Shown here: positions 1 through 39,293 of the stretch, one piece after another | Layout of the letters: each line of letters opens with the position of its first letter | How positions within the stretch are numbered: the first letter of the stretch is position 1 | IMG/VR virus record: IMGVR_UViG_3300042897_001737 | Location: 1-39,293 of that record | Direction: 5' to 3' (one strand) | DNA length: 39,293 nt | Source of the DNA: a virus | Position numbers and translations under genes: made by a program | The notes under the pieces: model-generated | What the model was told of the DNA's origin: nothing | Seen by the model: only the letters and a program-made list of their open reading frames with translations | The model's database searches: none

Positions 1-534
1 ATGAAGGCGCTCACCCTCTGGCAACCGTGGGCCTCCCTGATCGTCGTCGGCGCCAAGCCGTTCGAGTTCCGCAAGTGGAAGGCGCACCGGTCCGTCATCG
101 GCCAGCGGATCGTCATCCATGCGTCGGCCCGGCCGATGGTGGCTGAAGAGATCCGCCAGATCGTCGACAACCTGAAATGGGGCGGCGCGAACGCGGCGGC
201 CACCTGCCTGCACGTCGATGCGGCGCTGGAGCTGCTCATGCCGATCTACCACCTCAAGAAGCCGGATGGCCTGCCCCTGTCGGCGGGCGTCGGTACCGCG
301 ATCGTCGGCGAGCCGCGCGACGGCATCGACATCGCGATCAACGACTTCGGGTTCCCGCGCGAGGCGGTGGGCGAATTGCCCGGCCTGCCGGGCTTCGACA
401 GCGAGCGCGGTGAGCACGCCAACTACGGCTGGCCCATGCTTGAGATCGAGAAGTGGGATGCGCCCCAGCCGATGCGCGGCGCGCAGGGCCTGTGGAATTG
501 GCCCGACGTGGCGAAATTTGCGGAGGACTTGTAA
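1..534 (+). CDS. ASCH-domain protein
   Basis: The 177-residue protein opens with the pattern LTLWQPWASLIVVGAKPFEFR, broken here as LTLWQPW then GAKPFEFRKW, which is typical of phage ASCH (PUA-like) proteins. Family members bind RNA or, by proposal, modified bases; the exact substrate is not known here. The ATG is the first base of the window, so no ribosome binding site can be checked and an upstream start cannot be excluded, although the domain start fits this ATG. The stop overlaps the next start (TAATG at 532-536), so it heads a translationally coupled plus-strand run. Its neighbours are a DUF5131 protein and a DndC-like protein, which would suit a role in recognising or making a modified base; that link is inference. 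Confidence 0.8.
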   Translation: MKALTLWQPWASLIVVGAKPFEFRKWKAHRSVIGQRIVIHASARPMVAEEIRQIVDNLKWGGANAAATCLHVDAALELLMPIYHLKKPDGLPLSAGVGTAIVGEPRDGIDIAINDFGFPREAVGELPGLPGFDSERGEHANYGWPMLEIEKWDAPQPMRGAQGLWNWPDVAKFAEDL

Positions 535-773
535 TGGCGAGACTGAACGATCCCAAGGTGCAGCAGCGCAAGATCGATGACTGGAACGAGCGCTATCCGG
601 TCGGGCAGGCGGTCAACATGCGCCTCGACGATGGCGGTACGGTCCAGACGAAGACGCGCGGGCCGGCTGAGCTGCTATGTGGCCATTCAGCCGTCATCTG
701 GCTGGAGGGTGTCAGCGGTTGCTACCTGCTCAGCCGGGTGACGGCATTGGAAGGGGAGGCGGCCCATGGCTGA
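534..773 (+). CDS. small conserved-looking phage protein, unknown function
   Basis: A 79-residue protein starting MARLNDPKVQQRKID. The start ATG overlaps the TAA of the ASCH gene (TAATG) and the stop lies inside the next gene (8-nt overlap with the ATG at 766), so its place in a coupled operon supports it. The central part (PVGQAVNMRLDDGGTVQTKT, then a hydrophobic HSAVIWLEGV and CYLLSRV stretch) reads like a small beta-barrel, SH3-like fold, but I do not recognise a named family. Nothing in it points to an enzyme. It could be an accessory factor of the surrounding cassette. Confidence 0.65.
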   Translation: MARLNDPKVQQRKIDDWNERYPVGQAVNMRLDDGGTVQTKTRGPAELLCGHSAVIWLEGVSGCYLLSRVTALEGEAAHG

Positions 774-1878
774 CACCTCGATCGAATGGACTGAGCACAC
801 TTGGAATCCGATTGTCGGCTGCTCGCTCGAATCCCCTGGCTGCACCAACTGCTACGCGATGAAGATGGCCGGCCGGCTGGAGGCCATGGGCGTCGAATAT
901 TACCAGGGGACGACGCAGAAGACGAAGGCCGGGTTCGTCTGGACCGGCAAGATCGCCGTGAACGAAAACGCCATGCTGGAACCCTGGAAGCGCAAGAAGC
1001 CCACGGTCTGGTTCGTCAACAGCATGTCGGACCTGTTCCATCCCGATGTCCCCGAGGCGGTGATCGATCGCGTTTTCGCGGTGATGGCGATGTGCCCACA
1101 GCACACGTTCCAGGTGCTGACCAAACGGCCATATCGAATGCAGCATTATCTTGCGCATGGGGGAACTGTTCGCCGGATCATGGAGAACCTCGCACAGCTG
1201 GTAAGGGATACTGCGCCAGACCCGGAGCGCTTCCACCGGGCATTTCATGCCCATCATGCCAAGTTTGCGACGATGCACGCATGGACTCATCTTGGGGGCA
1301 TCGCGTCGGACATGTTCCTGCGCAATGAGCCTAACCGATCGCACCCTTCTCGACTGCAATGGCCGCTGCCGAATGTATGGGCCGGCGCGTCGATCGAGGA
1401 CAACCAGCGCATGCACGAGCGCGCCAATGACCTGGCCGCCGTGCCAGCCGCCGTGCGATTCTGGAGCGCCGAGCCGCTACTCGGGCCAATAGCGAACGTG
1501 CCGAAGCACTGGTGGCCAGACTGGGTTATTTGCGGCGGTGAGAGCGGCGCACGCGCGCGGCCAATGCATCCAGACTGGGCGAGATCTCTGCGCGATCAGT
1601 GCGCCGATAATGGCGTGCCGTTCTTCTTCAAGCAGTGGGGCGACTGGGCGCCCCATGTGGCGGTCGGCAACGAGCATGGCGGGGTCGACATGGCACCCCC
1701 GGTGTCGTTCAAGGACGCCCATCGCTGGCGGCGCTGGGATCACGGCAGGAGCCGCGCGGCGCGCGCAGATGAATCGATCGGCGAGTTTCTGGCGCCGGGC
1801 ATCATCTCGATCCCGGTCGGCAAGAAGGCGGCTGGGCGACTCCTCGACGGTGTCCAGCATGACGGGGTGCCGGCATGA
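766..1878 (+). CDS. DUF5131 (phage Gp37/Gp68) three-Cys-motif protein
   Basis: The 370-residue protein has the hallmark N-terminus of PF07505: SIEWTEHTWNPIVGC, with Cys19, Cys26 and Cys29 giving a CX6CX2C cluster followed by YAMKMAGRLE. Family members are thought to be divergent radical-SAM-like proteins because of this cysteine motif; their reaction is not established. Other typical segments are present: NSMSDLFHPDVP, FQVLTKRP, WAGASIEDN and VICGGESG. An unusual-looking stretch of about 60 residues around positions 140-190 (HAHHAKFATMHAW) lies between LTKRP and the WAGAS segment. The start overlaps the preceding gene by 8 nt and its TGA overlaps the next ATG (ATGA). This puts it in strict co-translation with a DndC-like ATPase, which suggests both act on the same nucleic acid or nucleotide. 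Confidence 0.88.
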   Translation: MADTSIEWTEHTWNPIVGCSLESPGCTNCYAMKMAGRLEAMGVEYYQGTTQKTKAGFVWTGKIAVNENAMLEPWKRKKPTVWFVNSMSDLFHPDVPEAVIDRVFAVMAMCPQHTFQVLTKRPYRMQHYLAHGGTVRRIMENLAQLVRDTAPDPERFHRAFHAHHAKFATMHAWTHLGGIASDMFLRNEPNRSHPSRLQWPLPNVWAGASIEDNQRMHERANDLAAVPAAVRFWSAEPLLGPIANVPKHWWPDWVICGGESGARARPMHPDWARSLRDQCADNGVPFFFKQWGDWAPHVAVGNEHGGVDMAPPVSFKDAHRWRRWDHGRSRAARADESIGEFLAPGIISIPVGKKAAGRLLDGVQHDGVPA

Positions 1879-3080
1879 GCGCCGTCGACAACCTTTTCGC
1901 TGGCGGCGCTCGCATGGTGTCGGAAGAGGCGATCGAGCTGACACTGCAATCGCTGCGCGCCTATTGGGATCGTCACGAGCACGTCGCGATCGCATGGTCG
2001 GGCGGCAAGGACAGCACGGCAACCCTTACGCTGCTCATCCACCTTATCGAGGCCGGCGAGCTGCCCCGGCCGGCGAAGCTGTTCGTCTTCTATGCCGACA
2101 CCCGGCAGGAGCTGCCGCCTATCCAGATCGCCGCCGAACAGGTGATTGCGCTTCTCCGTCTGCGCGACTGGATCGAGGTCGTGGTCGTGCGCGCACCGCT
2201 CGATAAGCGCTTCATGGTCTACATTCTGGGCCGCGGCGTGCCGCCGCCGAACAACAACACCCTCCGGTGGTGCACCCGCCAGATCAAAGTTGACCCGATG
2301 GCAGAGGCGCTGGGCGCCGCGATCGCCGACATGCCGGGCACGGCACTGATGCTGACCGGCGTCCGCCAGGGCGAAAGTGCGGTCCGGGATGGCCGGATTG
2401 AAATGTCATGCTCCAAGGATGGGGCGGAATGCGGGCAGGGCTGGTATCAGCAGGCTTTGCCCGAAGCTAAGGGCGTGCGCGGCCGGATCGCGACGCTAGC
2501 GCCAATCCTGCACTGGCGGGTCTGCATTGTCTGGGACTGGCTCAAGGTCTATGCGCCCCAGGCGGAATTTGGTGGCTGGCCGGTGCGCATCCTTGCCGAC
2601 GCCTATGGCGGCGATGATGCTGAAGAGATCAACGCGCGCACTGGCTGCATCGCCTGTCCGCTCGCGGTGAAAGACACGGCGCTCGATTATCTCGTCGGCA
2701 CTGACGCCTGGGCGCATCTGGCGCCGCTCAAGGAACTGAAGCCGCTCTATCGCTGGATGCGCGAGCCGGCGCAGCGTCTGCGCAAAGCCGGAGCTGAGAC
2801 GCTGAAGGATGGCAGCCTCGCAAAGAACCCGCAGCGCATGGGGCCGTTAACGCTCGCCGCGCGCGAAGAGGCGCTGGAGAAGATCCTCGACATTCAGGCG
2901 CGGGCGCGTGTCGACCTCATCAATGATGAGGAAGAAGCGAGGATACGGGAACTGATCGCCGCTGGCACATTTCCTGACAAGTGGGACGGCAGCGAACCTA
3001 ACGCCGCCGCCTGGCTGGACCGGGTCAATCAGGATGGCTCGGTCGAGCCGATCCTCTTCCGCGACATGGTGGGCGCATGA
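1875..3080 (+). CDS. PAPS-reductase/DndC-like sulfur-transfer ATPase
   Basis: A 401-residue N-type ATP pyrophosphatase. The PP-loop is SGGKDST at residues 42-48, followed by a FYADT strand end near 72-76. Further on are RWCTRQIKVDP (Cys133), GVRQGESAVRD (about 162-172), MSCSKDGAEC (Cys179, Cys186) and RTGCIACPL (Cys258, Cys261). The RWCT-K-P, GVR-ES and GC-x2-C segments match DndC of DNA phosphorothioation more closely than simple PAPS reductases, and the cysteines could hold an Fe-S cluster. DndC activates sulfur for insertion into the DNA backbone; here no DndA, DndD or DndE is seen, so the substrate is open. Start and stop both overlap neighbours by four bases (ATGA). Confidence 0.85.
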   Translation: MSAVDNLFAGGARMVSEEAIELTLQSLRAYWDRHEHVAIAWSGGKDSTATLTLLIHLIEAGELPRPAKLFVFYADTRQELPPIQIAAEQVIALLRLRDWIEVVVVRAPLDKRFMVYILGRGVPPPNNNTLRWCTRQIKVDPMAEALGAAIADMPGTALMLTGVRQGESAVRDGRIEMSCSKDGAECGQGWYQQALPEAKGVRGRIATLAPILHWRVCIVWDWLKVYAPQAEFGGWPVRILADAYGGDDAEEINARTGCIACPLAVKDTALDYLVGTDAWAHLAPLKELKPLYRWMREPAQRLRKAGAETLKDGSLAKNPQRMGPLTLAAREEALEKILDIQARARVDLINDEEEARIRELIAAGTFPDKWDGSEPNAAAWLDRVNQDGSVEPILFRDMVGA

Positions 3081-3652
3081 GCGCACCATTCCCCACTGAC
3101 CTGTTCGGACACGAGACGATGCAGCGCAGCGCCGTCTTCAGCGGCGAAGAGCGCATCGAGCTTATCCGACGCTGGGGGGAGGGGCGGACCGCTTGTGTGA
3201 TCGGCTGCAACCCTTCGACCGCCGATGCTTGTAAGGATGATCCAACCACCCTTTGGTGGATAGACTGGTTCCAGCTGTTCGGATTCGGCGGCTTTCGCGC
3301 GGTCAATCTCTATCCCTTCTGCACCTCCAGTCCCGCCGAATGTCGGCAGCGCGCGAACTGGCATGTGCGTGACGACTGGTATGCGCGCGATCAGATGATC
3401 ATGACGAACCTGCCGCACGTCGCCCAGGTCGCGAAGGAAGCAGATCAGGTTTTCGTCTGCTGGGGCAACATCGCTTGGGACGACATGTGGATCGAGCATG
3501 TCGTCGAGGAGATCCAGAGCGGTGTCGAGCCCTGGCCCGACCTATGGTGCTGGGGCAAGACGAAGAGCGGCGCTCCGACCCATCCGATGGCACGGGGCAA
3601 GCATCGCATCCCGCGCGATCAGAAACCTATCCTTTGGAGGGCGGCCGCATGA
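3077..3652 (+). CDS. DUF1643 family protein
   Basis: The 191-residue protein carries the DUF1643 signature NPSTAD at residues 45-50, a following FRAVNLYPF strand (about 73-81) and a buried VFVCWG segment (about 124-129). The family is common in phages and mobile elements, and has no proven activity; the alternating alpha/beta pattern and the conserved Asn-Pro-Ser-Thr-Ala-Asp suggest a small enzyme. It overlaps both neighbours by ATGA junctions. Its fixed position between a DndC-like ATPase and a nuclease/helicase pair suggests it works with them, perhaps on nucleotides or on modified DNA; this is inference. Confidence 0.82.
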   Translation: MSAPFPTDLFGHETMQRSAVFSGEERIELIRRWGEGRTACVIGCNPSTADACKDDPTTLWWIDWFQLFGFGGFRAVNLYPFCTSSPAECRQRANWHVRDDWYARDQMIMTNLPHVAQVAKEADQVFVCWGNIAWDDMWIEHVVEEIQSGVEPWPDLWCWGKTKSGAPTHPMARGKHRIPRDQKPILWRAAA

Positions 3653-3840
3653 AGCGCCACCGCCGGCCACCGCGCCCACCAGCCGAGCCATGGACGCCCG
3701 AGGAAGACGCCAAGCTCCGCGAGGTCAACGATATCGGCCTGCGCACGGAATATTGGCAGCTTGCCCTGCCGCATCGCCGCGAAAGCGAGATGCTCGATCG
3801 GCGGCTTGTCCTCGGCATCAAACCAGCGAGGGACATATGA
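3649..3840 (+). CDS. tiny basic SANT/Myb-like protein
   Basis: A 63-residue protein, joined by ATGA overlaps at both ends (3649-3652 and 3837-3840). After a basic, proline-rich head comes PWTPEEDAKLREVNDIG, which resembles the first helix of a Myb/SANT or other small helix-turn-helix (W-T-x-E-E-D-x-x-L). The second half, YWQLALPHRRESEMLDRR, could supply the recognition helix. This suggests DNA binding, perhaps to target the cassette, but the match rests on a short motif only. Confidence 0.6.
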   Translation: MKRHRRPPRPPAEPWTPEEDAKLREVNDIGLRTEYWQLALPHRRESEMLDRRLVLGIKPARDI

Positions 3841-4187
3841 TCGTCAATGAGTTGGTGCAGCAGCTGCGCCGCCGGCGCTATCGCGTCGGCCAGGAAGCCT
3901 GGCTGCAAATGGACATCGAGGCTGCGCTAACCGCGATCGGCGTGCCGTTCGAACGCGAGGCTCGCCTGACGACGAGGGATCGCATCGATTTCCTCGTCGC
4001 CGGCGGCATCGGGATCGAGGCCAAGACACGGTGCTCGCCTCGCCAGATCTATCGCCAGCTGGAGCGATACGCCGCGCACGACGCGATCACCTCACTCATA
4101 TTGATCAGCGGTACCGCAACGGGCCTGCCCGAGGCCATCAACGGCCGGCCGCTCTTCTACATTTCGACCGGGAGGGCAGCGCTTTGA
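3837..4187 (+). CDS. PD-(D/E)XK-fold nuclease
   Basis: The 116-residue protein shows the catalytic layout of the restriction-endonuclease fold: an N-terminal helix with Glu29 (DIEAAL), Asp51 in RIDFLV, Glu61-Ala-Lys63 in GIGIEAKT on the next strand, then a helix IYRQLERYA with Gln74, and closing strands SLILISG and PLFYIS. It is short, about the size of a VRR-NUC or Holliday-resolvase-like module, but lacks the VRR motif. The start shares ATGA with the gene before, and the stop overlaps the TTG start of the helicase. A nuclease directly coupled to an SNF2-type helicase suggests the two act together on DNA, for example in recombination or in degrading foreign or modified DNA. It is not a full restriction enzyme as it stands. 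Confidence 0.75.
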   Translation: MIVNELVQQLRRRRYRVGQEAWLQMDIEAALTAIGVPFEREARLTTRDRIDFLVAGGIGIEAKTRCSPRQIYRQLERYAAHDAITSLILISGTATGLPEAINGRPLFYISTGRAAL

Positions 4188-5839
4188 AAACCTATGGTCA
4201 GCTCGAACTGGACACGAAGGTCCGCCGGTGGCGCATCACGGATCTGGCGCCGCATGTCGCGATCGCCTTCAAGCGCATGTTCCCCCGAGTGCCGGTCACA
4301 TCGACCGAGATCACGATCAGCGACACCGACGAGGTGCGCGCGGATCTGCACTGGTTCATGGCGCGGTACCCGCTTGAGCATGATTTGTGGGATCATCTGG
4401 ACGAGGCCGTCGACCGGCTGGCCCATCGCGCGGCCGAGCGCGATCGTATCCTGTTGCCCTCATGGAAGCCCGGCGAGGTGCTGGGATTCAAGGAGGGTCG
4501 CGCGCCGTACCTCTATCAGACGCAAGCCTCGCAGATCGCGATCGCCAACGGCGGCCTGCTGCTGGGTGACGACGTCGGCCTGGGCAAAACGATATCGGCG
4601 ATCGCCACCATGCTGATGGGCGCGCCCATGCCGGCCGGCATCGTCGTCCAGCCGCATCTGGCCGGGCAGTGGAAGAAGCGGATCGAGGAATTCTCGAACC
4701 TGCGCGTCCATATCATCAAAGGACGGACGCCCTATGACCTACCTGAGGCGGACGTCTATATCTATCGCTATAGCAACATCGCTGGCTGGACTGACGTCCT
4801 GAAGGATGGCCTGTTGCGATCGGTCATTTACGACGAGATCCAGGAGCTGCGCCACGGGCACGGCACCGAAAAGGGAATCGTCTGCGCTAAGGTCAGCAAG
4901 GCCGCCGGCTTCCGCATGGGGCTGACGGCGACGCCGGTCTATAATTATGGCGACGAGATGCATTCCGTCATGGAGTATGTGAAGCCAGACATCCTTGGCG
5001 ATCGCGAGGAATTCTTCCGCGAGTGGTGCGGCCGGGAACGAATCGTCGCCAATCCCGACGCCCTTGGCGCCTACCTGCGCGACACCGGCTATTTCCTGCG
5101 CCGCACTGAGGATGACCCGACGGTTGACGCCTCTATGCCGCCGCCCAATGTGCTGGAATGGGAGTTGGACTATGACCTCGATGCCGTCGCGGGCGAGGAA
5201 GAGATTATGCGCCAGCTCGCCCAGACGGTGCTGAAGGCAAGCTTCACCGAGGCCGGCCGCGCCGCGCGCGAGTTGGACATGAAGATGCGGCAGCTGACCG
5301 GTATCGCGAAGGCCAAGTCGGTCGCCGCCTATGTGTCGCTACTGCTTAAGGATGCGCCCCGCGTGCTGCTCGCCGGCTGGCATCGCGAGGTCTATAGCAT
5401 CTGGAGCCAGGCGCTCGCGCCGTTCAACCCCGTCCTCTACACAGGGACAGAAACGGCGGCAGCGAAGCAGCGCAGCGTCGACGCGTTCACCCAGGGCGAT
5501 TCGCGCGTGATGATGATGAGCCTTCGCTCCGGCGCGGGCCTGGATGGCCTGCAATATCATTGTCAGGACGCCGTGATCGGCGAATTCGACTGGTCGCCGC
5601 AGGTCCATTATCAGCTGATCGGACGTCTGCGCCGGCCGGGGCAGGAGGGGCAGGTCAATGCCCACTATGTGCATACGAACTGGGGCAGCGATCCAGTCAT
5701 CTTGGAGATGTTGGGAATCAAGGCGGATCAGTCGCGCGGGATCAACGATCCGGGACAGGCGCCAAAGCCGCGGGCGACGGACGAGAGTAGGCTGAAGATC
5801 CTGGCGCAGCGCGTGCTGGAAGGTGGAGCGTCCACTTAG
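4184..5839 (+). CDS. SNF2-type DEAD-like helicase (TTG start)
   Basis: A 551-residue superfamily 2 ATPase. The Walker A is GDDVGLGKT (residues 128-136), motif II is the variant DEIQ (217-220), motif III is LTATP (247-251) and motif VI is QLIGRLRRPGQ in the second RecA-like lobe. This matches phage SNF2-like helicases. I chose TTG at 4184 because it overlaps the nuclease stop (TTGA) and has GGGAGG seven bases upstream; an ATG at 4031 would add 51 residues of non-homologous sequence inside the nuclease gene. The gene ends only three bases before the stop of the convergent spanin gene. The likely role is ATP-driven DNA remodelling in replication or recombination with the coupled nuclease. Confidence 0.88.
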   Translation: MKTYGQLELDTKVRRWRITDLAPHVAIAFKRMFPRVPVTSTEITISDTDEVRADLHWFMARYPLEHDLWDHLDEAVDRLAHRAAERDRILLPSWKPGEVLGFKEGRAPYLYQTQASQIAIANGGLLLGDDVGLGKTISAIATMLMGAPMPAGIVVQPHLAGQWKKRIEEFSNLRVHIIKGRTPYDLPEADVYIYRYSNIAGWTDVLKDGLLRSVIYDEIQELRHGHGTEKGIVCAKVSKAAGFRMGLTATPVYNYGDEMHSVMEYVKPDILGDREEFFREWCGRERIVANPDALGAYLRDTGYFLRRTEDDPTVDASMPPPNVLEWELDYDLDAVAGEEEIMRQLAQTVLKASFTEAGRAARELDMKMRQLTGIAKAKSVAAYVSLLLKDAPRVLLAGWHREVYSIWSQALAPFNPVLYTGTETAAAKQRSVDAFTQGDSRVMMMSLRSGAGLDGLQYHCQDAVIGEFDWSPQVHYQLIGRLRRPGQEGQVNAHYVHTNWGSDPVILEMLGIKADQSRGINDPGQAPKPRATDESRLKILAQRVLEGGAST

Positions 5840-5842
5840 CCG

Positions 5843-6355
5843 TCATCTGCGAACGGGAGATTCCGTCAAGGCGTCGTAGCTGGCTTCACAGGCGCGCCCG
5901 GCGATGCTGGCTTCGTCAGCGTATCGAGCAATTCCGTCCGCACTCTCATCAAGCCGCTGCTGCACGTAGGCGAGCAGATCGGCGGACGCGGCGGCTGCTT
6001 CGCCGCTTGCGGGAGTTCGGGCACCACTGGCGGCGAGGGACAGGGTAAGGTTGCGGACCTGTTGACGCAGCCGCTCACCGCTAAGGGCAGCAGCATCAGC
6101 AGCGTCGCGCGACGCATCACGTTCCTGGACGGCATTTTCGGCGATCTCCTTTTGTGTGATCAGGCGGCGCTTGCTTTCGTCGTCGTTCGCCTTCTGCTGG
6201 GCGGCGCGGGCCGCGGCTTCCTTGCCCTGCGCCTTTTCCCAGCGGCCGCGCTCGGTGGACACGCCGTGCGAATAGGCGGCCCAGATCGCGGCGGCGGCGA
6301 GCGCCAGCGCTGCGGCCCACAGATAGGGCCGGATCGGGTCAAGGAGCCGGCTCAT
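5843..6355 (-). CDS. inner-membrane spanin (Rz-like)
   Basis: The 170-residue product begins MSRLLDPIRPYLW and has one N-terminal membrane segment (about residues 12-30, AAALALAAAAIWAA), then a long charged helical periplasmic part rich in Ala, Glu, Arg and Gln (coiled coil), as in Rz-type i-spanins. It spans the periplasm with the o-spanin to fuse inner and outer membranes at the last step of lysis. The start is set by the ATGA overlap with the tiny membrane protein gene upstream (6352-6355). A lipoprotein gene is nested within it in another frame, which is the standard Rz/Rz1 arrangement. Confidence 0.85.
   Translation of the reverse strand: MSRLLDPIRPYLWAAALALAAAAIWAAYSHGVSTERGRWEKAQGKEAAARAAQQKANDDESKRRLITQKEIAENAVQERDASRDAADAAALSGERLRQQVRNLTLSLAASGARTPASGEAAAASADLLAYVQQRLDESADGIARYADEASIAGRACEASYDALTESPVRR
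5866..6117 (-). CDS. outer-membrane lipoprotein spanin (Rz1-like), nested
   Basis: This 83-residue ORF lies wholly inside the i-spanin gene in a different frame. The start MRRATLLMLLPLAVSGC gives a lipoprotein signal with lipobox LAVSGC and lipidated Cys17. The mature part is proline-rich (PCPSPPVVPELPQ, KQPPRPP), as in Rz1 proteins. An AGGA lies six bases upstream of the chosen ATG; a longer start six codons upstream is possible. It pairs with the i-spanin to disrupt the outer membrane. The nested arrangement together with the lipobox makes the call strong. Confidence 0.88.
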   Translation of the reverse strand: MRRATLLMLLPLAVSGCVNRSATLPCPSPPVVPELPQAAKQPPRPPICSPTCSSGLMRVRTELLDTLTKPASPGAPVKPATTP

Positions 6356-6438
6356 GACGCGATCCAGTGAATGGCGCCAACGATCAGTGCCAGCCACAAC
6401 GCGGCCGAAACCGGGATCCCGATCAGGAGGCCCCTCAC
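6352..6438 (-). CDS. 28-residue single-span membrane protein in lysis cassette
   Basis: A very short ORF with a GTG start that overlaps the lysozyme stop (GTGA at 6435-6438) and a TGA that overlaps the i-spanin start (ATGA at 6352-6355). The product reads MRGLLIGIPVSAALWLAL then IVGAIHWIAS: almost entirely one hydrophobic span after a basic N-terminus. The two exact four-base couplings argue that it is translated. It could modulate the holin, act as a pinholin-like factor, or only carry ribosomes from lysozyme to spanin. No homologue is recognised. Confidence 0.6.
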   Translation of the reverse strand: MRGLLIGIPVSAALWLALIVGAIHWIAS

Positions 6439-7022
6439 GCGTCCTTCACGCACACGGCGCGCTCCCTTTGACGGCGCAGGACTAGGCCCTTGCTGATCTC
6501 CTTCTTGCCGTTCCTCGTCACCTTGTTCCAGGCCAGCATCGCATCGCAGCCCGGCCCGATCTTGCCGGCATTGAGCAGGCGCCGCGCGGTCGAACTGCAA
6601 TAGTTCGCGACGCCCACATTATAGGCCAGACTGACGGCAGCGAAGCGCGCACGGTCGCGACCGGTGTAGGTCAGCGCCAGCCCAGGCGTGCATTGCATCA
6701 CGCCCTTGGCATGGACGATCAATTCCTCTTCCAGCATCACCGCGCACTGCGCTTCGGTGAACTGGTCGGTGATTTTGATCTTCCGCCCTTTGTAGCTGGT
6801 TAGGCCATCGCAGGCGGTCGGCACGCCCACGATATCCAGATAGGCGCGCAGATATTGTTTGCCGCTGACGTGACGCACCGTAGCGGTGCCGTCCTGCGCG
6901 ATCTTCACATCGACCGTCCGGCCGCTTTCATCCTCGGGGATATGCGTCAACAGCAGGCCGGCCGTGACAAATCCCACCACGGCCGCCAGCGTGCCGCCGC
7001 GCACTGCGGTCTTACTCGCCAT
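6435..7022 (-). CDS. endolysin, GH24 lysozyme with N-terminal membrane anchor
   Basis: A 195-residue phage lysozyme of the P21 R type. Residues 9-26 (GGTLAAVVGFVTAGLLLT) form a weakly hydrophobic signal-anchor (SAR-like). The core has YLRAYLDIVGVPTACDGLT with Asp63 and Thr69 in the positions of the GH24 triad, later FAAVSLAYNVG and paired cysteines (71, 93, 111, 142, 159). The residue nine before Asp63, where the catalytic Glu is expected, is Gly54, so the classic Glu is not in place. The start is ATG with AGGGGGG upstream, inside the end of the holin gene. It degrades peptidoglycan after holin action. Confidence 0.82.
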   Translation of the reverse strand: MASKTAVRGGTLAAVVGFVTAGLLLTHIPEDESGRTVDVKIAQDGTATVRHVSGKQYLRAYLDIVGVPTACDGLTSYKGRKIKITDQFTEAQCAVMLEEELIVHAKGVMQCTPGLALTYTGRDRARFAAVSLAYNVGVANYCSSTARRLLNAGKIGPGCDAMLAWNKVTRNGKKEISKGLVLRRQRERAVCVKDA

Positions 7023-7242
7023 CGGTTCCCCCCTGCTTGAAGAGTGTCGCCACCAGCGCCAGCGCGCCCAGGACAAGGCCAATCGCTTCGGGCCGTGGCA
7101 GCAACAGCCGCGCTTCAGCCGGAACGAGCGCCCATGTCGCCTGTGCGGCGACGGCGAGGCCGGTCAGCTGCACGGACCAGCGCTTGCGCAGATCACGCCA
7201 GTTGTCGACCAGGCGCGCGCAGATGCGATCACGGATGCTCAC
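7012..7242 (-). CDS. putative holin
   Basis: A 76-residue protein with two predicted membrane segments (about QLTGLAVAAQATWALV and AIGLVLGALALVATLF) joined by a short loop, a charged N-terminus and a short polar tail; this is the size and layout of class II phage holins. The start is GTG, overlapping the TGA of the upstream gene (GTGA), with AGGGGGG and AAGGA sequences just before it. It directly precedes and overlaps the lysozyme gene. It would form the inner-membrane lesion that times lysis. The membrane protein encoded just upstream is an alternative holin or antiholin. Confidence 0.7.
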   Translation of the reverse strand: MSIRDRICARLVDNWRDLRKRWSVQLTGLAVAAQATWALVPAEARLLLPRPEAIGLVLGALALVATLFKQGGTDGE

Positions 7243-7610
7243 AATTCCTTCCCCCCTTGCTGGTGATAGGCTTCCAGGCGGCGGATGCGCCGGTCATAGT
7301 CAGTGAACCGGCTGTCGAGCCCTTCGCCCTGCGCCTTCTGGCGTTCGTCCATCCGCGCCAGCGTTTGCTGCATGTCGTTGACGCTGCTCACCAGCCAGAA
7401 GAACAGCGCGATTATCCCCGCCGTCAGGATTGCGGTGATGATGCCACCAGCCCACTTCATCAAAGCCGGCATCTCCACCTTGGTTTCTTGCTGCAACAGC
7501 GCGCGATCGACACGCGAAAGAACCGGCGCAATCTCCGCCAATGCGATGTCGGCGGCCTGCTGGGCCATCTGGCGCACCGCCGCCAGTGCTGCGGGATCGG
7601 TGGCGCTCAT
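7239..7610 (-). CDS. single-span membrane protein with coiled coil, lysis-associated
   Basis: The 123-residue protein has an N-terminal helical region, one strong membrane span (WAGGIITAILTAGIIALFFW, about residues 53-72) and a C-terminal helix (VNDMQQTLARMDERQKAQGE) that would form a coiled coil. Such proteins are common next to holins and resemble XhlA-type or antiholin-like accessory proteins; no specific family is certain. The ATG overlaps the stop of the SDR-like gene (ATGA at 7607-7610), and its own TGA overlaps the holin GTG. It is therefore part of the lysis operon. Confidence 0.65.
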   Translation of the reverse strand: MSATDPAALAAVRQMAQQAADIALAEIAPVLSRVDRALLQQETKVEMPALMKWAGGIITAILTAGIIALFFWLVSSVNDMQQTLARMDERQKAQGEGLDSRFTDYDRRIRRLEAYHQQGGKEL

Positions 7611-8110
7611 GACCGTTCCCGTCCAGCGAGAGGATGGAGAATGCGAAAGCCGATCGGTGCGTCAAGCGCCTCCAGATAGACGGCAAGGATCTGGCTCAGC
7701 GCCATTTCATACCAGGCACCGGGCGGCGTCTCACGGCCATAGCCGCCCATGCGGATCGACACGGCGGCCCGGCCTGGCATCTTCGCCCAGGCCTCCAACA
7801 TCGCTTCGCAGGCCAGCTTGTGGGCCGCATAATAGTTGATCGGGCTGACTGCGCCGAACGAGCTGGTGAAGATGATCCGTCGCGCCTGCTGCTGGCTCAT
7901 CATCATGTCGAGGAAGGATGCGGTCAGGAACGCCTGATCCTCCAGCCGTCCATGGGTTTCGCTGTCGCCGGTCGCCGCGCACCAGATGACGGTGTCCGCC
8001 TCGATCGCCGGTTCGCCTCGCTCGACGGACTTCGCGCCCAGCGCCTCGCACAGGATGCGGCCGATCCGGCCGGCACCGCCATAGACGATGATGGGGGACG
8101 GCGCCGTCAT
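7607..8110 (-). CDS. short NAD(P)-binding SDR/epimerase-like protein
   Basis: The 167-residue protein starts with a Rossmann nucleotide-binding loop (IIVYGGAGRIGRILCEALG, glycines near 11-17). It continues with VIWCAATGDS, IIFTSSFG (Ser83-84) and NYYAAHK, which gives the Tyr94-x3-Lys98 pair of short-chain dehydrogenases/epimerases. It is shorter than usual for extended SDRs (about 300 residues) and lacks most of the substrate domain. The ATG at 8110 is chosen because it overlaps the tail-spike stop (ATGA) and places the Rossmann strand at the N-terminus. An SDR gene between a tail spike and a lysis cassette is odd; it might alter a host surface sugar or cofactor, but this is inference. Confidence 0.7.
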   Translation of the reverse strand: MTAPSPIIVYGGAGRIGRILCEALGAKSVERGEPAIEADTVIWCAATGDSETHGRLEDQAFLTASFLDMMMSQQQARRIIFTSSFGAVSPINYYAAHKLACEAMLEAWAKMPGRAAVSIRMGGYGRETPPGAWYEMALSQILAVYLEALDAPIGFRILHPLAGRERS

Positions 8111-10122
8111 GCCGGATCTATCAGTGCTGCGATCAGCAGCGGAATGAGGCGGCTGTAATCCACGACCCACGGCATGAAATTCGGCTCGCCCGGCTCGCCA
8201 TGGCCTGGCGTCACCGCATCCGGATAGACCTGATACAGTTCCTGCGCGAAGGCGCCGATCGACTGCTCCCCGGTCGCGATCCACCGATAGTTGCGGATCA
8301 CGATGTCTTGCAGGATCGCCCGCGCATCGGCGCCCGACACGATGCCTAACCCCTCTTTCAGCCGTTCGTCCGAAGTCGTGTTGTAGGCAGTGGCGCTAGC
8401 TGTTGTGGAAACGGTCCCCACAATCACGCCATTGCGCTGCATGACTATCGCGCCGCCATCGGAGTCCTGGCGATCTACGATCATGGCCGGCGCGCCCATG
8501 TTGACAGCATGGATCGCGGAGGAGGTAACGGCGGTGAGTTCAAAGTCACCGACGCCAAACAGTGAAGTCTTCAGCAATCCGCTACTCGGATTGCGCATGA
8601 ACTTGCCCCTGATGCCGTCTCTCGTGTTCTGCGAAATGATCACGGCGCGAGCTTGGGCAGTGCCACTTTCCACCGGCATGACGAGGCAGTCATGCAGGTT
8701 CTGGAAGTTGTTGCCTGATATCACCCCTTCCCGCGTCTGCTGGCCTGCGGTCACCGTGCCAACATTCATCATTTTGATGCCGTCAACGATGATGTCGGTA
8801 TCGTTCGACACGTTACCCCGGATCGAATTGCCGACGATGCTAAACGAATAGACCTGATTTAGCTCTATCAGTGTCGCCGTACCGCCGTCAGTCCGACCAT
8901 TGCGGTAGCTAACCTCGTTGCCGACGAACAGCAACTGACGCGCATTGATGACGCGGAACTGGCAATTCGACACGCCTAGATGGTTGAAGCGTATCCGGTA
9001 CTGATTTACCTTGGTGATGACGTTGATGTAGCTGAGGCCATCATAGCAGACTTGGAAATCATTGCTTTCCGCGTTGCTGCCCTCGACATTGTAGATCTTC
9101 GCGCCATCGTAAAAGCCGAAGATGATATTCCGGTACAGCTGGAAATTGGCGAGCGTCCGCACCGCTTGATCAGGCACACTGACACCGATCGACCCTGTGA
9201 CGAAATGCGCCGGCAGGAGTGCGCCAGATCCGTTCGTCGTGTAGCCGTATATCTCGTTATCGCTCACCTCCGTCGCGAGCGGGAAGCGACAAATGACGCC
9301 GTTCTTCCAGCCATAGGGCAAGCCCAGACCACGGCCGATACGATTGAAGCGAACGCTGGTGCGCGCGTCGAAGAAGGATCGATCGACGGCCGAGCCGGAA
9401 ATCGCGTCATTATCGATATCGATCCCGTCGGACAGGCCGGCCCCGCTCGGCACCAGGTCCATGCCCTCGATCTTCACATAGTCGGTCCAGGCCGACCGAG
9501 TGACCTTGATGCCTTCGGTCGCGCCGCCTTGCGTCCAGTTGATCCCGCACTTGCCCTTGCCGGCGCCAATGATGACCAGGCCACCGGTGCGCGTCAGCTT
9601 TGCACTGACATTACAATAAATATCGTGGCGCATCGGCTTGCCATAGGCGAACGCCGCCTGCATCGCCGCAGTGCTGTCACCGGTAGGCAGCACGCCGAAA
9701 TGCCGGGTATTAATCACATCGTCCGCCGGCTCCCAGCCCGGCAGATCCGGGATGGCCGTCGAACCCGTCACGCGCCGATAGGCAAGCCCGTCGGCTTGCA
9801 CCACGGCCCCGGCCGCCCACAGGATAGGCGTAATCGTCGCGAGCTTCGTCCGCGTCAGCCCGTCGATCCGATTGAGCTGGTCGACCGACTGCTGGACGGT
9901 GCCGCCGCCTTCGACGCCGATGAGGCCGGCGCCCTTGCCGGCGGCGAACGACTTAAGATCTGGCGCGACCTGCGCCTGCACACCGCCCGGCGTGACGCCG
10001 TCGCCCACGCGAATGAAGCCGTCGATGTCAACGACCATATAGGCGAAGGGCAGAACGGTCGCATCCAGCACCGCCTGATTTTCCGGCGTCGTGACATGGG
10101 GAGGGCGACGAGCATAGGTCAT
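8107..10122 (-). CDS. tail spike/fibre with C-terminal S74 chaperone
   Basis: The 671-residue protein ends in an intramolecular chaperone of the peptidase S74 family: TTSDERLKEGLGIVSG, then AILQDIVIRNYRW, GAFAQELYQVYPDAV and a final helical tail. Such domains trimerise the fibre and cut themselves off at the Ser of the SDERLK motif. The middle part has many Asn/Gly-rich strands (VSDNEIYGYTTNG, FVGNEVSYRN, SIVGNSIRGN), which fit a right-handed beta-helix. The start chosen overlaps the previous stop (ATGA at 10119-10122); an in-frame ATG five codons upstream has no better ribosome site. It is likely a receptor-binding or polysaccharide-degrading spike. Confidence 0.85.
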   Translation of the reverse strand: MTYARRPPHVTTPENQAVLDATVLPFAYMVVDIDGFIRVGDGVTPGGVQAQVAPDLKSFAAGKGAGLIGVEGGGTVQQSVDQLNRIDGLTRTKLATITPILWAAGAVVQADGLAYRRVTGSTAIPDLPGWEPADDVINTRHFGVLPTGDSTAAMQAAFAYGKPMRHDIYCNVSAKLTRTGGLVIIGAGKGKCGINWTQGGATEGIKVTRSAWTDYVKIEGMDLVPSGAGLSDGIDIDNDAISGSAVDRSFFDARTSVRFNRIGRGLGLPYGWKNGVICRFPLATEVSDNEIYGYTTNGSGALLPAHFVTGSIGVSVPDQAVRTLANFQLYRNIIFGFYDGAKIYNVEGSNAESNDFQVCYDGLSYINVITKVNQYRIRFNHLGVSNCQFRVINARQLLFVGNEVSYRNGRTDGGTATLIELNQVYSFSIVGNSIRGNVSNDTDIIVDGIKMMNVGTVTAGQQTREGVISGNNFQNLHDCLVMPVESGTAQARAVIISQNTRDGIRGKFMRNPSSGLLKTSLFGVGDFELTAVTSSAIHAVNMGAPAMIVDRQDSDGGAIVMQRNGVIVGTVSTTASATAYNTTSDERLKEGLGIVSGADARAILQDIVIRNYRWIATGEQSIGAFAQELYQVYPDAVTPGHGEPGEPNFMPWVVDYSRLIPLLIAALIDPA

Positions 10123-12095
10123 CCGATCGATACCCATCCGGTTGTGCCGGTGCCGCTTCCCTTGCGATAGGTTGCGCCCGGCGTGAGAAAGAGGGAGGCC
10201 GGCGGTGCGGCGAAAGCGCCCTCCGGACTGGCGGAGCCTTCGGCGATCACCACGCCGCCCGGCATCTCGATCACATTGCCGACGATGACACTGCCGGAAG
10301 CCTTGATCGCGCCGACGACGTGCAGCTGCTCATCAGGGTCAACCGTGCCGATGCCGATCTTGCCGGATGACGTCGTGTGCCGGATGGAGTTCGAGCTGCT
10401 TTCGTTGATGACCTCGGTCGAGCAACCACGGATGTCGTTGCAGAAGCCCAGCAGGGTGGCGACCGTATAGGGATCGAGATAGATGCCCACGGTCGTGCCT
10501 GCGCCGCCGCCATAGACGCTGTTCAGATCAATCGACACGTTCGAGGTGGCGAGCGGATTGCCGGCCGTCCCGCGCACGGCAATCGCGGTGCGGACCGGCG
10601 CAGCGCCGTCCAGCAGAAAGACCTGATTGCCGAAGATGGTCGCCACCAGCGGCTGTTCGGTCGCTTTCGTGTCGATCGCCACGAAATTGGCGACGTTCCA
10701 GCCGCCGCCCTGATTGTAGAAGAGGTTGCCGCTGATCGTGTACTGAACGATGCCGATCGTCCAGATGCCCTTTTCCTCGCAGTTGAAATGATTGCCGATC
10801 GCGACCAGGCTTGGTTCTGCCGCACCGGCATCCGCCTGCCAGTCGATGCCGCGCCGGCACACGATCACGGTGCTGTTGAACACCTTGATGCCCTCAATCG
10901 AGCCGCGAATTTGCAGCGCGACCGGGACGAAGGTCACCAGCATGCGGTTGACCAGCAGGTCCGCCTTGGTCTGGCCTGTCTTGGCGTCGACCAGGAAGGC
11001 GCCTTGGCCGGGCGGCGGCACAATGCCCCGCGCGCCCACCACGACGACATTGTCGAGCGTCACATTGGAGCAGCCCAGGAACTCGGCCGCCCATTTGAAA
11101 CCGGACTGCGGATCTGTGCCGGAGAAGAAACAGTCGCGAACAACCGCGCCGATCGCCACGCCGCCCGTATTGGCGGTGATATCGACCACCAGCGGCGAGA
11201 CGGGGGACAGGCCGCCGGACATGAACCGCATGCCCCGCACTTCGACCGTGCAACCTTCGTAATCGTCGTCGGATCCTGCGCCCAGCATCACCTTCACCTG
11301 AGCGGTGGATCCGATGCAGATGAGCCGCGACAGGCCCATGCCTTCACCGACAAAGCTGACGGACTGGGTGAAGATGATGGGCTGGGTGACGATGACCGTT
11401 CGGTGGCCCCAATGGATCGCGGCGCCGCGCGGCAATCCATTGACGAACGCCGCCAGCCGCAGCATTGCCGCCGTCTGATCGATTATGGCGCTGTTGACGA
11501 TCCCGAACTTGCCGGGGTCGATGCGCTCGGTCGAAAACCAGTCGAACGGGTCTCCGGTCAACAGCGGATCGTCAGGCGTCCATTCGCCGTCATCCGTCAC
11601 CATGCGATTGGCGAAGTCGACATCGACCATGGTGACTCCGCCGCCCGCGTCGAATGACATCACCTTGCCGCTTCGTGCGGCAACCGAAGGCAGATTCAGG
11701 ATACCTTCTTCGCCGAACGGGGCCTGCATGGCCCGGTTGCCCTGGCTTTTCAGGAAAATATTCTGGACTGCCAGCCGCTCGAATGACGGGTTGAGGGTGC
11801 GCGGATTGAACGCGGTCACCGAACCCAGATCAATCCCGACACCAAAATCTGGCACCGATGCGATAAGGAAGACGGGAAGCTCTGCCGCCGATGGCGGCGC
11901 GTCGAAGACGATCGATCCGCCATCAGCATTGGTTGCAGGAACGATGGAGAAACTGAAGCCGACAATTACATCGCCATCCTCATTGACGATCTGCACCTCA
12001 CTGGTCGACATGGTGCGGAAGGTAAACGGGAACGAGGTCGTGACCCCGTTCGGGTAGAACGGGCCGTCATAGGCATTGGTATTGGTGACACCCAT
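10119..12095 (-). CDS. tail fibre/spike with T7-gp17-like head-binding N-terminus
   Basis: A 658-residue protein. The first about 150 residues (YDGPFYPNGVTTSFPFTFR, then QIVNEDGDVIVGFSF and GGSIVFDAPPS) follow the pattern of podovirus tail-fibre N-terminal domains that dock on the tail. The rest is Gly/Asn/Val-rich and probably a beta-helix (NVTLDNVVVVGARG, LVAIGNHFN, YTISGNLFYNQ). The C-terminus (GKIGIGTVDPDEQLHVVGAI) resembles the pre-S74 region of other fibres but no S74 domain follows. It lies directly upstream of a second fibre gene that has one, so this protein could be the adaptor that carries the next. A GGGA lies before the ATG. Confidence 0.82.
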   Translation of the reverse strand: MGVTNTNAYDGPFYPNGVTTSFPFTFRTMSTSEVQIVNEDGDVIVGFSFSIVPATNADGGSIVFDAPPSAAELPVFLIASVPDFGVGIDLGSVTAFNPRTLNPSFERLAVQNIFLKSQGNRAMQAPFGEEGILNLPSVAARSGKVMSFDAGGGVTMVDVDFANRMVTDDGEWTPDDPLLTGDPFDWFSTERIDPGKFGIVNSAIIDQTAAMLRLAAFVNGLPRGAAIHWGHRTVIVTQPIIFTQSVSFVGEGMGLSRLICIGSTAQVKVMLGAGSDDDYEGCTVEVRGMRFMSGGLSPVSPLVVDITANTGGVAIGAVVRDCFFSGTDPQSGFKWAAEFLGCSNVTLDNVVVVGARGIVPPPGQGAFLVDAKTGQTKADLLVNRMLVTFVPVALQIRGSIEGIKVFNSTVIVCRRGIDWQADAGAAEPSLVAIGNHFNCEEKGIWTIGIVQYTISGNLFYNQGGGWNVANFVAIDTKATEQPLVATIFGNQVFLLDGAAPVRTAIAVRGTAGNPLATSNVSIDLNSVYGGGAGTTVGIYLDPYTVATLLGFCNDIRGCSTEVINESSSNSIRHTTSSGKIGIGTVDPDEQLHVVGAIKASGSVIVGNVIEMPGGVVIAEGSASPEGAFAAPPASLFLTPGATYRKGSGTGTTGWVSIG

Positions 12096-12197
12096 TCAAT
12101 CGGTCCCGCGTTGAGGCGGGTACCCAACTAGCCCATGCGGGCGCGGGCTTGCATAGATGAGGGGCGCTTTCTACCAGTGCGGAGAGGGAGTTTGACG

Positions 12198-12473
12198 ATG
12201 AACGAACCAGCGAATGCATCTCGCTCGATAACGAAAGAAGTCTGCACCCTATTCTTCGTCGCGTGGGCGACCGGGGTCGCTGCTATGCTTGGGCGCGGAC
12301 AGTTGACTCCGATCGAGGGCCTTGGCTTCGGTATTCCTCTTTTTGCGTTGGGAACCGTCGTCCTATTTGCGCGGCGCTCGTCGGAATCTCGGCTTCGCTC
12401 GGCAGTGATCACTATCATTATCCTGGGGGCTCTAGCCGGCTACGGCCTGTATTACGGCGCTACTCGGACTTAG
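12198..12473 (+). CDS. three-span membrane protein, candidate moron
   Basis: The only plus-strand gene inside the minus-strand late block. It encodes 91 residues, MNEPANASRSITKEVC and onward, with three hydrophobic segments (about 17-33, 41-59 and 68-88). A good ribosome site GGAGAGGGAG lies eight bases before the ATG. A possible promoter is TTGCAT, 17 bases, TACCAG around 12149-12177, which is weak. It ends 14 bases inside the 3' end of the ejection-protein gene, head to head. Codons look less GC-biased than in the neighbours. Small membrane proteins encoded this way are often lysogenic-conversion or superinfection-exclusion factors; no family is recognised. Confidence 0.68.
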   Translation: MNEPANASRSITKEVCTLFFVAWATGVAAMLGRGQLTPIEGLGFGIPLFALGTVVLFARRSSESRLRSAVITIIILGALAGYGLYYGATRT

Positions 12474-15400
12474 CCTTCCCCTTCGTCAGCCCGCGATACC
12501 ATTCGGCCGCGGTTTCCGGATCCTGCTCGCCATTGGCGACGTCGACAAGGAACTGCGTGGACGTAGCGATCTGCCCCGGCACCAGCCCGGTCCAATAGCC
12601 CGCCACCTCCAGCGCGTTGCGCACCGGCCGCTTCGCGTCCTCGCCCTCGATCATCTTATGGACGTCGCGCGCTGATTCTACGAGCGACTGGAACGAGCGC
12701 TGGATCGGCGTGAACTGATAGTCGAACGGCTTGCCCCCGGTCAGACCCTCGACCAGCGGCGAGGCGACATCGCGGACGCCGGGGATCGGCCCGAGCGACT
12801 GGAACAACATCTGCTTGAACGCCCAAAAGCCCCAGTCCTCGTCATCGCCGGGACCGTTGCCGCCCAGAATCTGCGCCATGAGCGGCGGTACGACGATCAG
12901 CCACCAGGCGCGCGCCAGCACCGCCGGCACATCGCCGACCTTTCGGATGCCGGCGATATCGCGGCCCAGCGTGCGCTGGCGCTGATAGAAGGCGCTCATA
13001 TAGCTGTAGAACATCGTCATGAGCTTGAGCGCCTGGCCCCACTGGCCAGTGCCGCGCGCGATCGCCGCCAGATCCTTGGGCGAGCCGGAGCCCTGCGACA
13101 TGCGCACCGCCTTGTCGGCCGCATAGACCGACGCCTCTTCATCCATGCCGGCCGCCTGCGCCTTGTTATAGGCGCCGATCCATGTGGGCACGACAACCAT
13201 GCGGTCCATATAGCCGATGCCATGGAAGGCGAAGCGCTTGGCCGCGTCCAGCTTCTGGCCGCGCCCCTGCATCTGCTGGAGTGTCAGGCGGATGTCGCGA
13301 TCGAGCGTGTCCATGCGCGAGCGCACCTCGCCCGACTTCGCCATGACGGTGTTGAAGGTGTCGATCGGATGCGCGGTCGCCTGCGCAATGCCAGCCGTCA
13401 CCCACTTCGCGCCGACATATTCGAAGCTGTTGGAATAGCCCGCGAGCTGCGTCACCATCGTGGTGAAGCGAAAGCCCATGCCCACGACCGTCGCATTCGA
13501 CCGCAGCTTCTGCATGAAGGCACCCACGCCCTCATTGCCGGCCCGCTCCATCGCCCAGCTGTTGGCCACATATTTGAGCCAGGGGCGGAACTGCTTGCGG
13601 ATCTCGGGACCGAGCGTGTCGTCGATGGCGCGCATGACGCGCTCGGCGCGCAGGAACTTGTCCGCCTGGATGATCGCCTCGCGGTGGGTGATATCGTGGA
13701 TCACCTCGCCCAGGTGGCGATTGATGACACCCAGCTGCAGCAGGATCGGCCGCTTGACCTTCTCGCTGCGATCCTTGGTCGACGAGGCGCGCGTGCTCGC
13801 GCGAGTGTATCCCGCTTCCAGCAGGTCCGATCCCTTGCCTGCATGCTCCTCCGCCGCATAGCTTTTGGCGCTGTCGTAGATGGCCGGGTAATAGCCGCCG
13901 CGGAAGGTGCCGTGCGGGGTGACCACCTCCAGCGCCTCGACCTTGTCCGGCTCCACGCCATTGACGCGCCGCTCCATCGCCGCCGTTTGCGGCCAGAGCG
14001 TTTCGACGATGTCCCAGATATTCTGGACGAATTGCCAATCCTGCTCGGTCAGTTCACGGTTGAGCACTTCGCGCACTGACGTCTCGCGCCAGCCGTAGCC
14101 GTCGACCAGGCGCTGGATATTGCCCTCGTTACCCATGTTGAGCGCCATGGCGATCAACTGCTCGCGCTTCATTTGGTAGGGCTGGCCAGTGTCACGGTTG
14201 AACAGCGCCGGATCGGAGAATCGCTCCGACCAGCGGCGCAGCTGCTTGCGGTCGATCTTGGCGAATTCGGCGCGGACGCGGGCATGATAGTCCGCGACCA
14301 TGGCATTCTCGCGATCCTGCGCGTCGGCGAGCGGGCGGAAGACAATCCGGTTGAACACGCCGTTGCTGTTGCCAGCGTCGAGCCAGTCGAACACCTGCTC
14401 CATCTTCAGCAGGGAGGCGTCGAACGCCGCGATCTTGCCCTTGATGTTGTCCCACTGACTGGGCTCCATCAGGTCGGACGGCGGGCGCTGCTTCATCGCG
14501 GACAAGCCGGTCACCGCCTCCGACACGACCAGCTCGAAATCGGCATGCTCCCGGCCGTCCAGCAGCGTCTGCTTGAGCTTGCCAAGGTGAATGATCTGCT
14601 TCACTGCCTCATCGAGCCCGATCAGCTTCTCGACCGTCAGGCGCGACCAGTGCGTCTTGCCGAGCGATTCCGCGAAGGAAGGCGGCACGACGACGTCATA
14701 GCCCTCTGCCTGGCGCTGCGCCGCCCAGGCCTCGAAGCTCTCCTGTCGGTTCAGCGAGCGCTGGGTGCGCTCCTTCATCTCGACCTGTTCGAGCAGCAGC
14801 TGCGCGCGCTCCAGATAATCCTGATCGACCGACTTGACCGTGCGCCGCTTGGCCCATTTCTCCAGCCGGCCGACCGCTTCGTCCACCATGTCGGCGCCAC
14901 GCCGCGCGGCCGCGACCAGCGCATTGTTGAGCATCTGGCTCTGCTTCTGGCGGAACGCTTCGTCATGGTCGCCCGCGATCACGGCTTCCATCGCCGCCTT
15001 GCCCGCCTTCGCCGCGGCGCGCTCATAGCGGATGATGGCCGAACGGCTGGCAACTTCACGGACCTTGCCTTCCATCACCTGCCGCTCGGCCCAGCTTTTC
15101 GCCACGCTATAGGGGGTGACGCGCTGCCCGGTCATCCGGCCCAGCACGCGCAGTTCCGCGCCCATCACCTCACCCATGCGGTCCGACTGGACGGCGGCCA
15201 GCGCCTCTTCCTGGATACTGCCATCGGTGAACGGGTCGCCATAGCGCTCCAGCATGATCTGGCTGACTTCCTGGTCGATCATCGCCTTGCGCACCGACCG
15301 CTTGTCACCATTCTCCCGCATCTCGCGCCGGCGGACCTCGATGCCCATGAGCGTGCGGACCATGTCGTCGGCCGACAGGAAACCCGCTATCTCCGCGACG

Positions 15401-18400
15401 TCGTCGGGGCTGGCGCCGTTCTCGCGGTGGACCGGCGGCACTTGGCGCGGCAGCATGCCGGTCGCGTCCTCGCCGTAATTGTCGCGCACCCATTCGCTAT
15501 CCATGGGACTGACCTTGAGCAGCTGCAGCGCGCGGAACTCGGGCAGGGCATCGATGCGGGCGGTGACGGTGTCGCGCACATCCTCTTCGCGCTCGCGCCA
15601 TTCCTTCGTGACGCGGCGCTTCACCGCGTTCATCGTCTTGGCCAGCATGCGGTCCTGCGCCTCTTCGCGCGCGGTCGCGGTCAGGCCCTGATAGGCGGCA
15701 TATTCCGCCGCCGTCATCGATGGAGGCTTATCGGGGAAGAGTGCTTCGAGATTCTGCGCCGCGATCGCGTCGGCCATCTCCTCGTCCGAGGCGACCAGTC
15801 GGTCCATCACGCCGCGCACATCGTCGCTAATCTCGGAGCGCAGGCGTGAGACGCTGTTATAAAGCGAGATCATCCAGGCCTTGAAGGTCTGGAACATGCG
15901 CTGCATGCCGGGGGAGGGGGCCTTGCCCTCCATCAGGTAGCGTTCGACGCCGCGCGCCCAAAGCTCATGCGCATCGACCGGGATCTTGCCATTCTCGATC
16001 GGGTGACCGGCGGCGGCGAACCAGTCCTGCACGATCTGCCAGTCGTCGCGCACCTGCTGCGGCGCTTCCGGGTCGGCCGCGTCTTCGCGCAACTCCTCCA
16101 GCCACAGGTGGCCGGCCTCATGGAGAAAGGTGGACTGGTCCTGCGTCTGGAACAGCTCGATGATAGCGCTGGCGCTCTGGCCGCCGGGGAACAGGATGCG
16201 GCCGCGCGGGCTGTCCTCGCCCTGCATGAGCGCGTCGCCCTGCGCCTGTTCGGCGGCATAGGCTTCCACGGCGGCGCGGATATCTCGGCGGCTGGCCGCG
16301 TCCGGATCGATCCCGCGACTCTCCAGCAGCGCGCGCAGCTCATTGGCGGCATCGCGCACCGAGCGCTCGCGCGCGACCAGGTGGCGATCGCGACCGGCCA
16401 CACCTTCGGCGACCGCATCGATCAGGTCGTTGGCGCTGGGTCGCTCCGCCATCTCCGGGAAATAGCCCGCTTCCCACGCGCGGGCCGCCCAGGCGTCGGC
16501 GCTATACTCATTCTCCCCAAGGCCGCCCTCGTCGATCAGCTCGCCCTGATCCTTCACCAGCTTGCGCCGGCCGGGCTTCCCCCTGTGCCAGGCGTCGGCG
16601 CCCATGGCGCGCAGGTCGCCGCCAGTGTCGACGATGCCGCCGCCGCGCGCGATGAAGTCCATCAGCGACGGGCCCAGATTCTGCGAGGCGTCCTTCTGGC
16701 GCTTCATGACGTCGATCGCGACGTCGAGCTGGTCCGCCTTCTGGATGGCGGCGATGTTCTCCGGCAGTACCTGCCGCACCTGCAGCGCGTCATATTCGGT
16801 GCCGGTCAGCTCGCGCCCCATGCGGCTGGCGCGCGTTACGGCGCGCTGGGTCAGAAACTCGGCATTCTGCTGCGCCATCGATGGCGACATGCCGGCGGTG
16901 GTCAGCTTCTCGACGATCGACTGGAGCAGCTTTTCGCGTGGAGCGCCGAGCGCGCGGGCAGCGCGCTCCTCGTCGGCCATGCGGTCGGTCAGGTCCGCCA
17001 TGACATCGGCCATGGCCTCGTCGAAGGTCTGCGCCTCGCGACGCGACATGCCGCCAGCCGACAGGCGCATATCCTCCTTCAGCGCGTCCCATGCCGGCGT
17101 GCCAGCCAGTTCCGACACGGCCGTCTCGACCGGCAACACCCAGTCCCCGCCGGTAACGACCGCGTCGTCAATCTCGGAGCGCCAGCGGTCGAAGTCGCCG
17201 TCATAGGCATCGCTCTGCATGTAGGCCTGCACGGCCTCGGCGGGGATGTAGACATTGTCCGCGTCGGCATCGTCCGCCATCTCGCGCACCAGGTCGGCGA
17301 ACGCTACGGAGTCGCGCGCCTTCAGCTTCGACCCGGCAACAGCGTCTCCCATCTGATCGAGCGCAACTGCCTCACTCTGGGCCCGACGCGCGGCGATGAC
17401 GCGGTCAGCCATCTTGCCGGCAGCGCGCGCCGTGCGCTCGGTCGCCAGCGTGATACCGGCGGTCGCGCCAACGCCACCGACGGTAGCGACAAGAGTGGCC
17501 GCCGCCGCCTCCGGCCGTTCAGCCAGATATTCGCTGAAGGGCTTATCCGGGTTGAGTGCCGCCCACTCATTGAGATCCTGAAGGATAGTCGCGATCTGCT
17601 CGCCAGGGATCTCGGACTTGATCTGATTCCAGAAGGTTCGAAGGATCGGCGATTTGCCGGCCACATCGGAGACCAGATGCCCGATCGGCAGACGCTCTGT
17701 CGCCACTTCGATCAAGCCCTGAGACAGTGCGTAAACGCCGGCGCCCATGGTCGACAAGCCACTGGCTCGCGCCTTAACATATTCGCCGCCGCTGGTCGTG
17801 AGACCTGCCACGCTTGCGCCGGCGGTCGGCCCCGCCAGCAAGCCGACCCCGACCGACGCGAGCGAAGTAGGCACGCTTTCAATGCCCTGTAGCAGGTTGC
17901 GCGCCGTCCAGTTCTCGACCTCCGGGCGAGCGCCAGCGGCCATTTGCTGACCTTCGCGCGCGCGGCCGAGTGCAAAATCGGACACTATCTGCGGAATGGA
18001 GCGAACCCCGGCGCGTCGTTCACCCTCAGAACTGGGCGTGAGCAAACTGAGCGTGTCAGCCGCGCCGCCGATCGCCCCCCATATGCGGCTGGTCGCTTGG
18101 AATAAGCCGGCCTCCAACGATTTTCCGACATTGCGGATGCCATAGAAAGCTTTGCCTAAAAGGCTCAGACTGGAATAGTCGTCTGCGCCCGCCGCCATCC
18201 CGCGCGGGTTCTGTTCCGCCCACCGCGCGATCGCGCCATTATCCCGCTGCAGAGTCGCGGCGCGGTTTATTTGCGCCGTCCGATCGAGCGCTTGCAGATT
18301 TGCGTCCGCCTGGCTTGGCGTGACACCGAAGGTGCGCGCGAGGCCGTTCGCTTTCGCAGTTGCGTCGGGATCGGGCAGCTGGCGCAGCGCGGTCGTGCGG

Positions 18401-18480
18401 ATCTGGTGGAAATAGTCGTCGAGGGGGTCAGCGGCCGCGCCGCCTGCGCCTGGCGTCAGATAGTCGGGCTGTTCTTCCAT
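12460..18480 (-). CDS. giant internal virion/ejection protein with zincin motif
   Basis: A 2006-residue protein, in the place and size class of the large podovirus ejection protein (T7 gp16 position). The N-terminal third has membrane-like helices (SLASVGVGLLAGPTAG, LVATVGGVGATAGITLA). At residues 787-791 is HEAGH within STFLHEAGHLWLEEL, an HExxH zinc-metallopeptidase motif of the type found in large polyvalent proteins. The middle is long charged helix. The C-terminal part (AVRMSQGSGSPKDLAAIARG, MTMFYSYMSAFYQRQ, hydrophobic WWLIVVPPLMAQIL) is typical of large ejected proteins. The ATG directly abuts the stop of the gene before. It would be injected into the cell with the DNA and may form the trans-envelope channel and cleave host or virion proteins. 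Confidence 0.85.
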   Translation of the reverse strand: MEEQPDYLTPGAGGAAADPLDDYFHQIRTTALRQLPDPDATAKANGLARTFGVTPSQADANLQALDRTAQINRAATLQRDNGAIARWAEQNPRGMAAGADDYSSLSLLGKAFYGIRNVGKSLEAGLFQATSRIWGAIGGAADTLSLLTPSSEGERRAGVRSIPQIVSDFALGRAREGQQMAAGARPEVENWTARNLLQGIESVPTSLASVGVGLLAGPTAGASVAGLTTSGGEYVKARASGLSTMGAGVYALSQGLIEVATERLPIGHLVSDVAGKSPILRTFWNQIKSEIPGEQIATILQDLNEWAALNPDKPFSEYLAERPEAAAATLVATVGGVGATAGITLATERTARAAGKMADRVIAARRAQSEAVALDQMGDAVAGSKLKARDSVAFADLVREMADDADADNVYIPAEAVQAYMQSDAYDGDFDRWRSEIDDAVVTGGDWVLPVETAVSELAGTPAWDALKEDMRLSAGGMSRREAQTFDEAMADVMADLTDRMADEERAARALGAPREKLLQSIVEKLTTAGMSPSMAQQNAEFLTQRAVTRASRMGRELTGTEYDALQVRQVLPENIAAIQKADQLDVAIDVMKRQKDASQNLGPSLMDFIARGGGIVDTGGDLRAMGADAWHRGKPGRRKLVKDQGELIDEGGLGENEYSADAWAARAWEAGYFPEMAERPSANDLIDAVAEGVAGRDRHLVARERSVRDAANELRALLESRGIDPDAASRRDIRAAVEAYAAEQAQGDALMQGEDSPRGRILFPGGQSASAIIELFQTQDQSTFLHEAGHLWLEELREDAADPEAPQQVRDDWQIVQDWFAAAGHPIENGKIPVDAHELWARGVERYLMEGKAPSPGMQRMFQTFKAWMISLYNSVSRLRSEISDDVRGVMDRLVASDEEMADAIAAQNLEALFPDKPPSMTAAEYAAYQGLTATAREEAQDRMLAKTMNAVKRRVTKEWREREEDVRDTVTARIDALPEFRALQLLKVSPMDSEWVRDNYGEDATGMLPRQVPPVHRENGASPDDVAEIAGFLSADDMVRTLMGIEVRRREMRENGDKRSVRKAMIDQEVSQIMLERYGDPFTDGSIQEEALAAVQSDRMGEVMGAELRVLGRMTGQRVTPYSVAKSWAERQVMEGKVREVASRSAIIRYERAAAKAGKAAMEAVIAGDHDEAFRQKQSQMLNNALVAAARRGADMVDEAVGRLEKWAKRRTVKSVDQDYLERAQLLLEQVEMKERTQRSLNRQESFEAWAAQRQAEGYDVVVPPSFAESLGKTHWSRLTVEKLIGLDEAVKQIIHLGKLKQTLLDGREHADFELVVSEAVTGLSAMKQRPPSDLMEPSQWDNIKGKIAAFDASLLKMEQVFDWLDAGNSNGVFNRIVFRPLADAQDRENAMVADYHARVRAEFAKIDRKQLRRWSERFSDPALFNRDTGQPYQMKREQLIAMALNMGNEGNIQRLVDGYGWRETSVREVLNRELTEQDWQFVQNIWDIVETLWPQTAAMERRVNGVEPDKVEALEVVTPHGTFRGGYYPAIYDSAKSYAAEEHAGKGSDLLEAGYTRASTRASSTKDRSEKVKRPILLQLGVINRHLGEVIHDITHREAIIQADKFLRAERVMRAIDDTLGPEIRKQFRPWLKYVANSWAMERAGNEGVGAFMQKLRSNATVVGMGFRFTTMVTQLAGYSNSFEYVGAKWVTAGIAQATAHPIDTFNTVMAKSGEVRSRMDTLDRDIRLTLQQMQGRGQKLDAAKRFAFHGIGYMDRMVVVPTWIGAYNKAQAAGMDEEASVYAADKAVRMSQGSGSPKDLAAIARGTGQWGQALKLMTMFYSYMSAFYQRQRTLGRDIAGIRKVGDVPAVLARAWWLIVVPPLMAQILGGNGPGDDEDWGFWAFKQMLFQSLGPIPGVRDVASPLVEGLTGGKPFDYQFTPIQRSFQSLVESARDVHKMIEGEDAKRPVRNALEVAGYWTGLVPGQIATSTQFLVDVANGEQDPETAAEWYRGLTKGKAKSE

Positions 18481-20628
18481 TTACCAGAATCCCGGGCGGC
18501 CAAGGTTGGTGACATAGGTTTGCGTGATCTGGGTTTCGTTCGGTTCGCGTCCGCCGTGATTTTTGGCCCACGATTCTACAATGCGGCTGCGCACGTTCGT
18601 GGGAATCGTCGGTACGCTGTACACCTCGCCGGGCTTCACTTCGAAACGCCGCTTGTCATTGGTGCCGTACCAGCTGCCGGGCACCGCGACGGGAAGGGTG
18701 GCGCGCTGATAGGCAATGCGCAGCTCGTCGTCGGTCGGTTGGCGCTTCCCGCCAGTCTGGGAGGTTATATAGGCCTCCATATCGTCGTAGACCTTTACGA
18801 AATTCTGCGGGTCATCTTTGGGGTCGAGCGACAGCCGGTCCGTCTTCGACCAAAAGGCGATCGTGCTGCTGATCTTCGAGCGGATGCTCACCTCTTCGCG
18901 CGACGCATATTTCGCCTGACGGCCGATCAGCGTCTTATATTCTCCCGGCGTCATCTGGTTCTGGAACGGCCGAAGGTCAGTGCGCGCGAAGGTGTCCGGG
19001 GCTACAGTGGAGAGGATGCCAAGCTCGATCGCCTTTGCCCCACCCTCATGTGGACGCTCCGCCGCCATCCGCGCGCGCAGATTGGCCTCCGCCATATTCT
19101 TCACCGACATCTGCTGCTGCGGCGACATCGAGGCGAACGACGTGCCCAGTTGCGCGACGTCAGTGAAATCGTCACCAAGCTGTACCGCGCGCGAGATCCC
19201 AGCCTCATAGGCATCATTCTCGCGGGCACTCTGAAGGCCCTTGGCGCGCTGCACGCGCCGATCGACCTCCGCCTGCACCGACCGCTTCTGTTCCGGCGTC
19301 CAGCCGGCATCGGCTGCAACGGTATCAAGGCGGCCATAGACCTCGCCCTCGTCGACGCCGTCGGCGGTACCGGACACGTTCACGCGAGCCGAAAAGTTGG
19401 AAATATATTTCTGCGTCTCAGCCGGCAGATGATCTTGCCATGTGCCGCCCCTGGCAGCGGCTTTGGCGATCGCGCCGCGCACACCCGTGCCCTTGCTCGC
19501 GCTACCTGGCCCCGCATTATAGGCTGCCGCCGCCTTGACGGGATCTCCGAACAGGCGGAGCATTTCGGCATAATAGGCTTTGCCGAGCGCGGTGTTATAT
19601 TCCGGGTCTGTCCGGTATTTCTGCTCATCCCACTTGAGCCCGGCCAATCGCGCAGCTTCAGGCGCCGTGCCGGGCATCACCTGCGCAGGGCCGACCGCAC
19701 CCTTCGGGCTGGTCAGGAACTCGCCATGCTTTCCGGTACCGCCCTCGATCGGGATGATGCCGTTCTGGAAGAGGCTGCCAGCTGAATAGGTGACGCCCTC
19801 GCCGGCCGACACATTGGGCGCCGACTGACCACCCATCACCATATCGGCGGCGGCGATCGAGAAGCGCAGTTCCATCGGCTCCTTCAGGCTGCGAGAGACG
19901 GCGAGCGTATCTTCAGCATTGAAGTCGCCGCGGTGAACGGCTGCATATCCGATCGCGTCATCCTGCCGATTTGAGGCAAGCAACTGATTGAGGACGGCCA
20001 GCCGCGTGGCGGACGTATAATTGCGTTTCGCTACAGTTAGGCCTACGCCGGTGACGCCGTGGACCTTGGCCTCCGCTTCCACGGCAGCGAGGCCCGCATC
20101 GAGATTGGCCCGGAACATGGCGTCGTCGGACCAGTTGAGGACAGCCGTATCCATGAACTGAGCCTGTTCGCCCTTGGCGATCGTCACTTGCTGCGATTTC
20201 AGCGCGCCGATGCTGTGCGACCCGATCTTGTCGACAAATCCGGATTCAATCCCGGCCGCCGCCTGATCGAAATATCGACGCATCCGGTCATTGGTCGCTT
20301 TGCCGGAAAAATCCTGACGAAGCTTCGTCAGCTGCTCGCGCGTCGACGTCGAGCCGTTGAGTGCATCGACCCCCTCGCTGGCAAGATAGGTCGTGACCAT
20401 GGGATTGGCCTCCGACTGATAGTCGAGCAGCAATTGCCGGGCCTGCGTCCGGTCGAACTCATCATTCAACGCATCCTGCTGACGTGCATAGCCAACCGCC
20501 TGACCGCCAAGCTCGCGCAGCCCGTCGCCGATCGCCTCGCCGACTGGATTGCGCACCGGCTGGACGGCGCCGACCGGACGCGCGGCGCGCTCGACGGTGT
20601 TGCCGCGATAAACAGGTACCGTGACCAT
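18481..20628 (-). CDS. internal virion protein with lytic transglycosylase domain
   Basis: A 715-residue core protein. Residues about 286-410 form an SLT-type transglycosylase: Glu295 in IIPIEGGTGK, the KGAVGPAQVMPGT loop (309-321) and AAAYNAGPG (367-375), all in the right order. The flanks are mostly helical (RQLLLDYQSEANP, VEAEAKVHG). In T7 the peptidoglycan hydrolase sits in gp16; here it is in a separate protein directly before the giant ejection protein, as in several other podoviruses. It likely opens the cell wall during DNA entry. The ATG overlaps the preceding stop by one base (TGATG at 20626-20630). Confidence 0.87.
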   Translation of the reverse strand: MVTVPVYRGNTVERAARPVGAVQPVRNPVGEAIGDGLRELGGQAVGYARQQDALNDEFDRTQARQLLLDYQSEANPMVTTYLASEGVDALNGSTSTREQLTKLRQDFSGKATNDRMRRYFDQAAAGIESGFVDKIGSHSIGALKSQQVTIAKGEQAQFMDTAVLNWSDDAMFRANLDAGLAAVEAEAKVHGVTGVGLTVAKRNYTSATRLAVLNQLLASNRQDDAIGYAAVHRGDFNAEDTLAVSRSLKEPMELRFSIAAADMVMGGQSAPNVSAGEGVTYSAGSLFQNGIIPIEGGTGKHGEFLTSPKGAVGPAQVMPGTAPEAARLAGLKWDEQKYRTDPEYNTALGKAYYAEMLRLFGDPVKAAAAYNAGPGSASKGTGVRGAIAKAAARGGTWQDHLPAETQKYISNFSARVNVSGTADGVDEGEVYGRLDTVAADAGWTPEQKRSVQAEVDRRVQRAKGLQSARENDAYEAGISRAVQLGDDFTDVAQLGTSFASMSPQQQMSVKNMAEANLRARMAAERPHEGGAKAIELGILSTVAPDTFARTDLRPFQNQMTPGEYKTLIGRQAKYASREEVSIRSKISSTIAFWSKTDRLSLDPKDDPQNFVKVYDDMEAYITSQTGGKRQPTDDELRIAYQRATLPVAVPGSWYGTNDKRRFEVKPGEVYSVPTIPTNVRSRIVESWAKNHGGREPNETQITQTYVTNLGRPGFW

Positions 20629-21131
20629 CAGCTGCCCATCCCTGCGCGGATCTTGCCATATTCCTTTGCACCGCCGATCAGCGTGGAACCCATGCTGAAG
20701 GCGCCACTGATGAGCGCGGCCGTGCTGGCGTTGCGCTGCGACTTGGCTTCAGCGCGATAATTGGCCCCCTGGATCAGATAGCCGCGCACATCCCGGTTCG
20801 TGTTTTCGGCGATCGTGCTGGCATCTTCCTCGCCGTACATTGCGGTATCGCCAACGAAATCAGCCGCCGAGCCGAAACTGATATCGAGGCCGTTCGCGGC
20901 CATCGCCGCGCGCTGGGCGCCCATCTTGGCGCTGACCTCGCGATAGTGCTTCACCTGGTCCTGCTTGCCGCGCTCAAGCGCATCGGCGGCCGACGCGCTC
21001 GCCTCCCGGCTGTTGGCCTCCGCCTGGCGTGCCGCGCCGCGCGCCTGCGCGCTGGCAGCAAGCGCGGAATAGCCTGTGCCGGCCGCTGCGACGCTGGCAC
21101 CGATAATCGCAAGGGTGGCGGGCTCACACAT
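20628..21131 (-). CDS. virion core protein, gp14-like
   Basis: The 167-residue protein starts MCEPATLAIIGASVAAAG, a start seen in many small podovirus virion proteins, with an N-terminal hydrophobic helix, then a long Ala/Arg/Glu helix (SAQARGAARQAEANSR, YREVSAKMGAQRAAMAANG) and the pattern NGLDISFGSAADFVGDTA. This matches T7 gp14-type internal core proteins that are ejected and sit in the outer membrane. The ATG overlaps the stop of the GNAT gene (21124-21131). The gene order GNAT, gp14-like, transglycosylase, giant protein supports the call. Confidence 0.8.
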   Translation of the reverse strand: MCEPATLAIIGASVAAAGTGYSALAASAQARGAARQAEANSREASASAADALERGKQDQVKHYREVSAKMGAQRAAMAANGLDISFGSAADFVGDTAMYGEEDASTIAENTNRDVRGYLIQGANYRAEAKSQRNASTAALISGAFSMGSTLIGGAKEYGKIRAGMGS

Positions 21132-21582
21132 GGTCAGGCATCCTGAAGGGCAGAAAGGCCACGCCGCCATGCACCTCGCGCTCATCGCCGATGGCAAAAC
21201 CCCAGCGTTTGAGTGTGCGGATCGCGCGGTCATTGTCGGCCGAGACCAGATTGATGAGGGTTGGCGTCGTCTGGCGCATAAGAGCGATCACGGCAGAGCC
21301 TTCGACAAGAAAGGAACGGCCCTGCTTGTAAGCCGCATCGGTGGCCAGGAACCATGGGAGGCCAACACCTTCTACCAGGTTCATGGCGACAAGCCCGAGC
21401 ATGGCGATCGGCGCGCCGTCGGCAAGCACGGTTAACGACCATAGCGATCTGCGCCTAGCGCTGCGCAGTGCCACCTTGGGCTCGTGTCCCATGGCGAGGC
21501 ACTCGATCCGATCGATGTCCCGCATGTCGCGGGCGAGGCGGCCTATATGGCTGGGAAGGGATGGAACCAGCTCAACGGACAC
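21124..21582 (-). CDS. GNAT-like protein, T7 gp13/DUF2833 type
   Basis: A 152-residue protein with a GNAT-fold pattern: LWSLTVLADGAPIAMLGLVA strand pair, a short PWFLATDAAYKQGR segment, a helix and then NLVSADNDRAIRTLKRWGF, the closing GNAT signature. Proteins of this kind stand at the gp13 position in T7-like tail modules and are needed for virion assembly; true acetyltransferase activity is doubtful since the acetyl-CoA loop is weak. The start is GTG at 21582 with GGAGG just upstream, overlapping the end of the tail protein gene by 11 bases. Confidence 0.78.
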   Translation of the reverse strand: MSVELVPSLPSHIGRLARDMRDIDRIECLAMGHEPKVALRSARRRSLWSLTVLADGAPIAMLGLVAMNLVEGVGLPWFLATDAAYKQGRSFLVEGSAVIALMRQTTPTLINLVSADNDRAIRTLKRWGFAIGDEREVHGGVAFLPFRMPDHV

Positions 21583-23365
21583 CCTTCGCCTCCAGATAGG
21601 CGGCGGTGACGCGCATGGGCAGGGGGTTCTCCTGACGGATCACGACGGTTGTCTCGAAGTCCGCCACCTGCTCCATCTGCACACGCACGACGCCGCTATA
21701 AAGGTTTGCTTGAATGCCGACCGGCTCGGTGTCGCGGGTGACGACATCCTCCTGCAGGTCGATGCGGCGGCCAGCCGTTACGCCCAGCGTGTCGACAATG
21801 CGCAGGTGTGCGCGGCCGGTAGTCTGCTTGGTGCCGGTCGATGCACCGCCGGCCGCCTCGAAGTTGAGGGGTAGCGTTTCGACGGTCGCGACCATGGGCA
21901 GCCCGATCGTCACCTGCATCGCCTGATCCGGTATCGTAACTCGTCCATTCTCCACCGTCAGGCCCTTGGCGACGAAACCATCCGCCAGCGCCCAGACCTC
22001 CTTGCCCTCCAGATGGTCGAGTCGGTCAAATACGGTGCGCGCGTCGTCTAGCGACCAGGAGACGGCGCAGTCGAGATAGCAGGCGGCGCGGAAGTCGGCC
22101 CATTTTGCCGAGGCAAGTTGCTCCAGATAATAGACATCCTCGCCGTCGATGAAGCGCTTCACGATCAGATAGACGCGATCCTCGCCATCTTCGGGAACCG
22201 AGCAGACCGAAGTCACCTCGCCGTCGATCTCCATTTCGGTCCAGCCCCAGACCTGCTGTTCGCGCTGCCATGTGAAGGCGAGGAGCTTGCCGTCATCGCG
22301 CACCGCCCAGATGACGGAGAGCGGCTCTTCCGCATAACACCAGTCGATGATCCGGTGTCCGGTGAAGAAGTCCGGCGAAAACACGGACACGTCGTTCGAC
22401 TGGAATCCGTCGATATCGAAGCTGTAGCCCAGCGTCCGTATCTCGGCGCCGATCGCCGGCTGGAAAAAGGTCACGTTGTCGATCAGCAGCGCCTTGAGGG
22501 TGGACGCGCCGCGACCATTCTGCCGCACGACCTTGGGCGGCGGAGAGGGCGAGAGATAGTCATCGTTCGCGCCCTTCACCTGGAAGATGCTATCCGATGT
22601 CAGCGCCAGCAAACTCTGCGCGGGGATCAGCTGGTTGATCGCGTTCACTTTGCCCGAAGAGCAGGCAATCGAGAGGCTATCGTCGGCCTTGAGCGGCCGC
22701 GCCTTGTCCATGTTCTCGAAGTCGGACGATCGAGAGCCATAGATGGCATTGGGCGCGTTCTTGGTCTTTCCCACGAACAGGCGCTGCTCGAAAAAGGTCA
22801 CCGACCCGGGATAGTTGCCGACGCCATCAAATGGATTCCAGCCGACGACGGGCGCATCGGACAGGTCCGCATTGATATTGTCATCGCGGAACGTCAGCGC
22901 CGACGTCTCGCCGACGAACCCGAACGAGGCCCCGTTGTCGCTTTTGTAGACGCGGTAGAATGTAGCGCCCGTGACGCTGCCCCATACGATCTGGTTATAG
23001 TTGCGCTTGAGCCCAAGATCATTGGTAACCGTCACCGCCGCCGATGCGCGGCTCTCCTGTCCGGTCAGATCGTTGACGGCGCTAACCTTGTAGGACGCCG
23101 CCTGCGGGAAGTATGCCGCACCGCTATTGGGGGCGTCCGTGTTTGGGGTGATGGCGCTGGCGTCGATCGTCGCCGGCGCCGCAAGGGTCGGCCCGAACAA
23201 GACGGGATTGAAGGCCCAGCTATAATGGCTGGCGCGCGTCAGCTTCGTGATCGGGTGATCCTGATGCACAATGTACATGGTGTCGAACGACTGGGCATAG
23301 TCGACGTCCGGCAGCTCGACTGCATTGTAAGGCGTGCCAGCACGATAGAGACGATATCCACCCAT
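21572..23365 (-). CDS. tail tubular protein B, C-terminal part of a split protein
   Basis: The 597-residue product starts MGGYRLYRAGTPYNAVEL and continues with DYAQSFDTMYIVHQDHPIT, a hallmark segment normally found well inside podovirus tail (nozzle) proteins after an N-terminal barrel. Later segments fit that family: NPFDGVGNYPGSVTFFEQRL, YGSRSSDFENM, NAINQLIPAQSLLALTSD, WAVRDDGKLLAFTWQREQ. The missing N-terminal part is encoded by the gene just upstream, which ends with a Hint domain; the two genes share TAATG (23363-23367). The protein forms the tail tip through which DNA exits. Its start could be extended upstream by 47 codons in this frame, but that would run through the Hint coding sequence out of frame. 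Confidence 0.83.
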   Translation of the reverse strand: MGGYRLYRAGTPYNAVELPDVDYAQSFDTMYIVHQDHPITKLTRASHYSWAFNPVLFGPTLAAPATIDASAITPNTDAPNSGAAYFPQAASYKVSAVNDLTGQESRASAAVTVTNDLGLKRNYNQIVWGSVTGATFYRVYKSDNGASFGFVGETSALTFRDDNINADLSDAPVVGWNPFDGVGNYPGSVTFFEQRLFVGKTKNAPNAIYGSRSSDFENMDKARPLKADDSLSIACSSGKVNAINQLIPAQSLLALTSDSIFQVKGANDDYLSPSPPPKVVRQNGRGASTLKALLIDNVTFFQPAIGAEIRTLGYSFDIDGFQSNDVSVFSPDFFTGHRIIDWCYAEEPLSVIWAVRDDGKLLAFTWQREQQVWGWTEMEIDGEVTSVCSVPEDGEDRVYLIVKRFIDGEDVYYLEQLASAKWADFRAACYLDCAVSWSLDDARTVFDRLDHLEGKEVWALADGFVAKGLTVENGRVTIPDQAMQVTIGLPMVATVETLPLNFEAAGGASTGTKQTTGRAHLRIVDTLGVTAGRRIDLQEDVVTRDTEPVGIQANLYSGVVRVQMEQVADFETTVVIRQENPLPMRVTAAYLEAKGVR

Positions 23366-24333
23366 TACGGAATGTTCGGCTTGATGTTGTGGCTCAGCAG
23401 GCCGTTGGAAATATATGTGCGCGCGCGCTCCACAGTCAGGAGAACAACCCGATCGCGTCCATCCTGCACACCGAAAGCGGAAAGCACGCGCCAGTCGCCT
23501 TGCCACCAGACACGGTGATATGCCGTTCCCCGAAGCTTCCGGCCGCCGAAGTCGGCGAGCCAGACATCTGCCTCGACCGTTTCGACCGCCGCAACGCGGA
23601 ACGACCCAAGCACCATCGTCTCTTCATGGCGAGTGCGCACCACATCGCCGACCGCAATATCGCCGGCAGGCTTCTGCGAACCGTCAGCCATGAGGACGGG
23701 CGTATCGACAGTGACGCAATAGCTCCCGCCGCCGCCAGTTGCGGGGGGCGGAGGAGGCGTAACCGGGGGCGGCACAGGCGGGTCGGGGGGCGGGGCCTCA
23801 GGATCTTCGGTCCGCAGCGTTCCGCCACCGGAGCCGGTGAAAACGCCGTAGCTGGTCGTGTCCAGATCGATGGTGAAGTTGTGCTCGTCCACGATCGACA
23901 GGATCGACACGACCCGCTCATTGATCTGCACCATGCCTTCGACATCACGCGCGATGAATTGATCACCGACATTGTAGGCGTGGAAGGGGATCGTCACCTG
24001 CGCAGGATTGGCGTTGGTGATGGCGGTAATTTGCAGATGCTCCTCCAGCACCATACCGCCAAAAGCCGCCGGCCGCATCGCGCCCTGGGTGAAGGCAAGC
24101 GCATAGGGCTGGTCGAGCGAGAAGGTGAAGGGGAACAGGCGGCCAGGCCCGGGCAGCTTGTAGACGAACCGCGTGCCCTGTCTGTTCTGAAAGCCGCCGC
24201 GCTTCACCAGCACGATATTCACGCCCTGCTTCAGCCCGGCGCTGTAGGATGCGATATCGACGCGGGCGTGCAGATCCTTGGACAGTACGCCCTTGGAGAA
24301 ATTGACCTGCCCGAGGTTGACGCCAGCGCCCAT
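23365..24333 (-). CDS. tail tubular protein B N-terminal part fused to Hint (intein-like) domain
   Basis: A 322-residue protein in three parts. Residues 1-176 are the N-terminal tail region (GVLSKDLHARVDIASYSAG, RLFPFTFSLDQPYAL, GVFTGSGGGTLRTED). Residues 178-204 are a proline/glycine-rich linker. Residues 206-316 form a Hint domain: Cys206 with CVTVDTPVLMADGSQKPAG and IAVGDVV (block A), Thr270-x2-His273 (block B), LTVERARTYISNG (block F) and His315-Asn316 (block G). Six residues, IKPNIP, follow before TAA. Ile at the +1 place cannot support ordinary splicing, so cleavage as in bacterial intein-like domains is more likely. The rest of the tail protein restarts at an overlapping TAATG. The start also overlaps the upstream stop by TAATG. 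Confidence 0.85.
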   Translation of the reverse strand: MGAGVNLGQVNFSKGVLSKDLHARVDIASYSAGLKQGVNIVLVKRGGFQNRQGTRFVYKLPGPGRLFPFTFSLDQPYALAFTQGAMRPAAFGGMVLEEHLQITAITNANPAQVTIPFHAYNVGDQFIARDVEGMVQINERVVSILSIVDEHNFTIDLDTTSYGVFTGSGGGTLRTEDPEAPPPDPPVPPPVTPPPPPATGGGGSYCVTVDTPVLMADGSQKPAGDIAVGDVVRTRHEETMVLGSFRVAAVETVEADVWLADFGGRKLRGTAYHRVWWQGDWRVLSAFGVQDGRDRVVLLTVERARTYISNGLLSHNIKPNIP

Positions 24334-25010
24334 TAGCGGAACAGGCCATGGGTATCGAGCGTGCCGATTCCGACGCCACGCGCCCGAGCCCGCTCGCTCA
24401 CGAAATCATCGTCATAGTCCGGGGTGCGGTTCGCCTCGTCCGCGATCGCGCGCTGGCGCTGAATCTCCGCCATCTGCATCAGTGACCGCTGCCGGGTGGC
24501 ATCATTGAGGATCGGCATAACCAGGCGGGAGGCCAACTCCAGCACGACCAGCCGCGCGAATGAGGAGGTGAAGGACGAGACCTGCACTTCGTCCGGCAGA
24601 TATTCGAGGATCGCGTCAGGCAGGTTGGTGTAGAGGGCCTGGCCGGCAATTTGATATTCGACCATCGCGGCCAGCTGATTGGCGACGCCGACGGTGCCGG
24701 CGAAGCCGATGAGGTTGCCAGCAGAGGACGCGGTACCGGCCGGCAGGATTCGCAGCGGCGTGCCGATCCCAGCGGGCAGGGCATAGGCAAATGCCCATTC
24801 GCCCGGCCGGGTGTTGCCGATGACGGCCATGGCGACGCGAACCTTACCGAAGCCCCAGTCGTAAGCTTCGAGCAGATCGGAAATGACGCCGCGATAGAGC
24901 CGCTTGCAATGGCGGGCGCTTTGCTTCGTCTCGTCGTTGAGATCGGAGATAGTCTCCGCCGGCAGTTCGCCGAGCGCTTCATTGCAGATGTCGAGGATCG
25001 ATCGCGCCAT
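24333..25010 (-). CDS. tail tubular protein A-like (head-tail adaptor)
   Basis: The 225-residue protein MARSILDICNEALGELPAET and onward fits podovirus tail tubular protein A: helical start with NEALGELP, DETKQSARHCKRLY, LLEAYDWGFGKVR, and YLPDEVQVSSFTSSFARLVV plus a helical C-terminus. It makes the ring under the portal. The ATG at 25010 fits the family start; it lacks a Shine-Dalgarno and is preceded exactly by a 54-nt element also found before the gene at 29880-30074. An in-frame TTG at 25076 would lengthen it by 22 residues, but lies in the T-tract of the terminator upstream. Placing the gene first after a terminator implies a promoter or antitermination in the gap. Confidence 0.82.
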   Translation of the reverse strand: MARSILDICNEALGELPAETISDLNDETKQSARHCKRLYRGVISDLLEAYDWGFGKVRVAMAVIGNTRPGEWAFAYALPAGIGTPLRILPAGTASSAGNLIGFAGTVGVANQLAAMVEYQIAGQALYTNLPDAILEYLPDEVQVSSFTSSFARLVVLELASRLVMPILNDATRQRSLMQMAEIQRQRAIADEANRTPDYDDDFVSERARARGVGIGTLDTHGLFR

Positions 25011-25064
25011 GCCAGTGGCATACGACCGGAGGCGAGGGGGCTGAATGCACTGGTGGTAGAAGTC
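25011..25064 (-). repeat. 54-nt leader-like element, copy 1
   Basis: On the minus strand this element runs to the base before the ATG of the tail tubular A gene. By hand count it matches copy 2 (30076-30129) at 34 of 54 positions without gaps, with the first 15 bases (GACTTCTACCACCAG) identical, CATTC shared soon after, and CGTAT then GGC near the end. It may be a promoter/leader element or a leftover of a duplicated gene boundary. Read in one frame both copies share DFYHQ-x-I, Arg, Tyr and Gly, so an overlapping coding origin is also possible. Confidence 0.5.
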
Positions 25065-25074
25065 TCCCGCCGAC

Positions 25075-25109
25075 AAAAAGGGCGGCCCGCTTCTGACGGA
25101 CCGCCCTTT
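25075..25109 (-). terminator. Rho-independent terminator after capsid genes
   Basis: An inverted repeat pairs AAAGGGCGG (25077-25085) with CCGCCCTTT (25101-25109), with three further pairs (CCG/CGG) after one mismatch and a seven-base loop. Read on the minus strand the stem is followed by TTTTTG, which gives the U-tract. It lies after the coiled-coil protein stop (25131) and before the tail genes, like the terminator behind the T7 capsid gene. It would set the ratio of head to tail transcripts. Confidence 0.8.
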
Positions 25110-25130
25110 CCCCCTGTGAGCCCTGGCTCG

Positions 25131-25622
25131 TTACTTCGTCTTGGTCGCCGGCTTCGCTGCCGCCGAAGCTGCCGCGACCGCATCGGCAAGCTGATCCTTC
25201 AGATCGTCACGCTCCTTCGTGAGATCCTCGATCACCTGCATCGCCGCATCGCGCTCGGTCGCGGCGCCGCTCCGTTCGGTCTCCAGGCGAGTAACCTCCG
25301 CCAGCGCTTCGTCGCGTTCCTTGTTAGCGTCGGCGATCAGCTGGGCCGCGTCGGTGTCACTGCTGTTGCGTGCGTCCAGCTTCGACTTGAGATCCGCGAT
25401 GTCGAGTCCTGCCACATCGAGGCGATCGACGATAGCCGCAGCGCCCTTGGGCCCGTGGCCATTGCGGAAGAAGTCGATCAGCTCATCGACCGTCATGTCT
25501 GCGGTCAGTTCGTCCGTTGGCGCCACCTGCGCCGGCACCGTCCGCTTGGGCGGTATCGGCGACCCGGCCTTGTAGAAGACGCCATCGATGAAGCTGTCAT
25601 GATCGAGCAGCTTAGTCATCAT
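25131..25622 (-). CDS. coiled-coil head-module protein, unknown
   Basis: A 163-residue protein starting MMTKLLDHDSFIDGVFYKAG, which resembles a small capsid-associated or head-completion N-terminus (F-I-D-G-V-x-Y-x-A-G-x-P-I-P-P). Residues about 95-150 are one long charged helix (ADANKERDEALAEV, TKERDDLKDQLADAV) likely to form a coiled coil, ending in an Ala/Lys tail. AAGGAG overlaps the cement protein stop and lies five bases before the first of two ATGs. It is the last gene before the terminator. I do not recognise a named family. Confidence 0.72.
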   Translation of the reverse strand: MMTKLLDHDSFIDGVFYKAGSPIPPKRTVPAQVAPTDELTADMTVDELIDFFRNGHGPKGAAAIVDRLDVAGLDIADLKSKLDARNSSDTDAAQLIADANKERDEALAEVTRLETERSGAATERDAAMQVIEDLTKERDDLKDQLADAVAAASAAAKPATKTK

Positions 25623-25631
25623 CCGTTCTCC

Positions 25632-26054
25632 TTAACGGCCCGTCCAGGCGGGCAGGTTATTGGCATAGTCAGTGCCCGCGACCAGGTGCGCCGACACCGC
25701 GCCAGCCGTGTGGGTGCCGACATTGACGTACTGGACGCCGATGTAGCGCTTGGTCGTGTCAGGCATGGCGACATCCCAGACCGGCTGGCCGGCGACCAGC
25801 GCGGCTTCCGCGCGGGTCGGACCGGTCGCCAATACCGTCGGCGACGACAGGTCGGCGTTGTCGCTTTCGATGATCTGCGGCTGTACGCTGGTACCGCCAG
25901 CGAAGGTCACATCGACGTTGATGTACATGCGCAGGCCGAGATTACGGCCCAGATTGCGCTTGGACACCAGGAGGTCGATACTGTTGGTGGAGACCTGCGT
26001 CCCCGTGGTGAGCGCCTGCGCGTTGGACAGGCGGAGCTGTGCGTCCTTATACAT
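25632..26054 (-). CDS. capsid cement/decoration protein, Bbp16-like
   Basis: The 140-residue protein MYKDAQLRLSNAQALTTG, with later NIDVTF-like strands (MYINVDVTFAGGTSVQPQI), WDVAMPDTTKRYIGVQYV and a closing HLVAGTDYANNLP, follows the Bbp16 capsid cement family of BPP-1-like podoviruses. It would bind the capsid lattice and stabilise the head after expansion. It lies just downstream of the major capsid gene, as in BPP-1. A purine-rich AGGAAAG site lies in front of the ATG. Confidence 0.82.
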   Translation of the reverse strand: MYKDAQLRLSNAQALTTGTQVSTNSIDLLVSKRNLGRNLGLRMYINVDVTFAGGTSVQPQIIESDNADLSSPTVLATGPTRAEAALVAGQPVWDVAMPDTTKRYIGVQYVNVGTHTAGAVSAHLVAGTDYANNLPAWTGR

Positions 26055-26082
26055 GGTCGTTCTTTCCTTTCCTGTCCGGCGC

Positions 26083-27099
26083 TTAGACGACGCGCGATTC
26101 ATTGACCTTCAGCGCGTCGGTGCGGCGCACCGGCACTTCGCCGAAGCTCATGACCTTCTTGCCGCCGGCTTCATCCCACGACAGGAACGTGCCCTTCGTG
26201 TTGTTCATCTGGCGGCGAAGCATGGCGGAGAGCTCGCGAGGCACGTAGAACGCCGCGCGGACGCCCTCCAGGCTTTCTATCATCTCGACCATCTGGGTCA
26301 TGATGTCCTCGATGTCGGCGCCGGTGGCCTTGTTCTTGACCAGCGTGTCGATATCGATGTTCGCGGCGCGCACGACATAGCGCCAGTCCTTGACCATGAG
26401 ACCCGTGCGCCAGATCCAGTGGTCCATGTAACCCTGATACGGGTTACCAGTCGCGTCGCGCAGCACCATCGTATCGGTGCCAGCGCCGGGCGTGGTAACG
26501 TCCTCATGCTGCAGGCCGCCAATGGTGCCCTTGGGATAGATCCCGGTGACGGTGTCGTGGCTCCAGCCGATCAGATACATCGAGCGAAGCTTGGTGCCCG
26601 TCCCGGCGCAGTCGAGGATCTGCCCGGCCTTCTGGTCGTTTGCGGCGTTCAGCGTGCTGAAGCGGTTGGCAAAGCCGGTGAACCCATCGCCGGCGGCGGT
26701 ATTGCCGTACATCAGGGTGCGGGCCATCTTGTTGCCGTTGCCCTGAATGTGCGCGCGGCCTTCCTTGAGCCGATAGCCGTCGACATTACCCGAAAGCTTG
26801 GCGATTTCGGCGTCGACCTGGCTATAGTCTTCGAGGAGCGCGCAGGTCTCTTCGATCGGCGTGGTACCGCTCTTGGTGATCGGCACACCAGCATTCAGCG
26901 AGCGCCAGCTACCTTCGGGCAGCGAGGTGCGTACGCTGTCCTTGTGCCCCGTGACCAGATTGCCTTCCATCCATGTCATGTCTTCCAGGATGGGGTTCGT
27001 CTGCTTGAGAACTTCGGCGATCTCCAGCTGCGACCCATCGGGGGCAAGCTGGTTGACGACGTCGATCAGCGTCGGAACGTTCGATGCGAGAACAGCCAT
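26083..27099 (-). CDS. major capsid protein, Bbp17-like HK97 fold
   Basis: A 338-residue protein, MAVLASNVPTLIDVVNQ and onward, with segments typical of the BPP-1-like major capsid family: PILEDMTWMEGNLVTGHKD, LPEGSWRSLNAGVP, YSQVDAEIAKLSGN, FTGFANRF, GWSHDTVTGIYPKG, YMDHWIWRTGLMVKDWRYV and RAAFYVPRELSAMLRRQ. It forms the icosahedral shell with the cement protein. AAGGA lies seven bases before the ATG. It follows the scaffold gene by three bases and precedes the cement gene, the normal order. Confidence 0.9.
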   Translation of the reverse strand: MAVLASNVPTLIDVVNQLAPDGSQLEIAEVLKQTNPILEDMTWMEGNLVTGHKDSVRTSLPEGSWRSLNAGVPITKSGTTPIEETCALLEDYSQVDAEIAKLSGNVDGYRLKEGRAHIQGNGNKMARTLMYGNTAAGDGFTGFANRFSTLNAANDQKAGQILDCAGTGTKLRSMYLIGWSHDTVTGIYPKGTIGGLQHEDVTTPGAGTDTMVLRDATGNPYQGYMDHWIWRTGLMVKDWRYVVRAANIDIDTLVKNKATGADIEDIMTQMVEMIESLEGVRAAFYVPRELSAMLRRQMNNTKGTFLSWDEAGGKKVMSFGEVPVRRTDALKVNESRVV

Positions 27100-27102
27100 A
27101 TA

Positions 27103-27933
27103 TTATCCTTTCCGGCCGTAGAATTTCTCTTCGGTGGTCAAGGCACGGCCGCCCCCATTCCCCGGATCAGCTTTGGCCTCGCCGAGCTCACGCCCGATGC
27201 GCGACAGCATGCGCATCATCTGGGGGTGATTGCCGAGGCCGGATTCGTTGAGGAAGGTGCGGAACTGCTGGCCTTCCTTGTCATTGGGCAGGAAGCGGCC
27301 GATCGCGCGCGCCGCGAGCGCCTTGCTCTCGTTGAGGCGCGAGCCGCCGACTTCTTTGTCCGCCAGCGTTTCCTTGGCCCAGTCGGCAATGAGCTGCTGA
27401 CCCGCTTCGGCGGCCTGCGCCTCCGCGCGCTGCTGCAGCACCGGCATGACCTTTTCAGCATAGCCGCCGATAATCTTGCTGGCCGCGTCCTGGCTCAGAT
27501 CCATATCGCGCAGCACCGGCTCGATGGCGTCGAATGCTTCCTGGTCGAAGGTCGTGCCCTCGCCGAGGTCAAACTCGTACTTCTCAGGAGCACCGAGAAG
27601 GGAGGCGGCAGGATCTTCACCCTTATCGCCTCCCTCTTCGGGAGACTTGGGATCACCTCTTTCCGGATCGGCAGCGGGATCAGGGTCTGCCTTGGGTTCG
27701 GGATCTGCGCCGAGCAGCGTCACGCCGTCACCGGCCGGCGCGGGATCGGACTGGCCAGCCGGGCCTGCGGCAGGATCGGCTGCGGGGGGATCACCTGCCG
27801 CGCCGCCGCCTGTGCCAGCATCATGATCAGGCGCACGCAAGAAGCGGCCGACGCGCCGTTCCACGGGCGTCATCGCCGTGCGGGCGAGGAGGTTAATCCT
27901 CCGGTTGATCTTCATATCGATTCCGACGTTCAC
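27103..27933 (-). CDS. capsid scaffolding protein
   Basis: The 276-residue protein has an acidic, Pro/Ala/Asp-rich first half, then a helical second half: YEFDLGEGTTFDQEAFDAIE, LRDMDLSQDAASKIIGGYAE, DWAKETLADKEVGGS and ESGLGNHPQMMRMLSRIGREL. This last part is the common pattern of podovirus scaffold proteins. I chose GTG at 27933 because AAGGAG lies seven bases upstream; an ATG six codons in has no such site. It overlaps the Bbp19-like gene end by 41 bases. It should direct capsid assembly and leave before or during DNA packaging. Confidence 0.8.
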   Translation of the reverse strand: MNVGIDMKINRRINLLARTAMTPVERRVGRFLRAPDHDAGTGGGAAGDPPAADPAAGPAGQSDPAPAGDGVTLLGADPEPKADPDPAADPERGDPKSPEEGGDKGEDPAASLLGAPEKYEFDLGEGTTFDQEAFDAIEPVLRDMDLSQDAASKIIGGYAEKVMPVLQQRAEAQAAEAGQQLIADWAKETLADKEVGGSRLNESKALAARAIGRFLPNDKEGQQFRTFLNESGLGNHPQMMRMLSRIGRELGEAKADPGNGGGRALTTEEKFYGRKG

Positions 27934-28204
27934 TGCGCTTCTCCTTGGGGGCAAGAGCCTCGGATATGGCGAGATTGAGCGCGGCAAGCGGCTGTGCGCT
28001 CCCCGTCGCATGCGGCAATGCCGCTTCGACCCATCCGAGAATTTCCAACCCCAAGGCGCGCCGACCTTCCAATCGAAGGGATGTGTCGTCCTTGGTGGCT
28101 GGGATGGCGATACCGGCGCTCTCGACGATCCTGAAAAGAAATCGACGAAAAGCCCGAACTTCTACCAGGTCGCGCAACTCCTGCTCTTCGATCACCTTGC
28201 TCAT
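27893..28204 (-). CDS. Bbp19-like small head protein
   Basis: A 103-residue protein, MSKVIEEQELRDLVEV with FRRFLFRIVESAGI, TSLRLEGRRALGLEILGWVE, the pattern of the Bbp19 family of BPP-1-like phages (FLxRILxxxG and EGxRxxGLxIL). Its role is unknown but it always lies between portal and scaffold. The ATG overlaps the portal TGA (ATGA at 28201-28204). Its 3' end overlaps the scaffold GTG by 41 bases, so the scaffold could be translated partly by re-initiation. Confidence 0.78.
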   Translation of the reverse strand: MSKVIEEQELRDLVEVRAFRRFLFRIVESAGIAIPATKDDTSLRLEGRRALGLEILGWVEAALPHATGSAQPLAALNLAISEALAPKEKRSERRNRYEDQPED

Positions 28205-29880
28205 TGCTGGCCGATCTCATTGAGAAGGGCAGCCGCCTCGACGCCGGCCTTTGCCGGCTGAGCCATCGCTGCCATGCGTTCCTGCTGTTGCTGTTGCTGC
28301 CGGTTGGCGCGGATCTGGTCGACCACCGACTGGTCGCGCATGCCCACCGCGGGCGCCGCGCTGCGCTCCCAATGATCACGCACCAGCGCGTCGCCGTCGA
28401 CCAGATCGATCGCGTCCGGTTGGAACTGGGAAACTGCGCCCACAAAGGCGAGACTGCGCTCCGTCTGGCCGGCCCCCATCATCTTCTGAGCCTGCGCCAG
28501 GACCGAGATGAACTCGATATCGAGCTCTTCGTCTTCCAGTTCTTCAGGTGGCGGCGGGAACAGGCCGCCGCGCACCGCGATGCCGAAGGCACGTTCGACC
28601 GCGACCTTGAGCATGTCGACATTGATGCTCTCGATCACCGGGCCGAGCTGCGTCATCTTCTCGTCGTTGCGCAACTGGGTTTCGAGATCGTTCAGCGGCT
28701 GGACGCCGTCGCGTTCCGTGATGGCCATGAACAGATCGGCATAGGTCGCCTCACTGATGGCGCGACGGCACTCTTGCACGTCGGCGCCCACGAGGTTGAT
28801 CGCCTGATAGGGCGCCTCGTACACGACCTCGACCTTGCCCGCGTCGACGCTCGCAAGCGCGGTGTGCTGCCCAGGCCGCATCCTGAAGTCGCGCGGTCCC
28901 TGCGTTGGGGGCTTCACGACCATGTCGGTCACTTCGCCCTTGCGCTTGGACTGGGCCTGCAACTCGCGCATGTCGGGCAGGGCGTCGCGACCAGGGCCAG
29001 TCGCCCACACGTCGGTGCCATCGACAGCCCAGCGCGCGACCCAGAAGGGTTGCTCGATATAACCCCGGTTCTCCAGGACACGTTTCTTGTCCGTGTCGCA
29101 CTCCATCCACTTGACGGAACGCCACTTCATGCCCGCGGCGGCCCAGGCGCCTTCGCGATATTCGCTGTTGGGCTCGATCAGCTGATAGACGGTGAAGGTG
29201 GCGGTATAGCTGGAGCTGTTCCACGCCGACTGCACCGACGGATGGACGAGCGACCAGTCCATCGAGCCATCGAGCTGGCGGACATAGCCGTCAACCAGCT
29301 GCCGCGTAGTCATCTGCACCCAGCGCAGCAGCGTGTCGACCTTGCCCTTGCGATTCACGTCGCAGGCAAATTCGCCGATCTTGAGGCCGATGCAGTTGAT
29401 TCCGAACTCGTCGTCATCGTCCATGATCGCCGCGGCATTGCCGAAGCGACCCAGCTGGCCATAGTTGGACCGCACGACGCGATAGAAGTTCGACCCGGCG
29501 AAGATCATCGAGAGGATCGACACGCAAGTGCCGAACCAGACCTTTGTTGCCTGTGTCGCCGTGGACTGCCCACCGCGATCGCGCTTCAGCGCAAAGTTGA
29601 ACCAGGGCCGATTGGGCGAGCTGTTGCCGCTGTAGAGGCCGCTCTCGACGTAGCGAAAGACGCGGATCGAATGGCCGTCATAGAGCGGTCGCGACTTGGG
29701 GCGGCGTCGACCCGCTTGATTGGAGATCAGCCCGTCGGTGATCGGATAGCCGGAGTAGAGGGCGATCTCGTGCCATTCGGCCTTCTCGCAATCGACCAGC
29801 GCCAGCATCGTGGCGGCACGGGCCTTCACGTGATCCTTGAGCGTGAGCTCCTTTTGAGGGTTCAAGCTCAGCGTGGCCAT
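28201..29880 (-). CDS. portal (head-tail connecting) protein
   Basis: A 559-residue protein of the podovirus head-tail connector family (PF12236-like): RAATMLALVDCEKAEWHEI, WFNFALKRDRGG, TFTVYQLIEPNSEY, WVARWAVDGTDVWATGPG (W-x-G-PG-x-x-x-LPD-x-R motif), RPGQHTALASVD, NDLETQLRNDEKMTQLGPV and a C-terminal glutamine-rich tail. It forms the dodecameric packaging vertex. The ATG overlaps the stop of the small gene before it (TAATG at 29878-29882). Confidence 0.9.
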   Translation of the reverse strand: MATLSLNPQKELTLKDHVKARAATMLALVDCEKAEWHEIALYSGYPITDGLISNQAGRRRPKSRPLYDGHSIRVFRYVESGLYSGNSSPNRPWFNFALKRDRGGQSTATQATKVWFGTCVSILSMIFAGSNFYRVVRSNYGQLGRFGNAAAIMDDDDEFGINCIGLKIGEFACDVNRKGKVDTLLRWVQMTTRQLVDGYVRQLDGSMDWSLVHPSVQSAWNSSSYTATFTVYQLIEPNSEYREGAWAAAGMKWRSVKWMECDTDKKRVLENRGYIEQPFWVARWAVDGTDVWATGPGRDALPDMRELQAQSKRKGEVTDMVVKPPTQGPRDFRMRPGQHTALASVDAGKVEVVYEAPYQAINLVGADVQECRRAISEATYADLFMAITERDGVQPLNDLETQLRNDEKMTQLGPVIESINVDMLKVAVERAFGIAVRGGLFPPPPEELEDEELDIEFISVLAQAQKMMGAGQTERSLAFVGAVSQFQPDAIDLVDGDALVRDHWERSAAPAVGMRDQSVVDQIRANRQQQQQQERMAAMAQPAKAGVEAAALLNEIGQQ

Positions 29881-30074
29881 TACGCGCCGAGGACGGTCGT
29901 GGTGGTCGACGGCGCGGCGGCCGTGGCTGCGCTATTGCCGGTCAGGATCAGGGACGAGAAGCCGCGCCGGCGGCGGGCGTCATCATTGGAGCGGCTGGCC
30001 GCGTCGGTTTCCGGCATCTGCGCAGCCTGGCGCTCCGGGACGGTCGTGGCTTTCGGGGCTTTGGGCATGCACAT
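29880..30074 (-). CDS. small protein between terminase and portal
   Basis: The 64-residue protein MCMPKAPKATTVPERQ and onward contains DDARRRRGFSSLILTG and ends STTTTVLGA. The pattern of a Pro/Lys/Ala-rich head, an Arg-rich middle, SxILTG and a TxLG end is shared by small proteins found before the portal gene in many podoviruses; function unknown. The ATG at 30074 has no Shine-Dalgarno and is preceded, after one base, by the 54-nt element seen also before the tail tubular A gene. A further in-frame ATG lies two codons in. Confidence 0.7.
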   Translation of the reverse strand: MCMPKAPKATTVPERQAAQMPETDAASRSNDDARRRRGFSSLILTGNSAATAAAPSTTTTVLGA

Positions 30075-30075
30075 G

Positions 30076-30129
30076 GCCAATCAGATACGCTGCCGCCCGT
30101 GCCGCTAGAATGTGCTGGTGGTAGAAGTC
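30076..30129 (-). repeat. 54-nt leader-like element, copy 2
   Basis: On the minus strand it begins inside the TGA of the terminase gene and ends one base before the ATG of the small gene at 30074. It starts with the same 15 bases as copy 1 (25011-25064) and keeps CATTC, CGTAT and the closing GGC at equal spacing. It is thus the second example of a shared sequence placed just before a late-gene start that lacks a normal ribosome site. Confidence 0.5.
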
Positions 30130-31669
30130 AGGCGTATCGATCGTCAGCAAATCCATCATCGCCGGCATAGCGATCGCCATTCTGCCCAAACCCATAATTG
30201 GCCGGATTGAGCGAAGCAGGAACGGCGCGCGGCGCCACCGGCTCGGCGAAGGTGCAGGCGAGGGCGTCACCATTGTCAGGCGATGCGACCCCGCGCGCCT
30301 TCATATGCTCCTTCTTTTCAAGCGCGATGCGCTGGTCGGCGTCATAGCCATATTCCGGCCCGATGAGATCGTCCTCGATCGCCTGGTCATCAGGGATCGC
30401 ACCATGTTCAAGCCAGGCGCGCATGGACGTCCAGATCTCTGACCGCTTGTTGGCGGTGCGCACGCGTACATTGGCCGACCATGTCGCGTCACGGCCCTTG
30501 CCGCCGAAGGCGACCTCGACAACGAGCGTGTCCGGCAGCAGCTGGCGCAGCCGATCGACCACACCGGCACCCATGGCACCGATGTCGACCATGATCGCGT
30601 CGGGATGCCATTTCATCGCCTCGATCGCGATGTCGCCGGCCAGCGTCATCGTATCCACCTTGTTCCAGCGCTTCCACGGCCGCGAGCGCGCGTCACGGCC
30701 CTGTCGGATGGCAAGCACGCTGCTGTCATCGCCGAAGCGAGCGCAGTCGACGCCGAAGATGACGGGATCTGTACGTAGGACGACGGGCGATCGCGCGCGT
30801 GCCGCCTCGACGAGGTCAGCGCCTATGAACTGCATGGAGGAAGCCGACGGGAACATGCCACGAACGCGGACCTTTACGATGTCACTGTCCACGCCATAGG
30901 TGTCGACCAGCTCCTGAAGATAGGCCTTGTTGGTGCCTTCTACCGTGCGGCTGTCGATCTGCTTCGTCTTCCACCGGTTGCGCAGCTTGCCGAAGCACTG
31001 CCGGAACCAGCCGGTATTTTTGGTCGGGTTGCCAAACGCGATCCAGATGATTTCCGTGTCGGCATCCGTCAGCGCGCCGAGCGTGACTTCCCACACCTTG
31101 TCATCGATGCCGGACGCTTCGTCATAGATGATGACGATGCGCTTGCCCTCGTTATGGAGGCCGGCGAACGCTTCGGTATTCTCTTTGGACCAGGTGACCG
31201 CATCGAGGCGCCAGCTCTTCTCATGGCCAGGGACAGTCGAGGCGAGGGCGGATGCGGTGATCTTGAACCAAGTGGCCGTGATTGCCATGCGCGCCCACTT
31301 TGCGACCTCCGGAATCGTCTTGGTGCGCAGCTGAGGCTCGGTGTTGGCGGTGATGACAACCTTGCAGTCGTCGCAGGTGTCGAGCGCCCACTTTGCAATC
31401 ATGGAGATCAGCGCAGACTTGCCGATGCCATGGCCCGACGCGCGGGCGATCATGAGCGGCGTGAATCGGGTTTCAGGGTTCGATAGGTGCTCACCTATCT
31501 CTTCGAGCACTTCGCGCTGCCAGATGCGCGGGCCGGGATGCTTTTCGAGAGCTGTGCCCTTTTCTCCCCACGGATAGGAGAAAAGGGCATGCCCCAGCGG
31601 ATCGTGCGTGAAACCGCCGATCGCCTCCGCCAACAGCGCATCGTCACTGGTGGACGGGGCATTTTTCAT
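30128..31669 (-). CDS. terminase large subunit (TerL)
   Basis: A 513-residue packaging motor. The ATPase part has a Walker A variant ASGHGIGKS (77-85), adenine/Q-like ITANTEPQLRTKT, Walker B VIIYDE (179-184) and coupling segment IAFGNPTKNTGWF. The RNase H-like nuclease has FGVDCARFGDDSS (Asp308) and IMVDIGAMGAGVVDRL (Asp362), with a third acidic residue likely near DNGDALACTF. It cuts the concatemer and pumps DNA into the prohead through the portal. The gene follows the small 52-residue gene by nine bases; the ribosome site is weak. Confidence 0.92.
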   Translation of the reverse strand: MKNAPSTSDDALLAEAIGGFTHDPLGHALFSYPWGEKGTALEKHPGPRIWQREVLEEIGEHLSNPETRFTPLMIARASGHGIGKSALISMIAKWALDTCDDCKVVITANTEPQLRTKTIPEVAKWARMAITATWFKITASALASTVPGHEKSWRLDAVTWSKENTEAFAGLHNEGKRIVIIYDEASGIDDKVWEVTLGALTDADTEIIWIAFGNPTKNTGWFRQCFGKLRNRWKTKQIDSRTVEGTNKAYLQELVDTYGVDSDIVKVRVRGMFPSASSMQFIGADLVEAARARSPVVLRTDPVIFGVDCARFGDDSSVLAIRQGRDARSRPWKRWNKVDTMTLAGDIAIEAMKWHPDAIMVDIGAMGAGVVDRLRQLLPDTLVVEVAFGGKGRDATWSANVRVRTANKRSEIWTSMRAWLEHGAIPDDQAIEDDLIGPEYGYDADQRIALEKKEHMKARGVASPDNGDALACTFAEPVAPRAVPASLNPANYGFGQNGDRYAGDDGFADDRYA

Positions 31670-31678
31670 CGATATCCG

Positions 31679-31837
31679 TCAGTCGGCCTTCTTGTTGCCG
31701 CGCAGGAAAGCGTCGAAAGCCTCAGCGCGCGCAGCGATGTGTTCTGGCCGTTCGTCTCCCACAGCCACGCTGACAGCCTTATCTAAGGCGAACTTGCGCC
31801 GTTCCAGCTCATGGAATTCCTGCTCAGTCATCATCAT
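31679..31837 (-). CDS. 52-residue helical protein between terS and terL
   Basis: A short ORF with three consecutive ATGs at its start (31837, 31834, 31831) and a strong AGAGGAG just before. The product is TEQEFHELERRKFALDKAVS, then VAVGDERPEHIAARAEAFD and FLRGNKKAD, fully helical and charged. It overlaps the end of the terS gene by 14 bases and ends nine bases before terL. It is small enough to be missed by length cutoffs, but the ribosome site and tight packing support it. Function unknown; a packaging accessory is a guess. Confidence 0.7.
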   Translation of the reverse strand: MMMTEQEFHELERRKFALDKAVSVAVGDERPEHIAARAEAFDAFLRGNKKAD

Positions 31838-32558
31838 GTTTCTCCTCTTCACTACGGGTGCGCGCCATGGCCCGGGCGCGGCGGGCTGCGATCAGCGCGG
31901 CAATGTTCTCGCCGGCATCGACCTCGATCTTTTCCTTGAACATGCCCAGATGCTTGGCGACATTCTCCAGGGCCTTGTCCTGATCCTTCATTCTGATCTT
32001 GAGCCCGTCGCGCGTGACCTCGACGCCCGCATACAGGATCCGCGCACGGCCGCGCAGATGCCTGGTGTCATGCGCGAACACGTCTTCGCGGCCCTCGCCC
32101 CAGCATTGCGGACAATCACGGTGCGGCGTCAGCGTTTTGTTGAAGCCATAGCCACCATCGTCGGTCGGGAAGGTGCGAGGGTCCGCGTTCTCCACCATGG
32201 CGGCCGCCTTCATAGCCGCATTGAATTCGTCCGCGTCGATCCATTGATAGGCAAAGTCGATGCCGTAGCAGTGCCGGCAGCAGCTGCGACGCAGCTGGAT
32301 CAGGTCGTTCGGCTCAGCCATGGCAATGTCCCACCAGCGCTGCAGCACCATGTCGGCAGTGATCTCGGTACGCGCGGAGCGTTCCGACTGGGCGGCAGCA
32401 ATCGCGGCGGCGACCTTAGGATGTCTGAGCAATTTCGACGCGCTGGCTTCGGCGGAGTTACCGCGGGCGCGGTAGCCGGCGCGCCGATAGGCCGCAGCTG
32501 CGTTGAGGTCGACGATATATTCCTCGACGAACCGCGCCTGTTTGCCTGCGAGTTTCAT
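31824..32558 (-). CDS. terminase small subunit (TerS) with zinc-ribbon insertion
   Basis: The 244-residue protein starts MKLAGKQARFVEEYIVDLNA with AAAYRRAGY and ASKLLRHPKVAAAI, the Terminase_2 helix-turn-helix that binds the packaging site. In the middle are Cys94-x2-Cys97 (CCRHCYG) and Cys149-x2-Cys152 (CPQCWGEG), which would hold a zinc ion. The C-terminal helices (DQDKALENVAKHLGMF) are typical. The ATG overlaps the stop of the DnaA-like gene (ATGA at 32555-32558). It recognises phage DNA and feeds it to TerL. Confidence 0.87.
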   Translation of the reverse strand: MKLAGKQARFVEEYIVDLNAAAAYRRAGYRARGNSAEASASKLLRHPKVAAAIAAAQSERSARTEITADMVLQRWWDIAMAEPNDLIQLRRSCCRHCYGIDFAYQWIDADEFNAAMKAAAMVENADPRTFPTDDGGYGFNKTLTPHRDCPQCWGEGREDVFAHDTRHLRGRARILYAGVEVTRDGLKIRMKDQDKALENVAKHLGMFKEKIEVDAGENIAALIAARRARAMARTRSEEEKHDDD

Positions 32559-32992
32559 GCCGCCTCGACGGACAGCGCATCGCAACGGGCACGGAACTCA
32601 GCGTCATCGACATAGAGTCGGCGCGATATGCGGTGACCGTGCATGACTGTGGGATGGGCGCGGTTCATGGCACGGGCGATCTTGTGATAGGAATATTCCA
32701 GGCGCTTCGCCTCGTGGATGATAGCCATGCGGATGTCGCACAATCCCCGCGCGGTAGATGATCCTCTGATCGCCGCGACCTTATCGCTGTTCCCATCAGC
32801 GGCGCGAAATATAAGCCTGCAGATCACCAGCTCCGCATTGGCCACGACAGCCAGCAACTCGGGCGACGTGTAGCGGGCAGACGTGACCGGCCAGTCCTGC
32901 TTCACCTTGCAGAAGCGCGACGCGCAGCGGCTGGCCTCCGTCAGGGTGACGCGGGCCTCGCACTGGCGGCAATATTGTTTACGCTCGACCAT
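32555..32992 (-). CDS. zinc-ribbon protein with DnaA domain-IV-like DNA-binding domain
   Basis: A 145-residue protein. The N-terminus has Cys8-x2-Cys11 and Cys23-x4-Cys28, a likely zinc ribbon. Residues about 82-130 (ARGLCDIRMAIIHEAKRLEY, SYHKIARAMNRAHPTVMHGH, RISRRLYVDDAEFR) follow DnaA domain IV, including the R-x-H-x-T-V-x-H-x-x-x-I recognition helix that reads DnaA boxes. No ATPase domain is present. AGGGGA lies before the ATG. It lies just after the initiator gene, so it may help open or mark the origin, or act as a regulator. Confidence 0.78.
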   Translation of the reverse strand: MVERKQYCRQCEARVTLTEASRCASRFCKVKQDWPVTSARYTSPELLAVVANAELVICRLIFRAADGNSDKVAAIRGSSTARGLCDIRMAIIHEAKRLEYSYHKIARAMNRAHPTVMHGHRISRRLYVDDAEFRARCDALSVEAA

Positions 32993-33004
32993 TTTCTTCC
33001 CCTG

Positions 33005-34063
33005 TCACGCCGCCGGTGTTTCATTCGCAAATCGCAGGTCGGCGTCGGGCCCGAGCACCGCGTGCATCGCCTGCGCCAGGTCATTGGCGAAATTGTCGCG
33101 CAGATAGTTGCTGGCGAAGCTGCTGACGGCCACGGCTGTCATCGTGCCGGCATCGATGTCGAGGCGGGACGGTGCGACCCAGCGGTCATATTGCTGATCG
33201 CCGAGCTTCGCCTTGACCAGCGTGCGGATCTTCGCCGCCGCGCCGTTCTCGCGGCTGGTGTCGTGGGCCTTGGCCGGCTGAGCAGGGCGAGGCGTAGACG
33301 ACGGCGCGCTGTGCTGGACGCCGGAGCGGGCATCGCGCAGGATTTGCCCCGTCGATCGATTGATCCATGTGCACCATGCCTTGTCCCAGTCGAGCTTGCA
33401 GGCGCGACCGCTCGCCTCCGCCAGCCAGAAATTGAGGAAAGCCTCCGCCTCCGCCTCATAGGCACCGGCTGGCCACTGGCGGACCTTGGCCTTGGCAGCT
33501 GGCGGAAGGTCGGTGATGGCAGGCGGTTTCCAATCAGCTGGAATCCGACTTCCCCGATTTCTCTTCTCGGCAGGGTCTTTGGCCCCCTGGGGGGCTATAG
33601 GGGGTTTATTATTATCCTTATCAGATCCTTCCCATGACACAGCTGTGTCACCCTCCCCATGACAATCTGTCGTGGAGGGGGGCGTCATTTTGTCATGGGG
33701 GGGTGTCATTTTGTCACCCCCCCCGTGCGTCAATTTGTCATGGGGGGTGGAAGTCTTAGCCGGCGCCTCGACATGGCTGACCTTGGGCGGCTTGTAGGTT
33801 GGGAAGACAAAGCTGTTCCAACCCTGACCACCATCCTCGCGGTGCGCAGTGTCCTTCACCACGAGGCCGAGGCTTTCCAGGCGTTGGACATGGCGCTGCG
33901 CCGTCCTGACGGAGATTTCCACCTCGTCCGCCAACCGCCGCATCGACACCTGGCACTGGTCGCCCTTGGGATTCATCCAGTTGGCGATGCCGACCAGCAC
34001 CGCTTTGGTGACGGGATCGCCGGTTCGCTGCTGGCGCGCCCAGTTCTCGGCCTCCCAGCTCAT
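33005..34063 (-). CDS. replication initiator: winged helix plus DnaA domain-I-like C-terminus
   Basis: A 352-residue protein. Residues 1-85 form a helix-turn-helix of the lambda O / phage replisome-organiser type (TKAVLVGIANWMNPKGDQC, MRRLADEVEISVRTAQRHVQ, RLESLGLVVK). Residues about 100-150 are low-complexity and coded by the iteron cluster. Residues about 278-352 (VKAKLGDQQYDRWVAPSRLD, MTAVAVSSFASNYLRDNF) match DnaA domain I, which binds the replicative helicase. The design suggests that it binds its own gene and recruits host DnaB. The start overlaps the RusA stop (ATGA at 34060-34063, RusA stop inside). Confidence 0.82.
   Translation of the reverse strand: MSWEAENWARQQRTGDPVTKAVLVGIANWMNPKGDQCQVSMRRLADEVEISVRTAQRHVQRLESLGLVVKDTAHREDGGQGWNSFVFPTYKPPKVSHVEAPAKTSTPHDKLTHGGGDKMTPPHDKMTPPSTTDCHGEGDTAVSWEGSDKDNNKPPIAPQGAKDPAEKRNRGSRIPADWKPPAITDLPPAAKAKVRQWPAGAYEAEAEAFLNFWLAEASGRACKLDWDKAWCTWINRSTGQILRDARSGVQHSAPSSTPRPAQPAKAHDTSRENGAAAKIRTLVKAKLGDQQYDRWVAPSRLDIDAGTMTAVAVSSFASNYLRDNFANDLAQAMHAVLGPDADLRFANETPAA
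33605..33747. other. putative replication origin: iterons plus AT-rich stretch inside initiator gene
   Basis: Three direct repeats of a GTCA-x4-TGTCA type stand at 33684-33703, 33705-33724 and 33729-33747 (GTCAWTTTGTCA followed by a G or C run). An inverted copy lies at 33655-33671 and a perfect 16-bp palindrome TGACACAGCTGTGTCA at 33635-33650. Next to them is the AT-rich run TTTATTATTATCCTTATC (33605-33622), rare in this GC-rich DNA. The order of iterons and AT-rich DNA within the initiator gene, between its two domains, is that of lambda ori in gene O. Confidence 0.72.
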
Positions 34064-34410
34064 CCCGCAACGACCTCGATCACGACCTTGCCATATTTGC
34101 AGCGGTCACCGAACAGCACGACAGGCTGGCCGAAATGGCGGTCATCGACGCCCAGCGCCCAGGCGATCCCGTCCTGATAGGCCTTGATGCTCGCGCCCGC
34201 ATTGTCCTTGTCGGGCAGAGGGCCAGCCGGCTTGCAGTGGAAGGTGGCGACGAGGTGCAGGGACTGGCCTTCGGGGGCGTTGGCGCGCTCCGCCAGCGCA
34301 GCCGCGCGCGCCCAGCCCTTGTGGGCCTTGGTGGCCTTGTACTTGCGCATATGGTGCCCGCGGCCGTTGGGCCACAGGATCGGCGCAGGGAAGGGCAGTT
34401 CGATTTTCAT
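34060..34410 (-). CDS. RusA-like Holliday junction resolvase
   Basis: A 116-residue protein, MKIELPFPAPILWPNGRGHH start, with the RusA catalytic segment PLPDKDNAGASIKAYQDGI and VDDRHF: Asp67, Asp69, Lys76 and Asp90 match the acidic residues and lysine of RusA. It cuts four-way junctions arising in replication or recombination and can tidy DNA before packaging. The ATG at 34410 fits the family start. It ends in an ATGA overlap with the initiator gene, so the two are translated together. Confidence 0.87.
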   Translation of the reverse strand: MKIELPFPAPILWPNGRGHHMRKYKATKAHKGWARAAALAERANAPEGQSLHLVATFHCKPAGPLPDKDNAGASIKAYQDGIAWALGVDDRHFGQPVVLFGDRCKYGKVVIEVVAG

Positions 34411-34464
34411 AAGGCACCCGCTGATCTCAGCCTCGCCCCGGCGCATGGCCGGGGTCCGGTCAAA

Positions 34465-34701
34465 TCAGTTGACGTTGGCGCGGACAGCCGCGTCCTTGGC
34501 TTCCAGCAGCTTGCGCAGCGCAACGGTGCGCTCGGGATTGCGCGGCAGCGTCTCCACGATGTGGCGAGCAAGTGCGCAGAACGGCCGCGACGCGCCCTGA
34601 AGGACGGCCGGCAGGTGCGAATAATGGAAGTAGCGCAGGATCGGGTCAGCGCCGACCTGATCGGGCGAGAACTCGGCCGGGGCCGGGTGAAGCTCAGACA
34701 T
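34465..34701 (-). CDS. small helical phage protein (LRKLLEAKDAAVRA family)
   Basis: A 78-residue protein containing ILRYFHYSHLPAVLQGASRP, FCALARHIVETLP and LRKLLEAKDAAVRA. This pattern (F-x-Y-x-H-L-P, S-x-P-F, LP, LRKLLEAKD-x-x-VRA) recurs in many phages from different hosts, to my knowledge with no firm function. Two helices joined by a turn give a hairpin shape similar in size to helical nucleotide sponges such as Acb2, but no sequence link is claimed. GAGGAG lies six bases before the ATG. The 180 bases upstream to the methyltransferase stop show no gene. Confidence 0.8.
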   Translation of the reverse strand: MSELHPAPAEFSPDQVGADPILRYFHYSHLPAVLQGASRPFCALARHIVETLPRNPERTVALRKLLEAKDAAVRANVN

Positions 34702-34880
34702 GTTGATCTCCTCAAGAATGTGCGTCGGTGACCACGATTTACGGCAGTAGCCTTGCCCCCCGATCGAACCGCTTGGCCCCTGTCGGTTGGCTCCCAGGCC
34801 GCCCGGAGGGACATCGTGATCTTGTTTTCACCCGGGCCGACGCGGCGTCCGGGCTGCATGCCGAAAGGGGGTAACTGGGG

Positions 34881-35588
34881 TCAGGGTGGCGCGTGGACGC
34901 GCTGTTCATGGGCCAGCCGCAGCCGTTCGACGGCGGTGGCGAAATGCTTGGGGTTGTGCTCGATCCCGATGAACGTCCGGCCGGCCTTGACCGCCGCGAC
35001 GCCGGTGGAGCCGGTGCCCATGAAGGGGTCGCAGATGATCTTGCCGGCGACGTTGGTGATGATCTTGTCCATCACCGTGTCGGGCTTCACCGTGGCGTGG
35101 CCGAATTTCTTGCCGCGCCCGACCTGGCTGCGCACGTGCCGCTTCTTGTCGGCTAGCTCGCCTTGCGGATGATGGCCGTGGTTCCAGGCGTGGAAATAGA
35201 TCTCGCTGTCCGCGACATAGTGCTTGTTCGCCATCGGCATGGGGTTCGTCTTGATCCACATGCAAAGCGCCGACCGGCTGAAGCTGCCCTTCAGATAGGC
35301 GGACAGCTCGGGCACCTGATCATTGTGGCAGAACACGATCACCGATCCGCAAAGCAGGGGATTGATGATCGAATGATCAAAGCCCTGATCAAGGCCCTCT
35401 TCAGCGATCTGGTCGGTATGGCCTCGCTGCTCCCGGAAGCTGCCGCCGCCCGAGGTGTTGAACTTGTAGGGCGGGTCCATGACCAAAGCGTCCACCCAGC
35501 CGAGGCGAGGAAACAGCGCATAAGCGTCAGCGAGATAGAGCGTGGCATGCTCCATCGTCACGACTGTCGGTGTGGTGACGTCGAGCAT
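34881..35588 (-). CDS. DNA methyltransferase (N6-adenine/N4-cytosine, motif IV first)
   Basis: A 235-residue enzyme with the catalytic motif DPPY at 38-41 and the AdoMet-binding motif DPFMGTGSTG at 187-196, so motif IV precedes motif I as in beta-class amino-methyltransferases. KPDTVMDKII before motif I is also typical. DPPY suggests N6-adenine methylation. No partner restriction enzyme is seen, so it is an orphan that may protect phage DNA or mark it for control. The start is coupled to the preceding stop (TGATG at 35586-35590); an inner ATG at 35555 is possible. Confidence 0.87.
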   Translation of the reverse strand: MLDVTTPTVVTMEHATLYLADAYALFPRLGWVDALVMDPPYKFNTSGGGSFREQRGHTDQIAEEGLDQGFDHSIINPLLCGSVIVFCHNDQVPELSAYLKGSFSRSALCMWIKTNPMPMANKHYVADSEIYFHAWNHGHHPQGELADKKRHVRSQVGRGKKFGHATVKPDTVMDKIITNVAGKIICDPFMGTGSTGVAAVKAGRTFIGIEHNPKHFATAVERLRLAHEQRVHAPP

Positions 35589-36151
35589 CAGCCGGCGGCC
35601 TCATACATCGCCTGCAATGCCGGATGCGCCTGTCCGCCAGCCGGGATCAGCACGTCGCGCTTGCCGATATGGTTGGGCGGACCCACCACACCCTTGCGCT
35701 CCAGCTCCTCGATCAGCCGCTGCGCGCTGTTATAGCCGATGCGCAGTTGACGCTGCAGCCAGGACGTCGACGCGTTCTGATGATCCACGACCAGGCTCAG
35801 CGCGGCGGTGAAGCGTTCCGCGTCATCCGCTGTCGGGGCAGGGGCGGGCCTGCTGGGTTCGGGCCGGCCGTCATGGCCCTCGTACATGTCCGGCTGGCGA
35901 CCGGGGCCGTCTTCCATGCCGAGCGCGGAGAGATAGGTTTCCAGCACAGCCTGCATTTCCTGACGATCGTGCGGCTGCATTTTGCGCAGCCGGATGATCT
36001 GGCGCATGATCTTGGGGTCGTAACCGGTCGCCTTGGCTTCCAGATAGACGTCCTTGATGTCGTCGCTGATGCCCTTCTTCTCCTCCTCCAGCCGCTCGAT
36101 GCGCTCGATCAGAAGACGAAGCTGGTCCGCTGCGATGCTGCCCTCAGACAT
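35588..36151 (-). CDS. GapR (DUF2312) domain fused to FtsK gamma winged helix
   Basis: A 187-residue two-domain DNA-binding protein. Residues 1-80 are a GapR/DUF2312 domain ([58 protein letters not shown]), which in Caulobacter clamps overtwisted DNA ahead of replication forks. A charged Pro-rich linker (81-109) leads to residues 110-170, an FtsK gamma domain: [33 protein letters not shown] and KRDVL. In FtsK this domain reads KOPS motifs. The fusion may guide a GapR-like clamp to sequence motifs. The start fits the GapR start, with GGGG upstream. It follows cro by 47 bases, so it is an early gene. Confidence 0.88.
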
Positions 36152-36198
36152 GTGAACCCCGCTGTACAAAAATGGAACGATGGGTGAACAAAAGATGA

Positions 36199-36417
36199 TT
36201 AATCTGTTGGAAAAGTCGTTGCGGTTGCGATAGGCGGGGAGATGTCCGGCAGCGAGATCGAGAATTTCTCGGCCATTTGACGGATGACTGGCACCCGCCA
36301 CGGGGGTATCCGGCCGGCTTTCTTCCAGCTCGATACCGTCGTTGGTGCGATGCCTAGCGCATTGGCGACAGCAACCGTGCCGCCAAGCGCCTCTACTATT
36401 TCTGCCGCGTTCCGCAT
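36199..36417 (-). CDS. Cro-like helix-turn-helix regulator
   Basis: The 72-residue protein [20 protein letters not shown] with [20 protein letters not shown] is a Cro/YdaS-type helix-turn-helix: the two helices and the W-x-x-x-G-x-I-P end are typical. It diverges from the S24 repressor over a shared operator region. The -10 box (TAATAT) ends seven bases before the ATG and no Shine-Dalgarno is visible, so the mRNA is predicted to be leaderless. It would repress the repressor gene and favour lytic growth. Confidence 0.85.
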
Positions 36418-36423
36418 TTCGCC

Positions 36424-36451
36424 ATATTACGATTACCGTAATTTTTCGCAA
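36424..36451 (-). promoter_or_regulatory. promoter for the leftward cro operon
   Basis: Minus-strand TTGCGA (36446-36451), a 16-base spacer and TAATAT (36424-36429) make a sigma70-type promoter. Operator 1 (36426-36442) covers the -10 and spacer, so a bound repressor would block it. The predicted start point falls on or next to the ATG of cro. Confidence 0.65.
36426..36442. promoter_or_regulatory. repressor operator 1
   Basis: ATTACG, five bases, CGTAAT: a 17-bp palindrome with perfect half-sites between the divergent cro and repressor genes. The same layout is found at four more places in the window, two near this one and two at 37.4 kb. Confidence 0.8.
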
Positions 36452-36457
36452 GGATTG

Positions 36458-36474
36458 ATTACGATGTCCGTCAT
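36458..36474. promoter_or_regulatory. repressor operator 2 (over repressor start)
   Basis: ATTACG, five bases, CGTCAT: one mismatch to the palindrome. It covers the ATG of the repressor gene (36464), 32 bp from operator 1. Binding here could limit repressor expression. Confidence 0.65.
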
Positions 36475-37087
36475 CGACCACCCATTACGATTTTCGCAAT
36501 GTATCCCGGTGCCGAATCATGATGAAATTGTTGCCGAGCTACGTCGTCAGTGGGCGGCCAAGATGTTCAAACAGAATGAGCTTGCTGCTCATATAGGCGT
36601 GGCGCCCGCGCGCATCGCGGAGGTGCTGAAGGGCACTCGGCGCGTTCAACAGCACGAAATGCCTGCCGTTGCTGCTTGGCTGGGCATGCTGGAAGAGAGG
36701 CCGCCAGCCGCGCGGCCGATCCCGCTTCTGGGTGAAGTGCCCGGCGGCAATTGGCGCGAGGCGATGAGCAGCGCACGGCGCTCTATCCCGTCGCCCGATC
36801 CGTCCCTGCCGTCCAGCGCCTATGCGCTCACGGTAGACGGCGACTCTATGGATCTCGTTGTCCCCGATAAATCCACGATTATTATCGACCCGACCGATCT
36901 CGATCTCTGGCCGGGTCGTTACTATGTCGTGGAAAACGGCGAGGGTGAAACCACCTTCAAGCAATACCAGGAGAGTCCAGCGCGTCTGGTTCCGTGCTCA
37001 AGCAACCCGTCGCACCGGGACATCCCGATCAGCAGCGGCGGCTTCCGCATCATCGGCCGGGTGATCTGGCGCGCTTCCCGCATGTGA
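36464..37087 (+). CDS. CI-type repressor, HTH plus S24 peptidase
   Basis: A 207-residue repressor. The N-terminal helix-turn-helix lies about 22-62 ([20 protein letters not shown]). The LexA/CI-like S24 domain has the Ser128 nucleophile in DGDSMD and Lys166 in ETTFKQYQ. The expected cleavage place is around 90-97 (GEVPGGNW), with Gly-Gly rather than the usual Ala-Gly. AAGGA lies nine bases before the ATG. It should keep the prophage silent by binding the 17-bp ATTACG operators, and be lost after RecA-dependent self-cleavage on DNA damage. Confidence 0.9.
36484..36500. promoter_or_regulatory. repressor operator 3 (inside repressor gene)
   Basis: ATTACG, five bases, CGCAAT: one mismatch to the palindrome, 26 bp from operator 2 and within the first codons of the repressor gene. 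Together with operators 1 and 2 it makes a three-site control region. Confidence 0.62.
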
Positions 37088-37285
37088 CTGGTTCGCGCGC
37101 AGGATATCGCTTTGCCATGCGTGTTGGATATCGCCGGGCACCGTAACATAGAACGTGCAGCTCCATTCGCTGTATTGGCCCAGCCCCTCTTCCATCAGAT
37201 CTCGATGCACCTGCTTCAGTGAGCTGCGCCACGGCCCAATCGGCCGACCCAGGCAAACAGCCCTGTAAACCGTCTTCCCCCTCAT
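36998..37285 (-). CDS. small protein, 3' end antisense to repressor gene
   Basis: The 95-residue ORF reads MRGKTVYRAVCLGRPIGPWR with SSLKQVHRDLMEEGLGQYSE and FYVTVPGDIQ. This first half looks like a genuine small phage protein (IGPWR, then DL-x3-GLG-x-Y-x-x-W, then FY), and a GGGGGG run lies four bases before the ATG at 37285. The second half runs antisense to the last 90 bases of the repressor gene and is of lower quality. It would lie between the two operator clusters on the minus strand. If real, its transcription would oppose the repressor gene. Confidence 0.45.
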   Translation of the reverse strand: MRGKTVYRAVCLGRPIGPWRSSLKQVHRDLMEEGLGQYSEWSCTFYVTVPGDIQHAWQSDILRANQSHAGSAPDHPADDAEAAAADRDVPVRRVA

Positions 37286-37399
37286 CGCACCCCCCATCGA
37301 ATCCCTAAACGTTCTACGTATGTTCTATTAAACCGCATCCGGAATGAAAGACCGTTGTTTTTCATTGAGATGGAAAGCTGTGGATATTTGGCACAGAAA

Positions 37400-37416
37400 A
37401 TTACGATAATCGTATT
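37400..37416. promoter_or_regulatory. repressor operator 4
   Basis: ATTACG, ATAAT, CGTATT: one mismatch to the palindrome. It lies just upstream of the -35 box of the rightward promoter and 34 bp from operator 5. A DnaA-box-like TGTGGATAT stands at 37379-37387 nearby, possibly by chance. Confidence 0.72.
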
Positions 37417-37423
37417 TTCTGCC

Positions 37424-37452
37424 TTGACCGGCAATTACGATAATCGTAATAT
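37424..37452 (+). promoter_or_regulatory. sigma70-type promoter of rightward operon
   Basis: TTGACC (37424-37429), a 17-base spacer and TAATAT (37447-37452): the best promoter match in the window. Operator 5 fills the spacer and touches the -10, so the repressor would shut it off. It should drive the genes from 37479 on. Confidence 0.82.
37434..37450. promoter_or_regulatory. repressor operator 5 (perfect palindrome)
   Basis: ATTACGATAATCGTAAT is a perfect 17-bp palindrome placed between the -35 and -10 of the rightward promoter. It is the strongest of five copies and shows the consensus ATTACG-N5-CGTAAT. Confidence 0.85.
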
Positions 37453-37478
37453 CGATCCCGTAATCAACGGGAGGCCAT

Positions 37479-37904
37479 ATGCTCGCTCTCATCACTGCCG
37501 CGACGCTCCGCGCCGGCTCCTTCCCCAAAGGCATCGAGGCTGACATCGCCTCCGTCGAGCTGGACTGGCTCACGCAATATCTGTGCGACGTCCACAGCGC
37601 ACACGCGGTGCAGGACTTCGAGGACGCCTGGCTGCGCCTTGAGCGGCTGGCCCATGCGCTGGGCATGCCGGACGGTCAGGAAGAGGGTGTCGTGGCCTGG
37701 GCAGAGGATTATCTGCGCCAGTTCGGCCGGCCGGTACCGCGCGCTGCAGCCTTCACCGTCGGCACGCCCGAATATCGCAAGCGCCATATCTCCCAGATCT
37801 GGACCGCGAACCTCTGGCACGAGGTGGTCATGATTGCAGGCGGCGTGGTTGCCTCCGGCGTCCTGTTCTTCGCTATTGCACGGAATGTCGCATCATGGAT
37901 GTGA
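37479..37904 (+). CDS. first gene of rightward operon, protein with C-terminal membrane span
   Basis: A 141-residue protein starting MLALITAATLRAGSFPKGIE. The main part is helical and soluble (VQDFEDAWLRLERLAHALGM). Residues about 117-135 (VMIAGGVVASGVLFFAIA) form one C-terminal membrane span, so it is probably tail-anchored in the inner membrane. GGGAGG lies four bases before the ATG and the operator-covered promoter ends 26 bases upstream. As the first lytic gene from this promoter it might act on the host early. No family is recognised. Confidence 0.75.
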   Translation: MLALITAATLRAGSFPKGIEADIASVELDWLTQYLCDVHSAHAVQDFEDAWLRLERLAHALGMPDGQEEGVVAWAEDYLRQFGRPVPRAAAFTVGTPEYRKRHISQIWTANLWHEVVMIAGGVVASGVLFFAIARNVASWM

Positions 37905-38125
37905 TCCGCTTCCCCGTCCAACGCGTGTTGGGCACCACAGCACCGGTGTCGTCTGGCCCGATCCCCGGCGATCTGTCGACCTTGCTGGCGCGCGCCTTGA
38001 GCCGCCTTCTGACCACAACGGTATGTGCGGATCTCGCCGATGGCGCCGATCTGTCCGTTTCTGAAGCCGGCGCGCGGGAGCAGGCGCTTGAAGCGCTGCA
38101 GGCATATGAGGCCAGCCGTGGCTAA
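37895..38125 (+). CDS. small early protein, unknown
   Basis: A 76-residue protein, MDVIRFPVQRVLGTTAPVSS and onward, mostly helical in the second half (LSTLLARALSRLL, AGAREQALEALQAYEAS). The ATG overlaps the end of the gene before by ten bases. The motif MxVIxFP at the start is seen in other small phage and plasmid proteins of unknown role. Coupling supports translation. Confidence 0.62.
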   Translation: MDVIRFPVQRVLGTTAPVSSGPIPGDLSTLLARALSRLLTTTVCADLADGADLSVSEAGAREQALEALQAYEASRG

Positions 38126-38246
38126 GCCCGTTCCCGTCCCGCTCCAGCCGCTTCCGCGTCAGGGCGCCGAGCATTGGGGCCGCGTCCATGTCGAGGGTGA
38201 CAGGCGCAAGCCGCTGCCGCCGCCGACCGCGCCCCGCAGGAATTAA
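38118..38246 (+). CDS. tiny proline-rich protein, unknown
   Basis: A 42-residue ORF with a GTG start (product MAKPVPVPLQPLPRQGAEHW and RVHVEGDRRKPLPPPTAPRR). The start overlaps the stop of the gene before by eight bases and GAGG lies six bases upstream; an ATG four codons earlier is an alternative. Pro and Arg are abundant. The call rests on position and ribosome site; chance cannot be ruled out. The 100 bases after it hold no gene. Confidence 0.42.
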   Translation: MAKPVPVPLQPLPRQGAEHWGRVHVEGDRRKPLPPPTAPRRN

Positions 38247-38346
38247 CGAACCCCCAAGGCCTCGGACGTCCGCCCCCAATGACGTCGCCTAACCCCCAGC
38301 GGCCGGCCTTCGAGGCGGGCTGGCCGCCAACAGGATCACAGGTCCG

Positions 38347-38679
38347 ATGATCAATTTCGCGAATATTGCGCTGACACGGTTGATCCGCTTGCGCCGCGTG
38401 ATGGCCCAGCCGGTGATCGACGTGACGCCCGAGGTTGAGCAGCAGCCTCCCTTTTTCATGGTGTGGCGGCCAAACGGCATGCCGCCCGGGTACCGGCACA
38501 CCACGCGCGGCAACGCCGAGCATGAGGCCGAGCGGATCGCGCGGCTGAACCCCGAGGACGACGTGTTCGTCATGGCGCCGGTCAGCCGCGTGAAGGCGGC
38601 GAGGGTGGAGCGCGAGGATTTTACGCGGGTGCATGCTCTCCACTGCATGTGCCCGACCTGTGACCCGATCCCCTTTTGA
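38347..38679 (+). CDS. small phage protein with PxxRHxTxxxAExEAxRxA pattern
   Basis: A 110-residue protein. The core, PFFMVWRPNGMPPGYRHTTR then GNAEHEAERIARLNPEDDVF, matches a pattern common in phage small proteins (a short sheet, a helix with A-x-x-EAERLAxxNP and a closing FVMAPVSRV strand), with no known role. A CMCPTC motif near the end could bind metal. The start at 38347 has only a weak AGG; an inner ATG at 38401 is possible. Its TGA is followed by the repeat gene. Confidence 0.68.
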   Translation: MINFANIALTRLIRLRRVMAQPVIDVTPEVEQQPPFFMVWRPNGMPPGYRHTTRGNAEHEAERIARLNPEDDVFVMAPVSRVKAARVEREDFTRVHALHCMCPTCDPIPF

Positions 38680-38690
38680 TGGAGCGCAAC

Positions 38691-39293
38691 ATGTCGAAGA
38701 TCGAGCAATTCACCGAAGCGCTCTACCGCGCTGGCGTCCCGTATGAACGGGAGGGTGATGCCATCAACGTTCGCGGTCGTCACGTCTATCTGAGCGGTCT
38801 GACCTCGTTGCCGGAGGGCACGACCTTCAGCAACGGCGGCGGCGTCGATCTGAGCGGTCTGACCTCGCTGCCGGAGGGCGCGACCTTCAGCAACGGCGGC
38901 TACGTCGATCTGAGCGGGCTGACCTCGTTGCCGGAGGGCACGACCTTCAGCAACGGCGGCGGCGTCGATCTGCGCGGGCTGACCTCGCTGCCGGAGGGCA
39001 CGACCTTCAGCAACGGCGGCTACGTCGATCTGCGCGGGCTGACCTCGTTGCCGGAGGGCACGACCTTCAGCAACGGCGGCGGCGTCGATCTGCGCGGGCT
39101 GACCTCGCTGCCGGAGGGCACGACCTTCAGCAACGGCGGCGGCGTCGATCTGCGCGGTCTGACCTCGCTGCCGGAGGGCACGACCTTCAGCAACGGCGGC
39201 GGCGTCGATCTGAGCGGTCTGACCTCGCTGCCGGAGGGCGCGACCTTCAGCAACGGCGGCTACGTCGATCTGAGCGGGCTGACCTCGTTGCCG
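38691..39293 (+). CDS. 60-bp tandem-repeat (solenoid) protein, 3' end beyond window
   Basis: The open frame runs off the window after 201 codons. The N-terminus (MSKIEQFTEALYRAGVPYER, EGDAINVRGRH) is a short alpha/beta head. From residue 32 the protein is made of 20-residue repeats of the form V-D-L-(S/R)-G-L-T-S-L-P-E-G-(T/A)-T-F-S-N-G-G-(G/Y), eight full copies before the edge. The Leu spacing and LPEG turns suggest a leucine-rich or beta-solenoid fold like other phage LPEGxxFxNGG proteins. GGAG lies six bases before this ATG; an ATG at 38679 overlapping the previous stop is the alternative. A binding role is likely but unproved. Confidence 0.75.
   Translation, partial: MSKIEQFTEALYRAGVPYEREGDAINVRGRHVYLSGLTSLPEGTTFSNGGGVDLSGLTSLPEGATFSNGGYVDLSGLTSLPEGTTFSNGGGVDLRGLTSLPEGTTFSNGGYVDLRGLTSLPEGTTFSNGGGVDLRGLTSLPEGTTFSNGGGVDLRGLTSLPEGTTFSNGGGVDLSGLTSLPEGATFSNGGYVDLSGLTSLP
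38784..39293 (+). repeat. 60-bp tandem repeats
   Basis: Eight full 60-bp units begin at 38784, 38844 and so on to 39204, and a partial unit starts at 39264 and is cut by the window end. Units are nearly identical at the DNA level and differ at a few fixed places: TAC or GGC before GTC, AGC or CGC, GGT or GGG, TTG or CTG, ACG or GCG. Such identity points to recent expansion by slippage or unequal recombination. Confidence 0.92.

Follow-up and report, generated by a model that had tools for sequence, protein, structure and literature searches.

A BIL-type Hint domain as a predicted, exchangeable autoprocessing module at the C-terminus of a separately encoded podophage nozzle part

Our study identified an intein-like Hint domain at the end of the first half of a podophage tail nozzle protein that is encoded in two pieces, in a virus record of 39,293 nucleotides (IMG/VR IMGVR_UViG_3300042897_001737; this whole stretch is hereafter called the window). 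We propose, with a probability of roughly 0.6, that this domain is exchangeable and works as an autoprocessing module of the A-type bacterial-intein-like (BIL) kind, attached through a Pro/Gly linker to the C-terminus of the separately encoded N-part of the nozzle. The proposal is based on the fold of the domain, its invariant catalytic residues, the purifying selection acting on it, its terminal position, its exchange between proteins, and the existence of the same gene split without it. In the literature that we consulted, mostly open-access papers, inteins are described in phage terminase, reductase and helicase, and terminal Hints on tail proteins were not found. The occurrence of a BIL-type domain as a C-terminal module that is exchanged among tail proteins, in podophage nozzles, in siphophage J-like proteins and in sphingomonad prophages, suggests that tails of phages make use of self-processing chemistry. 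If the domain is active, no protease would be needed to cut or conjugate the tail proteins of the virion, and the natural role of BIL domains would gain a compact test case. In addition, these results document a nozzle protein that functions in two separate chains, and the same split is found in relatives that lack the Hint.

The nozzle protein is encoded by two overlapping genes

The window carries podophage structural genes on its minus strand, namely those for terminase, portal/head-tail connector, a GP7-like capsid protein, a phrog_394 tail protein, the nozzle, internal virion proteins and a transglycosylase. The nozzle is represented by two minus-strand open reading frames: the Hint-bearing N-part, of 322 aa (23365..24333), and the C-part, of 597 aa (21572..23365), whose N-terminus reads MGGYRLYRAGTPY. 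Residues 6-108 of the N-part match positions 5-102 of the phrog_376 'tail protein' profile, and residues 6-593 of the C-part match positions 103-706 (E 8e-142); because these are consecutive pieces, which jointly cover the whole tail nozzle profile, the two parts constitute one nozzle/tail protein. Both halves are also clear relatives of other podophage nozzles, including the solved tail nozzle in PDB 8ck1 (residues 14-105 of the N-part, E 8.4e-8; C-part, E 2.2e-65) and Bbp13 of BPP-1. The solved nozzles and most of the sequenced ones are a single chain, whereas here there are two chains, with a Pro/Gly tail and a Hint. A megablast search of the region against phages returned no match.

Three elements of the N-part lie between the stretches that correspond to phrog_376 positions 102 and 103, all on the minus strand. 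The first is an FCCH-like beta-barrel (approximately aa 97-174, 23812..24045), which many unsplit relatives carry at the equivalent position and which is in frame in the fused ones. It is matched by Pfam E1_FCCH at residues 118-169 (E 3.6e-5, under the gathering score), and its model (residues 97-171) matches UBA6 with a Z of 11.3, a likeness to ubiquitin-activating enzyme that consists of a shared small fold only. The second is a linker (aa 175-205, 23719..23811), Pro-rich and then Gly-rich, that ends in GGGGSY; a Pro-rich tail after the barrel is present in 20 of the 21 split loci of our first set of relatives (see below), with or without a Hint, and in the remaining locus, L028, this stretch falls off the contig. 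The third is the Hint itself (aa 206-316, 23386..23718), in which the catalytic positions are Cys206 (23716-23718), His273 (23515-23517) and His315-Asn316 (23386-23391). After it, only the short C-terminal flank IKPNIP, with a Lys at +2 (23368..23385), precedes the stop codon.

The second half of the nozzle restarts at a TAATG stop/start overlap (23363..23367, minus strand), as the first-pass annotation of this sequence had stated. The N-part itself begins likewise: the stop codon of the upstream tail protein gene (phrog_394; 24333..25076, minus strand) overlaps its ATG as TAATG. Therefore, this overlap is an ordinary operon style and is not special to the break. In the AlphaFold model of the N-part, the FCCH barrel and the Hint are confident (pLDDT about 85-97 over most of the Hint), and residues 1-100 are of low confidence when modeled without the second half; the C-part alone is modeled poorly (mean pLDDT 57).

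The terminal domain is a Hint of the BIL type

The structural comparison agrees with the earlier reading of the N-part as ending in an intein-like Hint. Its best match is BIL2 of T. thermophila (6y75; Foldseek E 6.8e-8, VIA Z 13.9, 22% identity), and further matches include DnaB inteins and many other inteins, the C. thermocellum BIL (Z 12.7) and hedgehog (Z 11.5). Sequence profiles match the window Hint weakly (Hom_end_hint 0.0023, Vint 0.051; Pfam matches are under their gathering scores), and members of its family match Pfam Intein_splicing and the NCBIfam intein N- and C-terminal models. The PT-HINT profile was matched by 3 of 27 family members, and the toxin domain expected of a PT-HINT was not found downstream of the Hint in the N-part reading frame.

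It has been reported that A-type BILs have a terminal His-Asn but no +1 nucleophile, and that they mostly cleave, with aminolytic ligation being possible (PMC4031507; PMC7765530). The window Hint has in common with them, the C. thermocellum BIL (PDB 2lwy) being an example, the Hint fold, Cys1, the block-B TxxH (T270-A-Y-H273), the terminal His-Asn, and a +1 residue, Ile317, that is not C, S or T. These residues, the length of 111 and the six residues left after Asn316 are all as originally annotated. A-type BILs are located in variable parts of non-conserved proteins and have flanks on both sides; here, the C-terminal region is variable as well, but the C-flank is just six residues long (2-14 in the family), the hosts are phage tail parts, and the domain is known from sequence and models. 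The nearest solved structure, BIL2, belongs to the BUBL1 polyubiquitin locus of Tetrahymena (PDB 6y75, 6tmm), a eukaryotic context with a long C-flank. BIL2 conjugates its upstream domain to a lysine (PMC8616854), and we take this likeness as a precedent only.

Comparison with other Hint systems delimits the case further. Split inteins and fractured genes also place an intein-type domain at a phage gene break, but here the complete Hint belongs to the first chain, and nozzle sequence stands at the very start of the C-part; since the second half has no C-intein piece, this is not a split intein. A class 1 intein needs C, S or T at +1 and a C-extein, whereas the window Hint has Ile at +1 and a stop after six residues, so that normal cis splicing to the second half is impossible, in agreement with the first-pass annotation. 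Hedgehog Hog shares the Hint fold and the C-terminal position; here, however, the His-Asn is conserved and there is no sterol or adduct recognition region, as the reading frame stops six residues past Asn316.

The Hint is an exchangeable terminal module of tail proteins

The same Hint occurs at the C-terminus of unsplit J-like proteins (phrog_5616, phrog_1101 and phrog_31) of sphingomonad and other siphophages, and also on a lambda gpI-like protein and on long fibre-like proteins, mostly after Gly/Pro-rich linkers. Among the sphingomonad prophages, the one at L129 of G060 has the Hint on its nozzle, and those at L125 and L126 have it on J-type proteins. Between the window and its sister locus L014, the C-part is 69% identical and the N-domain 61%, whereas the Hint is just 34% identical. 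The window Hint scores best against J-type Hints of siphophages (58% with L097), and the Hint of L014 carries an insertion (MAN..TGPG) that is common to the J-like proteins of L114, L116 and L118 and to the nozzle of L120. A single clade of nozzle Hints was rejected (p-AU 0.004); a clade of the window and L014 Hints was only marginally rejected (p-AU 0.042), in a Hint tree that is otherwise weak at depth. The simplest reading of these comparisons would be that tail genes from different phages have recombined and that the Hint has been replaced in this way, and fast divergence of the Hint is the alternative.

In L172 (and also in L173 and L174), one phage encodes two tail proteins with terminal Hints (370-1428 and 3921-6056 of L172): a lambda gpI-like protein just before the J-like gene, and a Gly-linked protein after that gene. 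The 920-aa protein of L110 (3264-6026) has two tandem internal Hints, unlike the terminal pattern.

Conservation suggests that the Hint is catalytically intact

We conclude that the Hint is in all probability intact and not decayed, because its catalytic residues are invariant and it is under purifying selection. Cys1, the block-B His and the terminal His-Asn are the same in 29 of 29 aligned Hints, in which the mean column identity is 57%; the first-pass annotation had proposed to follow the Cys and the Asn across relatives, and both are invariant. It should be considered that SHN was part of some of the Hint search patterns, so that conservation there is partly selected for. Four Hints were obtained without any Hint pattern, those of L014, L019 and L028, collected via the C-half of the nozzle, and that of the window, and all of them keep the four catalytic residues. 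The pairwise dN/dS of the Hint is 0.12-0.33 in 13 of 14 pairs and 0.57 in the other, with several dS values near saturation.

The residues that follow the His-Asn are also characteristic. In 65 non-terminase Hints with a readable His-Asn, drawn from 71 distinct Hints, the +1 residue is I (49), K (10), V (3), N (2) or L (1), and C, S or T was found in none. The reading frame ends 2-14 residues past the His-Asn in 60 of the 64 distinct non-terminase Hints in closed reading frames, and a Lys stands one or two residues past it in 62 of 65, a regularity that is partly imposed by the search patterns. The terminase inteins from the same searches have C or T at +1 and long C-exteins; the terminase large subunits with apparent true inteins are those of L004, L005, L007, L010 and L115 (Cys or Thr at +1 where readable).

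From these features we infer that the Hint reacts, which nucleophile serves, and that the reaction takes place on the assembling tail. Cys206 would attack the carbonyl of Tyr205, and the resulting N-S acyl shift, helped by the block-B His273, would produce a thioester; Asn316 would cyclise with the help of His315, and the IKPNIP peptide would be cut off. The thioester would be resolved by water or by an amine, which might be that of the IKPNIP peptide after its release, of a Lys (Lys318, for example) or of another protein. Once the Hint has been removed, the expected product is a tail N-part that ends in ...GGGGSY and is either free or linked to a short peptide or some other partner; the nozzle halves, made separately from overlapping genes, would assemble without the Hint. 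The earlier suggestions that the domain cleaves the N-terminal half free or cross-links it to a partner belong to this class of explanation, which we consider the best, as a predicted activity. Two points stand against our reading: N-terminal cleavage alone would not need a conserved Asn, and if splicing mattered, a six-residue C-flank would make an odd product.

By analogy with BIL2, which acts in this way for ubiquitin-like domains, the Hint might even be an acyl-transfer device of the tail, which would turn the end of the nozzle or J-protein into a thioester and pass it on to an amine of another virion protein or of the host surface. The Lys that almost always stands one or two residues past the His-Asn would then be part of the chemistry; we regard this version as rather unlikely. 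We also judge it unlikely that the Hint stays on the protein uncleaved and faces outward for binding or decoration, its catalytic residues persisting for reasons of structure. The terminal position on long linkers, the module exchange and the variable sequence would suit a display or receptor domain, as would the short Gly-rich or other peptides that relatives have in place of the C-terminal tail, but the full conservation of Cys1, the block-B His and the His-Asn amid a diverging domain is the pattern of catalysis.

The gene break occurs with and without the Hint

A scan for relatives of the C-part, together with the Hint scans, yielded 87 loci in which the start of the C-part is readable. The gene is fused in 66 of them (about 27-40% identical to the window) and split in the other 21, all of which are at least 42% identical to it. 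In the fused loci, the N-part lies in frame about 100 residues upstream when the FCCH barrel is absent and about 180 when it is present; the alignment with unsplit homologues, which the first-pass annotation had put forward as a way to locate an intein insertion, thus revealed an insert at the site in 0 of 66. The stop and start codons overlap by 1 base (TRATG) or 4 bases (ATGA) in all 21 split loci, of which 8 have a Hint; the 13 that lack it terminate in short tails, Gly-rich or of another kind. Ten more split loci, all with a Hint, came from an additional Hint-based scan and from one prophage in a bacterial chromosome. As a result, 31 loci are split at the same FCCH/core junction, 30 of them with an overlap of 1 or 4 bases; the Hint is present in 18 and absent in 13, a proportion that overstates its frequency, as most of the Hint-bearing split loci were found through the Hint.

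In the phylogenetic tree, the split loci form a single branch (support 98/94), and it takes 4 changes to account for the distribution of the Hint, of which well-supported branches force at least 3 (5 and 4, respectively, in a smaller set). The deep branches and the root of this tree are weak, the changes are counted without direction (gain or loss), and the deepest split branch, the Hint-free L016, is long and incomplete. On this phylogenetic evidence, the split appears to have a single origin, and the presence of the Hint to have changed at least 3-4 times. Because the split had one origin with several Hint changes, and 13 split relatives have no Hint, the present-day break is not explained by the Hint. 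The causal link between the two that the first-pass annotation had implied is not supported, given these 13 relatives, which are of the very kind that it had named as counter-evidence; the break is a natural domain boundary, between FCCH and core. An ancestral Hint may have caused the split long ago and later been lost several times.

One locus separates the two halves altogether. In L165, an MntP-type manganese efflux gene (2290-3195, opposite strand; PF02659, E 1.5e-47) lies as a cargo insertion exactly at the break between the Hint-bearing N-part and the C-part, and therefore the nozzle halves need not be coupled. No RNA was found by Rfam at gathering thresholds in the window or in L165.

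These data also bear on a possible ligation in trans, in which the alpha-amine of the C-part (Gly after Met removal) would attack the thioester of the N-part and join ...GGGGSY to GGYRLY... in one nozzle chain. Ligation by aminolysis with a free N-terminus is within the reach of A-type BILs (PMC4031507), in the solved nozzle 8ck1 a single chain runs through the site, and all the split C-parts begin with Met and a small residue (G, S, A or P), which Met aminopeptidase would expose. We consider this outcome very unlikely, since the same start is found equally in the 13 Hint-free loci, which must work unligated, no evident second half is encoded downstream of the J-like Hint proteins, and the halves of L165 are separated by the MntP gene.

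Another proposal of the first-pass annotation was a decayed intein. Under this model, the nozzle gene was once invaded by an intein that became unable to splice, and the gene was left in two pieces, the first of them carrying a dead Hint; for the present domain this is mostly refuted, and we give it very little credence. The Hint does lie exactly at the break, the two occur together in 18 of the 31 split loci, and inteins exist in the terminases of phages from the same searches, listed above. Against this, the single split origin contrasts with the repeated Hint changes and the 13 Hint-free split relatives, none of the unsplit relatives has an insert, the catalytic residues are invariant, selection on the domain is purifying, the same Hint ends unsplit J-like proteins, and the break falls at a domain boundary. 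Finally, a sequencing error or assembly frameshift, for which only the origin of the window from a single contig would speak, is refuted, as the same split recurs, with clean overlaps of 1 or 4 bases, in 21 contigs as well as in one bacterial genome (G060, L129).

Pseudomonas phage UFJF_PfDIW6, annotated with two 'tail tubular B' genes (L134, 1101-1600), was considered as an independent split and rejected: its reading frames repeat the same stretch, for which a frameshift, a duplication or a sequencing artefact is likely, and it has no Hint. Elsewhere in the window, a phosphoadenosine phosphosulfate reductase family protein is encoded on the plus strand (1875-3080; phrog_12882, E 6.7e-220), and a 2006-aa protein with an LPD22 domain (12460-18480, minus strand; phrog_9880) is encoded immediately behind the gene for the transglycosylase.

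What the first reader, a model, noticed from the sequence alone, without database searches (positions are those of the whole stretch)
35588..36151. GapR-type DNA clamp fused to an FtsK gamma domain in a phage early gene
Residues 1-80 follow GapR/DUF2312 and residues 110-170 follow the KOPS-reading FtsK gamma winged helix, within one uninterrupted frame joined by a proline-rich linker. GapR senses overtwisted DNA and FtsK gamma reads polar 8-mers. One protein with both could place a topology-sensing clamp at specific sites, affect replication fork progress, or compete with host FtsK or GapR. I know of each domain singly in phages, but not of this pairing as a described system.
Basis: partly seen in the sequence, partly recalled or inferred. 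Interest (0 to 1): 0.75.

Follow-up and report, generated by a model that had tools for sequence, protein, structure and literature searches.

The report
Phage DNA clamp with sequence reader
A bacterial virus makes one protein that joins a ring-like DNA clamp to the small domain bacteria use to read direction signs on their chromosomes, and related viruses appear to have put the same reader onto several other DNA clamps.

Summary
Window 35588-36151, minus strand, is a 187-aa gene with GapR_DNA-bd at residues 7-78 (E 3.7e-35) and FtsK_gamma at 110-169 (E 8.7e-24). It is not an assembly join: the architecture recurs at 41-98% identity in other phage contigs, in a Sphingobium prophage, and, in reverse order, in three contigs plus Ruegeria and Rhodobacter phages. 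Both domains are under purifying selection; most GapR DNA-contact residues and the KOPS-reading residues of gamma persist. Beyond the finding, phages also fuse FtsK_gamma to RdgC (5 proteins) and to probable sliding-clamp-like proteins in actinophages annotated as FtsK-like, RusA or clamp; a terminase case is published. One partner is a PIF1-like helicase and four are unidentified. GGGNAGGG is enriched over synonymous shuffles in GapR-gamma phages (88 vs 50) but not in GapR-only phages (88 vs 85.5), nor in the reverse-order ones. Its polarity also occurs in GapR-only phages and matches a host chromosome, so it may reflect host FtsK. Best reading: a clamp delivered to KOPS-like sites during phage replication. 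No binding was tested. No description of the pairing was found in the searches made.

The parts
35588..36151 (-). GapR-FtsK gamma fusion gene, 187 aa, ATG at 36151, stop codon 35588-35590
   Evidence: translation; Pfam
35918..36133 (-). GapR_DNA-bd domain (residues 7-78)
   Evidence: 7 of 8 DNA-contact positions of Caulobacter GapR stay basic
35825..35917 (-). proline-rich linker (residues 79-109), low pLDDT in its first part
35645..35824 (-). FtsK_gamma winged helix (residues 110-169)
   Evidence: the counterparts of E. coli R1300, E1303, E1306 are R, E, E
36199..36417 (-). Cro/YdaS-like regulator just upstream
   Evidence: P22_Cro E 2.9e-7, YdaS 4e-8
36464..37087 (+). divergent CI-like repressor with Peptidase_S24 domain
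34881..35588 (-). N6/N4 DNA methyltransferase, start overlaps the fusion's stop (TGATG)
34060..34446 (-). RusA-like resolvase
   Evidence: phrog_34, E 2.8e-9; no Pfam hit at 0.01
33005..34063 (-). replication initiator (O-like) with a C-terminal DnaA_N-like domain
2433..2440 (+). GGGNAGGG site
3176..3183 (+). GGGNAGGG site
10098..10105 (+). GGGNAGGG site
15541..15548 (+). GGGNAGGG site
15911..15918 (+). GGGNAGGG site
18691..18698 (+). GGGNAGGG site
21553..21560 (+). GGGNAGGG site
21617..21624 (+). GGGNAGGG site
24774..24781 (+). GGGNAGGG site
28975..28982 (+). GGGNAGGG site
34388..34395 (+). GGGNAGGG site
35836..35843 (+). GGGNAGGG site, inside the linker-coding part of the fusion gene
8725..8732 (-). 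GGGNAGGG site, minority strand
33651..33658 (-). GGGNAGGG site, minority strand

Best explanation
It is a sequence-addressed DNA clamp made early in infection. The GapR half assembles into a ring or clamp around double-stranded DNA, and the gamma winged helix on a flexible linker reads GGGNAGGG-type polar sites, as it does in FtsK, so that clamps are seeded at marked, oriented places on phage DNA (and, since the same sites occur there, on host DNA). Held there, the GapR ring would bind overtwisted DNA at forks and transcription units and help host gyrase or topo IV relieve it during rapid phage replication. Shown here: both domains, their conserved contact residues, purifying selection, recurrence in both domain orders, a replication-module setting, and extra GGGNAGGG sites in the GapR-gamma phages. 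Inferred: ring assembly of the fusion, binding to these sites, loading order, early expression, and the benefit to replication.
For: Pfam domains. GapR contact positions basic in 7 of 8 (5-7 of 8 across 18 fusions), Y82 tetramer-interface residue kept in 18 of 18; gamma N-R-E-E kept exactly in 14 of 18, with only the R1300 position changed (K, G, Q, K) in the other 4 (residue roles from passages of PMC7498317 and PMC2680272; N1296 recalled). Gamma model matches KOPS-bound 2ve9. Both orders, and a double gamma in Rhodobacter phages. Gamma present once in 14 of 14 fusion contigs and in 0 of 33 GapR-only contigs. Methyltransferase and/or initiator neighbours in 8 of 13 fusion viral loci. GGGNAGGG 88 vs 50.2 expected from synonymous shuffles in 8 GapR-gamma lineages, vs 88 and 85.5 in 20 GapR-only contigs; Mann-Whitney p 0.011; top of 56 rearranged motifs, z 5.9, vs 0.4 in GapR-only. 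Window 12 plus: 2 minus. Gamma also fused to RdgC and to probable clamp-like proteins.
Against: No binding was measured. The three reverse-order phages show no site excess (9 vs 11.6), and adding them gives p 0.10. Four of the 8 GapR-gamma lineages are at ratios 1.08-1.45, within the control range. The Ruegeria phage has 0 sites in genes vs 6.8 expected and RcKvothe 7 vs 9.4. GapR-only contigs also exceed a Markov null (118 vs 67.5), are polar (74 vs 36.4) and show similar site conservation (3 of 11 vs 52 of 499). Two GapR-gamma contigs, G007 (10 and 15) and G010 (6 and 3), are hardly polar. The Sphingobium host is itself polar (11 plus: 70 minus in 340 kb), with the prophage co-oriented, so host FtsK could explain the sites. 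K60 of GapR is not basic in the window protein. Sphingomonad FtsK has K at the R1300 position (sequences), so the exact motif is not assured.
Confidence: 0.45

Rival explanations
1. Host-directed inhibitor or modulator: the fusion occupies KOPS or the XerD surface and so blocks host FtsK loading or Xer recombination, delaying division while the phage replicates; GapR supplies avidity.
For: Gamma uses the same surface for KOPS and XerD (PMC5052618, passages and section 4). Host sites match the phage sites: polar in Sphingobium sp. Leaf26. Position beside cro.
Against: Does not by itself explain why gamma is joined to RdgC or clamp-like proteins in other phages, nor the site excess in GapR-gamma phage genomes.
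Confidence: 0.2
2. Gamma is only a generic DNA-binding extension that raises affinity of a phage GapR; specificity for GGGNAGGG is not used, and the sites in the phage are there for host FtsK when the phage is a prophage.
For: GapR-only phages also show polar sites. Site conservation does not separate the two groups. Ruegeria, Rhodobacter and the three reverse-order phages lack a site excess.
Against: Residues needed for KOPS reading are conserved and the domain is under purifying selection. Site excess over synonymous shuffles is seen in GapR-gamma but not GapR-only phages.
Confidence: 0.25
3. It marks phage DNA for packaging or late transcription, as the small-terminase gamma fusion of Sam46 may do, or as the T4 DsbA homologue of GapR is thought to do.
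For: Published TerS-gamma fusion (PMC8190038, passages) and DsbA-GapR homology (PMC7824862, passages). Small and large terminase lie about 3 kb downstream on the same strand, and also downstream in several relatives.
Against: The nearest genes are repressor, methyltransferase, resolvase and initiator, and the window's own small terminase is a separate gene.
Confidence: 0.08

Closest known systems
GapR (Caulobacter CC_3319; Pfam PF10073, DUF2312/UPF0335)
   Same: Full-length GapR domain with most DNA-contact residues and the tetramer-interface residue Y82 kept.
   Different: Chromosomal Caulobacter GapR is 89 aa (PMC7373187 passages); here a linker and gamma domain follow.
FtsK/SpoIIIE gamma domain (Pfam PF09397; 2ve8, 2ve9, 2j5p)
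   Same: Sequence, predicted fold and KOPS-reading residues.
   Different: No motor or membrane domain found.
PHROG 4212 (unnamed; Ruegeria phage 45A6 protein annotated 'cell division protein FtsK')
   Same: Holds both gamma and GapR.
   Different: Reverse order, 351 aa, with an extra N-terminal region.
Bacillus phage Sam46/Sam112 small terminase with N-terminal FtsK_gamma (PMC8190038, passages read)
   Same: A phage puts FtsK gamma on another DNA-handling protein; its authors note that the role of lone phage gamma genes is unknown.
   Different: Partner is a terminase, host is Bacillus.
Cluster J mycobacteriophage FtsK proteins, such as Omega gp203 (PMC3706429, passages read)
   Same: Phage-encoded FtsK relatives with a C-terminal gamma region.
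   Different: They keep the FtsK motor domain, and their gamma is described as distinct.
RdgC-gamma proteins of Vibrio and Pseudomonas phages
   Same: C-terminal gamma on a DNA-binding recombination protein; RdgC ring structure is recalled.
   Different: Partner is unrelated to GapR; annotations mention only RdgC or 'exonuclease recombination-associated'.
Actinophage phrog_12598 / phrog_6152 proteins (Gordonia RayTheFireFly gp60, Mycobacterium Langerak gp49)
   Same: C-terminal gamma on a probable sliding-clamp-like body.
   Different: Clamp assignment is weak to moderate: phmmer E 0.0032, profile only E 0.12, no Pfam clamp hit, Foldseek best E 1.9e-4 from a low-confidence model.

Membership tests
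GapR family (PF10073) | GapR DNA-binding domain over the curated cut-off | tested here: met
   119.8 bits vs cut-off 22.6
GapR family (PF10073) | Basic residues that contact DNA (K34, K42, K49, K56, K59, K60, R63, K66) | tested here: met
   7 of 8 basic in the window protein; K60 is Q (residues from PMC7498317)
GapR family (PF10073) | Tetrameric ring or clamp on overtwisted DNA | not testable with these tools
   only a monomer model was made; interface residue Y82 kept
GapR nucleoid protein equivalog (NF052541) | Score over NCBIfam equivalog cut-off | tested here: not met
   83.1 bits vs 140: a GapR-domain protein, not the host GapR equivalog; the broader subfamily PRK13694 is met (114.3 vs 94)
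FtsK gamma domain (PF09397) | Gamma domain over the curated cut-off and fold match | tested here: met
   83.5 bits vs 30.6; 2ve9 chains at TMt 0.90-0.93
FtsK gamma domain (PF09397) | KOPS-reading residues R1300, E1303, E1306 | tested here: met
   R, E, E in the window protein (roles from PMC2680272)
FtsK gamma domain (PF09397) | Binding to GGGNAGGG DNA | not testable with these tools
   only site counts were made
FtsK/SpoIIIE translocase | Motor (RecA-like ATPase) domain | tested here: not met
   187 aa, no such Pfam hit
PHROG 4212 | Profile match across gamma and GapR parts | tested here: inconclusive
   E 3.1e-46 with two stretches; best one covers only the GapR end 276-352 of 353, and domain order differs

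The most novel reading that the evidence does not exclude
FtsK gamma is a portable address module that phages have repeatedly put on DNA-encircling or DNA-tracking proteins (GapR in both orders, RdgC, a sliding-clamp-like protein, a PIF1-like helicase, small terminase), creating rings that load at chosen, oriented sites without an ATP-driven loader; the phages keep matching polar sites in their own genomes.
Probability: 0.3. Interest if true: 0.85.

Novelty: new variant of a known kind. Interest (0 to 1): 0.62.

Why it matters
If it works as proposed, it is a natural way to send a topology-sensing DNA clamp to chosen oriented sites. It would give a testable role to phage gamma domains, whose function the Sam46 authors call unknown (PMC8190038), and it links several phage proteins now filed under FtsK, RdgC or RusA. 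GapR is already used to map positive supercoiling (PMC8360656, abstract start in a search listing), so an addressed version could be a useful tool.

Tried and rejected
Sequencing error or chance join: rejected.

Plus-strand reading of the same coordinates: a different product, not searched further.

'Polar GGGNAGGG proves that the fusion uses these sites': rejected after controls. GapR-only phages are polar too, the Sphingobium chromosome is polar with the prophage co-oriented, and site conservation did not separate the groups (fusion 14 of 50 vs 207 of 1213 for other motifs, p 0.056; GapR-only 3 of 11 vs 52 of 499, p 0.10; pairs share genomes, so these counts are not independent). The window-only version of that test looked stronger (for example 4 of 6 vs 33 of 163 against G014) and was not upheld over all pairs. 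The first null (Markov) overstated the excess; the synonymous-codon null is the one used.

'Gamma partners are always rings': rejected as an absolute rule. One PIF1-like helicase and four phage proteins with no recognised partner (L204, L205; L336, L339).

Structure model of the clamp-like protein: mean pLDDT 56.1, so its Foldseek result is support, not proof. Model of the window protein: mean pLDDT 73.9, pTM 0.40; the 12 PDB matches at E <= 0.001 are all FtsK gamma.

Separate gamma capture events: the 57-column gamma tree (45 rows, after I dropped near-copies) cannot resolve most forks. It separates the clamp-type group (100/100) and joins all but one of the GapR-linked gammas with sphingomonad FtsK (99/99), the exception being the first gamma of RcKvothe, a very long branch; RdgC gammas are scattered.

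A scan of IMG/VR with the RcKvothe protein gave only two GapR-part relatives; not followed.

Full report
WHAT IS THERE. Window 35588-36151 on the minus strand encodes one uninterrupted 187-aa protein. Pfam finds GapR_DNA-bd at residues 7-78 (E 3.7e-35) and FtsK_gamma at 110-169 (E 8.7e-24), both far above cut-off. NCBIfam and solved-structure searches name the same two families, though the NCBIfam GapR equivalog cut-off is not reached. The window is a virus record of 39,293 bases with one match to each family. An AlphaFold2 model (mean pLDDT 73.9, pTM 0.40) gives a helical GapR part, a low-confidence linker and a winged helix. Its gamma part matches P. aeruginosa FtsK gamma structures, including KOPS-bound 2ve9, at rmsd 0.7-1.6 over 58-63 columns, and E. 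coli 2j5p at 2.3. The GapR part gave no Foldseek match at E <= 0.001; its identification rests on sequence.

SETTING. Upstream lie a Cro/YdaS-like gene and, divergently, a CI-like S24 repressor; downstream lie an N6/N4 methyltransferase whose start overlaps the fusion's stop, a RusA-like resolvase and an O-like initiator with a DnaA_N-like domain, then small and large terminase. I read that as an early replication module of a temperate phage (inference). Methyltransferase and/or initiator neighbours recur in 8 of the 13 fusion viral loci compared (L001-L006, L012, L167); L007, L011, L020, L030 and L063 showed none of the window's neighbours.

RECURRENCE. A home-made profile search over 167 loci found 17 GapR-gamma ORFs (duplicates of contigs and of the window included), 3 gamma-GapR ORFs, 6 gamma-only ORFs (full-size, host FtsK) and 148 GapR-only ORFs. 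Gamma was then searched in 50 whole records: it occurs once in each of 14 fusion viral contigs, in 0 of 33 GapR-only viral contigs, and in all 3 cellular genomes, one of which (Sphingobium sp. Leaf26, by locus L086) has a full-size FtsK plus a second gamma in a 221-aa ORF. That ORF lies in a prophage at contig 1: 476,785-527,128, located with the matching IMG/VR contig. In 396 Sphingomonadales genomes the profile of the fusion matched over both domains in 3 among the rows listed, one of them the Leaf26 centre itself (list truncated, best first; the reverse order would be missed). In the phage collection, Ruegeria phage 45A6 has gamma then GapR (351 aa, PHROG 4212), and Rhodobacter phages RcKvothe and RcOceanus have gamma, gamma, GapR (441 aa).

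CONSTRAINT. Between the window gene and six relatives, dN/dS is 0.038-0.166 for GapR and 0.035-0.351 for gamma; the linker is looser, 0 to 0.683. Over 18 fusion proteins, 5 to 7 of 8 GapR DNA-contact positions are basic (16 of 18 have 7), and Y82 of the tetramer interface and R65 are kept in all 18. At the gamma positions N1296, R1300, E1303, E1306, the N and both E are kept in all 18, and R1300 is R in 14 of 18 and K, G, Q or K in four (L167, L011, L020, L063) (for RcKvothe the second gamma was the one aligned). Sphingomonad FtsK itself has K there. GapR residue roles are from passages of PMC7498317 and PMC7373187; gamma R1300, E1303 and E1306 from passages of PMC2680272; N1296 is recalled. 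The XerD surface of gamma overlaps the KOPS surface (PMC5052618), so conservation cannot tell DNA reading from XerD binding.

GAMMA ON OTHER PROTEINS. tblastn with the gamma part matched 368 of 50,697 phage records. From the phage searches I picked 21 proteins or fragments for their annotation or spread, so their proportions are not those of the collection: RdgC-gamma 5 (L200, L201, L207; L208, L210; RdgC E 7.9e-29 to 7.8e-108); GapR 3 (L168, L169, and L209, a near-copy of L169); clamp-like 3 (L202, L203, L206); PIF1-like helicase 1 (L335, PIF1 E 9e-24; an unnamed faecal contig); FtsK motor 4 by eye only, probably cellular fragments (L332, L333, L334, L338); no recognised partner 4 (L204, L205, L336, L339); one in short separate frames (L337). 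The clamp-like call: RayTheFireFly gp60 is annotated as sliding clamp by its depositors, and phmmer hits mycobacterial beta clamp at E 0.0032 (species names recalled, the output says beta sliding clamp), but a profile of near-identical sequences scored only 0.12 and Pfam found no clamp. PHROGs calls the family RusA-like. A low-confidence model of the related Mycobacterium family (mean pLDDT 56.1) nevertheless gave DNA polymerase III beta / sliding clamp entries as 48 of the 50 listed Foldseek rows, best E 1.9e-4, low TM scores 0.24-0.36; the other two rows were a mismatch-repair complex chain and FtsK gamma. Relatives apparently without gamma exist: L225-L229 match only the clamp-like part and no ORF of these loci had a gamma hit. 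A published case is the Bacillus phage Sam46 small terminase (PMC8190038, passages). That RdgC, beta clamp and small terminase form rings is recalled; for GapR it is stated in PMC7498317 (passages) and PMC6853979 (abstract start).

SITES. GGGNAGGG occurs 12 times on the plus and 2 on the minus strand of the window. I compared 8 GapR-gamma lineages with 20 GapR-only contigs (20 of the 21 that are 29 kb or longer, out of 33; up to 40 kb each; hosts unknown, G+C 0.43-0.67). Dropped before the count: near-copies G001, G002 and G003 of the window (14 vs 5.9, 9 vs 3.4 and 11 vs 4.9), and G008, a shorter relative of G009 that was not fetched. Against synonymous-codon shuffles of predicted ORFs, GapR-gamma lineages had 88 sites vs 50.2 expected, GapR-only 88 vs 85.5 (Mann-Whitney on per-genome ratios p 0.011). 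The excess is uneven: ratios 2.67 (window), 1.9, 1.32, 1.08, 1.59, 3.05, 1.3 and 1.45. The three gamma-GapR contigs had 9 vs 11.6, and including them p is 0.10; the Ruegeria phage had 0 vs 6.8, RcKvothe 7 vs 9.4, one Pseudomonas RdgC-gamma phage 14 vs 8.0, and one Vibrio RdgC-gamma phage 0 vs 0.8. Among 56 rearrangements of the motif, GGGNAGGG had the highest z in GapR-gamma phages (5.9; next 2.1) and ranked first also in GapR-only phages, but at z 0.4. Under the cruder Markov null GapR-only contigs also exceed expectation, 118 vs 67.5. Strand polarity exceeded shuffles in both groups: 48 vs 18.1 and 74 vs 36.4. Conservation of sites between related phages did not separate the groups. The Sphingobium sp. 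Leaf26 chromosome is polar for the motif (11 plus, 70 minus in 340 kb; rearranged control GGGANGGG 21 and 43), and its prophage is co-oriented, 1 and 13. So KOPS-like sites that gamma could read are present in these phages, oriented in most. Part of that is expected of any prophage living under host FtsK, and only the extra number is specific to GapR-gamma phages.

MECHANISM. In FtsK three gamma domains bind one KOPS and the motor assembles to one side of it (PMC5052618, passage). A GapR tetramer carrying four gamma domains on flexible linkers could do the same for a passive clamp. GapR binds overtwisted DNA and stimulates gyrase and topo IV (PMC8510090, abstract start in a search listing). 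I therefore favour a clamp addressed to KOPS-like sites that supports phage replication (0.45), ahead of unused specificity (0.25), host-directed interference with FtsK or Xer (0.2), and packaging or late transcription (0.08).

LITERATURE. Searches, with papers found: GapR+phage, 25, 20 listed; 'FtsK gamma'+phage, 7; XerD+FtsK+'gamma domain'+'structural basis', 4; RdgC+phage+FtsK, 1; GapR+DNA+overtwisted+residues, 13, 10 listed; KOPS+temperate+phage, 18, 10 listed; FtsK+KOPS+R1300, 2; 'FtsKgamma', 20; DUF2312, 1. In the listings and the passages I read, nothing describes GapR joined to FtsK gamma, RdgC-gamma or clamp-gamma; I did not read every listed paper, no search was made for clamp-gamma as such, and the library is only the open part of PMC. 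An Erythrobacter phage paper reports GapR in phages as new (PMC12185513, passages), and a jumbo-phage survey finds that T4 DsbA is a GapR homologue (PMC7824862, passages).

VERDICT. The architecture is a new variant built of known domains, recurrent and under selection, with a plausible and directly testable function. The wider pattern of gamma on DNA clamps is the more interesting part and rests on mixed evidence: strong for GapR and RdgC, moderate for the clamp-like proteins.

Noticed in passing
L206:1664-2731, L202:1676-2710, L203:1715-2761, L214:3001-4065: Actinophage genes annotated 'FtsK-like DNA translocase', 'RusA-like resolvase' or 'sliding clamp beta' look like a sliding-clamp-like body with a C-terminal FtsK gamma; the translocase name is probably wrong because Pfam finds no motor domain in the three scanned.
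   Followed up: partly
L200:1418-2683, L201:1559-2659, L207:1442-2662, L208:1532-2692, L210:1409-2707: RdgC with a C-terminal FtsK gamma in Vibrio and Pseudomonas phages.
   Followed up: partly
L335:339-2432: PIF1-like helicase with an FtsK gamma towards its C-terminus in an unnamed faecal phage contig.
   Followed up: no
L169:4734-6059 and L209:3668-4993: Rhodobacter phage proteins with two gamma domains followed by GapR; the first gamma is very divergent.
   Followed up: partly
L089, L091, L094, L099, L108, L133 (ORFs between 128 and 2912, minus strand): In 6 of 80 fetched genome loci a full-size ftsK begins about 3-3.5 kb from the GapR gene, four of them Novosphingobium.
   Followed up: no
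window 38783-39293: A 60-base tandem repeat, 8.5 copies, 94% match, at the right end of the record.
   Followed up: no
window 33005-34063 (-): Replication initiator with an N-terminal helix-turn-helix and a C-terminal DnaA_N-like domain, E 1.4e-6.
   Followed up: no
window 766-5839 (+): DUF5131, PAPS reductase, an unknown and an SNF2-related helicase gene in a row at the left end.
   Followed up: no
L019:4794-5500: Two neighbouring GapR-like ORFs in different frames, 39% and 72% identical to the window's GapR domain.
   Followed up: no
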